64,000 nucleotides of DNA, from positions 4,189,501 to 4,253,500 of the forward strand of contig NC_052474.1 of NCBI RefSeq assembly GCF_009730915.1, given 5' to 3'. Source of the DNA: Dioscorea cayenensis subsp. rotundata (lineage: Eukaryota > Streptophyta > Magnoliopsida > Dioscoreales > Dioscoreaceae). The notes beneath the pieces were generated by a model. It was not told the DNA's origin. It did no database searches and was given only the letters and a program-made list of their open reading frames with translations. The translations under genes and the position numbers were made by a program. This document shows positions 1 to 64,000 of the stretch, piece after piece (the stretch's first letter is position 1; the number at the start of each line of letters is the position of its first letter).

Positions 1-168
1 ATTAAGATTAATTAAAAAATTATATTTTATTTTTTTGGTATCTTTAAAAATAATATAAAATATTTTTTTTTTCACAAAATTAAAAAGAAACATTTTTTAT
101 GATTATTTATTTATGGAGGCCATGGATTGGAGTCGGGATCTCGTTCGGGTGCTCGGAGAGAGGCGAGT

Positions 169-1914
169 ATGGCGCAGCGGAGGGCGGCGGCGGGGCGGCC
201 GTCCGGAACCGACGGCTCCGACTTCTCCTACCGCATGGTCGTCGACCCCAGTGAGTTCTAATGATGTCTGAAATCATTCCCCCTTCTTGTTTTTGAATCC
301 CTCTTTCTCCTTAATTTTAATGCTAGGGTATACCAAGGTGGCCGAAGGAAAGTCTCGTCTCCGGATCCTGATCGCTGCCCAGGTATCACAAGCTGTTCTG
401 AATTTGTTGTTTTTTTTTCTTTTTCCTCGAAATCAATTATCATAGATTGGAAAAGTTGGTTTTTTTTTTGTTTGGCATGCGATTGAACCCTCATTTGGAT
501 TTTTATGAATTGAGCCCTATTTTATGTCGCTAGATATCTAAGAATTCAAATTCCACAGAATCCAGTCTGGAAATGCACAACAAAAAAGCACTTTTTTCCG
601 TGTTGGTTCTTAGGTGGGTGTTTATTCTCCTCTGAAATTTGTTTGAATTTTTTCGAATTGCAGGGTGTCAGTTTGGTGTTGGCCTCTTTATTGGTGTTTT
701 TGGCTGCGTCACAAGAAAGGAGCTTTGATAATTTTGCTATTATAACAATTTCAATTGGATTCATATCTCTTTTAATTGGAGAAATAGGTTTGTTTTAGAT
801 TTCTTCAGTGTTCTCTTCATAATTGTTAAGTGCTTCATAAATTGTTGTTCATATAAGGTTGTCTTTGAATTGGAAGGTCAAAGGCGTAGCCATGTGAATT
901 TGTTGAGGTTGTATGTCAGTGCATCATCTATTGCAACTGCACTTTCAGTTGCCTGTATCATTCGGAGCAACTTGTTCTTTGAGGTATTATATAAACTATT
1001 CATGCAAAGATAAGTTATGGGGGTTTTTTTTTCCCAATCTGAGAGTTTATGGCTTTGCTGATGGTAAGACGTTATACTAGTTGGTAATTAGCACATTATC
1101 TAGTATGTTTGTTTACTTTGTATTTTTGATGCAGATTATTTTGTGAAGAATAAGACGCATGATGAGACCTTTAGTTTATGAACTTATCTCTGTTAGCCAA
1201 ATGGGGATTGACTGATAAGTACTGTCTTATTAGTCATTTTGGTGGCAAATTGTGCTGTGGAATTCAGCTTGAATGTTTCTATAAATTCTTGTGCCACCAA
1301 CTGCTTTATACAGTTTCTCTTATTTGAACTCAATATAAACCTTCGACTCTATTGTTACAACAGATGTGGTCTGTTCCCTTGTTTGATGAACATAACTGCT
1401 TTAGTGGCAGCAGATTTAATTTTTTTTTTTATTTGTTTATAAGTGATATTTGCTTTTCTCCGCATCTCCTGCATCACTATTGGTTCTTGGCACATGATAA
1501 GCTATCATTATTTCATTAATCTCTAACATATTTGGCCATTCGTTTGTATAATTTTATGCAGATTAAGGCTGATGTTAATTAAAATTTATTTAATCTACTA
1601 AGTTCTACCTGCTTCAATACATGATGGCTGTTGAATCAACTAATGTTTTTGCTGCTATTTTATTTCTTCCTAGGTTATTCAGCATCAGAGCATAGCAGGT
1701 GCCAAAACATATGAGCTGGTTGAGGCTGCTCGCATTTTATTTGGTGAGGGCTAGATACATAATCTCAAACAAATATTTCAGTACTAGGATTCTCTTAACA
1801 TGCTTGCCTGCCTTTTTTATTTTCTTCGTCTTAACAGGTATTTTGCTGCAAGTTTTTGTGATTATCACAACTATCAGCCTGGTGCACAACATGTCACCAA
1901 AAAGAGCTTCCTGA
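169..1914 (+). CDS. Jagunal-like membrane protein, six exons
   Basis: Exons 169-250, 327-382, 664-787, 877-983, 1674-1743 and 1838-1914, all with GT-AG borders and phases that agree, give a 171-residue protein. The N-terminus holds GRPSGTDGSDF; the GTDGSDF core is also found at the start of animal Jagunal (JAGN1), an ER membrane protein, which is why I name it so. Four hydrophobic segments lie near residues 47-61, 70-88, 100-116 and 147-164, and the tail ends NMSPKRAS. From memory it closely resembles a short plant protein of unknown function (Arabidopsis At5g51510 type). Animal Jagunal acts in ER organisation and the secretory pathway; a similar plant role is inferred only. The start at 169 is the first ATG after a GC-rich leader. 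The 690-bp intron 4 contains only chance ORFs. Confidence 0.85.
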
Positions 1915-2446
1915 GCGCAATCTTGGCTCTCTAAATATTTACGTTGGTTCACAAAAACATGAAGATGTTGTGCCAAGCACTAAATCCTGTTTGCAGATTT
2001 CTAGTCTCAGAATCAGGGTTCCATCTGTCTGAAACTCATATGCTGACCAAAGAATATTGTACTATAAAGATTTTGTATCTTCTCTACATCATTTTCAAAT
2101 TTCTGAAACAGATGTGCTTGTTCTCCCTGGTTTGATGAAGTTTTGAGTAAACAATAATTAAGTTATTGTAATTATTGCTTTCTGCAGAATATGCTATTCA
2201 AAATAATTCATGTCTAGGTCTTCAGGCAGCAAAATACACAGCAACAAAATCCTTGATGCAAACAGGGACATTTTATTAGCCCTCAGAAGTTCTTATTACA
2301 CCATCAATCAAATAGGAATGTTACAATGAAAGCATAAACAAACTGATATCATATTAACTGAAAATTTGAGGGAAAAAGTATAAATTAAAACCCTAGAAAG
2401 TTCATACTCCAGTTTAATGCTCCAGCTTCCAAACCATCAATCAAAA
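1915..2446. other. Intergenic spacer between convergent genes
   Basis: This AT-rich spacer separates the stop codons of the Jagunal-like gene (+) and the EF-G gene (-), so both 3' UTRs must lie here. I see no further gene or repeat. Confidence 0.7.
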
Positions 2447-5400
2447 CTAAGCTGAAACAGTCTCTTGTTTCGAGGAGAGCTGGTTTTGAATGTGTTGAGG
2501 AACAACGTCAAACTTGGCCAGCTGCATTGTGTAGGATGCTCGCCCTTTCGTCATCCCTCGGAGAGTGCTCACATACTGGAACATCTCGGCCAGAGGCACC
2601 AATGCATCAACTACCTGCATTTCCAAAATTATCCATGAGTCCTCATTTTGGTTAATTTAACAAGTGTTTTTGTAGGATTTTACATACCTTGAGACCGCCA
2701 GGTTTATCACCAAAATTGTTAATCTGGCCTCTTCTTGAGTTCAGATCACCAATAACATCACCCAAGTGCTCTTCGGGGGTGACGACTTCAACCTTCATGA
2801 TAGGCTCCAGCAATTTTGGAGCAGCCTTCCTCATTCCGTCGCGGAAAGCACCTCTTGCTGCCAGCTGAAATGCCAAGACACTGGAATCGACATCATGGTA
2901 AGAACCATCAACTAGTACGGCTCGAACATCGACAACGGGATAGCCAGCTAGAACACCGTTGGACATGCATTCCTCCAATCCCTTCATCACTCCTGGTATG
3001 TATTCTTTTGGCACTACCCCACCCTTTATTTCACTCTTGAATTCATACCCACTTCCTGCTTCCAAAGGCTCAAACCTCACTGTGATGTCTGCAAACTGCC
3101 CTGCACCGCCAGATTGCTTCTTGTGGATGTATTGCACTTCTGAGACTCTTGAGATGCTTTCTCTGTAGTTGACTTGAGGGGCACCGACATTTGCCTCAAC
3201 CTGTGAATGCAGTTAGAAGAATTAAGTCCGAGCAAAGACAATTGCAAAGAAACTAAATCATTGAAGAAGTCACTCTAGAATATATATGCATCAACACTGA
3301 CTTTGAATTCCCTTTTCAGTCGATCGACAATAATCTCAAGATGCAACTCTCCCATTCCTTCAATGACTGTCTGGTTGATTTCCTCATCTCTTGAAAAGTG
3401 AAAGGATGGATCTTCTTGAGCCAGCTTGATTAGTCCAACTGCCATTTTATCAACATCCGCTTTTGTCTTGGGTTCTATTGCAACCTTAATAACAGGATCC
3501 GGAAAGTCCATTCTTTCAAGCACTATAGGTTTCTCTGGATCACATAGTGTTTCACCAGTTATTGTATCTTTCAAGCCCGCAAGAGCAATAATATCACCTG
3601 TCAGAGCTGATTTAATGTCTTCTCTACTGTTTGCATGCATCTCTAGAAGTCTACCTATTCTTTCTTTCTTCCCTTTGTTCGAGTTGAGGACATAAGACCC
3701 GGCAGATAATGTTCCTGAATATACTCTCACAAATGTAAGGGATCCCACAAATGGATCACTCATGATCTTGAAAGCCAGTCCTGCAAATGGTTCATTATCA
3801 CCTGGCAGTCTCTCAATAGTCAATTCAGGATTGTCAGGATCAGAACCCTTCATTGGTGGCAAGTCAATAGGTGAAGGCAAATAATCAACAACAGCATCAA
3901 GCAACGGTTGCACTCCTTTATTTTTAAATGCAGAACCACATAAAACTGGCACAAAATTACCAGCTATAGTTCCTTTTCTAATTAATCGTTTAAGAGTTTC
4001 CACATCAGGTTCAACTCCTTCCAGATAGTTTTCCATGGCGCTATCATCTAACTCAACTACAGTTTCTATCATCAGCGTTCTGTATTCTTGAGCCAATTCC
4101 TGGAGGTCAGCAGGTATATCCTCATATACAAATTTTGCACCTAATTCCTCACCAGACCAGATTACAGCTTGCATTCTTACGAGGTCAACAATTCCCCGGA
4201 AACTATCTTCTGAGCCAATTGGTAGCTGGAGAACAAGGGGTTTCGCTCCCAGGTTTGTGACAATCATGTCCCTTGTTCTAAAAAAATTCGCTCCAAGACG
4301 GTCCATTTTATTGACGAAACAGATTCTTGGAACACCATACCTATCGGCTTGTCTCCAAACAGTTTCAGATTGTGGTTCAACACCAGCCACACTGTCAAAC
4401 AAGCATATAGCACCATCCAAGACTCTGAGAGCTCGCTCCACTTCAAGTGTGAAATCAACATGGCCAGGAGTGTCGATAATGTTTATTCTGTGATTGTTCC
4501 AAAAGGTGGTAGTTGCTGCAGAGGTTATGGTGATGCCTCTTTCCTGTTCTTGTTCCATCCAGTCCATTGTGGCTGTTCCTTCGTGGACCTCACCAATTTT
4601 GTAATTCCGACCAGTGTAGTAGAGAATTCTCTCTGTTGTTGTAGTTTTTCCTGCATCTATGTGAGCCATTATTCCAATATTACGGTAGTCCTTCAATGGT
4701 ATTGCACGTTTTGAATCTGGAAAGCCAAAAAGAAAGAAAGAAAAAGCCCTTAAATGAGAAAAAACCTTCCAATGAATTTCACAGTAGGTTAGCATAAACA
4801 AACAAAATGATGGCAATGAAAGGAAAGAGAGTTGCACACAGACAATAAATAAATATAACCAAAGAATAAAGAACATTTTATTACTACCACGAAATGATGC
4901 TGATCAGTTTCCATGTTATAAAAGAACTCCAAGATACAGCACAAAAGGAACAGAAGCTTATAAGTTTCCATGATAGTAAAGAATGACAAGATAAGTTCAA
5001 ACGAGATAGAGTTAGAATGTTGACTGTCATAGCTAATTATAGACAGATATAAAAGAGCTAACCAGTAAAAATACTAAATGAGGTACCGGATTTCAACTCC
5101 AAGCTCTTCAAACTGTCAGACCACATAAGAAACACGCATACATATCAAAACACAAGCATAGATCCCTTGACTATTCTTTTCTTTTCTTATTCTTCTTCTT
5201 CTTCTTTTTTTTTTTCTCAAAGAACCAATGATCAGCAAGAATCAAACAGGGCTAAATGGCTACTATGCAATCATAAGAACTTGAAGCTACAACATTTATA
5301 TGAACAATTATCCACATGTATTTATCTATAAATCATTGATAAAAAAAAAAAGCATCTTCTATGCCAAAGCATCACCCACAGTCAATTCATGCTCACTAAG

Positions 5401-5878
5401 TCTAAATATTTATAAAGATTAGCTCATGCATTTCAACAAAACAAGCAAAATTCATCATGGCATCAACACAATTTGGAGACTGAGAACATAAATAACTAGA
5501 AAAATTACAACCGTCATTTACGCAAACATCTTGTATGCAAGACTACAACTTGACATCACCAACCAACAATTCCAATCAAAGACCACAATCAAAAGCCACA
5601 GCACAGTGAACTCACGGAATCAAAACATAAACTAGAAAAAGGATAAAGATTTCACCATCCCCCGCCATGGCGACAACGGAGAGCTTCCTCCGGTGTTCCT
5701 GAGAGGCCGTAAGCTTAGACCTCGATCTGAGACGGAGGCCAGCGCCAAGGAAACCAGAAGCCAAGGCCCCTCGGGGTTGAGCAGAGGCCAAGAAACAGAA
5801 GCGACGGGAGGAGGGAAGAAAAGGAGGTTGGACACGGTGGCCGCAAGAGGCCGTGACTCTAATGGTCTCTCCGGCCAT
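2447..5878 (-). CDS. SCO1: Chloroplast elongation factor G (cpEF-G), four exons
   Basis: Exons on the minus strand are 5656-5878, 3302-4716, 2688-3200 and 2447-2614, with GT-AG borders and phases 1, 0 and 0. They give 772 residues, against about 783 in Arabidopsis SCO1. Residues 1 to about 70 form a Ser/Arg/Ala-rich plastid transit peptide. Then come the translational GTPase motifs: P-loop AHIDAGKT (about 92-99), RGITI switch I (about 134-138), DTPGH (about 156-160) and NKMD (about 210-213), followed by EF-G domains II to V ending [15 protein letters not shown]. The protein drives ribosome translocation in plastids; loss of SCO1 impairs chloroplast development in seedlings. I chose the ATG at 5878 because MAGETIRV lines up with the SCO1 start; an in-frame ATG at 5992 would add 38 charged residues. 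Intron 1 is 939 bp. Confidence 0.96.
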
Positions 5879-6910
5879 TGCTTCGAGCTTCGCTCTTTCT
5901 GCTCGCTTGCTCTGTTTGCTCTCCGGCTTACCTTCACTCTTTGCGCTGTTGCGCGGAAGGATAATGAAGGCTACAAGACCTGGCTTTACCACATTTAGCG
6001 ACTGAGAAAATTAAGTTTTATTTTATTTTCCAAATATTATTATATATGTGAGTATATTATTTTACAGAAACACACCCTATCCCTATCCAGAGTTTAAAAT
6101 ATTAGATCAGACTCAGTTTTCATTTATTTATTTATATAATTTTTTTTTTTAAAAAAAATTGTGGACAAACTAGATCACTATATTTGATATGTATCAAATA
6201 GTTGATTTCATCTCTCCAGATTTATAAAATAAAGAGAATTTTTGAGATGTTTTTAAAAAATTCTGTAAGTCACTTAAACTTTCATATTTGTCTATTTTTT
6301 TTTTCCATTCCTACATAGAAGACATTTGTCACCACTTCAAAAGAAAAATAATAATAATAATGTATCACATGGGTATTTTGAACTAAATATTTGTTTTTAA
6401 AATATTATGCTAATATATATATATATATATATATATTTATGAACATAGAATCATGAATTGCTGTTTTGCTTTGCATGCACATATTTTTCTAAGGAATCCA
6501 TACCATGTACTTAATAGTACCTTCATATTTTAATTTATTTCATAAAAGGGATATATATATATATATATATATTTGGTGGAAATGCGTGGCATGATGTGTA
6601 ACAGGTGCAGAAGGCTTGGAAGGCTCCACGTCTAGTGTTATCTTATCCACAAAATGGACTTCATTCTTCACCTCAAAGCCCTCAAATGCATGCAACGGAT
6701 AGGATTGAAATGAACTGGGCTGTCTCTTAGCTTAATTGTTCATCAGTTCACAACCACAGCACTAGTTCTCGCTGGACTAATCCAATCCAGAAATCTAAAA
6801 ACTCAAAAAGCCATTTCATTTGGCTTGAATTAAATGGAGAATAAAAATATTACATAAAAAATGTAATAGAGAGCATATGCTCATGCTGTTTTAATCAACA
6901 TCAACCTGGA
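5879..6910. other. EF-G upstream region and AT-rich spacer
   Basis: The first ~120 bases should hold the EF-G 5' UTR and core promoter. The rest is AT-rich with (TA)n runs at about 6411-6435 and 6551-6572. I see no gene. Confidence 0.6.
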
Positions 6911-6924
6911 AAGATACTTGGCTT

Positions 6925-8622
6925 TTTTTTTTTTTGGAAGAAAGAGCAAAAGCTCAAACAAAGGCTAAAAGGTAAAATGTCGTAAGGAGCACATGTCGTC
7001 AAGCCATTGGGGCCGGTCTAGCCCTTGAAAAAATAAAAATAGTTGAATGCTATTTCTGTCGAAGGTTGCCAAAGCATCCGCAATTTCATTTTCCTCCTTA
7101 GGTATAGATTCAATATATAGGTGAGGGAAGAAAACCAGGTTCCTTTTAAGTATCTGATATTCATCTTTGATATGCCACGGAGTACACACGTTGAAATTCT
7201 TTAGGAGCTGAGCAACACCAGCACAGTCACAGAAAAGGCAAGAAAGAAGCCATCCATTCGAAATACAAAATTGCAAAGCGAGGTTGATGGTTGCGAACTT
7301 AGCCATGATGGGAGAAGAGGTCACTGCATCTTTGGCACCTGCAATCAAAATGTGGTTCATATTAGATAAGATGATGAAACCCAGGCTCGAAGACCTAGAT
7401 TCCTCACACCACGAAGCATCAGTGAAGATAGTTATGGATTTGTTTAAATGAGAAGTTTTGGGGAACTCCCTGAAGGTGTATGTGGAGCGGTTGTAGCACA
7501 CAATCCACGTGTTAGGAACAATTGAACTGAAGTTGATCGGTCTATTATTGAAGATTAAGTTGCATCTAGATTTCCAGATGATCCAGGCCACAAAAGCAAT
7601 AAATGCCTTAGCACGCAGGTCAACATCTCTACCATAAATATTCTTTAAAAGCCAGCTGTTGAATTAAGAGCATGTATATCATTTTGATTCCAGCTAATCC
7701 TAGCAAACACATCTTGCCAGTAGTGTCTAATTTTGCAACAATTCCAAATCAAGTGCTCAGCAGATTCATCAGCAAGTCCATACAAAGGGCAAGTTATCTT
7801 AGGGCCAATATTGAGCTGATATAAGTATTCCCCCGTGGAGAGTCTCCTGTGTGCAAGCTTCAAGAGAAAAATTTTAACTCGCGGAAGAGTAGGGAGTTTC
7901 CAAATTATCAACCAGCTCAGCCAAGGGGTTTCAGTAATATTTGAACTAGAAGCATGCTCATAGACTGAAGAAGCTATAGAAACTTTGTAAGAAAGGAATC
8001 TCCAGACCCAAAGATTGGAACCACCCTCAATATTTAAATTCTCGAAACAGTTCCAATTAAAATTGTTACCAAACAAGCTTATGAGGGAGGCAGAGAAAAA
8101 ACCATTAGTCTCTAAGAGATTAGAGAACAGTAAATCCTCAGGATTATCAATTGACATATTTAAAAAAGTAGGTTTTTTAGCAATAGGAAGATCGAAAATA
8201 CAGGAGTCATGCCAGAGATCAATGGTCGCAGGGTTGCAGAAAAGAAGCTTGATGTTTGGCCTAAGAAAGTTAGCTATGTTACAAATGGATTTGTAAAACC
8301 AATAGGAATTAAAAATACGATTCGGGTTCCAAAGATGCCAACCATGGTATTTAAATTTGAAAATATTGACCCAATTTTGTTATCGGAGTTAAGAATGGAG
8401 AAAACATTTTTGGCCATAAGAGAGTGCTTTACATATCTAAGATTCCAAATTCCCAAGCCCCCCTCAGATTTATTTTTTGCGATTCCTAATTACATCCTTT
8501 CGGTTATAAACCTCCCCAATTCCATTCTGGACAGTATATCCAAACTTGCTAGGAATTTTCTTGGGGGTAGAACTGGCAACAATCATGGCTTTCATTCGGT
8601 TGGTTGGGCAGTTACTACACTT
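6925..8622 (-). mobile_element. 5'-truncated LINE (L1-like) with RNase H domain
   Basis: The insertion is flanked by a perfect 14-bp direct repeat, AAGATACTTGGCTT, at 6911-6924 and 8623-8636, and has a poly-T run (the minus-strand poly-A tail) at 6923-6935. Inside, on the minus strand, are pieces of ORF2: a GIWNLRYVKHSLMAKN stretch (8274-8456) after the reverse transcriptase; a zf-RVT region with CPLYGL..ESAEHLIWNC (7645-8157); and an RNase H-like domain with FTDASW, CDCAGVAQLL and NEIADALA (6965-7591). The residue expected to be the catalytic Glu appears to be Lys (MAKFA). Frames are interrupted and the reverse transcriptase core is missing, so the copy is dead. The intact target duplication suggests a fairly young insertion. 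Confidence 0.9.
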
Positions 8623-8636
8623 AAGATACTTGGCTT

Positions 8637-9198
8637 GTTGAGGTGTCAACAAATATAATTAGAATAATAGTAATTTTCTTTCAATTTTGCAGAAATTTTA
8701 AAAATGACATCAATATCAACTACGCTAGTTGGACTTGGCCAGCCCAGGTCCAATATTGTAGATGGGCCGGACCAGTTCCTCAACCAAACTTGAAGTTGGT
8801 TTCTTCTTTTCTTTGAGAATAGTCTAATCCGAAATTGAGAAAGAAGTTAACTAGTTTTATTTGGTTTCCCTTTTGCCCCTTCAATTAGCTCTTGGGCCTT
8901 TATTGGGCCATGTTTTCCACTATACATGCACCTAATCCCAGAATTACATTTTCCAACTTGGATTCAATGTTTCAATTAATAAAGTGTTTACTATAGTCTA
9001 CTTATATATATTGTAACTCTGTCATTAACTATTATCAAGGCCATCTAATACAATCATTAAGGAATAACTATGGCTATGGAAAGACCAAACACAAGAGACA
9101 CACTAATATACCATCCAGTCTAATACTCACAAGATTTGCAATCATCCTTGCTATTAAAAAAAGGAAAAAAAAAAAAATCCAATCCTTGAAATGGAAAA
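8637..9198. other. Spacer without recognised gene
   Basis: AT-rich sequence between two LINE insertions. I see no ORF with plausible coding character. Confidence 0.5.
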
Positions 9199-9212
9199 CA
9201 TCATCTAATCAG

Positions 9213-9744
9213 AATTATTTTGCCCTGACCCTCAAGCAGTCCCAAAACTCCAAAAAAATCCCTTGAGTATATTTGGGGTCATTGAACAATGTCTCTTGAG
9301 ATCTTTAGCTAGAGTGATTACTTGGCATATTTGACTTGTAAGAAATAAATAATTTTAAATCAATATCCCTTATATCAGTTATTTAAAAATCATTCATATG
9401 TTTTTTTAGATGTTTGCATTTCCTGTAGTTAAAAAGCAAAAGTTGGATATTTTTGATATTGTAAAGAGAAGCATTTAGTTCTCAAAGCCTTCTACTATAG
9501 ATGAGGTTGACCCAAATGAGCAAGTTTCAAATGCAGTAGCCATGGAGCAGATATGAGCATGCACTTTACCATCTGCACCCGAGAAAGAGATCTGCTCTGT
9601 TTCATGAGTCCCTTATTTCTTCATTTTTGTTGTCTAATGTTTTCTTTTTTTCGATATTTATCTCCACTCTCAATAGAATATTGTTTTTTTAATTTTTTTA
9701 CTTATTTGTTATTTTAATAAATTCGCGGTTGATACACTTTTCTC

Positions 9745-9792
<48 letters not shown>

Positions 9793-9795
9793 TCT
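9213..9795 (+). mobile_element. LINE 3' end with (AAT)n tail and 14-bp target duplication
   Basis: A perfect 14-bp repeat, CATCATCTAATCAG, lies at 9199-9212 and 9796-9809. The insert ends on + with an AATAAATTCGCGGTTGATAC-type 3' terminus and an (AAT)n tail at about 9746-9793. Near 9290-9350 the frame reads WHIWLVRNK, the W-x-IW-x-x-RN motif typical of the end of plant LINE ORF2. The rest is decayed. It is a 5'-truncated LINE of about 583 bp. Confidence 0.8.
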
Positions 9796-9951
9796 CATCA
9801 TCTAATCAGGAACCTAAACTTCAAACATCACAACCTTCTTCATTCAAACACACAAACCAACAGATGCCATACAAGAGAAGCACTCCAACATCAGTTAATA
9901 CAACGATGAATATATAACTTGAAACTAGCTTTAATAGAGGGAAATAGAGGA

Positions 9952-10590
9952 TTAAGGATAAGAGGATTGAACACCAGCCATGCCATTGATAAGTGCCAAG
10001 GCATTGCTTGTAAGCTGAGCCACCTTCACAACTTGGCTTCTCACCTTATTCTCAGCACCTCCATTCTTGTTTCCATCGCTTGTGAATTCATTTATGCAGG
10101 TGTTCTCATCTGTCAGTGCAGCACTCACCCATGTTTGTATATCATTCATGTGAAGCTTCACATCCTTACCTCTAAGCTTTGCCATTTCATGCAGGGACTG
10201 TTTAAGCTCTTCCACAGAGTCTTGCAAGGTCTCCATGCAGTCACTCATGGCTTCTTCCTCTCTAGAACTCATTCCCCTGCTTTTTGACGTCGATCTAATC
10301 ATTGTTGATGTGCTTCTGGTGCTATCTAGGCTGACAGAGAGTGCAGCTTTAGCTAGTTGCTCAGTGCTTGTTTGGATTATGGGTGCATAAGAAGAGAGTG
10401 AACTGAAACAGAGCGTTGGGTAATCTGTTTTTGTGCATGATTTACGAATAAACTCCGCACTTGTACTTGTAGACATCTCACTTTGTGTGAGCCTTGCTGC
10501 AATGCAAGTTTGAGAATTAAGAACAAAGAGCAGAAGAGCTGCAAGAGCAGAGCAAGTGAACAATATACTGTTGATCATCTTACTTGCCAT
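9952..10590 (-). CDS. PMEI/invertase inhibitor-like protein, copy 1
   Basis: This single-exon gene encodes about 212 residues from the MASKM start. Members of the plant invertase/pectin methylesterase inhibitor family (PF04043) are secreted four-helix proteins that block pectin methylesterase or acid invertase in the cell wall. A signal peptide (about MASKM to CIAARL) comes first. Then the four family cysteines appear as two pairs: SCTKTDYPTLC, and DCMETL with ENTC. The C-terminal helix reads VAQLTSNALALING. Upstream in-frame ATGs at 10623 and 10641 lie only 27 and 9 bases from the TATA box at 10641-10650, probably at or before the transcription start, so I prefer 10590. It is the most diverged intact member of the local array; which enzyme it inhibits cannot be told. 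Confidence 0.9.
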   Translation of the reverse strand: MASKMINSILFTCSALAALLLFVLNSQTCIAARLTQSEMSTSTSAEFIRKSCTKTDYPTLCFSSLSSYAPIIQTSTEQLAKAALSVSLDSTRSTSTMIRSTSKSRGMSSREEEAMSDCMETLQDSVEELKQSLHEMAKLRGKDVKLHMNDIQTWVSAALTDENTCINEFTSDGNKNGGAENKVRSQVVKVAQLTSNALALINGMAGVQSSYP

Positions 10591-10640
10591 TCTCTTCAAG
10601 GTCTCTTGTTTGTGATGAACCATATGGAAGAAGAATGACA

Positions 10641-10650
10641 CCTATTTATA
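10641..10650 (-). promoter_or_regulatory. TATA box of PMEI copy 1
   Basis: TATAAATAGG read on the minus strand, 27 bases before the first in-frame ATG (10623). The same spacing is kept in every copy of the array. Confidence 0.75.
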
Positions 10651-10991
10651 GACTCTTTTTCAAGAATCTACTGAGGAATTAGCTGGGCACTCATTGGAAG
10701 GATGGTCAATGTTAGTTTAACTTCTCACAGTGATACATACACATCAATCTATTTCTTAACTTACTGTCTGCTCAAGTTGCATAGAGATGTGCTGAAAATG
10801 CACTGTTCTAATTAATTATTTGGGAGTTTGGTCAACTTGGGTATGCTTATCTCTCTATTACTGTCAAGATGGACCTATGAATTAGTCATATAAGAAATGA
10901 CAATGTAACCAAACAATTAATCCAGTCTTACAGTTGATTGTGGCTTAATTTCTAACTTCATCATGCTCTTGGTATTAATTTTACCTGAATT

Positions 10992-11100
10992 GATCATCTT
11001 GCTTGAAATCCTCTTCAATCCCTTTGTTTGCTGTGAAACCATATGGAAGAAAAAGAGACGATTATTTATAGACTCTTTTCTTAAGAGTCTACTGAAAAAT
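10992..11100 (-). pseudogene. Orphan PMEI promoter and 5' end
   Basis: This stretch matches the start of the PMEI copies. It has a TATA box (TATAAATAAT, 11061-11070), the conserved leader with CCATATGG, and the first codons up to the ATCATCTTGC (antisense) segment. The rest of the gene is absent. It sits in the upstream flank of copy 1 and looks like the remnant of a deleted or unequally recombined array member. Confidence 0.7.
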
Positions 11101-13729
11101 TATTGAAGGGGTTTAAACTAATAATTTGAAACTCACAAAAGAATAGAAATGCCTCTGTTCAGGAAAAGAACGTTCAATTAAAATTTCCCAAGTATGCCAT
11201 TTTTTAAAATTCTTATTGAAATTCAAATATATTACTTACCTTGTATGATGTTTTTAGTTGTAAATTTTACTTGCATTGCTTGTGTTGAATGCTGTTGCAA
11301 GATGTAGCTGAATGTGATGGAGATTGGATTATTTTAATCAAGCTTACTGCATAATCACATCATATCTAAATACTCCATAAAAGACAATGTGTCTTATGGA
11401 AATGAGAGCTGCGTCTCGCCTACTAGATATTAATGATTTAGATGAAGCTTTAGATATTACTGCATGAACTAATTCATCATTATACATAGAGAAAGGACAT
11501 TCAAAATGAAGGTTCAAGAACAAGTTGAAGAATAGAAATATTTTTATCAAAAATCAAACTCAAATTTTCTCAGTTAAACATAAATCCTTTATTGTTTTTC
11601 TGATGATGCTTCAATCTTACTGCATGATTCTACTTAAAACTATAAATGTTGAGCTTGACAGAAAAGAAAAGAAAAGAAAAGAAAAGATTCAAAGTAGTAG
11701 AAAAAGTTAAGCTTGTGGTTATAATGTTGCTTTCTGGTCCTACAAAGTCATATACAACAAAAGACATGCAATTATTTTGGCAGAGAACACTGGTTTTCAT
11801 TGATAACATCATTTGTCTTAATCAAATTTTCCTAAATTTAAATTTAGGAGGTATATGCAAGGGATAGCCATTCAAAAACTAGCTTTCAAATAATTTTGTA
11901 ATTTTTTTTCTAGCAAGCTTGCATGCTGAAGTCCCTATCTTTAGGTTGGTGATATGAACACCATAAGTTCATCATTCATAAGTTATTTTCTCACCAAAGA
12001 AATGCAATGAATATGAAATATACTGTGAGCTCTTCTTGATAACATGCATGGTGGCTTTTCAAGTTTAAATATTTGTCAGCAATTCTGCGCCCTTTCATAA
12101 ATAACTGCATTTTGTGCCAATGTTTGTTTCATATATATATATATATACGTATATATTATGTGGTTGTTTTTTAAAGGTCACATATGCATCATTAGATGAA
12201 TAAATATCAAACAAAACCAAACAATAACCACCACTTAATTAATCTGCTAATATGTTTATTTTAGCATAGCTATTACTATCAAATTTCATTCAGATTAGAA
12301 AATGAATGGTAATAGATCCAACAAATCTAATTCTAGTTGATGTTTTGTTCATGCCACGTTAGTACTTAGAAAACTTGTTATTAAATGTTAGTGAAAGAGA
12401 AATTAATTAATTTCCCAACTAAATGATTGATTTTTTCCAACTAAATGTTTGATTATTCTACTGGTTCTTTCTTGATTTTTCCACTGATGATTTCTGAAAA
12501 CATTCATGATCTTAGCATTGTTGATTGATTTACCTTTGTGCCTTTGAACATTGGAATTGCCACTGTATAATTTCTCTCTACTGTTCTCTGTTGTTGCATG
12601 CAAAATCTTAACACAACTTAATCTTATCATATGGTGGAAATATTTTGGTAACATATAATTCTTCTTCATTAATGTTTTCATTGTAAAATACTAATTTTTT
12701 TTTTTTTGGAAGAGCCATTAGAGAGCATTTTGGAAATTGGTGTTATTGGAAGAAAGTTGGTATATATATATATATATATATATTGACAAATAAACGACAA
12801 GCACCTCATTTAAGATAAATCATGGACATATATAAGTATGGGCTAATATTTTAATACACCTGTGTTGTTGTGCCCTCACTTTGTGTGGTAAATAATTCAA
12901 TTATATAACTTGTATGTTTTTTAATCTTTCTTTAAAATGATGAAAGAGTCATTACGAAAAGAAAGCATTGAAAAACTAAGAGCTTTAAACAAACATAGAT
13001 CACTCCTATTATTTAAGTTTCATTTTTAAAAAACACAATGGAATACATTATATAAATAATTAAATTTTTTGTTATGTATAAATTCAACTTTTTAGAATTA
13101 GTTTTAAGTTTAACCAATTGTTTCTGCTCTCAGTAAACTCTTGTTTCCCTATTTTACTCATCTCGTTTCTTTTTATTTGTCACAAATCTATATTTCTTTT
13201 TATCTGTCATTTCCTAACATTAACAAATATTTATTATTATTTTTTTCTAAAATTACTTTTAACACTCTATTTAATTTTCTTCTTAAAATTAAATATGAGA
13301 GAGAAATGTAAAGATATAAATTATGGGTAATTTTAGAAAAAAAAACTATTTTTTTAAAATTTAATGAAATAACTAAATTTTTGGGTATGTGAGATTTAGT
13401 TAACTATGATAGATAAAAAAAAACTGAAAGAGTAGTTTCTGCACTTGACCGTTGTTATATTAATTCCTCATGGTTCATCAATTTTTTAAAAAAAAGTTTA
13501 AGAAATAATTGATAAAAATGCATGCCAAAAATCTAAAATTTTTATAATTAAGATAATGTATAGATAAGTGAATAAACTATATTCCATTAGTTCTTAAAAA
13601 AACCTATATTCCATTAGATAAGAAAAGAATTTAATAACCACATGGCCTCTCAAAAGTACCCAAAAATCAAGAGTAGCCAACCACCCTATGAAGAGATGGC
13701 TGCTGCAAGACGTCCTCTGCCTTCTGAGA
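11101..13729. other. Upstream flank of PMEI copy 1, no gene seen
   Basis: 11200-12670 is a diverged version of the flank found behind the other copies (shared words near 11280-11345, 12200-12260 and 12395-12480). (TA)n runs lie at 12131-12157 and 12761-12783. A T-run at about 12693-12706 followed by GGAAGAGCC may be a tiny LINE end. Beyond 12800 the sequence is AT-rich and featureless; short ORFs look like chance. Confidence 0.55.
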
Positions 13730-13737
13730 GTTGTACT

Positions 13738-14686
13738 CAAGGATTTAAAAACCGGACCGGTTGGTGAACCGGTTGGCCAACCGGTTCGCGGTTCAACCGG
13801 TTCAACCGGTTCGACCGGCCGGTCCAACATTTTTTATTTTTTTAAATTTTTGTTAAAATAAGAAATGTCAAAAAATCATAAAATTAAAAAAAAAAATTCA
13901 AAAAAATCAACAAAAATGCCCATTCATATTAGTGAATAACTCTTGATTAATAACTCTTGACGTTATTAAAATTGTTCAACCGGATTTAATTTTTTCAAAT
14001 AAATAAATATTTAAAAATTAAAATAATAATAATAAATAAGTAAAAATAACTTCAAAAATAAAGAAAAAATAATAATAAAGATACAAAATTACATATTGCA
14101 AATTTAAATTACCTTTATAAGGTCACAAAGTCTTAACTTTATATAAAATTAAAATTTTTAAAATACAAATATACAAGGATACAACTATACAACAAATATT
14201 AAAAATAAAGAATTAAATAAAATATAAGTATACAAGTATACAACAATAATGATTAAAAAATAAAAACCAAACCATTGAAATGTTTGGTTTAATACTTTAA
14301 TACTTTAATTTTAATGATTTAATTGTTGATTAGCGTAAAATTATAAGTTAATTATAATAAATTAATGATAATAAATCATAATATATTAATATCTTCAAGT
14401 ATTTTTGTTTTTGACTTTTTTTGCCTTTTTGAAATTTGGACCGAGTTAATGAGTTTATTAACTTTATTTAAGTTTTTTAATTATAAAAATAAATAAACTA
14501 ATTAAATAATTTAAATTAATAAATTGGTCGGTCCGGTTCAACCGGTTCACCGGTTCACCGGTTGAACCGGTTGAACCGGCCGGCCCGATTCTTTACTATT
14601 TTATGTGAGTAATCGGACCGGTTTATCGGCCGGTTCCCGGTTCAACCGGTTCAACCGGCCGGTCCGGTCCGGTTTTTAAATCATTG
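13738..14686. mobile_element. Non-autonomous hAT-type element
   Basis: Perfect 8-bp direct repeats GTTGTACT flank it at 13730-13737 and 14687-14694, the target size of hAT elements. The inverted ends start CAAGGATTTAAAAACCGGAC (left) and CAATGATTTAAAAACCGGAC (right, reverse strand), one mismatch in 20, with a CA terminus as in hATs. Next to each end lies a dense array of GGTTCAACCGG/CCGGTTCACC motifs (13750-13830 and 14525-14665). The AT-rich core has no transposase ORF. Subterminal motif clusters are where hAT transposases usually bind. Confidence 0.9.
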
Positions 14687-14694
14687 GTTGTACT

Positions 14695-15410
14695 CCATCC
14701 ACTTTCCAATCAATGTCTCAATGGATGATAATTTTTTATTTGGAAATAATTCAGTATGCCAAACCAAACAAAAACAAGACAATCAATATTCAAAACGAGT
14801 TTACAACAAAATAAAACACATACTTTATTATTATTGAAACATTTTTTATTTGTTCCACTCAATCTTACTGTAGATAATAACAAACAATAAATAACTAAAT
14901 AAAAAATTCCAGCCCAATAAACAGATTTCTGGGCCTATAGCGGTTTTTTTTTTGTTTTATTTTGTGTGTGTATGTTTGTGTTTTAAAAGAGCTGTGGGGG
15001 CACCTAAGGCTTTACTTAAGAAGAAGGATTGAGAGAGGTTTTGGAGGGTTTAGAAGTAAGGGTTTTTTTAACCCTTGCTTGAGGAGAAGCTTGGAGGAGG
15101 GGGTAAGGATTTTGGAGGTAAATTGGGAGGGGGGGTTAAAAACATCCCATTTCTACTCCTCTCATCGGCGGAGATTCACCGGAATCTTTAATTATAATTT
15201 TATTGGACGAAAATATCCTTTTATTTATATTTACTAATATGTATGGGATTGTATAAAAGATTTGAAAATATTTAGACTTTTTTTTATGTTAATTAATCAT
15301 TTTCTAGCCATATTTAATTGAGATTGATGAATAAAATTTATTTATCCATCCAAGAACATTTGAAACTCAAAGGGTATTTTGGTATTAACAGTGTGTAACA
15401 TTACTTTTTC
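14695..15410. other. Spacer without recognised gene
   Basis: AT-rich, then purine-rich around 14980-15130. A 91-codon ORF at 14962-15237 has no recognisable motif and I do not support it. Confidence 0.5.
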
Positions 15411-15758
15411 TGCGTTCATTTCACTGTAAGTGAGGGGAAGTCAGGAAGTGGGGGAAGTGATATCACTTCCAGGAATTCTGATGTTCATTTGTCAGAAAGT
15501 GAGAATTGAACAAAAGGATTTAAGTGTTGGATGAAGTTTTATGAGTTCAAAAAAGACTTTAGAAGTGAAAGAAAGTTGGTTTTTATAGATTAACTCACTT
15601 CCCCCCACTTCAGTAAAAAAAATACTGAAGTGGGCTTAGTTCAAAATCCACTTCAGTTGGAAGTGGGGAAATGGCACTTCCCCCACTTCAGCACAAATGA
15701 ATACCAGAAGTAGGGGAAGTCAGACCACTTCACCCCACTTTCCCTGAAATAAAACGCC
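15411..15758. mobile_element. Foldback MITE-like element
   Basis: The ends are imperfect inverted repeats about 30 bp long: GCGTTCATTTCACTGTAAGT on the left, and on the reverse strand of the right end GGCGTTTTATTTCAGGGAAA. Repeated GAAGTGGGG/CCCCACTTC words fill both halves. A perfect 12-bp hairpin sits inside (15604-15615 with 15623-15634). No coding capacity. I could not settle the target duplication, so the superfamily is open. Confidence 0.65.
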
Positions 15759-16620
15759 TTTTACCTTCAAAACCTTCCTTTACTTTACCTTTGCCCCAAT
15801 CAAGTATGGGTTGATCCCTTCCCTTCCTTTCCCTTCCCTCCCCTTACTTTACTTTATGAACCCTTGCTACACTTCATCCAAGCAAGGCCAAAAGGGCAAC
15901 GACATTGAAACAATTACGGAAAGGTCTTAAAACCAAAAGCCAAAACTATGATAGGCTTTTATAAACCATTTCAGCTGGGCCTTTAGTTTGAAGGTTATAA
16001 AGAAAACATAGGAAACATAGATTGATTGGCTATGTTATAAAGAAAACAGGTAGTACTAACGGCCTCTTAGCCCATTGGTTTCGGGTTTTTTTTTTGTAGA
16101 GTTTTCGATTCAAAGATACCCGAGAGCGAAAAACCTACGTAAGATGAAGGTGCGATGTTGCTGAACTTACAGATGAGCTCCACATTGGTGTATGTTCCTA
16201 ATTATTAATCTTAAATGGAGTGTTTGTTGCTTATTATTAAAAAAAAACCGAATACAGATAATCTTAGATCATGCAGAATCACTTAAAGATACACTAATTG
16301 CATTGATAAAATTTCACAAAATCATACAACTCAAATCAGTGGGGATGTCAAAACAAATATTTTTATTTTTATTTTAAAAAATAAATCATTAAATTTATAA
16401 AAACAAACAAAAGTAAAAAATAAAAAATAAAACAACAAAAACAAATAACAATAAAAGAAAATAAAAATCACCGGACGTGAAGAACAAACACAAAAAGACA
16501 AAACAAAATAAAAAAAAAAGAGCAAACAAAAAAAAGGACGCAATGAGTTAGGATGTCCACAGAGAGGTAATAAAGAAATGACTCAACCGCTGGGAGAGTG
16601 GGGGGTCACACAGATTATTC
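15759..16620. other. Spacer; possible decayed SINE near 16060-16170
   Basis: No gene seen. Around 16060-16170 TAGCCCATTGGTTTCGG and GTTTTCGATTCAAAG resemble the A and B boxes of the tRNA-derived SINEs found elsewhere in the window, but the match is weak. 16370-16540 is A-rich low-complexity DNA. Confidence 0.35.
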
Positions 16621-16788
16621 AACAGAGAAATTCAGTTAAAATTATGCATATATTGATTCTTCTACACAGACAAATAAAACAAACAGTAATAACACAAACT
16701 TATCTCCTCACTGAACCAAACATTTAAGTCACAAATTTCTTCAATCATACAACAGCTTGAAACCAGAGAGATAGAGAGAAATAGAGCA

Positions 16789-18371
16789 TCAAGGAGCAGA
16801 GGATTGGGCACCAGCCATGCCATTGATGAGTGCCAAGGCATTGCTTGTAAGCTGAGCCACCTTCACAACCTGGCTTCTCACCTTATTCTCAGTACCTTCA
16901 TCCTTGATTTCATTGTTTGTGAATCCATTCATGCAGGTGTTCTCATCTGTCAATGCAGCACTCACCCATGTTTGTATATCACTCATGTGAAACTTCACAT
17001 CCTTACCTCTCAGCTCACCCATGGCTTGCAGAGACTGTTTGAGCTCTTCCACAGAGTCTTGCAAGGTCTCCATGCAATCACTTGTTGGGTTTCAGCCCAT
17101 TTGGTGGGCTACCAACAAAGAAGAAATAAAGCTTGGGCTTGGCCCAAGATAAAAATGAAAAAGAAAAAAAAATGAAGTTATGTCAATAACGAAGAAGTGG
17201 AGGGCAACAAGGTAATTCCGCAGTCTAAATGTCTCTCATTTATTGTGAATGAGAATGAGTTATTCTTGGTGAAAAAAGTTAAGGGGATATGTGCAACATG
17301 TGAGAGAGAGAGAGAGGAAGCTACCACCAAGAAACCAAGAGAGGTGAAAGGGAAGAGAGGGAGCTAGGGCAAGGAGATCAGACGGCCAAACATCGCCGGA
17401 TCTCACTCAAACTCCGGGAGGAGATTCCTTGCAAGAAGCTCAACCTATTGATTAGGTTTGATTCTTCCTTCACCTCTACTTGTTGTTTGTTATCCATCCT
17501 TGTTGATGATGATGGCGGTAATGTCATGCAAATCCTTTCTTATGAATGTTGTTGCCATAATGCATGTAAACCTCTAGTTAGCTAGAGAGGAACCATAGTA
17601 ACCCATTGTTGACATAGTGGATGCATGTTTAAGAGGCTCTAAGGAGTCCCGTGGTTTTTCCCTCGATTCGTAGAGCTTTCCACGCTAAAATTGTGTTTTG
17701 CATTGTTGTATGTTTATTCATCCCATTCTAACAAGAATTGAGGGGTTTGGTAGTGTTTTATGCTTGTTTTGAAGCATTGTATCTGTGAACAGTAACTTTG
17801 CTACAGTAACCGTGGTAGACAGCAAGGCTCACGGGCAAGCTTGCACCCGCATAGGTTCGCCAGTGAGGTTCACGGGCAAGTGTGCGCCCGCATACCGGCC
17901 GCATGTAAACAGTAACAGGGCTACAGTAGCATTACTACAGTAATTTCCGCAGATTTTCACTGTTCCAAAAACCGGATAAACCCCAACATCACTCATGGCT
18001 TCTTTCTATCTAAAACTCATTCATTGGCTTTTCGACATTGATCTAATCATTGTTGATGTGCTTCTGGTGTTGTCTAGGTTGACAGAGAGTGCGGCTTCGG
18101 CCAGTTGTTTGGGACTCGTTTGGATTGTGGGTACATAAGTAGAGAGTGAGCTGAAATAGAGTGTTGGGTACTCTGTTTTTGTGCATGAATTGCGGATAAA
18201 CTCCACGCTGGTACTTGTAGACATCCCACTTTTTGGGAGTCTTGCTGCATTGCAAGTGTTAGAATTAAAAACAAAGACGAGAAGAACATCAAGAACATTG
18301 CAAGTGAACATTCCACTGCTGATCATCTTGCTTACCATTTTCTTCAAGAACACTTGTTTGTGATGCACCAT
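16789..18371 (-). pseudogene. PMEI copy 2, split by a solo LTR
   Basis: The N-terminal half (18021-18371, signal peptide to RSMSKS) and the C-terminal half (16789-17073, METLQDSVEEL to the usual end) lie on either side of a 906-bp LTR inserted in the codons for the DCMETL segment. The N-terminal half is also out of frame at its end: two bases seem missing in the SKGQGMS region, giving a stop. The second family cysteine (TLCF in other copies) is Tyr (TLYF). A TATA box (TATAAATG, 18391-18398) is still in place at the usual 27-base distance. The gene cannot make a normal inhibitor. Confidence 0.92.
17083..17988. mobile_element. Solo LTR of a retrotransposon (fossil)
   Basis: The 906-bp block starts TGTTGGG and ends CCCCAACA, the TG..CA inverted ends of an LTR. 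A 5-bp target duplication, TCACT, flanks it at 17078-17082 and 17989-17993. No internal region or coding domain is present, so it is a solo LTR. The intact duplication and the clean match of both flanks to sister PMEI genes suggest a recent insertion. Family (copia or gypsy) not determinable. Confidence 0.88.
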
Positions 18372-18429
18372 ATGGAAGAAGAGAGGCTCCCATTTATAGA
18401 CTCTTTTCCAAGAATCTACTGAGGAATTA

Positions 18430-19306
18430 AGGGAGAACTTGTAGGAATTAACAGAGACTCCTCTCTACATTGATACAAATGCATCAATATGTTTCTTTGC
18501 TGTTTAAACAAGTTGCAAACAAATGTGCTGGAAACACATGGCTCTAACTAATTATTGGAAGTGTGGTCAACTTAGGCATGCTAATCTCTACTTCATGATG
18601 GTCTTGAATTAATTTTATCTGAATTACTTGCGCTGAATATCCTTGCAAGTTATCATGGATTGTGACTAAAATTGGATTACTCTGACCATGTTCACTGCAT
18701 GATCACAATGTATGTTTAAATGTTTCAAGTGGCTTGATCCATTAAGCCAACTTGCCTCATGAACTGAGAGATGCCTCTCAATCACCAGTTATCGATATGC
18801 CAAAGAGATATCATTGCATTTGCTACTTCATTGCAATACATAAAGGACTATCATAAGATAGGGAGGGATCAAAAACAAGTTGATTAAAAATATCTTAAGC
18901 CAAACTAAGTACAGATGTTCCCAGTTAAACAGAATTCCTTCAATTTTTTTTTAATGCTGATAACTCCAATGCTATTGCTTGATTCAAATTATAACTAAAT
19001 ACTGACAGAGTAAGAATGAAAAATGAAAAAAGAAAAGACAGCATTAGAACAAGTTGATCTTGCGGTTGTGGTGCTGCTTTCTGGTCTTCAAAGGCATGTT
19101 GCAACAGACACGCAATTATGTCGGCATAAAACGTGGCATTTTATGATAATTCCGTTGGTCTGAATCAAGCTTTCCTTAATTTAACATTAGACAAATATGC
19201 AAAATATAGCCATACAAAATCTAGAGTTTAAATACCTTTTTATTTCTTATGGCTAGCTTCCATTCTAAAGTCTCTATCTCAATGTCAGGTGTCAGGTGTA
19301 CACACT
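18430..19306. other. Upstream flank of PMEI copy 2
   Basis: Homologous to the upstream flanks of copies 3, 4 and 5; no gene seen. Confidence 0.6.
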
Positions 19307-19311
19307 ATAAG

Positions 19312-19742
19312 TGTACCACATCAGTTGTGTAATAGAAGTGTAATGGGTTTATATATAGGTATAGGTGTTGAGCCACTAAATCTTGAGACTTTTTGGTGTA
19401 AGACCCTTAAGCCCATATAGAGCCCATATAGGGCTCACTGATGTGGTACAAGTCCATGTGTGTATGACCTCCATGTGTGTAGGACCTCTGAGACACAAGT
19501 AGTGTATAAGTCCATGTAAACAGACCTCTGGTGTACAAGTTTGTGCAAGTTCGACCTAGTTGAACTTGAGGGAGGGTGTTGGAAATATAGTATCACATCG
19601 GTTGTGTAATAGAAGTGTAATAGGTTTATATATAGGTATAGAGGTTGAGTCACTAAAGTCTTGAGACTTTTTGGTGTAAGACCCCTAAGCCCATATAGAG
19701 CCAATATAGGGCCCACTAGTACCAAAAATATAAAATCTAACA
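19312..19742 (+). mobile_element. Miniature LTR element (TRIM-like, fossil)
   Basis: The 431-bp element has target duplication ATAAG at 19307-19311 and 19743-19747. Parts: a 5' LTR from 19312 to about 19440; a short non-coding middle ending in a purine tract just before 19577; and a 166-bp 3' LTR (19577-19742, TGTTGG...CTAACA). No protein is encoded, as in TRIM elements. It looks incomplete at the 5' LTR. A 166-bp LTR of the same family lies at 53202-53367. Confidence 0.85.
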
Positions 19743-20426
19743 ATAAGTATATAATCTTTTTCCACATTGTTGTGGATATGAACTACCATAAATATGTGAA
19801 CTCTTGATATCATGCATGGTGGCTTTTCTATCTTAAATACTTGTTTGCAGTTCTGTAGTTTGTTCATAAATAACCGCATTTTTATCAATAGCTGTTTGTT
19901 AAAAGGTCACAAAGACATTATAAGATTAATAAACATCGGCCATAACCAAACCATAACTACTTAATTAATCTGCTGAGATAGATATTAGCATCTAAATTAT
20001 GCCACCATTACCATCAAAACTAATTCAACTTACAAGATGAGCAATTTGTGGGATATATAGATCTCAATAAATCCAACAAAATTTAATTCTAGTTGGTGTT
20101 TGGTTCATGCCATACCTTGTTAAATGTTTATTATAGAGAAATTAATTAATTTCCCAACCAATTGATTGACCCTTCTACCAGTTTTTCATATTTTCTTATC
20201 AAATGATTTCTGAAAATATCAATGATCTTGGCATTACTAATTCATCTTTGTGCCTTTGAACCTTGGCATATGCGCTAGTTATGAACTCTCTTCTATTCTT
20301 ACTCTGCTGTCACATGCAAAGGCTCATTACATCTGAATGTTTAATATTTGTACTAATTTATAATCTATCCAAGATGTAAAAACGTTGAATGACTGCTTAT
20401 TGTTTTTCATTGTTAACTGCATACTC

Positions 20427-20556
20427 TGTTATGCACACAAGTGGTGAGGAGAGCGTGTCACCAAAAAACCGGCCTAGTGATGAAGGATGCCCACCACTTA
20501 TATGCACACAAGGACTCCATCTCATAGCCGATGTGGGACTAAAGGGGTTCATTACA
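20427..20556 (+). mobile_element. 130-bp LTR-like insertion (fossil)
   Basis: A block beginning TGTTATG and ending TTACA interrupts sequence that is continuous in units C and D. Target duplication TACTC lies at 20422-20426 and 20557-20561. It contains GCCGATGTGGGACTAAAG, a phrase common in plant LTRs. Best read as a very small solo LTR. Confidence 0.7.
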
Positions 20557-20889
20557 TACTCTTAATTACCAATAGAACATTTACAAAGGAAAAAAATTAC
20601 ATACTCTTTCTTAGAAAAAGGGGAAAAGCCACATTCTATTAAAAAATAGTACAAGAATTAAAAAAAAAAATCTGTATAACATTGTTTATGACAATGTATG
20701 TAAGAAATTGTCCATTTTCACCCATCTCATAACGGTCTCACCGTTTTGTTCAATAAAATGTCTCTAATATTCAAGTTCAAGTCATAAGTATAAGCATACG
20801 ATCTTTCTCTTCTTTATGTGATATACAAAAACTCTACTAACATAATTCTAAACCTACTAAGAAGTAGATTTAGATTAAGTTTCACATGG

Positions 20890-21075
20890 TTTTTTTTCTT
20901 TCATTTTTTTTAAATATAAAGAAACCACAATTTTATTGAAATAAAAAACACAGCAACAAGGTCACGGGCACAATGAAATATTAAACATGAAAAAACACAA
21001 GTAGATCGGAAAAATAGAAAAAACAATAAAGATACCCGGTTAAAAAAGAAATAAATAAATAAATGTAGAACCTTG
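20890..21075 (-). mobile_element. LINE 3' end
   Basis: T-rich tail, then ACCACAATTTTATTGAAATA and ACAAGGTCACGGGCAC. Read on minus this is the terminal AATAAAATTGTGGT region of the local LINE family. A related copy lies at about 26790-26945. Left border uncertain. Confidence 0.55.
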
Positions 21076-21089
21076 GAACAACGGAAACA

Positions 21090-22130
21090 CTTTAATGAGC
21101 AAGTTGGGTTCTCACCACAAGTTGGGTTCTCACTGCAATTACTCATTACTCAACTTTCAAGGAAATTTGTTCCAAACAGCTTCAATTAATGATCATGAAG
21201 ATTCTTATACTTGGCCACTAGGAAAAAATGGAACCTTCTATGTTAAATCTTTCTACAAGTTCTTAATAGATGGAGGGCTTCGCAGCCAGCTTTACTCTCA
21301 GTTCTAGAAAACTCGATCTTCATGCAAAATCACTTTATTTTGTTGGCTTGTTAGAAAAAGCAAAATTCTTACACTCAAAAATATTCAAAAAAGGTTGCAA
21401 TCTAAATGCCACCGACACATGCATTCTTTGTCATAATAGTTCGGTGGAACATTTTTTCTTCGATTGTGTATTCTCGTAGCGAATCTGGTTCTTCTTTAGA
21501 CAATCCTTTGATCTAGATTATCTTCCATCCTTAGTCTCAAATATCTGGACCACATGGATTCCCTCACTAAATTCTTCTCATAGAAACATGTAAGATCTCT
21601 GCTCTAGAGCAATTATCTGGAATATTTGGCTGGAACGAACAATCGCATCTTTAATTTAAACTGTTTACCTATACTTTCAATATTTTATAAGACTGCTAAT
21701 ATGCTTCTCTCTTGCTTTCGTTGCTTCAGAGTCTCATTAGCAGGAAACCCTGGAAGCCTCCCAGAGAATCAAGCGTTTTCTCAGCTTCTTAAGCACAAGA
21801 CCTACAAATCTTATCGGCGATCCAGCGCACACCACTGATCGGGAGTAGTTCTCCTTTTTCTGTAGCTCGGACAGGTCTGTGTCTCCATACGGTAGCCTTC
21901 ACCGGTCCAACTTACTCTCTTTTCTTTTTGTTCAGTCGCTTCAGTCTTTTATTTTGTTTTGCTCGCTGTTTACCTTACCCTTGGTGAGAATTTCAGTCTA
22001 CTTTTTATATTATCTTGTATGCTGCTTCTCCTTCTTTGAGTTTTCTCTGTAATTTTTTTTTTATTTTTAATAAATATGTGATTTATCCACTTTACTCAAA
22101 AAAAAATAAAAAAATAAAAAAAAAATAATG
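21090..22130 (+). mobile_element. LINE fragment: end of ORF2 and 3' tail
   Basis: Frames 21095-21307 and 21270-21479 read DSYTWPLGKNGTFYVKSFYK and then KILTLK..RGC..CILCHNSSVEHFFFDC, the classical end of the plant LINE reverse transcriptase with zf-RVT. A WNIWLERT motif follows near 21620. The 3' end AATAAATATGTGATTTATCC and A-rich tail reach 22130. Several stops and frame changes. No RNase H domain is visible here, unlike the LINE at 6.9-8.6 kb. Confidence 0.8.
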
Positions 22131-22640
22131 GATTCTCAAATGCATTTCATCGAACATCTTGTGTGCATGTACTAGTCTACCAAGGAGCAATCTTGTTCTT
22201 TACCTACACACACATGAAGTGCATAAGCTTACAAAGCAATAATATACTTGCCAGAAATTAGCTCGCCACAAATCAATATCCTAAGACAACATCCAACATA
22301 TCAAAGAGCACTATGTATGCCATATGTGATATCAACCAAACACCATTCTCATGACCAAAGATGAAGCAATAACAACCTAGTTGATGATTCAATAGGAAGT
22401 ATAGGAAGAGAAATACTAAATCAATGGGTGATACCAAGATTACAAAAGGAGAGATTTAGCCAACGACTATGGGGAGGTTTATAATGGTTGTTTTACAGAA
22501 AGGCCCCCATGGTTGCTGAATATTACAAACGCCACCAATTCCAGTCTACTATATGCCTAAACAGTTCTTTACACCATGGTTCATATTAGAGTCTAAATGA
22601 TGTATAAAACAGTGAAATAGGAGCCGGATATCACAATAAA
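22131..22640. other. Unassigned insertion before unit C
   Basis: About 500 bp not found in the other units. It contains GTCTACCAAGGAGCAATC and similar phrases that may be from an LTR element. I cannot place its ends or family. Confidence 0.35.
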
Positions 22641-23145
22641 GATAGTCAATATTCATGAAGAGTTTATAATGGTAGCTTTCCTTGTGCTCATAATATCTTC
22701 GCTTAAGTTGAAACCAAATATTATATTATTATAAACATTGAAGTGCTTGTTCTCCTGTACTAAGAAAGAATGATTTTGTGAAGAGCAAGCCGAATTTCTT
22801 AACTTTTCAAATTGGTTAAGCATCCCAAAATAAGAGGCTTTGAAAGAAGTAATTGCATAAGATTATGTTATCGAACATGAGGAAAATGTCTTACTTTTTT
22901 TAGATGCATTGATTAAAAAGCCATTCAGTTTTACATGCATACATCTCAAAGCAGTGTGGATCCAAAAACAAGCATTCAACACCAAAATTCAGTTAAAATT
23001 ATGCATATATTGATTCTTTTACACAGACAAATAAAACAAACAGTAATAACACAAACTTATCTCCTCACTGAACCAAACATTTAAGTCACAAATTTCTTCA
23101 CTCATACAACAGTTTGAAACCAGAGAGATAGATAGTAACAGAGGA

Positions 23146-23817
23146 TCAAGGAGCAGAGGATTGAGCACCAGCCATGCCATTGATGAGTGCCAAGGCATTG
23201 CTTGTAAGCTGAGCCACCTTCACAACCTGGCTTCTCACCTTATTCTCAGTACCTTCATCCTTGATTTCATTGTTTGTGAATCCATTCATGCAGGTGTTCT
23301 CATCTGTCAATGCAGCACTCACCCATGTTTGTATGTCATTCATGTGAAGCTTCACATTCTTACCTGTCAGCTCTCCCATGGCTTGCAGAGACTGTTTGAG
23401 CTCTTCCACAGAGTCTTGCAAGGTCTCCATGCAGTCACTCATGGCTTCTTTCTCTCTAAAACTCATTCCTTGGCCTTTCGACATTGATCTAATCATTGTT
23501 GATGTGATTCTGCTGTTATCTAGGCTAACAGAGAGTGCGGCTTCGGCCAGTTGTTTGGGGCTCGTTTGGATTGTGGGTGCATATGTGGAGAGTGAGCTGA
23601 AACAGAGTGTTGGGTACTCTGTTTTTATGCATGAATTGCGGATAAACTCCACGCTGGTACTTGTAGGCATCCCACTTTTTGGGATTCTTGCTGCATTGCA
23701 AGTGTTAGAATTAAGAACAAAGATGAGAAGAACTGCAAGAACATTGCAAGTGAACATTCCACTGCTGATCATCTTGCTTGCCAGTTTCTTCAAGAACTCT
23801 TGTTTGCGATGCGCCAT
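23146..23817 (-). CDS. PMEI/invertase inhibitor-like protein, copy 3
   Basis: The intact frame of 223 codons is colinear with copy 4 (19 amino-acid differences by my count). It has a signal peptide, cysteines at 63, 72, 129 and 176 (spacings 9 and 47, as expected for PF04043) and the conserved helix VAQLTSNALALING. Start choice is open: the MASKM start used by its sisters has changed to LASKM (CTG). Translation must therefore begin either at MAHRK (23817), which lies about where transcription should start, or at the following ATG (23772, MISSGMF), which still leaves a good signal peptide. A secreted inhibitor of cell-wall pectin methylesterase or invertase is inferred from the family. Confidence 0.88.
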   Translation of the reverse strand: MAHRKQEFLKKLASKMISSGMFTCNVLAVLLIFVLNSNTCNAARIPKSGMPTSTSVEFIRNSCIKTEYPTLCFSSLSTYAPTIQTSPKQLAEAALSVSLDNSRITSTMIRSMSKGQGMSFREKEAMSDCMETLQDSVEELKQSLQAMGELTGKNVKLHMNDIQTWVSAALTDENTCMNGFTNNEIKDEGTENKVRSQVVKVAQLTSNALALINGMAGAQSSAP

Positions 23818-23834
23818 ATGGAAGAAGAGAGACT

Positions 23835-23844
23835 CCTATTTATA
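23835..23844 (-). promoter_or_regulatory. TATA box of PMEI copy 3
   Basis: TATAAATAGG on minus, 27 bases upstream of the ATG at 23817. Confidence 0.75.
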
Positions 23845-25899
23845 GACTCTTTCCCGAGAATCTACTTAGTTATTAGGGGAGAACTTATAGGGATTAACTG
23901 AGACTCTATTTACATTGATGCATCATACATAAGCATCAATATGAATTAAGTGAGAACTTGTAGTCACAAATAAATGTGCTGGAAATGCACTGTTCTAAAT
24001 AATTATTGGAAGTGTGGTCAACTTAGGCATGCTAATCTCTGCTTCATGATGCTCTTTGAATTAATTTAATCTGAATTGCGTGTGCTGAATATCCTTGCAA
24101 GTTGTAATGGATTGTGACTAAAATTGGATTATTCTGAACCATGTTCACTGCATGATCACAGTGTCTGTTTAAATGTTTCAAATGGCCTGATCCATTATGC
24201 CAACTTGCCTCATGGACTGAGAGCTGCCTCTCACTCACCATCTGCCACTTCATTTCCATACATAATGGACTATCATAAGATAGGGATAAAAAACAAGTTG
24301 ATTAAAAATATCTTAAGACAAACTAAGCACAAATGTTTCCAGTTAAATAAATTCCTTCATTGTTTTTATGCTGATCAGTCCAATGCAATTGCTTGATTCT
24401 ACTTACTGTTGGAGTAAGAAGGAAGAATGAAAAAAAGAAAAGACAGCATTCGAACAAGTTGATCTTGCAATTATGGTGCTGCTTTCTGGTCCTTCAAAGG
24501 CATGCTGCAACAGACACGCAGTTATGTCGGCATAGAACGTTGTGTTTTATGATAATTCCGTTGGTTTGAATCAAGCTTTGCTTAATTTAACATTAGAAAA
24601 ATATGGAAAATATGGCCATTCAAAATCTAGATTTAAATACCTTTCCAATTATTATGGCTATCTTCCATTCTAAAGTCTCTTTCTCAATGTGAGGTGTACA
24701 CACTATAAGCATATCTTCTTTTTCCACATTGCCGTGATTTTATTTTTTTATTTTTTTATTTTTTTATTTTATTTTATTTTTTTTTTATGTGGGAAGAATT
24801 TGATTGAATACAAACTTCGGTAAGTACGTGAACTCTTGATATTATGCATGGTGGCTTTGCTATCTTAAATACTTGTCTGCAGTTCTGCAGTTTGTTCATA
24901 AATAACTGCATTTTTATCAATAGCTGTTTGTTAGAAGGTCACAAAGATGTTATTAGATTGATAAACATCGGCCATAACCAAACCATAACTACTTAATTAG
25001 CATCTCAATTATGCTACCATTATTATCAAATCTAATTCGGCTTACAAGATGAGCATTTTGTGGGATATAGATCTCAATAAATCCAACAAAACTTAATTCT
25101 TGTTGGTCTTTGGTTCATGTCATACCTTGTTAAATGTTTATTAAAGAGAAATTAATTAATTTCCCAACCAATTGATTGACCCTTCTATCAGTTTTTCATA
25201 TTTTCTTATCAGATTATTTCTGAAAATATCAATGATCTTGGCATTGCTAATTCATCTTTGTACCTTTGAACCTTGGCATATGCGCTAGCTATGAACTCTC
25301 TGCTATTTTTACTCTGATGTCACTTGCAAAGGCTCATTACATCTGAATGTTAAATGTTGTACTACTTTATAATCTATCCAAGAAGTAAAAACGTTAACTG
25401 ACAGCTTATTGTTCTTCCTTGTTAATTGCACACTCTTAATTACCTATAGAACATTCACAAAGGAATAAAAATATATACTCTTTCTTTGAAAAAGGGAATT
25501 AACCACTTTCTATTAAGTGAGAAAATAGTACAAGAATTAAAAAAAAAAAATCTGTATAACATGGTATATGACGATGTATGCAAGAAATTGTAAATTTTCA
25601 CGCATCTCATAAAAGACCTCACCGTTTTGTTCTATAAAATGTCTCCAATATTCAAGTTCAAGTCATAAGTATAAGCATATGATTCTTCTCTACTTTGTGT
25701 GATATGCAAAAAATTTACCTTTTTACATATTTTTATGTTGGAACAATTAGAATTTTGGATGAATCGTATGAGCACTTTACAAAGAAGAACATATAAGATA
25801 CACACTTTGGATTCTAGGCGTGAAATATTTTTTTTAAAAAAGAATTAGTCCCTTATAATTGTTTGGATCGAGAGCAAGAATAAGCAGCCAGCACACCTG

Positions 25900-26327
25900 A
25901 GATAGATGTGAATTTTTGGAATTGACACTCGAATCTCACACAATTGTATCACAACTTAATCATACACTGATAACAGAATGAATGAGAAAGAAGTCTGATG
26001 TATTTCACACTCAATAATTCACTGCTTTTCATTTGATTAAGCATCAGGCATTTATACAAACACCTAGCAGACCAACTATCATGGTCGCACAGTACATAGC
26101 TAGAGAACATTCAAATTAACCAAACATTACAAACAAACACAATTACATATAAGTTTAAGCATCCCTAGATGCAATACAAACAAATGCATTCAGTTTGGTT
26201 GAGTCCTGATGATGCGCATCAAAGCCTGGAATCCAGGAGAAGAGACGCGCACCAAAGCCTGGAATGCTGGAGAAGAGCTGGAGCTGCAGTGGTGTGTTCA
26301 TTGGGATCTGATCAACAATCTCCAACA
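25900..26327 (-). mobile_element. Possible LTR-like segment (fossil) in unit C
   Basis: Within the ~1 kb block special to unit C, the minus strand has TGTTGGAGATTG from 26327, a TATA box (TATAAATGCC, 26047-26056) and a run that resembles a plant LTR. I could not identify the other end or a target duplication. It looks broken and old. Confidence 0.35.
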
Positions 26328-26789
26328 ATAATGTGTGCCAAAGGTGCATACTAAAGACTTTGGATACAAAGAATCCCTTTAGAATGTTGCACATAACAAA
26401 GTAAGCTGTGGATGAAGAAAAAATGTTTTGTTGTTCCACTTGAAGAGAAGAGAAATTTTCAAATGTTATGTTCTCATTCAACACTAAAGAGTCCTACTTA
26501 TACTATATTAAAATTTTAAAGATTGTAACTTCTTAAAACATGAAAAGTTATATTATAACTACTACAACTCCTTTTATTACACCAAGAGATATAATCTAAT
26601 TTGCCTAACTTCCTTTTTACATAAAGAGATGTCTTCTAAAAACTATAATTACCATAAAATATGAAAATATGTCATTTTTAAAAATATGAACATATGTCAT
26701 TTTTAAAAATATTTTCAATATTTAAAAATATTAAAACATTTTAAAACCTACTGTGAAGTTCATTTTAGATTGATTATCACATGTTTATC

Positions 26790-26945
26790 TTTAAAAAAAC
26801 AGAATAAATCATAATTTTATTAAAAAATATATAATGACAAGGTCACATGGGTAGTAAAATGAAACATCAAACCGGAAAGAAAACACAGGTCCATTGAAAA
26901 CAATTAAAAAACACACACACACACAACGAAGACACACGAGCTACA
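26790..26945 (-). mobile_element. LINE 3' end
   Basis: AAATCATAATTTTATTAAAA, then ACAAGGTCACATGGG and GGTCCATTGAAAACA, closely matches 20890-21075. Minus-strand 3' end of the same LINE family. A short (AC)n run follows at about 26910-26925. Confidence 0.5.
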
Positions 26946-27370
26946 TAGTCCCTTATACTAAGAGTGGATATCCTCCAAAAGAACAAAAAGAAGGAAAAAC
27001 TGCAAGGAATTAGCCGGCAATTGGAACTGGTGTCTGGGAGTTCGGATCACAGTTCTCACCTATAGGTGATCTTGAGAATTGAATGTTTCTCCTCATGGCC
27101 ATGAAAGAACACTCCAACCTGTCTTTTTGTCTTTTGAACTGTTGAGTATCACAGTCTTACCAAAGAACAAACAAAACCCAAAGGAAAAAAAAAATGCACC
27201 ACTGCAGAAAAGATTAAGATAGGCCCCGAGATCAGAGAAACCATCCCTCACACCTATAAAGATTGTTTTTGATAAATCGCAAGACTTCCTGTCACCACTA
27301 TCTCCACAGAGGACAGCTTTTGCTTGTGTGTTTATTCATGGCATTGAACCTGGTTAAAAATAAAAAATAA

Positions 27371-27613
27371 AAAGCCAACAATTTTCGGGTCTATTGGTAC
27401 ACGGGTCACCGATAGAGCTCTCACCGAGTGGTGAGAGTTCGATTCTCGGTTGAGGGCATATTTCTGGGAGTTGTGAATAGTGGTTGGTACGGGTGGTTTG
27501 AGCGCCCACGTGAGCGCGGCCCCGTCCCCACTTGTTCCACCGAGGCTTGTGCACGTCTCTAGGTCTCTAGTGGGTTCGCCCCGCTCCTCTTTCCCAAAAA
27601 AAAAAAAATAATA
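27371..27613 (+). mobile_element. tRNA-derived SINE, copy 1
   Basis: GGGTCTATTGGTACACGGGT (A-box region) and GAGAGTTCGATTCTCGG (B box) mark a pol III promoter of tRNA type. The body reads GTGAATAGTGGTTGGTACGG, GCGCCCACGTGAGCGCGG and ACTTGTTCCACCGAGGCTTG, followed by an A-rich tail (27595-27613). It interrupts a sentence that is continuous in unit D. Related to the SINE at 37215-37405. Confidence 0.82.
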
Positions 27614-28508
27614 ATAAATAATAAAAAATAAAGATAGTCAATATTCATGAAAAGTTTATAATAGTAGCTTTCCTTGTGATCCGAATATCTTCGCTTATGT
27701 TGAAACCAAATATTCTAAAATTATAAACATAGAAATGCTTGTTCTGAGAGGATCTGAACTAGCAGCTGAGCTGGTTCACTTGTATATATGTTTCACTCTT
27801 AGTCACTGAAATGAGATGATAGATTTTTGGTAGAGCTTCAGACTTAATCAAACTTGCATTTGATAATACTCCCTTAACATAAAACTGAATACAAAGACAT
27901 TGATTTTAAAGTCACATAACAACATGGCAGCAGACAAACTAACTTAACTAAGAGATAACGACAAAACTTTACTTATCCAGTCAGTCCCAACACCAGCATC
28001 CACATTTCCAATGAATCAGCTCACATTTAAGAAATGTTGACTGAGCTGTTAGTGGAGTCAACTGTTTAAGCTATGATCAACCTATTCCTCAACATTTTCT
28101 CCTGTACAAAGAAAGAACGCTGTTGTGAATATGTTGAGGACTATCATAAGATAGGGATCAAAAACAAGTTGATTAAGCATCCCAGACCCACAATAAGAAG
28201 CTCTGAAAGAAGTAATTGCATAAGATTCTGTTATTGAACAAGAGGAAAATGTCTCACTTATTCGACTTTCATTGATTAAAAAGCCATTCAGTTTTACATG
28301 CATACATCTCAAAGCAGTGTGGATCCAAAAACAAGCATTCAACACCAAAATTCAGTTAAAATTATGCATATATTGATTCTTTTACACAGACAAATAAAAC
28401 AAACAGTAATAACACAAACTTATCTCCTCACTGAACCAAACATTTAAGTCACAAATTTCTTCACTCATACAACAGTTTGAAACCAGAGAGATAGAGAGTA
28501 ACAGAGGA

Positions 28509-29147
28509 TCAAGGAGCAGAGGATTGAGCACCAGCCATGCCATTGATGAGTGCCAAGGCATTGCTTGTAAGCTGAGCCACCTTCACAACCTGGCTTCTCA
28601 CCTTATTCTCAGCACCTTCATCTTTGATTTCATTGTTTGTGAATCCATTCATGCAGGTGTTCTCATCTGTCAATGCCGCACTCACCCATGTTTGTATGTC
28701 ATTCATGTGAAGCTTCACATCCTTACCTCTCAGCTCACCCATGGCCTGCAGAGACTGTTTGAGCTCTTCCACAGAGTCTTCCAAGGTCTCCATGCAGTCA
28801 CTCATGGCTTCTTTCTCTCTAGAACTCGTTCCCCGGCCCTTCGACATTGATCTAATCATTGCTGAAGTGCTTCTTGTGTTGTCTAGGCTGACAGAGAGGG
28901 CCGCTTCGGCCAGTTGTTTGGGACTCGTTTGGATTGTGGGTGCATAAGCAGAGAGCGAGCTGAAACAGAGTGTTGGGTAGTCTGTTTTTGTGCATGAATT
29001 GCGGATAAACTCCACGCTGGTACTTGTAGACATCCCACTTTTTGGGAGTCTTGCTGCATTGCAAGTGTTAGAATTAAAAACAAAGAGGAGAAGAACAGCA
29101 AGAACATTGCAAGTGAACATTCCACTGCTGATCATCTTGCTTGCCAT
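28509..29147 (-). CDS. PMEI/invertase inhibitor-like protein, copy 4
   Basis: Single-exon gene, 212 residues from MASKM (29147); an in-frame ATG at 29180 would give 223. Signal peptide MASKMISSGMFTCNVLAVLL to about NTCNAARL. The four family cysteines fall in NSCTKTDYPTLCF, SDCMETL and ENTCMNGF; the last helix is VAQLTSNALALING. The family binds pectin methylesterase or invertase outside the cell and lowers its activity. The TATA box (29198-29207) lies 27 bases before the longer start, so transcripts probably begin at about 29175 and favour MASKM. This is the best-preserved member of the B/C/D group and a good reference for the array. Confidence 0.93.
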   Translation of the reverse strand: MASKMISSGMFTCNVLAVLLLFVFNSNTCNAARLPKSGMSTSTSVEFIRNSCTKTDYPTLCFSSLSAYAPTIQTSPKQLAEAALSVSLDNTRSTSAMIRSMSKGRGTSSREKEAMSDCMETLEDSVEELKQSLQAMGELRGKDVKLHMNDIQTWVSAALTDENTCMNGFTNNEIKDEGAENKVRSQVVKVAQLTSNALALINGMAGAQSSAP

Positions 29148-29197
29148 TTTCTTCAAGAACTCTTGTTTGCGATGCACCATATGGAAGATGAGAGGCT

Positions 29198-29207
29198 CCT
29201 ATTTATA
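29198..29207 (-). promoter_or_regulatory. TATA box of PMEI copy 4
   Basis: TATAAATAGG on minus, followed by the shared leader with CCATATGG. Confidence 0.75.
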
Positions 29208-29214
29208 GACTCTT

Positions 29215-30720
29215 TTCCAAGAATCTATACTATGGAATTAAGGGTGAACTTATAGGAATTAACTGAGACTCCTATTTACATTGATACATATGCATCTACT
29301 GTTGATTAAAAATATCTTAAGCCAAATTAAGCACAAATGTTCCCAGTTAAACAGAATTCTTTCATTTTTTAATGCTGATAAGTCCAATGCAATTGCTTGA
29401 TTCTACTTATAACTAAATGCTGACAGAGTAAGAAGGAAAACTGAAAAAAGAAAATACAGCATTAGAACAAGTTGATCTTGCAGTTGTAATGCTGCTTTCT
29501 GGTCCTTCAAAGGCATGCTGCAGGTGACAAGCAGTTATGTCAGCATAGAACGTGGCATTTTATGATAATTCCGTTGGTCTGAATCAAGCTTTCCTTAATT
29601 TAACGTTAGAGAAATACGCAAAATATTGCCATTCAAAATCTAGAGTTTAAATACCTTTCTAAATCTTTTGGCTACCTTCCATGCTAAAGTCTCTATCTCA
29701 ATGTGAGGTGTACACACTATAAGCATTGGATTGAATGCGAACTACCGTAAATACATGAACTCTTGATATTATGCATGGTGGCTTTTCTATCTTAAATACT
29801 TGTCTGCAGTTCTGCAGATTGTTCATAAATAACTGCATTTTTATCAACTGTTGTTTGTTAGAAGGTCACAGACTCACAATGACATTATTAGATTAATAAA
29901 CATCAGCTATAACCAAACCATAAATACTTAATTAATCTGCTGAGATAGATATTAGCATCTCAATTATGCCACCATTACCATCAAATCTAATTCAGCTTAC
30001 AAGATGAGCATTTTGTGGGATATAGATCTCAATAAACCCAACAAAATTTAATTCTAGTTGGTGTTTGGTTCATGCCATATCTTGTTAAATGTTTATTATA
30101 GAGAAATTAATTAATTTCCCAACCAATTGATTGACACTTTTATCAGTTTTTCATATTTTCTTATCAGATTATTTCTGAAAATATCAATGATCTTGGCATT
30201 GCTAATTCATCTATGTACCTTTGAACCTTGGCATATAGTTATATACTCTCTGCTATTCTTACTCTGCTGTCGCATGCAAAGACTCATTGTATGTGAATGT
30301 TTAATGCTATGCTAACTTGTAATCTATCCAAGAAGTAAAAACCTTAACTGACTGCTTATTATTCTTCCTTGTTAATTGCATACTCTTAATTACCTACAGA
30401 ACATTCATAGATAATATATATATATATATATACACTCTTTCTTTAAAAATGGGAATAAACCACATTCTATTAAGCGAGAAAATAGTACAAGAATAAAAAA
30501 AAAGGAAAAAAAAACCAAATAACATGGCATATAACAATGTATACAAGAAACTGTCTGTTTTCACTCATCTCGTAAAAGACCTCATCATTTTGGTCTATAG
30601 AAGATGTCTCCAATATTCTAGTTCAGAATTAGATTTATATTGAGTATGACATGATCCTACAAAAGAATAAACAAAAAAAAGAAAAAAAATAAGGGAAAAG
30701 AAAAAGCCCACTACTGCAGA
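29215..30720. other. Upstream flank of PMEI copy 4
   Basis: Homologous to 18690-20870 and 24090-25690; no gene seen. Conserved words include AATTAATTAATTTCCCAACC (~30105) and ACCAAACCATAAATACTTAA. Confidence 0.6.
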
Positions 30721-30733
30721 AAAGATAAAGATA

Positions 30734-30891
30734 GTCTCGTTCATCCTCAGGTGGTCTGTTTTGTTAGCCCTTATATCACTTCTTGTGGTGTGAGTGGTGT
30801 TGTTGTATCTGGGTTTGTCTCTGTATTGTTTCTTTTTGTTTAATTGAAATGGGTTATCCACCTTTTCAAAAAATAAAAATAAAAATAAAAA
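30734..30891 (+). mobile_element. Short LINE 3' end with target duplication
   Basis: Direct repeat ATAAAGATA at 30725-30733 and 30892-30900. The insert ends TTGAAATGGGTTATCCACCT and an A-rich tail, the terminal motif of the local LINE family. Only 158 bp was copied. Confidence 0.7.
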
Positions 30892-31012
30892 ATAAAGATA
30901 AGCCCCTTGATTAGAGAAATCATCACTCCTATAAAGCTTGTCCTTGATAAATTGCAAGACTTTGGTAACCATTGTCTCTATAGAGGATAACTGTTGCTTT
31001 TGCGTTCATACA

Positions 31013-31117
31013 ATTTTTTTTTTGGTTCTTGAAGAATAGGCGATAAACGCCTTAAATTTAAGAGATTGTTAAAAGTACAAATAAATACAGAGGAGCACCA
31101 GTTAAGCGCCAGTTTGT
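31013..31117 (-). mobile_element. Short LINE end with stem-loop and target duplication
   Basis: Direct repeat GTTCATACA at 31004-31012 and 31118-31126. T-run on the left (minus-strand poly-A tail), then a small hairpin AGGCGATAAACGCCT. Unit C lacks this block. Confidence 0.65.
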
Positions 31118-31657
31118 GTTCATACACTTCATTGAACCAGGGAGAAAAATATATATAGTCAATATCAATGAAGAGTGTATAATGGTAGCATTCCTTGTGA
31201 TCTGAATATCTTAGCTTATGTTGAAACCAAATATTCTAAAATTATAAACATAGAAGTCTTTATTCTCCTGTACAAAGAAAGAATGCTGTTGTGAAGAGCA
31301 AGCTGATTTCTTAGCTTTGGAAATTTGTTAAGCATCCCAAAATAAGAAGCTCTGAAAGAAGTATTTGGCTAAGTTTATGTTATTGAACAAGAGGAAAATG
31401 TCTCACTTATTTGACTTTCATTGATTAAAAAGCCATGCAGTTACATGCATACATCTCAAAGCAGTGTGGATCTAAAAACAAACATTCAGCACCAAAATTC
31501 AGCTAAAACTATGCTTGTATTAATTCTTTAACATAGACATATAAGTCACACAGGAATAACACAAACTTATCTCCTCACTGAACCAAACATTTATATCATA
31601 AACTTCTTCACCAGTACAAGTACAACAGCTTGAAACTATAGAGATAGAAATATAGGA

Positions 31658-32296
31658 TCAAGGAGCAGAGGATTGAGCACCAGCCATGCCATTGATGAGT
31701 GCCAAGGCATTGCTTGTAAGCTGAGCCACCTTCACAACCTGGCTTCTCACCTTATTCTCAGCACCTTCATCTTTGATTTCATTGTTTGTGAATCCATTCA
31801 TGCAGGTGTTCTCGTCTGTCAATGCAGAACTCACCCATGTTTGTATGTCGTTCATGTGAAGCTTCACATCCTTACCTTTCAGCTCTCCCATGGCTTTCAG
31901 AGACTGTTTGAGCTCTTCCACAGAGTCTTGCAAGGTATCCATGCAGTCACTCATGGCTTCTTTCTCTCTAGAACTCATTCCTTGGCCTTTCGACATTGAT
32001 TTAATCATTGTTGATGTACTTTTGGTGCTGTCTAGGCTGACAGAGAGTGCGGCCTCAGCCAGTTGTTTGGGACTTGTTTGGATAGTGGGTGCATAAGCAG
32101 AGAGTGAGCTGAAACAGAGTGTTGGGTAGTCTGTTTTTGTGCATGAATTGCGGATAAACTCCACACTGGTGCTTGTAGACATCTCACTTTGTGTGAGTCT
32201 CGCTGCATTGCAAGTGTTAGAATTAAGAACAAAGAGAAGCAGACCTGAAAGAACACAGCAAGTGAGCATGGCATTGGTGATCATCTTGCTTGCCAT
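31658..32296 (-). CDS. PMEI/invertase inhibitor-like protein, copy 5
   Basis: Single exon, 212 residues from MASKM (32296), 223 from the upstream ATG at 32329. The signal peptide (MASKMITNAMLTCCVLSGLL to NTCNAARL) differs most from copies 3 and 4, while the mature part is nearly the same. The cysteine pattern SCTKTDYPTLC / DCMDTL / ENTC is complete. It ends MAGAQSSAP like copies 2-4, so this end sequence is a mark of the local family. TATA box at 32347-32356. Role as for the other copies: likely a secreted pectin methylesterase or invertase inhibitor. Confidence 0.92.
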   Translation of the reverse strand: MASKMITNAMLTCCVLSGLLLFVLNSNTCNAARLTQSEMSTSTSVEFIRNSCTKTDYPTLCFSSLSAYAPTIQTSPKQLAEAALSVSLDSTKSTSTMIKSMSKGQGMSSREKEAMSDCMDTLQDSVEELKQSLKAMGELKGKDVKLHMNDIQTWVSSALTDENTCMNGFTNNEIKDEGAENKVRSQVVKVAQLTSNALALINGMAGAQSSAP

Positions 32297-32346
32297 TCTA
32301 TTCAAAATCTCTTGTTTGTGATAAACCATTTGGAAGAAGAGAGACT

Positions 32347-32356
32347 CCTATTTATA
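32347..32356 (-). promoter_or_regulatory. TATA box of PMEI copy 5
   Basis: TATAAATAGG on minus, 27 bases from the ATG at 32329. Confidence 0.75.
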
Positions 32357-34068
32357 GACTCTTTTTCAAGTATCTACTGAGGAATTTACTGAGTACTCAT
32401 TGGAGGGCTGGTCAATGTTTTTCACTTTTCATTTCAGAGCTTTCATGAGGTGTTTATTAACTTGTCTTGCATACATCAATCTATTTCTGGGTTGATTTTA
32501 CAAGCTGCATTTCTGACTGATTATTGAAAGTGTGTTCAACTTTAGCATGCTAATCTCCCTATTCCCAACATGATGGATAACTTGTGAAGTCACACAAGGA
32601 ATGACAGCAGAATTCTTGAATTCAGTCTTACAATTGACTGTTTGTTTAATTTCTAATTGAGATTCAGATACATCATTCCACTTCATGATGCTCTTAAAAT
32701 TAATTTTACCTATATTGCTTCTATTGAATGTTCTTGCAAGTTGTAATGGATTGTGACCGCAATTGTTTTATGTTACCAAGTTCACTGCATAATCACAACA
32801 TGTTTTAATGTTTCCAAGCCTGAAAGCAGTGTCTCGTCTGTGCCTGCCATTACTGCATCTGCTAGTTCATTATCATACATAGAGAGAGGACTACCTAAAG
32901 AAAGGGATCAAGAACAAGTTGATTAGAAATATCTTTTGTCAAATCAAACACAAATGTTCTCAGTTAAACACAACCCCTTTTGTTTTTCTGCTGATAACTC
33001 TAATGCAACTGCCTGATTCTACTTAATGTTTAGCTTGCATTCTCATTCAAAAAGGAAGGGAAATTAAAAAGAAAAAAAGATAATATTCAAAGTGTAAGAA
33101 CAAGTTGATCTTGTGGTTGTGGTGTCACTTTCTAGTGCCCAAAGGCATGTTACAACAAACACGCAATTTCATCAGCAGAGAACATGCAATGTTATCGATA
33201 ATTCTATTAGTCTTTATCAATCTTTCAAGTGAGAACCATTCAAAAACTAGCTTGCATGCTAGAGTCTCTACGCGCTAGGATTTTTAATCAGAAAAGAATT
33301 GGACAGAACATGAACTAAGATAAATATGTGATTTATTGATATCATGGGTGATGGCTTTTCTTCTTAAATATTGGTCTGCAGTTCTGCATATTGTTCATAA
33401 AATACTGCATTTTGTGTCAATTTTTGTTGAAGTTGTTTGGTAGATGTGACGAAGGCATCATTAAATCAATAAGCAAAACCAAAAGCAAACCACCACACTT
33501 AATTATTCTTCTATTACTTGCAAATATTGTTCATCATTCAAAATGAGCATTCTGTGGACAAGAATCTTAATATATAGATCCAACAAAATCTAATTCTAGT
33601 TATAGAGAAATTAATTAATTTCCCAATTAATTAATTGATTGATCCTAATACTTGTTTTTTTCTTGATCTTTGCACTAGCTATATACACTATTATTCTTTA
33701 CTCTTGGGTGCAGGATCTCCTCTCATTGCCTTCTTCTTCATTGTTCTCCTTGGAATTTTACATAAATTCATGAGATTAAATTATGTTATCAGGGAAAAAA
33801 AACACACACACACACTCAAACTAAAATGTTCAGAAAAGATTCAATTACACACTCAAGTTTCTGAGATTCAAGTTTCCAACTTACTGATATATACTAATAA
33901 GAACATCAATTGAACCACAGCAAAATATTAAACAGCAAATCACAGTTATGATCATTACATAAACTTAATATAGATTTATCTAAATATACACATATGCTGA
34001 TATTTTGATATCACATTCTTCACTACCCACAGTACATCTTAAAACTATAGATGAATAGAGAGAGATAA

Positions 34069-34671
34069 TTATGTTGAAAAGGACATTGAACCAGCCATGC
34101 CATTGATGGTAGCCAATGCATTGCTTGTCAAATGAGCCACTTTCACAATGTAGCTTCTCACCATGTTACCAATAACTCCATCTTTAAATCCATTACTTGT
34201 GAATCAATCCATGAAAGTGTTATCATCTGTCAATGCAGCACTGACCCATGTTTGTATGTCATTCATTACCTCTAAGTTCACCCTTGGCTTGGAGAGACTG
34301 TTTAAGCTCCTCCACAGAGTCTCTCAAGCTCTCCATGCAATCTTTCATGGCTTCTGCCTCTCTAGAACTAACTCCCCGGCTTTTCAACAGCATAACAATC
34401 ATTGTCGATGTGTTTCTAGTGTTTGCTAGGCTGACAGAGAGTACAGCTTTAGCTAATTGTTTGGAACTAGTTTGAATTGTGGATGCATAAACAGAGAGTT
34501 GAAACAGAGTAATGGGTAGTCTGTTTTCATGCATGAATTCTGTATGAACTTCATACTGGAATCAGTAGAGACTTCAGTAAGTGTGAGCCTTGCTGCAGTG
34601 CAAGTGCTTGAATTGAGAACAAAGATTAGGAAAGTGAGACAAATGATAATGCCATTGCTCATCTTGCTCAC
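34069..34671 (-). pseudogene. PMEI copy 6, eroded
   Basis: Still recognisable from MSKMSNGIIICLTFLIFVLN (signal peptide) through NSCMKTDYPLLCF, DCMESLRDSVEELKQSL and DIQTWVSAALTD to HLTSNALATINGMAGS. A frameshift lies after the first cysteine pair, a short deletion removes the KDVKLHM region, the fourth cysteine is Phe (DNTF), and a stop follows three codons later. The TATA box and conserved leader of the other copies are not evident. This is the oldest recognisable member, at the high-coordinate end of the array. Confidence 0.88.
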
Positions 34672-34739
34672 TATTAATTCTCTTCACTGTCTTATCAATG
34701 GTGAACAGAGTCTAGTTGTTGTGATGAAATAAGTGAAAG

Positions 34740-36118
34740 AAGAGCACTTCAATTAATAGAGAAAATTAGAAAAAGTTAAGACAACTTATATTTAACCAAT
34801 TTATACGAGACCATTAATTACTATAATAAAAATTTTCTGAAATATCTTAATGTTCTTTACTGATCATGAATCAAAAGCTTCACCATTTCCATCATGATAA
34901 TTTTATTTTATCATGATGTTATTAATTAATTTGATGGTTGGTTTATACATTACTTGTTGTTAAATGATTCTTTTGGAATAAAGTTCACAGGACTTGCTTG
35001 TGTTATGGTATCTGAACCTCAATTGAGAAAGAAGTGATCAGTTTGTGGTGTTTCTTTAGCAAGTGCAATGGAATATGATACTTGCTAAAGAAAATTGATG
35101 GAAATGGTGAAGTTTTGCATGTTCAGTGCACTGGCCAAGCAAAGTGTCTTCATGTAGTTGATAACTGCATCTCAACCATTGGCTGTCCTTATATTCTTTG
35201 ACATCTTTACACAACAGCCACAATTTTTTTATTAAAAAATCTGAAGTTATAAATCACTAAGCATCTAAGCATTAATAATTAGATTTTGATAGTATACTCC
35301 TTACTCCTAATTAAATTTAATTAACTGATTAATATAAAGTCCATATTAAGATGGAGACGTTGTCACATGGCCCTAAAACAGCATGCAGTTACGTAGGCAC
35401 TGAGCATGGGTTTTTATCCATGAATTCATTAGAGTCATAATCAAGAAGATGGTAGACCATGCTGGATCATGGCTATGAAATCCATCCTCTCCGGACTTTC
35501 GCCATAACTCACATGTGATTGTCGGCAATGTATCTTTAACTCAAGTGGAGACATCTTAAACCGCTAATTCATTAACTTCATGAGATGAGCAAAGAGGGAT
35601 TATTTTACAAGTGAAGTTTTTTTTCTAATCAATCACAGATCTGGGAAACTTTATATCAAACATTTAGACCCACAAAATAAGCATAGTAGATGCGCTAGAA
35701 TCTAATTCTAAATGCATACACTGTTTCCCAATCTAATGTGCAATTAAAACACAAAGAAAAGTATGATCAACCACATCCATTAAATCTAAAGAACAAGAGC
35801 ATTTTTTTAGGTAAGAAACACGGAACAATTTAACAGCCATAAATACTAATCTTGTCAAAATAACCAAAACCATAAAACTGTAATTGATCCGCATAAATTC
35901 CCCAAAAACTAACAAAAATGCTCAAACTCTGCCGCTTCAGTAAGTTTTTTTCAAGAATGGCAGAGACATGTCAATAGCTGAACAAAGGTTAATTATATTT
36001 ATGCATAAATTTAATACTATTTATTGCAGTTCTAGTGTCATTCCATTTGTATAAGAGAAAGGAGACTTGATGAGTATTTCTTCCGTGATCAATTATTTTA
36101 TGAAAATGAAGAACCATG
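34740..36118. other. Spacer without recognised gene
   Basis: AT-rich. A 60-codon minus ORF at 35733-35915 has a CSCSLDLMDVVDHTFLC phrase that faintly recalls LINE zf-RVT but is too weak to call. Confidence 0.4.
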
Positions 36119-39100
36119 CTAGACATCCACAACATCATCATCGTCATCGTCATCGTCAACATCCTCCGGTATGTTCCCTAATAATCTGCTGACGATTGCT
36201 TGATTCCATCCCCTCACCACCCCCAGCTGCCTGATTCTTGCCGCAATAGCATTCCAACCAGAAGGTTCTCTGGTATCTTCTGACGGCGTTACTTCTTGAG
36301 CTATTTTGCATCCCCTGGCACCTGGGAAGTACTTCAAAACTAATTTTCCCATGGGGTCGATAATATCAACATCAATGACAGGAGCAAGTGGGTAGCCGAT
36401 GATTTGAACATGGCAAACACTTCAACAACCAAGATAGATCGACGTTTAGTAGTAGAAATACAGTAATTCACTCCTAAACATAGACATGCTAGAACTAAAA
36501 TCTTCAAAACCAATATAAAAATAGAATTATGCGCCACAGCATCTCTATTGTTCACATTCAGATTTTGTCCTGATAAAAATAAAAAAAATAAAAACTTACC
36601 ATATATAGTAGAGATCATCCATTTCTTGTTTCTGAACTCTCCCCATCAGTTCAATCTGCACCACTCCACCAACACAGACAACAGGGCGAGGAAGTTTGAA
36701 TGATTGCAATACATTTTCCTGAATGAAAGATGCATCATTTGATGAATGATGAAAATTTGCATGAGCAGAAATAATGTACAAGTTAAAAGGCATTATATCA
36801 GAGATTGACTAGAAGATCAATCATGTTAGATGAGACGCAATCCAAGCTAAAAACCTTCCAATGACTTGCCAATCTAAGAAGAGAAGACTAAGCACCTCAC
36901 TGCATACATTGATCAACCCATTAATAATTAAGGTAAAATTATGAGTAGTAACAACAATTTCTCTTTCTTATTCATCACAGAAAAGTTGTCTCACATTAAC
37001 AGGAATGAACACTGATGTCAACAGGAATACACTTTGTCGTCACTTACCTAGAAGTTTAGTTAACAAGGACAGATTGCTCGATCTAACTAAGCTGAACCAA
37101 ATGTTTACACACATTAATGGGGTGCCATCAAAGAGATGGCTCAATGTAACATTCACCGCTTGAGATAGTAATAAATAGATATCCTAAAAGCTAGTCTCTC
37201 TCCAAATGAACTAGAGTTACAGAGTCACAAGCAGCAGCCTTGGCAAAGCAAGTGAGGGCGGGGTCCGCATACACGTGAGCGCTGAAACCACCGGCACATA
37301 ACCACTACTCACACTCTTCCTCACCCGTGATTCGAACTCTCACCTCTTGTGAAATGTTCTAATGGGGACCCAGCTACCAACAGACCACTTGGTTGTTGTT
37401 CATATAACACTGCTTTGGATGCTTATTGAAATGAACAAACCCCACTAGCTATTGACTGTGATTCATTTGGCTGAAGAGATTAATTTTCACAGGACAAACT
37501 CTACATGGAAAACCAGAAAAAATGTACAACACACTTTCACAGGGAAAACAGGTCACTTCTCGAGAATCTAAACCAATCAAACAACAAAAAATGTGGCAAG
37601 AATTAGATTATCCCAAGAAAGAAGTCTAACTTCAGGTATTTACTTTAGATACTTCTAGAAAGAATTATATCAGTTCTGACATCCATTTATTTTTCTAGTA
37701 CGATACAAGTCTATATAAGTTTAAATTATGCTTAAACACAAAGAATACTGCATTGTAAAGATCATTGCAAATCTTCAACATTTACAGTTTATAAACAGAA
37801 AGTCAACCAATTTTAATGATGCAAAGAAACCAAAGATAGATTTAATTCCACAATACAAGAGCATCACAGAAATAGAGTAAACATTTGTTAAAAATCTAAA
37901 CTTGGTATAAAGGTTTCAATTAATCCTCGTTAGAGTGCAAAACACCCGCAGTATTACAGCTAGAGTCACAAGATCATAATGGAAAATCTAAGGTCATATA
38001 TACCAAATCCAAATTAGTTGAAAGGTCTTGATTTACCCTATTTATGGTGCAAAACACTACATTGCAGTGTTGTAGCTTAATATTCATCCTCAAGCACTAT
38101 ACAAAGTTAGGAGCAACCATGCAAGTCTTCAATTTATAATAGACATCAAGGTTTATAAGGCATGCAATTGCTTACAGTCTCAAACCACATGCATACATGA
38201 TTCCTTCCACATAATATTCACATCAACTGCAGTACCAAGATAGAATGACACTAATATTCAGACATGTGCAGGAATTAACTCTATGTAGCTGAGGATGCTT
38301 TAAGTGATGAAGAATGAATTAGCAAACCTCCAAAAAGCACTTATGTTTATCATAGTTTTTTTTCTTTTCCTTTTTTGGCCAAAAGCATATTCCAGCTTCA
38401 AAAGCTGGACATAATACACAAGAGATTATCTAACAAACCAAAAACTCTTTTTATTGATTGGATCTCATTCAAAAATGACTTTCAAAAATCACCTCTTTGA
38501 AAAGCTCTTTAACAAGAAACTTGGCAAACAAAATCAAAAGTTTATTCCAGTTTGACAAATGAAAGAGGCTTTTATATAAGACCATCTATTGTTAGACTAC
38601 AACTTCCTTTAAAAACATCAGCTAATACACAAAAGGTTGGGGTTATCCTCACCTGTGCCATTTGAAATACCGGTGAAACATATGTCCAGATATAGTTGTC
38701 AGCAGAGCGACCTGCAGCATGCTCAGAAGGGAGTGTTCTTTGTTTTTGAGGAAATCTGCACTGTCCCATCCTAAACCGCACAGACTTTGCTGAATATATG
38801 GGATAACCATACTGAAAGAATGCTGCAAAAACAAGAAAATAGAGTGAAAAAGACGAAAGAAGGCAGAACACTAAGCATATAAAGAATCAAAATGCTTGCC
38901 TCTGAAAGGCTGTATCCGAATCTCATCAATTACACAGAGCTTAGAGCATAGTTTATAAGTCAGCATCTCTGATATGCTAGGATCTTCTTCACCCTTACTT
39001 GACCAATAAGATGGCCTCAAATCCACTCGTTCGGCATCCTCCAGTGTGTTGTCAATGCTCTCATCAGGATAGTTGTCCGTACTGGAGGCACTAATTGCCT

Positions 39101-40475
39101 CTCCTATGCAATCCATTTTTCCCATGGGCGAAACAATGCAATGACTTAGATATGCATACACCTTATGCTCCCTCTCCAAATTCTTCCATTCAGCACAAGA
39201 GCTAGATTCAGCATTTGCAGAGACAGTTGAACCACTTATTTCAACAACACGAGAAAAGTTGGATAGCTCCGGCCATATAGACAAGCATAGATGCTTTGAA
39301 AAGCCATTTGTGATCACTGCAGCATATTTAAGTAAGTGTTATGTAAGTTAAAGGGGAAAAAAAGATACTACATTATTACAATGATTCTAGCAGGAAACGT
39401 CAGGAATCACACAAAGGTAGCAGGTGATAATCATAAAATAAAACTGTAGCAGATTCAATTACCAAAAATAAAAATAAAAAATCATGCTCTACAGACAGGA
39501 AAAACAAATACTTTGTAGAAATAGAAAAAAAAACTCCAAACATGGGCTAAAGAAATAGTCAAATTATCACTGTTTATGGGAAGATGAGTAACATTTTTGT
39601 GCACATGATTAAGATTTGAGCAGTAACACCCATAACAAGACATAAAAATGTCATAGAAAACATTTAAGCTTCAAAACAAAGCATCAGCAGCCAACTTAAT
39701 TACTCAAGTATCATGTACTTGATCAAAGTAAAGTTGTGGCAGAAAAAACAATATTGATTGCACAGATATAACTACTACAAATAATTCTTGACAAATTTAA
39801 TAGGAATCTCATTAATATTGGTACTATAAATTTTCCAATCAGAACATAAGACCCATGCACATTATAAGCCAGACCAAATTTCCTATGTATTCAATGTGAG
39901 ACTATTCTTAGAATCGCAGCCGCCAGCATAACAGTAGCTCATGGGACAGCGATTAAACTTCAAAAAGCAAGAAGAACATTGCTCACAAAAGGCCGAAGAG
40001 GGACTTGGTATTTCCCAAATTTACATAAAATCAAAATTCAATCTAAACAAGGGGTTTATCCAACTGACTCACTGCTCTGAGACCAAATAAAGAAATGGAA
40101 AAATCACAACCAACGGAATCCAAAATTGAAGGAAACAAGCAATGCCTACAAGGAGAAATCGTAACCAAATTGAGATATACCCTACCTATGTAAACACCAT
40201 GCCAGTACCATCATACTACAAATTAAACAAAAAAAAAAAACAAATCTTTATGCAATAAACCAAATGAGATACTAAAGAGTCACTAATCCAACCAAACAGA
40301 CTTCCTCAATTCAATGACGGACAAAAAACAAGCATAGATAACGCTCACCAAACCGGTGCCAGGACCGCGACACGAAGCTAACTCGCACGAGATCCGCCGG
40401 GTCATCCAGCAAATTGAATATGGTGATCGACAAGTCCCGCCCGAGCAATTCCACGAAATCCCAGCACTGACCCAT
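36119..40475 (-). CDS. F-box protein, At4g00755 type, five exons
   Basis: Exons on minus: 40349-40475, 38900-39316, 38653-38822, 36600-36718 and 36119-36419. Phases agree and give 377 residues. An F-box (residues about 5-45: WDFVELLGRDLSITIFNLLD..DLVRVSFVSRSWHRF) begins the protein. Then come the stretches I know from Arabidopsis F-box protein At4g00755: SISASSTDNYP, SYWSSKGEEDPS, FQYGYPIYSAKSVRFRMG, ENVLQSFKLPRPVVCVGG and GRVQKQEMDDLYYIC. F-box proteins link targets to SCF ubiquitin ligases through SKP1; the target is unknown. The last 14 residues are nearly all Asp and Val. Intron 2 begins GC rather than GT (38899-38898). The 5' UTR lies within about 40476-40740. Confidence 0.93.
37215..37405 (-). 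mobile_element. tRNA-derived SINE, copy 2 (in an F-box gene intron)
   Basis: Reverse strand shows TGGTCTGTTGGTAGCTGGGT (A-box region), GTGAGAGTTCGAATCACGG (B box), GTGAGTAGTGGTTATG and CAGCGCTCACGTG, colinear with 27371-27613. It lies in intron 3 of the At4g00755-type gene and has no clear A-tail, so it looks older than copy 1. Confidence 0.75.
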
Positions 40476-41370
40476 CTCGAAAGCCCTAATTCCTCAAAAT
40501 CGATACCAAATTCATCAGAAGACAACCAAAATCTCCAAAACAAACTAGTGAAAGAAAAACACATCTTTCCCAACCACAAAAAGAACCAAGAACGATCCAA
40601 ATCAAGGCACCTCTACGTCGAGATCGCAGGACAATATCAACACTGCAATCAACCAATCGGAGCAAACCCTAGAGAGAGAGGAACGAGGGCACGAGAAGAG
40701 GAGCGACTCGTGCACGCCGACAACGGCGGCTCGAAGGATGGCCTGTTCTCATAATCCAATTCTTCAAATATCATTATATTATGGGTTTTTTTTTTTTTTA
40801 CCCTTTCTATCTAAGTAGTAAAAAACACCCTCAAAGTTCTTATATTTATTTGATTGTTTTTAAAATAAGTATTAATTGAATAACTTTGATATATTGCTGT
40901 CCTTTAAATTTAAAACTCACGGTTAAAACATCTATATTAGTAAAATTAGAGGGTCTCCGTATCCGTAAGGAAAAGTGGAAAATCTCTTAAATTCTTAATA
41001 TTGATTTAATTAATTCATTTTTTCCAGTAATTATTCAAATGAAAGGTTTTGCTTTAAAATTAAAAGGCAGTGATTTCCATATGATGGTAATTAGGCATCC
41101 TTCAATAAATTCAATTAAACTACCTTCACAGATACATTAATACAATGCTATGTTATTATACAAGCCTTTTTAACTCGATACACATACATATATAATTACA
41201 GCTTTATGTACAAAGACTGATGATGTAGTTCATACATTTCTTATCCACTTTCAAAATTGACACAAGTTTGTATGAACTCTCTTCACTCGCTTGCCTGACA
41301 AAAAACTACCTCATAAGATGACTCTCTTTCTCTTGTCTCTTGAGATTCAAAAGGTTATGCATGGACATAA
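40476..41370. other. Intergenic: 5' UTR/promoter and 3' UTR of two tandem F-box genes
   Basis: 40476-40740 is GC-richer and likely 5' UTR of the At4g00755-type gene. 40750-41370 is AT-rich and should hold its promoter and the 3' UTR of the next gene. No further gene seen. Confidence 0.55.
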
Positions 41371-44300
41371 CTATGTATGAACAGGGAATAACTGTTTTCT
41401 AAATCCCTTTGGATATATATAAACACAGTCTACACAAAGACCACCTTTAGTATGTGTGCAATCAATCTGTGTCATTGAAAACTTGACTTTGGTGATTGAA
41501 CTAGAGTCCTGGACGGTAAAATCACCGGCATGGTAATGAATCCAAGTCCCGGCACCACGAAGGAACTGCTTTGAGACAGCTTGCTGGCCATCGGATGTTG
41601 AGACATGGAATCGCACCGGTTTTATGTCCCACCCGTGGATGTGTTCAGGACTGCAACTTCTGAGGCCGAGTCTCTTGGTGGGTCGACCCAGGTAAAGACG
41701 GAAGTAAAGGCTGTATGTTCCAGGAGGGAACTGAAACTCAATATTACCATCCACCTCGAACCACCAGATTTGCTGAAGATATGCAACTGAGTGGAATCTG
41801 CAAGGAAAATGTAAAAGCATTGTGACATGTTGCTCATTTTACACACAGTGAATTTGGTTTAGTGAGTTGAGATGAAAACTAGTGATTTGCACCAAAGGAA
41901 TGTACAATAATCACTATTGGAAAAACTCGCTGACTGATGATACAACAGTGGAATTATGCTCTCTCATACTTCAGCATGTGATTTATGCTAGTAAATAAAT
42001 AAATGAACTTTAAACTAAAATTTTAAGCTGAGTCCATCATCCCAAAAAGAGTTCAACGATATTCTTACCCTTCTGACATAAGAAAGAAGGTGCCCAGAGG
42101 AAATTTAAAAGATAGTGATTCTGCTCCAATTACAATTCATGCAGAAAAAAGAAATACCAGAACTCCAATCCAACTCTATGGCCTGGCTTACAGACTCAGG
42201 AAATAGACTGAATCGAACTCTAGAACAATGTTTAGAAATTAGAACCTATTCCAGTGGTTGAACTTGGTCTGAAGGGCGAAAAGGGTCAAGTATAATTAAA
42301 AATCTTAAATGAATTCTGAACAATATATCCCCAATCAGCTTCTCGTTATCTAAAACATTTTATCATGCAAGGTGGATCTTCAAGTCATGTGTGTAGGTCA
42401 ACAGTTGAAACCTTAGTCCAATCATGTTTGAACATCTCTTAACATATCCTGCCACTAAATGGATTGATTGATTGCCTAAGTGGGCCGGTTTCATACAAAT
42501 AAATTTATACTCTATAGTTATCTGAAAATGTTGAAGGATGACATTTTATCATGACTTGCATGTGGAAGCAACAAAAGTAGGCGAGAAAACGATTTGCATG
42601 CATGTTCTTTATTATAACATAACTGACCATCATCATACATCACTAAACAGTGACAAATAGTTCTAATGAAAAAGAAAAGTAGATTTCTATGATTTATTAT
42701 AAACACATGCTTCATTATTCAAGCTTATATGAAAGAAGCTAACAAACAAGTGGCCCGAATTGATGATTTTTCTTTTCAAAATGTTGGCTCATCCATTTAT
42801 TTTGCCTTGAATTGATGTTCATTTTTAGTTCACGGAAAAAAACACTTTTAAAATTTTGAAAATTGCCTGTAAGAAATGTAAGAAACATACACTATTTATA
42901 GAACAAAGAATAAATGGTACAGAAACTACAATTGACTCTTCACCCCTATTATTGACCAAAAATTTCAAAACCAGCAACCTTAGAAATTTCGAGGATATCT
43001 CTTCATCGATGAAGTCACATATGAAACAGACCATTGTAGACCAAGGCAGAAAAAACAAGCTACAGTATGCTATATTCGAATTTAAACAACAAAAACCTCC
43101 TAATTGACTATCAACCCAACTTGTGAGGCAGCGCTTGTCACCTTTGTCACAAAAAAAAAAACCCTATCAACCCAACTTATAAAGTATCCATACATGAAAC
43201 TTCCAATAGAAACTTATACAATATCAAGACTCTTCAAGACTCATGAATGGACCCATAATCAACCAATCCTATTTTAAATAGACCAAAAACAAGTTTTGAA
43301 CAGAAAACATGTTGAGATTATTTGTTTAAGTTGAGGGATGACCCAATATTAAGAGGGATGTCCTAGCCTTGTAAATCTTTAAATTCTTGAGATGTAAATG
43401 AACTTTTAATGTAGGGGCTATCCAACCTCGAAATGAGTTATGAATATCAGAAACCTACAGAAATAATGGAGAAAATGAGGTGACACCTTCAGAACCTTGG
43501 AAGATAAGTGTTTAGCATTAATTCAAACAGGAAGGTATGTTTAACAAGGCAAAAATGACTCAAAACTGACTAGAAAACAAGAAATCACAGATAAATGGTG
43601 TAAATGTTCTAAGGAAAAAAAAAACTTTCATGAGCACTGAAAACTTAACGTTCTAACGTTCTAAAGAATTAAGAATGAAGCACTTCATTGAAAAGTCTTT
43701 GAGAATTAAAGCACATGTAACTGAAAACAAGCCAAACTCAACCAAAAATTTCAGAATATTGACCACAAATGCCTTCTGAATATTATTAAAAAAAAAGTCA
43801 TTGAAAATGCTAAACCTTTAACTGAAAGTAGAAAATAAAAAAAAGCTAATGAGAATTATCAAATATAAATTCAAAAAGATTGAATACCTAGACTCATCTG
43901 AAGGAATGTGATTCCAATATCTTCGGTCATCAATACCAGTGATGGCCAGTCCCTTTGAAGAAATTGACATGCAAACCTGACCCTTCCACTTCTCCAGCCA
44001 GAACTCCTGCAAGACCATACATCATATAAAACCTCAGATACAGTTTTAACCAAGTATAAAAATCCTAAACTCAAATTCACCTATCCTTTTTTTCCCCTTA
44101 GAAGAAAAACAAAATCCGAAAAACGAGAACACCCTTGGAAAAGCAAAGATGATAACTGCACCACCAAACATCCAACCAATAATGTCGTTTATTCAATTGG
44201 CAATAGTCCTTTGTAATAATATGTATCATCCAAAATTACAGGCTACAGCTGCTTTCTTTTTTCTTTCTTTTTCTAGATGGCCAAAAAAAAAAAAAAGGAA

Positions 44301-45010
44301 AGAAATCTCCAGGATCCCATTATCTGATATCAACTAAACATATTAAAATTTTCAAAACCTGTCAAAAATTGCATTATCTAAAACACAAAATTCACTTTTT
44401 CTTCAACAATCCAAAATACAAATATATGATCGCTCTTCTTAAAAACTAAGCGATCAAATATCAAAACAGAAAGTCCGATCTCATCCATCTCAAAAGTTCC
44501 CGAATTCCTTTCTCTTCCATAATCATCAAACACACAACAACATCAATTAACACCATCCAAATAATAAATTCCTTTCCTTTTCACCACCAAATTAAAAAGC
44601 TCCCGCCTTTGCCCCAAATCCAAAACCCCCAAACCAAAAACAACTCAAATAAATTCTCTTCTTTAAATTCAAAAAATCCTCACCTTAGCGCCCCCATCAA
44701 ACGGATTAGGCCGACAAAGCTTAGCAAAGATCTCCTTCTTGCTCATCTTGTCCCAAGACCCATCCTTCCGCTCCTCCGACGCAACCTTCATCATATACCG
44801 ATAATTATCTGGGAGCTTCGCCTCCCAAACAAAGTCCGCCGTCGCAGCCCCACGGAACACCCTCCCCAACCGTGCCAGCGCACAGATCTCCGGCGGGTCA
44901 AGCCGCAGCATCACCTCAGCCACACAGCTCTCCGGAATGTCCCCAAGCCCCGTCTGGTGACCTCCTCCATCCCCTTCCGGCCCAACCATGCTTGAAACCC
45001 CCGCTCCCAT
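41371..45010 (-). CDS. PP2-A13: F-box/PP2-A13-type protein, three exons
   Basis: Exons 44684-45010, 43888-44006 and 41371-41797 give 290 residues, the usual length. The F-box lies near residues 22-65 ([32 protein letters not shown]). A phloem protein 2 (PP2) lectin-like domain fills residues ~110-285, with the phrases [43 protein letters not shown] and [16 protein letters not shown]. Such proteins are SCF adaptors with a carbohydrate-binding-type fold; the ligand is unknown. I chose MGAGVSS (45010) because Arabidopsis PP2-A13 begins MGANVS; an upstream ATG at 45055 would add 15 residues. Gly2 with Ser6 fits an N-myristoylation signal (inference). It stands in tandem with the other F-box gene on the same strand. 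Confidence 0.95.
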
Positions 45011-45204
45011 CACCCCAACTAAATCCAATCCAGAACTCACCAGCAATCCAGACAACTAGCTCAGCGATTCACCAAAAAACGAGAATTCCAGTGATAGATT
45101 CCAGATGGAATAAATCTTATGTGAAAGAAATCAGGAATCGAATCAAACTCGATCTTCGGATTGAGAACGCGATATTTGACATCAAGAAAGAAAAAAAAAA
45201 AGAG

Positions 45205-45275
45205 ATTTTTTTGAGACGAGAGAGAGAGAGAGAAAGAGAGATAGAGAAAGGGAGAGAGCGAGAGAGGTTGGTTTT
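45205..45275 (-). promoter_or_regulatory. CT-rich leader/promoter of the PP2-A13-type gene
   Basis: An uninterrupted GA-type run (CT on the gene strand) about 200 bases upstream of the start codon. CT microsatellites are common in plant 5' UTRs and core promoters; a role here is inferred. Confidence 0.45.
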
Positions 45276-46225
45276 CAATGGAATGAATAAATTCTTGTAT
45301 TCCGAAAATGCCCTCGTTTGTTTGTTTGTTTGTTTCAATGGAAACCCGCGGCGTGGCGGGGAGCAATGGATTTGTCGTTAGGCACCCTTTTTTTTTACAC
45401 ATATAACCTTATAAATATTGATAATTTTTTTTTACTAACTAGGAAATGTATTTGTTTGCCTTTTTCTTTTTATATGGTCATAAGTTTTTCACTCAAAAAA
45501 AAAAATTTTAACAAGTTTATTTCACTCTAATGATTTAAATTATATAATTTATAAATTAAATAAAAGGTTTTTAATTGTTATAAAATATTTTTAAATTGTT
45601 TTAAGAATGTTGAGGATAACCTTGTAGTATTTTTAAAAGAAAATGAGATTTTTAAGATGTGTAGAATTTATTTATTTATTTTTTTAAAAAAAAAAAGAAT
45701 GTAGGTGGGGGTAAAGTTGGTAATATAATTATGAATCTCAGGACAAACATGGGATAAAGTTGGCAGTTTTTGTTAAAGAGGATAAGACAATCGATTTGTG
45801 CTTATCAAACTCACCATTAATTAAAAAAAATTAAGATAGATATTTTAAGAAATTGAGGTAGTTGTTCTCAAGATAATAAAGACAATAAATTTAAAAAGAA
45901 ACCATAAAAATATACTTATGTAAAACTTTTTAAAAAGTTAAGAAATTTAAAACAAAAAATTAAAAGTTAAGAAATTTAAAACAAAATTTTTTTAACTTAA
46001 TAAAATGTTATTTTTGCTCCCTACATTTATTTAAAGATATTCATTTAATATGAAAAAAGAAAAATTAAAGATAACTTTTGTGTTATACAAAAATAGACAT
46101 ATTTAAATAATTAATATATAATAGATCAAAATAAAAAAAAAATGATTCAATGATTAAAATAAATATTTAAGTATAATTTATTGTCAGCCCAATCTCCCAA
46201 CCACCAAATGATGATTTATGACAAA
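45276..46225. other. AT-rich spacer
   Basis: Upstream of the PP2-A13-type gene; no gene or repeat recognised apart from A/T runs. Confidence 0.5.
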
Positions 46226-46227
46226 CT

Positions 46228-46530
46228 TTTTATTTTTTTGATAAAAGTGGATAAATCAGTGCTTTATTAAGAAAAAGAATAAAAAAAACAGTACAACTAA
46301 AGAAGTAGAATAAAAATACAAACGCTCACCAAAAATGAGGGGAACAAAAAAAAAAGTACAAGATAGACGGAAACAACGAAAGAAAGAGATGGCTTAAACA
46401 GCAAAGACTGTGGTCGTAGCAAGCCATCCAAGCCAAGGAAGAAGTTGCTTTCTCTTTCAATTGAATCCCTATCAAAACTTTGGATCTATGACAAACTATC
46501 AACAAGTAAACTCCGTAATACAAACTTACA
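46228..46530 (-). mobile_element. LINE 3' end
   Basis: TTTTGATAAAAGTGGATAAA followed by CAGTGCTTTATTAAG is the reverse strand of the family terminus (AATAAA..TTTATCCACTTTT). The minus frame 46326-46523 reads SLCCLSHLFLSLFPS, a typical LINE 3' UTR translation and not a gene. Confidence 0.6.
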
Positions 46531-46559
46531 AAGAGAGATAGAAATCACTTACCGATATG

Positions 46560-47605
46560 AGTTATTAAAAAACTAATCAATAAAACTAAAGTGTTTTTGC
46601 TTGCAAGGCCCGTAAAACGAAAAAATTGCAATTATATATACAAAAACTAATGTTATTTTTAAAAAATATTATTACATGGTTATATACCCTGTGAACAAAA
46701 AGTAAAAATGAAAAATATACTCCCCAAAAACTCTCAAGTTATTGATTTTTTTCACAAATAAATCTACATTTAACTAAGCTTTCAATGCCATTTTCATAGT
46801 TAAAATATATATTTTACATTAAATCTTATCCCAAAACTATACGAGGTTCTTTAAGCTTATGTTCATCTCATATATTAGTTATTTATTTTTTTTACATAAT
46901 ATCCATTATTAATTACAATATCTTGGAGCACCAAAGAACTTTTCTTTTTAAAAAAATCCAACATTTCTTATAGAAAATTTTCATAACCATCAATTTTTTA
47001 AAAAAAATTAGGAAAATAAAAAAACAAAAGGAAAGAAACAATTGAATTGGCTTCTCACATGGGTAGTACTAAAATAAGAAATACAAAAGGATCCAGCACA
47101 TAAGAATGGTACGTGTATTTGAGTCAGCATCACAATCTTGGTGCTTCCATTCTCTGGTTTTTCATGACCGCCAACCTCTATTTATTTAATTTGTTTTTAT
47201 TTAATAACAAATCTTTTTTGTGGATAAAGTTTGTGAAACAATATTAAAATGATATTGGGGGTCCAAATGTGGTTTAATAACTTTAGGAAAGTACTAGATT
47301 TGGTGGCAATCACTATAATCTATCTTGTGGTTTTTGGCTAAGCCACATGTGGTTGTTGTGGGACAACATTCTTCTTTTTCTTTTCTATTTTTAAAATTTC
47401 TATGTTTTTTTTCTCTCATGTTATTATTGTCACTAATTAATTTAATTTGGTGTTTGACATTCATGCATGCTTGATGAATGAGGTATTGGCGCATATCTAT
47501 GTCTTTCTTAAGTGCTATGTGAAAGTAATTTTTTTTTTTTGGGTAAAGCCACTAAATTTTCTTTGTATTTTTAAATATGGTTATTTGATTTTTTTTAAAA
47601 AAAAA
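46560..47605. other. AT-rich spacer
   Basis: No gene or repeat recognised. Confidence 0.45.
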
Positions 47606-47610
47606 AAAAC

Positions 47611-49466
47611 ATGAAACTAGTATAGAACAATTCAAAACAAATAATTGTTTTCTTTAATGGGCATTTGAAAGAGGATAAGATTATGGCTTAGCAGGAGGAA
47701 ACTGTGATGATAATAATTTAGGCTTTCTATGTACGTTATTATTTTTGGTGAAAACTTTTTTCTGTAAAAAAACTTACCGATAATTCTTGACATGTTAAGT
47801 TGCTAGAGAGGCTATGAGTGGATAATCCTTGAGGTCGTCATTTTTTAAAGTCATGTCTCATATACTACCTGTTCATTTCTTTTATAGAATCACCTGAGCA
47901 TCGCTAGCAATTTTGTATGTATTAAACTCTTCCCTACAATATTGATGTGTATTTGAATGTATAAGCAGATAATTCATGAAACTAGTAAAAAGCAATTTAT
48001 AACATAAAATTGTTGTTTGGTTTTTTTTTTTAATGGGCATTTGGAAGTGGACAAGATTATGCATAAGCAAGAGAAAACTGTAATGACATAACATAGATTT
48101 TTTGTGCACCATACTACTTTTTGATGAAAACTTTTTCCCGCAAACGAACTTACAGACAATCCTTGACACGTCCAGTTGATAGAGAGGCTATGAGTATCCC
48201 TAAGATCGTCATTTTTTGGAAGTCATGTCTTGTATACCACCTCTTCACTCATTTTATAGAATCACCTAAATATCACTACTAATTCCGCATGTATCCAATT
48301 CTTCCCTGCTACACTATAACCATTTTGTTCTTGACGTGTATTTGAATGCATAAGCAGATAATTCATGAAACTAGCAAAGAAAAATTCAAAACAGATAATT
48401 TTTTTTTTTTAAAGGTATTTGGAAGCGGACAAGATTATATGCATAAGTAGAAGGAGACTGTGATGACAATAACTTAGACTTTCTATGCACCTTATTATTT
48501 TTTGTGAAAATTTTATCACGTAAAAGAACTAACAAACAATCCTTGACACTTCAAGTTTATAGAAAGGCTATGAGTGGATAATCACTAAGGTCGTCATTTT
48601 TTGGAAGTCATGTCTCGTATACCACCTCTTAACTCCTTTTATAAAATCATCTGAGCATCGCTATCAATTCTGCGGGTATCCAACTCTTCCCTACTACTCT
48701 ATAACCTTTTGTTCATGATGTGTATTTGAACATGTAAGTAGATAATTCATGAAACTAGTAAAAAACAATTCAAAACAGATAATTATTTTTTTAATAGGTA
48801 TTTGGAAGCGGACAAGATTATGCATAAGCAGGAGGAAACTGTGATGACAATAACTTAGACTTTTTGTGCACTATTCTATTTTTGATGAAAACTTTCTCCT
48901 GTAAAAGAACCTACAGACAATCCTTGACACGTCAAGTTGTTAGAGAGGCTATGAGTGGATAATCACTAAGGTCGTCATTTTTTGGAAGTCATGTCTTGTA
49001 TACCACCTCTTCATTCCTTTTATAAAATCACCTGAGCATTGCTACTGATTTTGGGTGTATCCAATTCTTCCTTGCTACATTATAGCCTTTGTTCCTGATG
49101 TGTATTTGAACATGTAAGTAGAAAATTCATGAAACTAGTAAAGAACAATTCAAAACAGATAATTATTTTTTTAATGGGTATTTGGAAGTAGACAAAATTA
49201 TGCATAAGTAGGAGAAAATTGTGATGATAATAACTTATATTTTCTGTGCACCCTACTATTTTTGTTGAAAACTAACTGACAAACAATTATTGACACGGCA
49301 AATTGATAGAGAGGTTATGAGTGGATAATCCCTAAGGCTGTTATTTTTTGGGATTCAAGTCTTATATACTACTTCTTCACTATTTTTATAGAATCACCTG
49401 AGCATCGTTATCACTTCTGTGTGTATCCAACTCTTCTTTACTATACTGTAATTTGTTGATTTTGAT
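47611..49466. repeat. Tandem array of about five ~379-bp units
   Basis: The phrase ATGAAACTAG recurs at 47611, 47976, 48365, 48749 and 49129, and GG(C/T)ATTTG at 47661, 48037, 48415, 48798 and 49178, giving periods of about 365-389. Each unit continues with GACAAGATTATGCATAAG, a GACACGTCAAGTTG-like block, AGAGAGGCTATGAGTGGATA, GGTCGTCATTTTTTGGAAGT and AATCACCTGAGCATCGCTA. There is no open frame. Units are perhaps 80-85% alike. The function is unknown; it resembles a short satellite-like block. Confidence 0.9.
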
Positions 49467-51590
49467 GTGTGCAGTTGTCGTAATTTTTTTTTTTCAAATA
49501 CATTTTAGATGGTTTATCCAAATTTTTTTAAAAAAAAATTGTGCATAAGCTAATAAATTGTATATATGATTTTTGTTTAAATATTGTAGTCAAATCATAA
49601 GTGCTTTAAAGAATCTATTTCATTGTGATTATGCCATCCAAATAAAACTTAAAAACTTTTGTATTTAGTAGGCTGTCACCTTTTCCTTTATTTTCTGTAG
49701 ATATCTTTCCATATAATTATTTTAAAAAGATGAAACTTCACCATCCCATTCTCTTCTTAATTGTTTGTTTTGGAATATTATATTGTTACCATGTATGACT
49801 TCTGATCTAGTTATTTATTATAAAATTCTCAAAATGTAAGAGATGTGTATGAATATAGTCTTATTTTCATAATTATTACTAGAGAAAAAAAAAAATAGAA
49901 AGTTGGTATGACAAGGAATATGAATTCTTTTCAATAAAAGGTAAAAGAAAAAAAAAAAACAAGAAGAAAGTGATGATTCTTAGGCTTGACCCGTTGTTAA
50001 ACAAGATGGGATAAGCCCTCATTTTAGTGGGAGACAAGAAGTGAACCATCCAATGGATACATGATCTCACATCTCAATATCCCACCAATTTACTCAAAGG
50101 GGTTTGGAACAATCAAAAGAAACAAAATCAAAGTCACAAAGTCTAGATTTTTATGGATTAGACCATAGAAAGAAGGTTTTTTCTAAAATATATATATATA
50201 TATATGTATATATATACACTCTCATCATTTCATATTAATAGTTATATTTAAAAAAATTATATTATTTTTCATCTTTTAAGAGTTCTATAGTCATTAGATA
50301 TATATAATATATATTCCATTTTTACCTTCGGCTATAGGTGTATATATTAATAGGAATAAATAACTCTAGCAAAAATAAAAATATCTCATAATAAGTTTTT
50401 AATTAAATTTTAAAAATTTTAATGATAATCTTAATATTTGGCATAAAGCTCAAATATAAAAATTACTCCATGCAACGGAAGGAATATATATATATATATA
50501 TACATGGATATTTATATTTCCAAAGCAAGGAGTGCCTTTACTTACATCATGGAGTGCGTAGATGCAACAGGTAATAATATCTATAAAAACAATTTTTATT
50601 AAATAATAAAAACTATTTCAAGATAGTAATGAATTTGGGATTTGGTGGTTCAAACTTATTTTGAATATATATCATATGAGGTCGACTTAATATGAATTAA
50701 AATAAAAATATAACATTAAGATTATTTATATATTTTCCCCCTAATTCCTCTAATGATAATGATTTTAAATATTTATTTAAATAGATGTCAAAGAGGGGAG
50801 TTATTAGTCCAACATGATGACAATTGAGAGTACAAAATAATCAAGTATATTGGGAAATTCATGCTAAATGTTTAATCAGAGAAGGATCCAATGGTTCTTG
50901 GTTTGGTGTCACATTTGTTCCTTTTTAAGGGAATAAAACATTCATGATAACAGACCATTTCATAGTACATAAGCAATTGATTATTATAGATATCTAATCA
51001 TACTACTTTTTTTTTTGGCAACATTATTGATTATTCTCACACACATACCATTTTCTTGTGGAGCAGCAAATATTGAAAGTCATTGTCATGGCACAAGGTT
51101 TTTGCCCTTTTTAACCATACTTTTAATATATATAACTCTATCAAAACCATAAGTTTTTTCATATCAAGTTCAGGCTAATGTGAAAAAGATACTCCGGAGG
51201 AATCATGCATTAATGTAAAAATAGTGCTTGTACTATAAAACTATAGCACTCATATCATAATGTTAATGAGCATCTAAAAAGTTCACATTACGTCAAAAAT
51301 AAGTGTCTATTTAAATTATCCAAATGATAATAATTTGGATTAAAAACTTTCTGCTATAATTTTTGGATAATTTTATATTTACAATGCTTTAATCGGGACA
51401 AAATTTTGCTCAATTTTAATTAATCAAACTTAATTTGCCCATTTGCCCCTCATATTATCATATTAAATTTATATTTTATTACTTGTTGTATTTATATTTA
51501 TTAAGTATGTTGTAGTTGATATATATTAATTTTAGTATGTATTTTAATTATATTTCACTTCTAAATATTGATCTCTATTTATATGTAGCT
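49467..51590. other. AT-rich gene-poor region
   Basis: Contains (TA)n at 50187-50216 and 50489-50503. Around 49490-49530, GATGGTTTATCCAAATTTTT may be one more plus-strand LINE terminus. No gene seen. Confidence 0.5.
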
Positions 51591-52055
51591 GAAAATGGGT
51601 TTTGTGGTGTTTTCAGGGGTATCACTTTACCATTATCAGGACCAACCCAAACATCAATCACGACCAGTAGAGAATTCACTTAAATGCAAGCATTACAAAT
51701 TATTGCAATATTCCAGCCATTCATTATCGTGAATTCATTGTGTGTGGTTAAAACAGTAAAGCTCACGAAATCAATGGCATCGGTAAAAAGAAATTATAGG
51801 TAGAACTATGTCGTTCAATTGGTGTTTTTACAACGATTGTCAATCAGGAAGCTGAGGAATTAGCTTCCAGGCAATCAACCTTGAAATCCAACCTGATTCT
51901 TGTAAAAGCGAGAAAAATATATATAATAAATAGTCTCCATTCTTTAACAAAACCGAAGTTGATTGCATTGCCAGAAACAAATAATACAGTTGCAAAGCAA
52001 GCGCAAAAGTACAAATTTTTCAGTGGGGGTGGGGGTGAGCAATACTGTAACTTCC
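51591..52055. other. Unassigned sequence next to the gap
   Basis: Less AT-rich than its left neighbour and without an ORF. It could be part of the LTR element whose end lies on the other side of the gap, but I see no domain. Confidence 0.3.
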
Positions 52056-53055
52056 NNNNNNNNNNNNNNNNNNNNNNNNNNNNNNNNNNNNNNNNNNNNN
52101 NNNNNNNNNNNNNNNNNNNNNNNNNNNNNNNNNNNNNNNNNNNNNNNNNNNNNNNNNNNNNNNNNNNNNNNNNNNNNNNNNNNNNNNNNNNNNNNNNNNN
52201 NNNNNNNNNNNNNNNNNNNNNNNNNNNNNNNNNNNNNNNNNNNNNNNNNNNNNNNNNNNNNNNNNNNNNNNNNNNNNNNNNNNNNNNNNNNNNNNNNNNN
52301 NNNNNNNNNNNNNNNNNNNNNNNNNNNNNNNNNNNNNNNNNNNNNNNNNNNNNNNNNNNNNNNNNNNNNNNNNNNNNNNNNNNNNNNNNNNNNNNNNNNN
52401 NNNNNNNNNNNNNNNNNNNNNNNNNNNNNNNNNNNNNNNNNNNNNNNNNNNNNNNNNNNNNNNNNNNNNNNNNNNNNNNNNNNNNNNNNNNNNNNNNNNN
52501 NNNNNNNNNNNNNNNNNNNNNNNNNNNNNNNNNNNNNNNNNNNNNNNNNNNNNNNNNNNNNNNNNNNNNNNNNNNNNNNNNNNNNNNNNNNNNNNNNNNN
52601 NNNNNNNNNNNNNNNNNNNNNNNNNNNNNNNNNNNNNNNNNNNNNNNNNNNNNNNNNNNNNNNNNNNNNNNNNNNNNNNNNNNNNNNNNNNNNNNNNNNN
52701 NNNNNNNNNNNNNNNNNNNNNNNNNNNNNNNNNNNNNNNNNNNNNNNNNNNNNNNNNNNNNNNNNNNNNNNNNNNNNNNNNNNNNNNNNNNNNNNNNNNN
52801 NNNNNNNNNNNNNNNNNNNNNNNNNNNNNNNNNNNNNNNNNNNNNNNNNNNNNNNNNNNNNNNNNNNNNNNNNNNNNNNNNNNNNNNNNNNNNNNNNNNN
52901 NNNNNNNNNNNNNNNNNNNNNNNNNNNNNNNNNNNNNNNNNNNNNNNNNNNNNNNNNNNNNNNNNNNNNNNNNNNNNNNNNNNNNNNNNNNNNNNNNNNN
53001 NNNNNNNNNNNNNNNNNNNNNNNNNNNNNNNNNNNNNNNNNNNNNNNNNNNNNNN
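52056..53055. other. Assembly gap of 1000 N
   Basis: Exactly 1000 undetermined bases, a scaffold gap of nominal size. Frames crossing it are meaningless. Confidence 0.99.
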
Positions 53056-53367
53056 AACCTCGGAGGTCTTTACTTGGGTCCCGTTATAACTGCCATATCA
53101 TCGTGATCATTTTTCCCTGAATCTCTGATACCATGTTAGAAATTTATATATATATTTTTTTTATCAGAATCAATTTTTTTTTCCCTGAAGTTCTGATACC
53201 ATGTTAGAAATTTATATTTTTTGTATTAGTGGGCTCTATATGGGCTTTATATGGGCTTAGGGGTCTTACACCAAAAAGTCTCAAGACTTAGTGGCTCAAC
53301 CTCTATACCTATATATAAACCCATTACAATTCTATTACACAACCGATGTGGTACTATATTTCCAACA
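53056..53367 (-). mobile_element. LTR of the TRIM-like family plus primer site (fossil, partial)
   Basis: A 166-bp LTR (53202-53367), read on minus as TGTTGG...CTAACA, has the same length and nearly the same sequence as the 3' LTR at 19577-19742. Directly inside it the minus strand reads TGGTATCAGA, the usual initiator-tRNA primer binding site, and the LTR-edge plus primer-site phrase occurs twice. The rest of the element runs into the N gap. Incomplete as seen. Confidence 0.8.
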
Positions 53368-53855
53368 ATTTGTACAATCTTTAAATTGAAACTAATTCAG
53401 AATAATTAACAAAAGAACAAATTCTAGTGCTAAAGATGTCTTAAAAGAAGACAGGTTCAAGTAGAATCTGATTTCTGAATTAATATATAACATGGGGCTG
53501 AAAATTAAAGCTTGATATAGCAATCCAAAGAATAAAATTATCAAAAACAAGATCAAATAACAACATAATTAGAGAAATTGGATGTATTATAACCAACATT
53601 ATCAACATCAATGAAAGATATGTCAAATTGAAATACCATTTGAAAGTCATGTCAATCATTGAATACAAGTAAAGATGATGTTTTTCAGTTTCCAGAATTC
53701 AAACAAGTTCACTATTTTCACAAACAAACACACTCAAATCAATAAAATCATCAACATAAAGGACAAACAGAGATGTACATGAAAAAACATACTTACAAAA
53801 TGTTAGGTATAGAGAATAAACTTCTCTATTTCCTTTCTCATTCATAATCAGACCA
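53368..53855. other. AT-rich spacer
   Basis: No gene or repeat recognised. Confidence 0.45.
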
Positions 53856-53859
53856 AATA

Positions 53860-54386
53860 CTTGGCATTGCAATTGAATCCCTCAAAAAATTCCTCTCCTG
53901 ATGAGCTTTCACTTGCTCAAAACTCCATTTTTAACACTTTAATTAAAGATAATTATTTCATCTTGAGCCTCTTTTCCATTATATTGAAAATTGACCAGAG
54001 GATCTTAACTTGGTTCTCTTCGATTCTGTCGGGCCCTAGAGAGAAAGTGTGTAGATGATATCTTCACTCATCGGAAGAAAGTCCGGAGTTTTTAGATCCC
54101 TCGAGTGGCGGAAGTGGTGTGACTATGCCCGTGCAGAGGAGATTCATGATCATGGCGCAGTCTAGAATTCTTTGATGGCTTTGATGGCCTTAAGGATTGT
54201 TGTTCTTCCTTGCTCTGTTTTTTTATTATCTGTCCTTTTTGCTTTTTTCTCGTTCCTATTGTTATGTTACCACACCACTCGTAGTTGTTTTTTCCCTGCT
54301 TTGTGTGGTCGACTCGTAGTACATGTTTTTCCTTTTTTAATTGGAGTAGTTTATCAATTTTTAAAAATAAATAAATAAATAAATAA
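53860..54386 (+). mobile_element. LINE 3' end with (TAAA)n tail
   Basis: Ends TTTTTTAATTGGAGTAGTTTATCAATTTTT and a (TAAA)n tail at about 54362-54386, the local LINE terminus in plus orientation. The upstream part is a pyrimidine-rich 3' UTR with a decayed frame. Left border not determined. Confidence 0.55.
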
Positions 54387-54505
54387 AATGGAAGATTTTT
54401 ACATATACATACATTATATAACTCTTTTCATACTTCTCCATTAAAATGGAAGATTGTTACATATATATACACATACATTATATAACTCTTTTCATATCTA
54501 AGTTT
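54385..54505. repeat. Two direct copies of a ~60-bp segment
   Basis: AAAATGGAAGATTTTTACAT...CTCTTTTCATA occurs at about 54386 and again at about 54444, directly downstream of the LINE tail. Confidence 0.7.
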
Positions 54506-54508
54506 TTT

Positions 54509-54580
54509 TTTTTTATTTGAAAAAAATTGGATAGACCATTAACTTATTAAAATAAACGGTACATAAGTAAAAAAAATATA
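54509..54580 (-). mobile_element. Very short LINE terminus
   Basis: T-run followed by ATTGGATAGACCATTAACTT and ATTAAAATAAAC, the reversed terminal motif of the local LINE family. Only about 70 bp. Confidence 0.4.
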
Positions 54581-54589
54581 TATATATAT

Positions 54590-54905
54590 AAATATCAAAA
54601 TGGTCCTTATATTTTTCGTTTTCCGTCCTTTTAGTCCCTCTAATATAAAATCCGCCCTTTTGGTCCTTGTATTTGTACATTTTCGTCCTTTAGTTATAAA
54701 ATCTGCCCTTTTGCTCCTCGTATTTACACATTTTTATCTTTTTTGATCCCTCTAATTCATCAACTGGAAAGACTAAAAGAGCAGATCTGTCAATTAGAGG
54801 GACCAAAAAGATAAAAATATGAAAATACAAGGACCAAAAAAACAGATTTTATATTAGGACTAAGAGGGCAGAAAACATAAAATAGAAGGATCATTTTGAT
54901 ATTTT
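54590..54905. mobile_element. Foldback element (MITE-like)
   Basis: Arms 54590-54651 and 54845-54905 are inverted copies: AATATCAAAATGGTCCTTAT on the left against AATATCAAAATGATCCTTCT from the right. The inner parts (TTTGGTCCTTGTATT / AATACAAGGACCAAA) are also inverted, so nearly the whole block could fold back. No coding potential. Resembles widespread plant foldback MITEs; superfamily not assigned. Confidence 0.75.
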
Positions 54906-55164
54906 AACCTTAAAAAAAGCCCTGCTATCATGAGATGTAGCATCTAACCATAGGAAAAGGCATTAAAAATAACAATGAAATAAAAAACATTTTTTAAGAT
55001 AATGTTTAGAAGACATCATCAATTGCAATGACCACGGAGTCAAACTCAAAGGAACTAATGCACAAGTGGGCCAAGCGTCTTTTGGTCTCTTAGAATTGTC
55101 ATAGCCTCATAGGCTCAAGTCAACGAATAACTAAAAAAAAATCTCACATTAAATTTGATATTTT

Positions 55165-55514
55165 TTTTATTTTGTTATTTTTGAAAAGACTAGTAAATTG
55201 CATGTATTAATAAAAAAGAAGGAACAAGTACAAAAGAGAACATTGAAGGAAGACAAAAAAATAAAAATAAAAAAATAAAAAAAAAAGATAATAAGGAGGA
55301 ACGGGTTCTATCTTCCATATTTTTTTTTACAAATGTGATAAGCGCCACCCCACGATGGGGGTGTCAAGAGATAGGACCAAGTGTAAAAGTGAATATTGAA
55401 GGAAGACAAAATAAAAAAAAAAGACAATAGGGAGAAATGGGTCCTATCTCTCATTTTTTTTTTTTCTTTTACAAAGGCGATAAGCGCCGCCCTAAGATGG
55501 GGTGTCAAGAGACA
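55165..55514 (-). mobile_element. LINE 3' end, tail region duplicated
   Basis: Starts with the reversed LINE terminus (AAAGACTAGTAAATTGCATG). Then two tandem copies of about 140 bp (about 55228-55371 and 55381-55514) each hold a T-run, a GCGATAAGCGCC hairpin and GATGGGGGTGTCAAGAGA. Confidence 0.6.
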
Positions 55515-55868
55515 GACATATATAGAGATGCACCATTTATAGTAGCTTAACAACTCTATAGAGATTTATTAATTTGGCCAGGCATCATATGGGGTAATTA
55601 AATTCCTACCATGTGCACACTTAAAAAATATTTTAGGAATCAAACCAAGTTAATAAATTCTGCCTACGAAAATCTGGATCGATCCCGGAAAAATATTTAC
55701 AATATATCGCGACGATCGCTACGAGTATTTTTATACAATATCTACAATATATATATTACTATAACAGTATTGTCAACCCAGAGATTTGACCTGGGTCAAC
55801 CCATTCACTATTCTAGTAACATATTACTACCCTATCTCCCATTGTTTTTTAAAATTTCTATATTAAGG
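55515..55868. other. Spacer before the Mutator-like element
   Basis: No gene recognised; includes GACCTGGGTCAACCC and other short repeats. The base composition changes sharply after this point. Confidence 0.4.
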
Positions 55869-56270
55869 GCCTTTAAGTTTGTAAAATTGCCAAAAACACC
55901 CAATTAGTTTTGCAATCCCCAAAATCCCCCTCCTTTTAAACTCTATGTTTTTCAAAACCCCCAAACCACTCATAGCGGATGTGAGCGGGAGTGAGTTTCA
56001 AATTTTTTTGACGAAAATGCCCTTGCGTGAGGGAGTCGTGGGCTGCTGACCATCTCGGCGATTTGAGAGGAAGTGGGCGGTTTTTCCGTAGGGGTAACCC
56101 CGAGAGGCAATTTATTGGAGCCGTTTAATTGCTTTTTCTCAACTCACGTCTTGACTTTTTCCATTTCCAGCTGTCTCCGAAGTTGTCTTTCTACCGTGAA
56201 GCCTCTGTGATCGGCATTTTATCGACTTTTTCCCTTTCCACCCGGTATCTCGAAGGAGAAGTCCTCCAGC

Positions 56271-59200
56271 ATGACTAGTTGGCATTTCATCGGTTTGAAA
56301 TCTAAGGTATTGAGTATGGTTTTTATGTTAAGCTGCTACGTTTCAAAGAAAGATTTTTCGATTTTTGTTTTTGTGCTCCCTGCTTTTTGTTGGAAGATAT
56401 CAAGTCTGCAGGGGATTTCTCATGGGGTTTTGTTAGTCTGCAGGAGATTTCTCGGTCGGGTTTTGTTTTGTTTTGCATTTTCGTATGTATACACTATCGA
56501 ATTAGTTTTTTCGATTGTTATGATTTGTGTAATATTTATAATGTACATTTCCCGTTTCGTTTGATATGGTTAGCTTTTTACAAATGAGGTTGACGCTTTA
56601 GAAATGAGATGTTACGAGTTTAACATTTGTTGTCACTGTTTAAAGTATTCTCGTCTCTGTTTAACAAAAATGGGTCTCTGTTTAACATTTTATATCTCTG
56701 TTTAATAACCGAGAGTTCTACCGTTTAAAACCTTATATTTCCGCTAAACTTTTGTCAATACTGCATGTTGAATGTGTTGTTATTGTCGCAGGTTTGTGAT
56801 TATGGCGGTCAACCTAGTTAATGGCCGATGCTATTTGACACCGGTAGTGGAGACTTTAGCTGAATTGAAAAATAACATGACCCTCGACACTCGGGAGATT
56901 ATTCGACGGACACCGCATTTGCGCTTCATCGAGCTGGAAGCTATATACCAGAGAGAGCCCTTCTTGATTCTCTTTTGCAAAGGTACGATGGTCGCACCAA
57001 TAAATTCGAGGATCGGGAAAGCCTCGCTGAGTTTCGGACCTCAAGATGTGGCCCTCGTGGCTTGGTCTCGCGTTGCGATGGCGACGCAGTGGTCTTTCGA
57101 AGAAGAAAACCAGTCGGCGTCGAAGGGCGGTATCTATCAAAGACCTCACGAGAGCACGCAGAGACTCCATCAAGAGCACTCGCTGCAACTTGTTCGACGG
57201 AGGGAGAAGAAGATAATTTCGTCAAACTCTCGATGGTGTACCCTCATGGGGACAGTCCTCTTCGCCAAATACATCATGCTCGGTTCGAACCGGATCGCTG
57301 ATTACGTCGATGATCTACCGACCCAGTGGGCGATACGCATGGGCGCAGCGACGCACTAAGTGGCTTATGGAGGATATTCCATAGCAGTGCCCGAGTCGCA
57401 AGATAGATGCTCGTGGGAAGAAGATCAACTACGTGGTACATTAAGGGTTGCTCGGTCGCGCTTAACGTCTGGTTTTACTGAGATGACCGAGCGGGGAAGA
57501 AAGTCCGCTTTTCGCGAAGATCCCAAGGATGTTGTGCTACGGTGAAATTACTACCGGAAGCAAGCGACGGTAGAAACGAGCTTGTCATCGCTCGATGGAA
57601 AAGAGGTAATAAATCACTGGACAATGTTTAACATAAGTCTTTAACGTTTAAACATTTTTATTTAGCGCTTTAACTTTAGTATTTACCGTTTAACTCTTAT
57701 TCATACCTGGTTTAAATATTTTTGTTCTTCGCTTTAATTATATTCTATAACGCTTTAAATATATAAACACTACTGTTTAAATATAGTTTTTTTATAGTTT
57801 AAAATGAATGATTTCACTGAAATTGTTTGGTTTACATATGTTAGTTTCCCTGAGTGGTTCCGTGAACGTCGAAGAAGAAATATTTGTTAGGGGCCAACCG
57901 ACGGATGGATGCCATCGCTCCCGAACCACTCGCTCGAAGGCGGGATGAGAGGCAGCCTCTATCGCTGCTGGGGACCGCCTGCTCTCCCTACTTCCACCCC
58001 ACCACGCAGCGACGCGATTCCTCGACGCAGGAGCCCTCCCCTACCCCGGCAGATGCAACAACCTCCCCTACCACGCACAACGACAGGGGTCCCCCGAGTG
58101 TGGCGGCCCTCCGACCATCGGCAGCCCCTCCGACCATGCACGGATATTGACGACCGAAGTTTTCTCGGCTTGTCGCCGTGTCGAGGGCGCCTGGAAGGAC
58201 GTTCGACAGACCCGGTCGCGCCATCCCTCGAAAAGAACTCAAGCACCCGGGACGAACGAGGCGTCGGAATTTGACGACGACGAACATCATCGGGAAGGTC
58301 ATTCCAAGGCGGCCACATTCGAAGAGACTTCGCGAAAAAGAGGAGAACAATACTGCTTCTGTCTCCACCGCCGGCTGACGATGAAACAATAGCAACACCA
58401 TCGGCGGCTGATGCTGTTGTTGAGAAGGACATCTTAGATGATGTGGCCGTCGCATCTGCTGGAAGGCCGTTGACTCTCTTCTCGATGAAATCCTCGACCT
58501 GGTGGAACCAGCTGCCGAGATTGCGGCATCAAAGATGGACACAATCAATGAAGATCAAGAACAAGTTAAGGGTGTGTCATGCCCAATGATCGCTGCTGTC
58601 GTGGCCGACGGTTGAGAAGATCGCTCGAATCTGCTCAGCTGGCCGCGGACGCGGGCCGACAAGATCGCTAGCCCAAGCGAGACACAATTCCCACCACAAC
58701 AAGAACCATGTAAGGATGTGTCATGCGGTTGATGTTGTCGCCGCGTCGTCACGATCGGCGAGACATAATCCCACAACAAGAACAACCATGTAAGGATGTG
58801 TGTCGCAGTTGATGCTCGTCGCCATCGCCCCCGCATCGAGGAAGATCGTCATGAAGACCCCGACCGAGCAAGCGAGAGAGATGATCAAGGCCAATCAAAC
58901 ATCGACTGCACGTGCTCGGAAAGGTTTTTATTCGAAGAAGAAGAAATGGGTTGGCCTCGAGTCGTCTTTAACAAATACGACAGTGGAGTTGATGAGGATC
59001 TTCCTCAACCGCCTATGGACGGGTAAGTGTAAAGTTTTTTATGATATTGTTTAAAGGTTTTTATTATAGTGTTTAACAATTACCTAATAGTGTTTAATAC
59101 CTTTTATGTTATCATTTAATTTGTCTACTTAACATTTAATTATATATAATATCATGTAACAATTGATAATATCATTTAAATATTTATAATATGGTCTTAT

Positions 59201-59950
59201 TATATCCGTTATCGTTTAATCCCTCGAAAGACTGGGTCAGTGGAAGAATGACCTGTCGCAGACTACACGCGACAAATTATACACGCTGCTGAGGGGAAGG
59301 AGATGGTCATCGATGATGTGATGGACGCTGTATGCATAATACAAAAGTCGCGAGCAAAGAGCCATATCCTTACAAGAAGCGCCTCCATCACCGCGACTGC
59401 CATACTGTTTATGTCCAAGCGAGAAGACGCATACTGACACATTATGGCTATGATCGGGGATCGATGTGCGAAACCGCATGAAGTTCAAAATTGTCATCCT
59501 CCCGATAATCATGAAAGGCCACTTCCATGTCGTCAGTCTCGGACAATGATAAACAAGAATACATGCATTATTCTTCATGTCCGGGGTACGATAAGGACGC
59601 GTTGGACATGGTAAGTTATTTAATTATGTCCTATTAATATCTGTTTGGTATTTAAATCGCTATTCTAATCTCGACTTGCATATCTCGACAATGGAATCTA
59701 TTCGACAATTGTGTCGATATGGAGTTCGGCGAGTCGGCTGACAAGCAAAAGTACCCACTCGTGCACGACATAGAAAACCCCACGCCAAAAAACAAGGAAG
59801 CGTCGATTACGCCAGCCCTACGTCATGCGGTTTTATCGAGCAATTACTTTGGGGTGAAGTTACGGCCACCGCATGACGGGACGTTCCTTACCTCGTATTA
59901 CGGTATGTTACCCGCGATACTTAAGGAGGGGGAGGCGTGCCGTCCATGAC
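56271..59950 (+). pseudogene. DUF1985 + Ulp1 (C48) protease gene of the MULE, decayed
   Basis: A first coding piece MTSWHFIGLKSK (56271) is followed by an intron. The DUF1985-like part spans about 56800-57600: across frames it reads TREIIRRTP, RYDGRTNKF, DVALV, IADYVDDLPT, THKWLMEDI and SSLDGKEVI. The middle (57880-59030) is low-complexity with an ~80-bp internal repeat (58704 and 58784). The C-terminal part (59240-59950) reads IIMKGHFHVV, NKQEYMHYSSCPGYDKDALDM and YPLVHDIE, as in plant Ulp1-like cysteine proteases of mobile elements. Introns at ~57605-57845, 59030-59225 and 59612-59690 carry TTTAA arrays. Frames break often, so no full protein is made. Such genes remove SUMO-like modifiers in their active form; that activity is only family knowledge here. 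Confidence 0.75.
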
Positions 59951-60086
59951 AAAGGGGTCGTCACAAGAGGGTTAAATTTTGTTTTTTTCAAGAACATGTC
60001 CCATGATATCCCGAATGTCAATTTTATTTTTCGAATGTAAATCTGGACAAATTCAATTTCATTGTTTTCGTGTTCGAAGAGCATGA

Positions 60087-60539
60087 CTTGTATATGTTAA
60101 TGTAAATTTTTGTTTGTTTTGAATTGTAAAAGCGTGTTAAATTCCATTCGGCTTTCATTTCATTGTTTAATTTATGTTCTAATTGTGTACATTTCACTTT
60201 TCATTGTTTAAATATACTATATATCGCTTTAAACATCGCTTTTAAATATTTCAAAAATACTGACATCCGTTTAAAAATAACTACCTGCTCTATGTTTAAC
60301 TAAACGATTCATTGTTTAAATAAATATGGAAGTCGCCCATCAATAACTTGTATATCTCAATGTAAAAGTTTGTTTGTTTTCAATTGTAAAGGCGGTGTTA
60401 AATTTCATTCGCTTTCATTTCATTGTTTAATTTACGTTGTAGTTGTGTACATTTCCGTTTCATTATTTAAATATACCATATATCGTTTAAACATCAGTTG
60501 AAATATTTCAAATTACGATAGTATCCGTTTAAAAATAAC
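60087..60539. repeat. Direct duplication, 260-bp offset
   Basis: CTTGTATAT..AATGTAAA through CCGTTTAAAAATAAC occurs at 60087-60281 and again at 60347-60539, about 85% alike. It lies between the two convergent MULE genes and is rich in TTTAA. Confidence 0.8.
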
Positions 60540-60639
60540 AATGTCTCGCTTAAATACATTCAATTCGTTAGTAAAGAGTAAGAGTTTAAATATGGAAACA
60601 ACTCCATCAATACACAATGTTTCCCTCGTCATCGCCGGC

Positions 60640-62796
60640 TTATTAACAATACCTAGTCGGCTACGCTTTCATCATGCAAGATCGCTCGATTGTGACCGGA
60701 TCCATGGCGGCCGGTGCAATGTAACTCGTCGGACATCAAACGCTTGCGACTCGATCCTCTTTCGCCTAGGGCGCCCAGTCGCCTTCTCGTCACAGCGGTC
60801 ATGAAATGAAGCTCACGATTTCCATCCGAAGGCCCGTCATCGCTCGGGTATGGGGAATATAGTTTTCACTTGACGCAAGTTTGTAATCGTCGACGCTGAG
60901 TACCCGCTAATAAATCGATGTACGCTGGTGTCATGCGCATTATTGTCTGCTGCAAGCGTGTTTGCAGGGATACCATAAACTTGCCACCGCCGACATGAAC
61001 AAGTTCACGATGCGAGATCCACGAGTCTGCTGTGACCGGTCGATCACTCGTAACGATCATCGACACAACGACCAACACGAAGATTTCGGCTGTCCTCAAC
61101 AATGATCGCTACCTTGGAATGTATGTCTGGGCATAAGTAGGTCTCCCATTTGTTCGCTTGCTCACGCCGGTTACATAACATGCGCATCAACTTGAACCTT
61201 GCAAATAAGGTTAAACAAAGACGATGATGGTTAAATAATCCGTAAACATGTTTAAACATTATTGTAAATATTTAAACGAAAGGATTAATATTTAAAGTCA
61301 GACAAGTGTAATTAAACAAAGATTGAGAATGTTTAAAGGGTAACACTAAATGTTAGTGTAAACCAACATTCGCGAGACCTTATGGAGTCGACCATTTTTC
61401 GCCACCCGAGTAAACGACGAGCTTCCTCGATCCAAGCATCGAACGACTCCGCGACGTTTGACATACATCTCACCCCAACGATCACCTCCGACATGATAAT
61501 CCGAATACACGCTGACGAAAGAAAAGAATGCACGCTTTAAAACGATCACCGTCTCTTTCCACGATCGCAACGCCGCCGGATTTGTCTCGACCCACCTTAT
61601 CCACATACCAAAACAAACAATCAGAAGTGGAGATGTCAACGCTGGCCGAGGACCACCCGGGCATGCTCTTTTTTCCCAACCAAGCTCGCTTGTATGGTAT
61701 GTGGACACCATGTTCCCGCAACATGTCCTTCTAAATGTCGATGGCCTTAGACAAGGGACGGTCCTCGAGCTTCCGAATCACTCGTCGCTAACCCATTTTT
61801 TGGGACGCTCGGATGTGACGCCGAACCCTACGCCACCACCGCAAGTGTGTGACGGGTTGATTGTCTTGATTCCGAAAGTATTTTTTTGTTATACTCTTTT
61901 GATGCATGAAGGAGCCAACGACAACCATCGGCAAAGACATTCCACAACACTCGATGTTTTTCGTTCTTTATGAAATCGAAGTCAAAAATTCCTTTTGATT
62001 GCATGATTTCAAGCACATCCCTCGAAATGTTCGGACACCGCCAAAACGTTGTCCAATATCCAACGACAAGACTTCGTAATGATCTCGACGAGGAAGGAAG
62101 ACATCCCACACCGCCGTGGTCACCATGGGGATGAATGGGAGCACTCGCAGAATCAATTCCTCGCCAACACTTCACCAAATAAAAAAAGATCAATATGTTA
62201 AAGCGGAGAATATAATGTTTAAGTGATAATGACAATATTTAAACGTTAAATTAAATACTTAAGCATTTAACTAATAACGTAAACGACTAGTACAATATGT
62301 TAAACAGATGACTGGACATATTTACACAATAACGACCCCTGACATATCTGGAATAATTAAAAAGAAAAGGAACTTACAACGAGTAAACCCTCGCTTTTTC
62401 ATTAGGATTCAGCAATGGCACATTTTTCTCGCCCTCGACGACAAGATCAACTACAGAGACATTTGAAGATGGAGTGGACGCGACACATCCGCCGGAAGTC
62501 AACATCGCTTTTCTATCGGGCAAACCGCTTTTATATCCATCTGGTGTGATGAACTTAACCCTGACAAGAGAAACTTCGAGACCCCATCGCTCACATATCT
62601 CAGCTAACACCAACTCCCAAGAAGTCTGAGCAGTGAACATTAGCACCCTTCCCTCCCCGTTGAATCTAGCAATACCACAAAAAAACTCTCCATAATATAT
62701 CGGGTCGAAAAACCAAATCGTACAAAACCAAATGAAGTGAAGAACAAAAAAAGAAGACGAAGAAGAAGAAGTAGAAGATGTAAAGAACAAAAGCAA
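60640..62796 (-). pseudogene. mudrA-type transposase gene of the MULE, decayed
   Basis: Read on minus: an N-terminal domain (62374-62660) with TSWELVLAEICERWGLEVS; the MuDR DNA-binding region (61830-62110) with GQRFGGVRTFRG, FDFDFIKNEKHRV and DGCRWLLHASKEYNK; KAIDIQKDMLREHGVHIPYK (~61700); VAESFDAWIEEARRLL (~61395-61450); KWETYLCPDIHSKVAIIVED and GRCVDDRYEV (61050-61170); the CKHAC end of a SWIM zinc finger (60953-60967); and a GRPRRKRIESQAFDV-type C-terminus with a HGSGHNR zinc-knuckle remnant (60650-60790). The segment between about 61500 and 61440 is far too short to hold the DDE catalytic core, which appears to be deleted. Introns (61215-61340, 62185-62370) carry TTTAA motifs. It is not functional. 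Confidence 0.78.
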
Positions 62797-62929
62797 AGAA
62801 TCGAAAAGGCAAACAAAAAAAGCGCACGCTTGTATGCATAGAGGTTAGACTAGACGTGATGTGATTGGGCGGTATTTTTCCCTCCATCCCAAGGGCAAAA
62901 AGGGAAATATATGTCATCGTCGCGAGGAA

Positions 62930-63460
62930 GACATATTATCATCGTTCTAATGAATGTTCTCAACTCAACATGAGTCTCGTGTAAACGTCAAGCTTTTTTA
63001 TGTTTAAACGAGATACATATAGTGTTTAAAAATAATGGTTAACTCGTTTAACTAAAGTCTATATCATGTAAAAAAATATGTTATCGTTTAAATTGAATGC
63101 TTTTCATCGACATCGCGTCGAAGATGGGTACCTCCCGGTCACTGCTTTAAACATCTTTTACGTATTTTTCTTAAACACCGTTGTCATTGTTTAAAGAGTA
63201 ACTAGAGTATTGTTTAACTTTTTCTATTGCTTTTACACCGTTGTCATTGTTTAAAGAGTAACTTTTTTTCTTAAACACCGTTGTCATCTGCTTTAAAACA
63301 TATTTACGTATTTTCTATCGTTTACAACGACGCTCTTTTGTTTCCCACATTGTTTGTTTTTACTAGGTCTATGTTTAAATTTCGTAAGTTCACATCAAAT
63401 AAGCTTGTTACGTTTTATTTATAAAAGATTTACAACATTTACAACATTTACAACGTCCGC
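62930..63460. repeat. TTTAA-rich spacer with short tandem repeats
   Basis: Dense GTTTAAA-type motifs. The phrase CACCGTTGTCATTGTTTAAA occurs near 63177 and 63237, and CACCGTTGTCATCTGCTTTA near 63278. ACATTTACAACATTTACAAC is repeated at about 63434. Confidence 0.7.
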
Positions 63461-63469
63461 TCGGACTTT

Positions 63470-63600
63470 GGACACTCACGACTCAACCCTCGTATAACGA
63501 AACAAGTGTCCATGACATTCGAACGCTACACGGCTGCATAACATACGCGATCAACTCGAACCCCGCACAACGTACAACATTAAAAAAAGGTTAAACAACA
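63470..63600 (-). pseudogene. Second mudrA fragment (tentative)
   Basis: CATAACATACGCGATCAACT, the bases following it and the GGTTAAACA that follows match the exon-intron border at 61170-61225 of the first mudrA gene. It suggests another MULE copy, nested or duplicated, running off the window. Confidence 0.4.
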
Positions 63601-63820
63601 CACATTCATGAAAAACGACTATTAATCAATGTGTCATGGTCGGGACTTAAACGAAGATCCCGATAGTTAAACAGAGAAACTTAATAGTTGTACACCGACG
63701 CCATTTTTCTTAAACGGTAATGAGAAAGTCTCAGTGGTAAATGTCAACCCTCGCTCTTAAAGGATGTTTCATGATCTCCCTCCTCTAGAGAATCCTCCGC
63801 AATCACGCAATACGTGAAAA

Positions 63821-63940
63821 ACTTTTCTTTTCACCCAAGTCGAAATGCTCTCTTAATCGCTTTCCCGTCATCCACCACTGGAGAATCCCTCCGCATTCAG
63901 TGCAGTTATGAGAGCATTTCGCCTTTGGGCAAGAAAAGAT
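63821..63940. repeat. Inverted repeat with ~35-bp arms
   Basis: Left arm 63821-63855 (CTTTTCTTTTCACCCAAGTC..) and right arm 63906-63940 (..TTTGGGCAAGAAAAG) are inverted copies with a 50-bp loop. A direct repeat GAGAATCC(C)TCCGCA also occurs at 63788 and 63881. Confidence 0.65.
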
Positions 63941-64000
63941 AGTTTAACTAGTTCAGTGATTACCGCTAATTGATTCTCAAGATAAGGAAGAAGGCTCACG

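Follow-up and report, generated by a model that had tools for sequence, protein, structure and literature searches.

The window, by which we mean the whole analysed stretch of 64,000 nucleotides, probably holds a VANC/KAONASHI-type Mutator-like element, defective and non-autonomous, in which an array of the word GTTTAA is the predicted target of a DUF1985 anti-silencing protein. The array is confined to the non-coding DNA of the element and is phased at about two helical turns; both genes of the element are broken, and its CpG is not depleted. The analysed part spans positions 56200 to 63760, with no strand assigned, and was delimited by the motif array and by a raised ratio of observed to expected CpG. 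This ratio climbs between about 55.6 and 56.1 kb, and the left end of the element perhaps lies at about 55600-56100.

A three-frame reading by eye displays two gene remnants lying tail-to-tail and transcribed in opposite directions, one on the plus strand at about 56803-59950 and the other on the minus strand at about 62690-60655, in agreement with the convergent pair of multi-exon genes described in the initial annotation. That annotation had also proposed a search for terminal inverted repeats. Comparison of 55300-56620 with 62691-64000 yielded no inverted repeat (local score 31, against a mean of 25.9, a standard deviation of 2.6 and a maximum of 34 in 100 shuffles), and the longest 25 of 81 pairs from a repeat search included no terminal inverted repeats; the right end of the element is perhaps located beyond 64000. 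GTTTAA is common to the introns of both genes, the intergenic DNA and the DNA upstream of the mudrA transposase gene, linking the two genes to a single element. The earlier claim that the two genes belong to a single Mutator-like element is thus strengthened, as one word and one spacing span them both.

Distribution and phasing of GTTTAA

The limits between coding and non-coding DNA were set by eye, partly with the motif already seen, which bears on the enrichment, phasing, pooled-strand, CpG and spacer results alike; within these limits, GTTTAA occurs 53 times, counting both strands, in the 3260 bp (eight stretches) of non-coding DNA between 56200 and 63760, compared with 7.60 expected from 300 shuffles (standard deviation 2.57, maximum 15). 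These occurrences represent 49 distinct sites, because each of four GTTTAAAC palindromes enters the count twice, once per strand. The TTTAA-filled introns that the initial annotation had seen in both genes are therefore far beyond chance. Seven of the eight non-coding stretches contain the word, with steps of 19-24 bp in six, and 59621-59689 is the stretch lacking a site. The 4301 bp of coding-read DNA (seven stretches) harbor no GTTTAA at all, a zero that on its own falls short of significance (expectation 1.30; none in 81 of 300 shuffles). Independently of the limits set by eye, GTTTAA stands out among the 60 permutations of its six letters, with 36 occurrences on the plus strand of the element, the next permutation having 10 and the median being 2. 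Positions 1-52055 contain 30 occurrences.

The core shared by the arrays is (T/C)GTTTAA(A/C), with positions skipped or degenerate in some of them. Six GTTTAA in the presumed leader intron (56618-56728, plus strand) follow each other at steps of 20, 21, 21, 20 and 23. Steps are mostly 20-22 in the first coding intron (57626-57802, plus strand), and the array of the second coding intron (59049-59219, plus strand) is partly degenerate. The intergenic array (60165-60589, plus strand) contains a duplication 260 bp apart, 60083-60200 and 60343-60460, with 81% identity. On the minus strand, the array of one mudrA intron (61211-61336) lies mostly on the mudrA sense strand, and the other mudrA intron (62217-62305) has three sites with no single 21-bp step. 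Upstream of mudrA (63002-63715, no strand assigned), sites occur in both orientations.

Steps of up to 110 bp between GTTTAA on the same strand fall at 20-25 bp (18 pairs), 37-45 bp (15 pairs) and 56-65 bp (16 pairs), and the intervals 26-36 and 46-55 bp are empty; the looser word (G/C)TTTAA gives four off-lattice steps (7, 13, 29 and 49). The steps fit a period of 20.75 bp best and one of 21 bp almost as well, corresponding to approximately two helical turns. At 21 bp the mean cosine is 0.750, as against 0.027 (standard deviation 0.095) for random placement, and none of 1000 placements was as regular. Distances between opposite strands follow the same lattice, and when both strands are pooled from the centre between TTT and AA, the mean cosine at 21 bp is 0.70, a value with no null of its own. 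Ranked by a pair-weighted score, again independent of the coding limits, GTTTAA comes first among the 11 hexamers of the element that form 10 or more close pairs; in 1-52055, where 97 hexamers qualify, all stay at or below 0.43 at 21 bp. Phased arrays of three sites match six times across the window, always inside the element. Steps of about 21 bp implicate the DNA double helix, since a protein recognising the word would meet the sites on one face. The initial annotation caught the TTTAA word and missed its phasing and likely meaning.

Such regular steps could also arise by slippage, if a satellite-like unit of 21 bp had expanded in non-coding DNA and then decayed with no binding protein involved. 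Tandem Repeats Finder reports four weak arrays (56618-56666, 57626-57694, 59030-59076 and 59146-59192; period 20-22, 2.1-3.3 copies, 72-88% matches), which together with the longer duplication in the intergenic array makes growth by duplication likely. Between adjacent spacers, identity is 0.437 (16 pairs), somewhat above the 0.303 that composition predicts in a fixed-length null that is slightly understated. However, 27 stretches with four phased GTTTAA from IMG/VR have a mean spacer identity of 0.886, none of the 27 being below 0.5, so that the spacers seen here are far more diverged. The core has outlasted them, in a contrast biased by the choice of units for having the core. Recurrence of the word at similar steps in separate non-coding stretches further argues against slippage, which we consider an unlikely origin of the pattern.

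The orientation of the intronic sites hints at an effect of composition on splicing, with U-rich words on the sense strand aiding the removal of plant introns: with palindromes left out, the sense strand holds all 15 intronic sites of the plus-strand gene and 5 of the 7 in mudrA introns. Yet the array continues between the genes (9 versus 2 on the two strands) and upstream of mudrA (8 versus 8), and none of the other permutations of the six letters is enriched to a similar degree. To our knowledge, there is no RNA-level reason for helical phasing, and an explanation by splicing appears very unlikely. Proteins of DNA transposons often bind short words repeated within the element, and the arrays might be transposase binding sites comparable to the subterminal repeats seen in CACTA or hAT transposons. 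Their position in internal introns and in the intergenic centre, rather than at the ends alone, makes this most improbable.

Two broken genes

The minus-strand gene (60655-62690) is a mudrA transposase remnant. In Pfam, PF03108 (the MuDR DNA-binding domain, DBD_Tnp_Mut) matches an untouched ORF with an E-value of 4.5e-05 (23.5 bits) and a frame-stitched piece with 2.2e-05 (24.5 bits), both just below the curated cut-off of 25 bits. The SWIM domain PF04434 reaches 23.5 bits on a stitched piece, over its cut-off of 19.6, and 17.9 bits, under it, on the unstitched read-through. A C-terminal part and a zinc-knuckle-like end, the latter recognised by eye, are also retained. In the three-frame reading, 'DRFK/RAFFSF' passes to 'SNVAESFDAWIEEARRLL..MVDSIR' across roughly 60 bases, leaving the DDE core no room; the core appears to be deleted, with the N-terminal part joined to the stretch just past it. 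Its absence explains why no MULE domain was matched by Pfam in untouched ORFs, read-through or stitched pieces. The description given in the initial annotation, a mudrA gene with DNA-binding, SWIM and C-terminal parts and no space for a DDE core, agrees with these matches, and the element is a derivative rather than an autonomous Mutator-like element.

The plus-strand gene (56803-59950) is read as a DUF1985-type (VANC/KAONASHI-like) remnant, frameshifted and with introns placed by eye. Its top Pfam match is PF09331 (DUF1985), with an E-value of 0.13 that becomes 0.0054 after re-stitching in frames chosen by eye, equivalent to 17.1 bits against a cut-off of 35.1. The middle exon contains two 46-nt copies 80 bp apart (58689-58814, plus strand; 85% identity in the repeat search). 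Judged by eye from sequence patterns, the C-terminal part may resemble the Ulp1 type of plant MULEs, and the position at which the catalytic Cys would be expected reads Tyr. Peptidase C48/Ulp1 was matched neither in Pfam (untouched ORFs, read-through and four differently cut pieces) nor, with one piece each, in NCBIfam and in PDB sequences. We therefore do not accept the element as a confirmed Ulp1-carrying (KAONASHI-like) member.

A Mutator-like element with mudrA and a DUF1985-Ulp1 gene retaining N- and C-terminal domains, as originally proposed, hence survives in part. PF03108 and SWIM support mudrA, and a DUF1985-type gene fits with its sub-threshold top match; the Ulp1 part was found by no search, and with MULE and C48 both unmatched the proposal fails as it was worded. 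Both genes contain frameshifts, which accounts for the few matches in the Pfam scans of untouched ORFs and read-through. DUF6618 and CSTF_C, which emerged from the untouched-ORF and single-frame read-through scans, were discarded as chance-level matches. Sequencing errors are an unlikely source of the frameshifts, because host genes elsewhere in the same window (EF-G, the PMEI copies and PP2) are open over long stretches; the frameshifts are probably real decay.

Relation to VANDAL21 and KAONASHI

Anti-silencing systems of this kind are already published. Passages of PMC5735166 describe that VANC proteins of Arabidopsis carry DUF1985, that tandem peptide motifs are frequent in their variable regions, and that introns, intergenic DNA and terminal non-coding DNA contain a short motif to which VANC21 binds. 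According to parts of the same paper and of PMC10398659, Arabidopsis VANC proteins bring methylation loss to their own VANDAL family. VANDAL21 (Hiun), with its VANC21 gene, resembles the present element in being a MULE that pairs a transposase gene with one of DUF1985 type, and its motif YAGTATTAY is, like GTTTAA, short, CG-free and located in introns, intergenic and terminal DNA; the motif was lacking from two coding probes tested there, and its arrays have grown by tandem repeat formation (passages of PMC5735166; PMC10398659). The VANC-type pattern of a motif arrayed in non-coding and absent from coding DNA is also displayed here, at 53 versus 0, the zero alone not being significant. In contrast to VANDAL21, the word is GTTTAA, the 21-bp phasing was measured, the copy is broken and the second gene is possibly Ulp1-like.

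Among KAONASHI elements (KI-MULE/KIU), KI-MULE has no terminal inverted repeats and carries an Ulp1-type gene that runs opposite to mudrA, as the second gene does here; in other MULEs with Ulp1, known from melon, rice and grapevine, both orientations are found, with and without inverted repeats (passages of PMC13317346; PMC2528002). MULEs with ULP sequences are described for grapevine in parts of PMC2528002, which cite those of Arabidopsis, melon and rice. Unlike in KAONASHI, C48 is not confirmed in this copy. Passages of a 2026 review state that Ulp1-carrying VANC genes recognise motifs of their own family in sequence-specific anti-silencing, and that the role of the Ulp1 domain in them is unknown (PMC13317346). 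The view of the initial annotation that the purpose of Ulp1 genes in MULEs is not understood therefore applies to the domain itself, the genes being tied by these passages to anti-silencing.

Apart from C48, which is not confirmed, and DUF1985, which stays below its cut-off, the anatomy fits a VANC system, and we read the element as a defective member. Eudicot VANC systems are said to gain and lose DUF1985, DUF287 and Ulp1 (Sasaki et al. 2022), with a specificity that the same authors reportedly found to be set by motif sequence, density and helical periodicity; the last of these is present in the GTTTAA array. GTTTAA was not matched to a published motif. A literature text search, with figures and supplements outside its scope, returned no joint mention of GTTTAA and VANDAL, and we do not claim the motif to be unpublished.

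CpG content and predicted anti-silencing

The coding DNA of the element has an observed/expected CpG ratio of 1.23 and its non-coding DNA one of 1.50, compared with 0.41 in 1-52055. Methylated plant DNA tends towards CpG loss. Undepleted CpG in a decayed copy could mean that it has been little methylated, that it arrived recently or that it was GC-rich from the start, so the pattern is compatible with methylation loss and goes no further.

If the array is a DUF1985 target, its candidate sites, two helical turns apart, would all be exposed on one face of the DNA, where a DUF1985 protein from intact sister copies may bind, perhaps cooperatively. The bound protein would then remove or block DNA methylation over the element, allowing the family to stay expressible. 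An Ulp1 domain, where present, might contribute by stripping SUMO from silencing factors locally. Since neither the protein nor the transposase of this copy is intact, any such response would be possible in trans only. More tentatively, and with less confidence than in the assignment to the VANC/KAONASHI kind, the element may expose a novel DUF1985(-Ulp1) specificity, in which the protein would recognise GTTTAA(AC), a dyad-like word repeated every two turns, and dead copies may keep both the lattice and a CpG-rich, undecayed sequence through protection in trans by an intact sister.

Undepleted CpG in a broken copy would in that case be an anti-silencing footprint readable from sequence only, and genomes for which methylation data do not exist could be screened for past anti-silencing by CpG content combined with a phased array. 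An odd base pattern is thereby turned into a concrete claim, namely the word and the spacing at which the protective protein of a transposon would bind. Should intact relatives confirm this, the array would provide a probe for the DUF1985 protein of the host plant, and would help in asking what, if anything, the attached SUMO-protease-like domain adds.

Host genes

Genes for plant invertase/pectin methylesterase inhibitors (PMEI) stand in a tandem array on the minus strand (9952-32347), represented by ORFs at 9952-10641, 18021-18464, 23146-23835, 28509-29198 and 31658-32347, of which the second is shorter than the other four. PF04043 was tested and found in two of these five ORFs. An elongation factor G gene (2652-4903, minus strand; PF00009, PF03764 and others) displays long open exons, and a phloem protein 2 (PP2) coding stretch with PF14299 lies at 41374-41838, also on the minus strand.

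Other mobile-element traces and assembly gap

LINE-like remnants at 6968-8379 (minus strand) harbor reverse-transcriptase-like (PF13456) and zf-RVT (PF13966) domains. A run of 1000 N (52056-53055) represents an assembly gap. A MITE-like element at 54590-54904 has inverted ends of 48 nt that are 85% complementary.

Flanks of the Mutator-like element

A short way to the left of the decayed Mutator-like element, an A/T-rich stretch is present in two copies, 136-153 bp apart (55220-55464).

At the right edge of the window, we observed a long, imperfect foldback (63818-63944); as single-stranded DNA, 63775-63960 folds with a z of -5.3 relative to shuffles. This foldback could lie near an end of the Mutator-like element.
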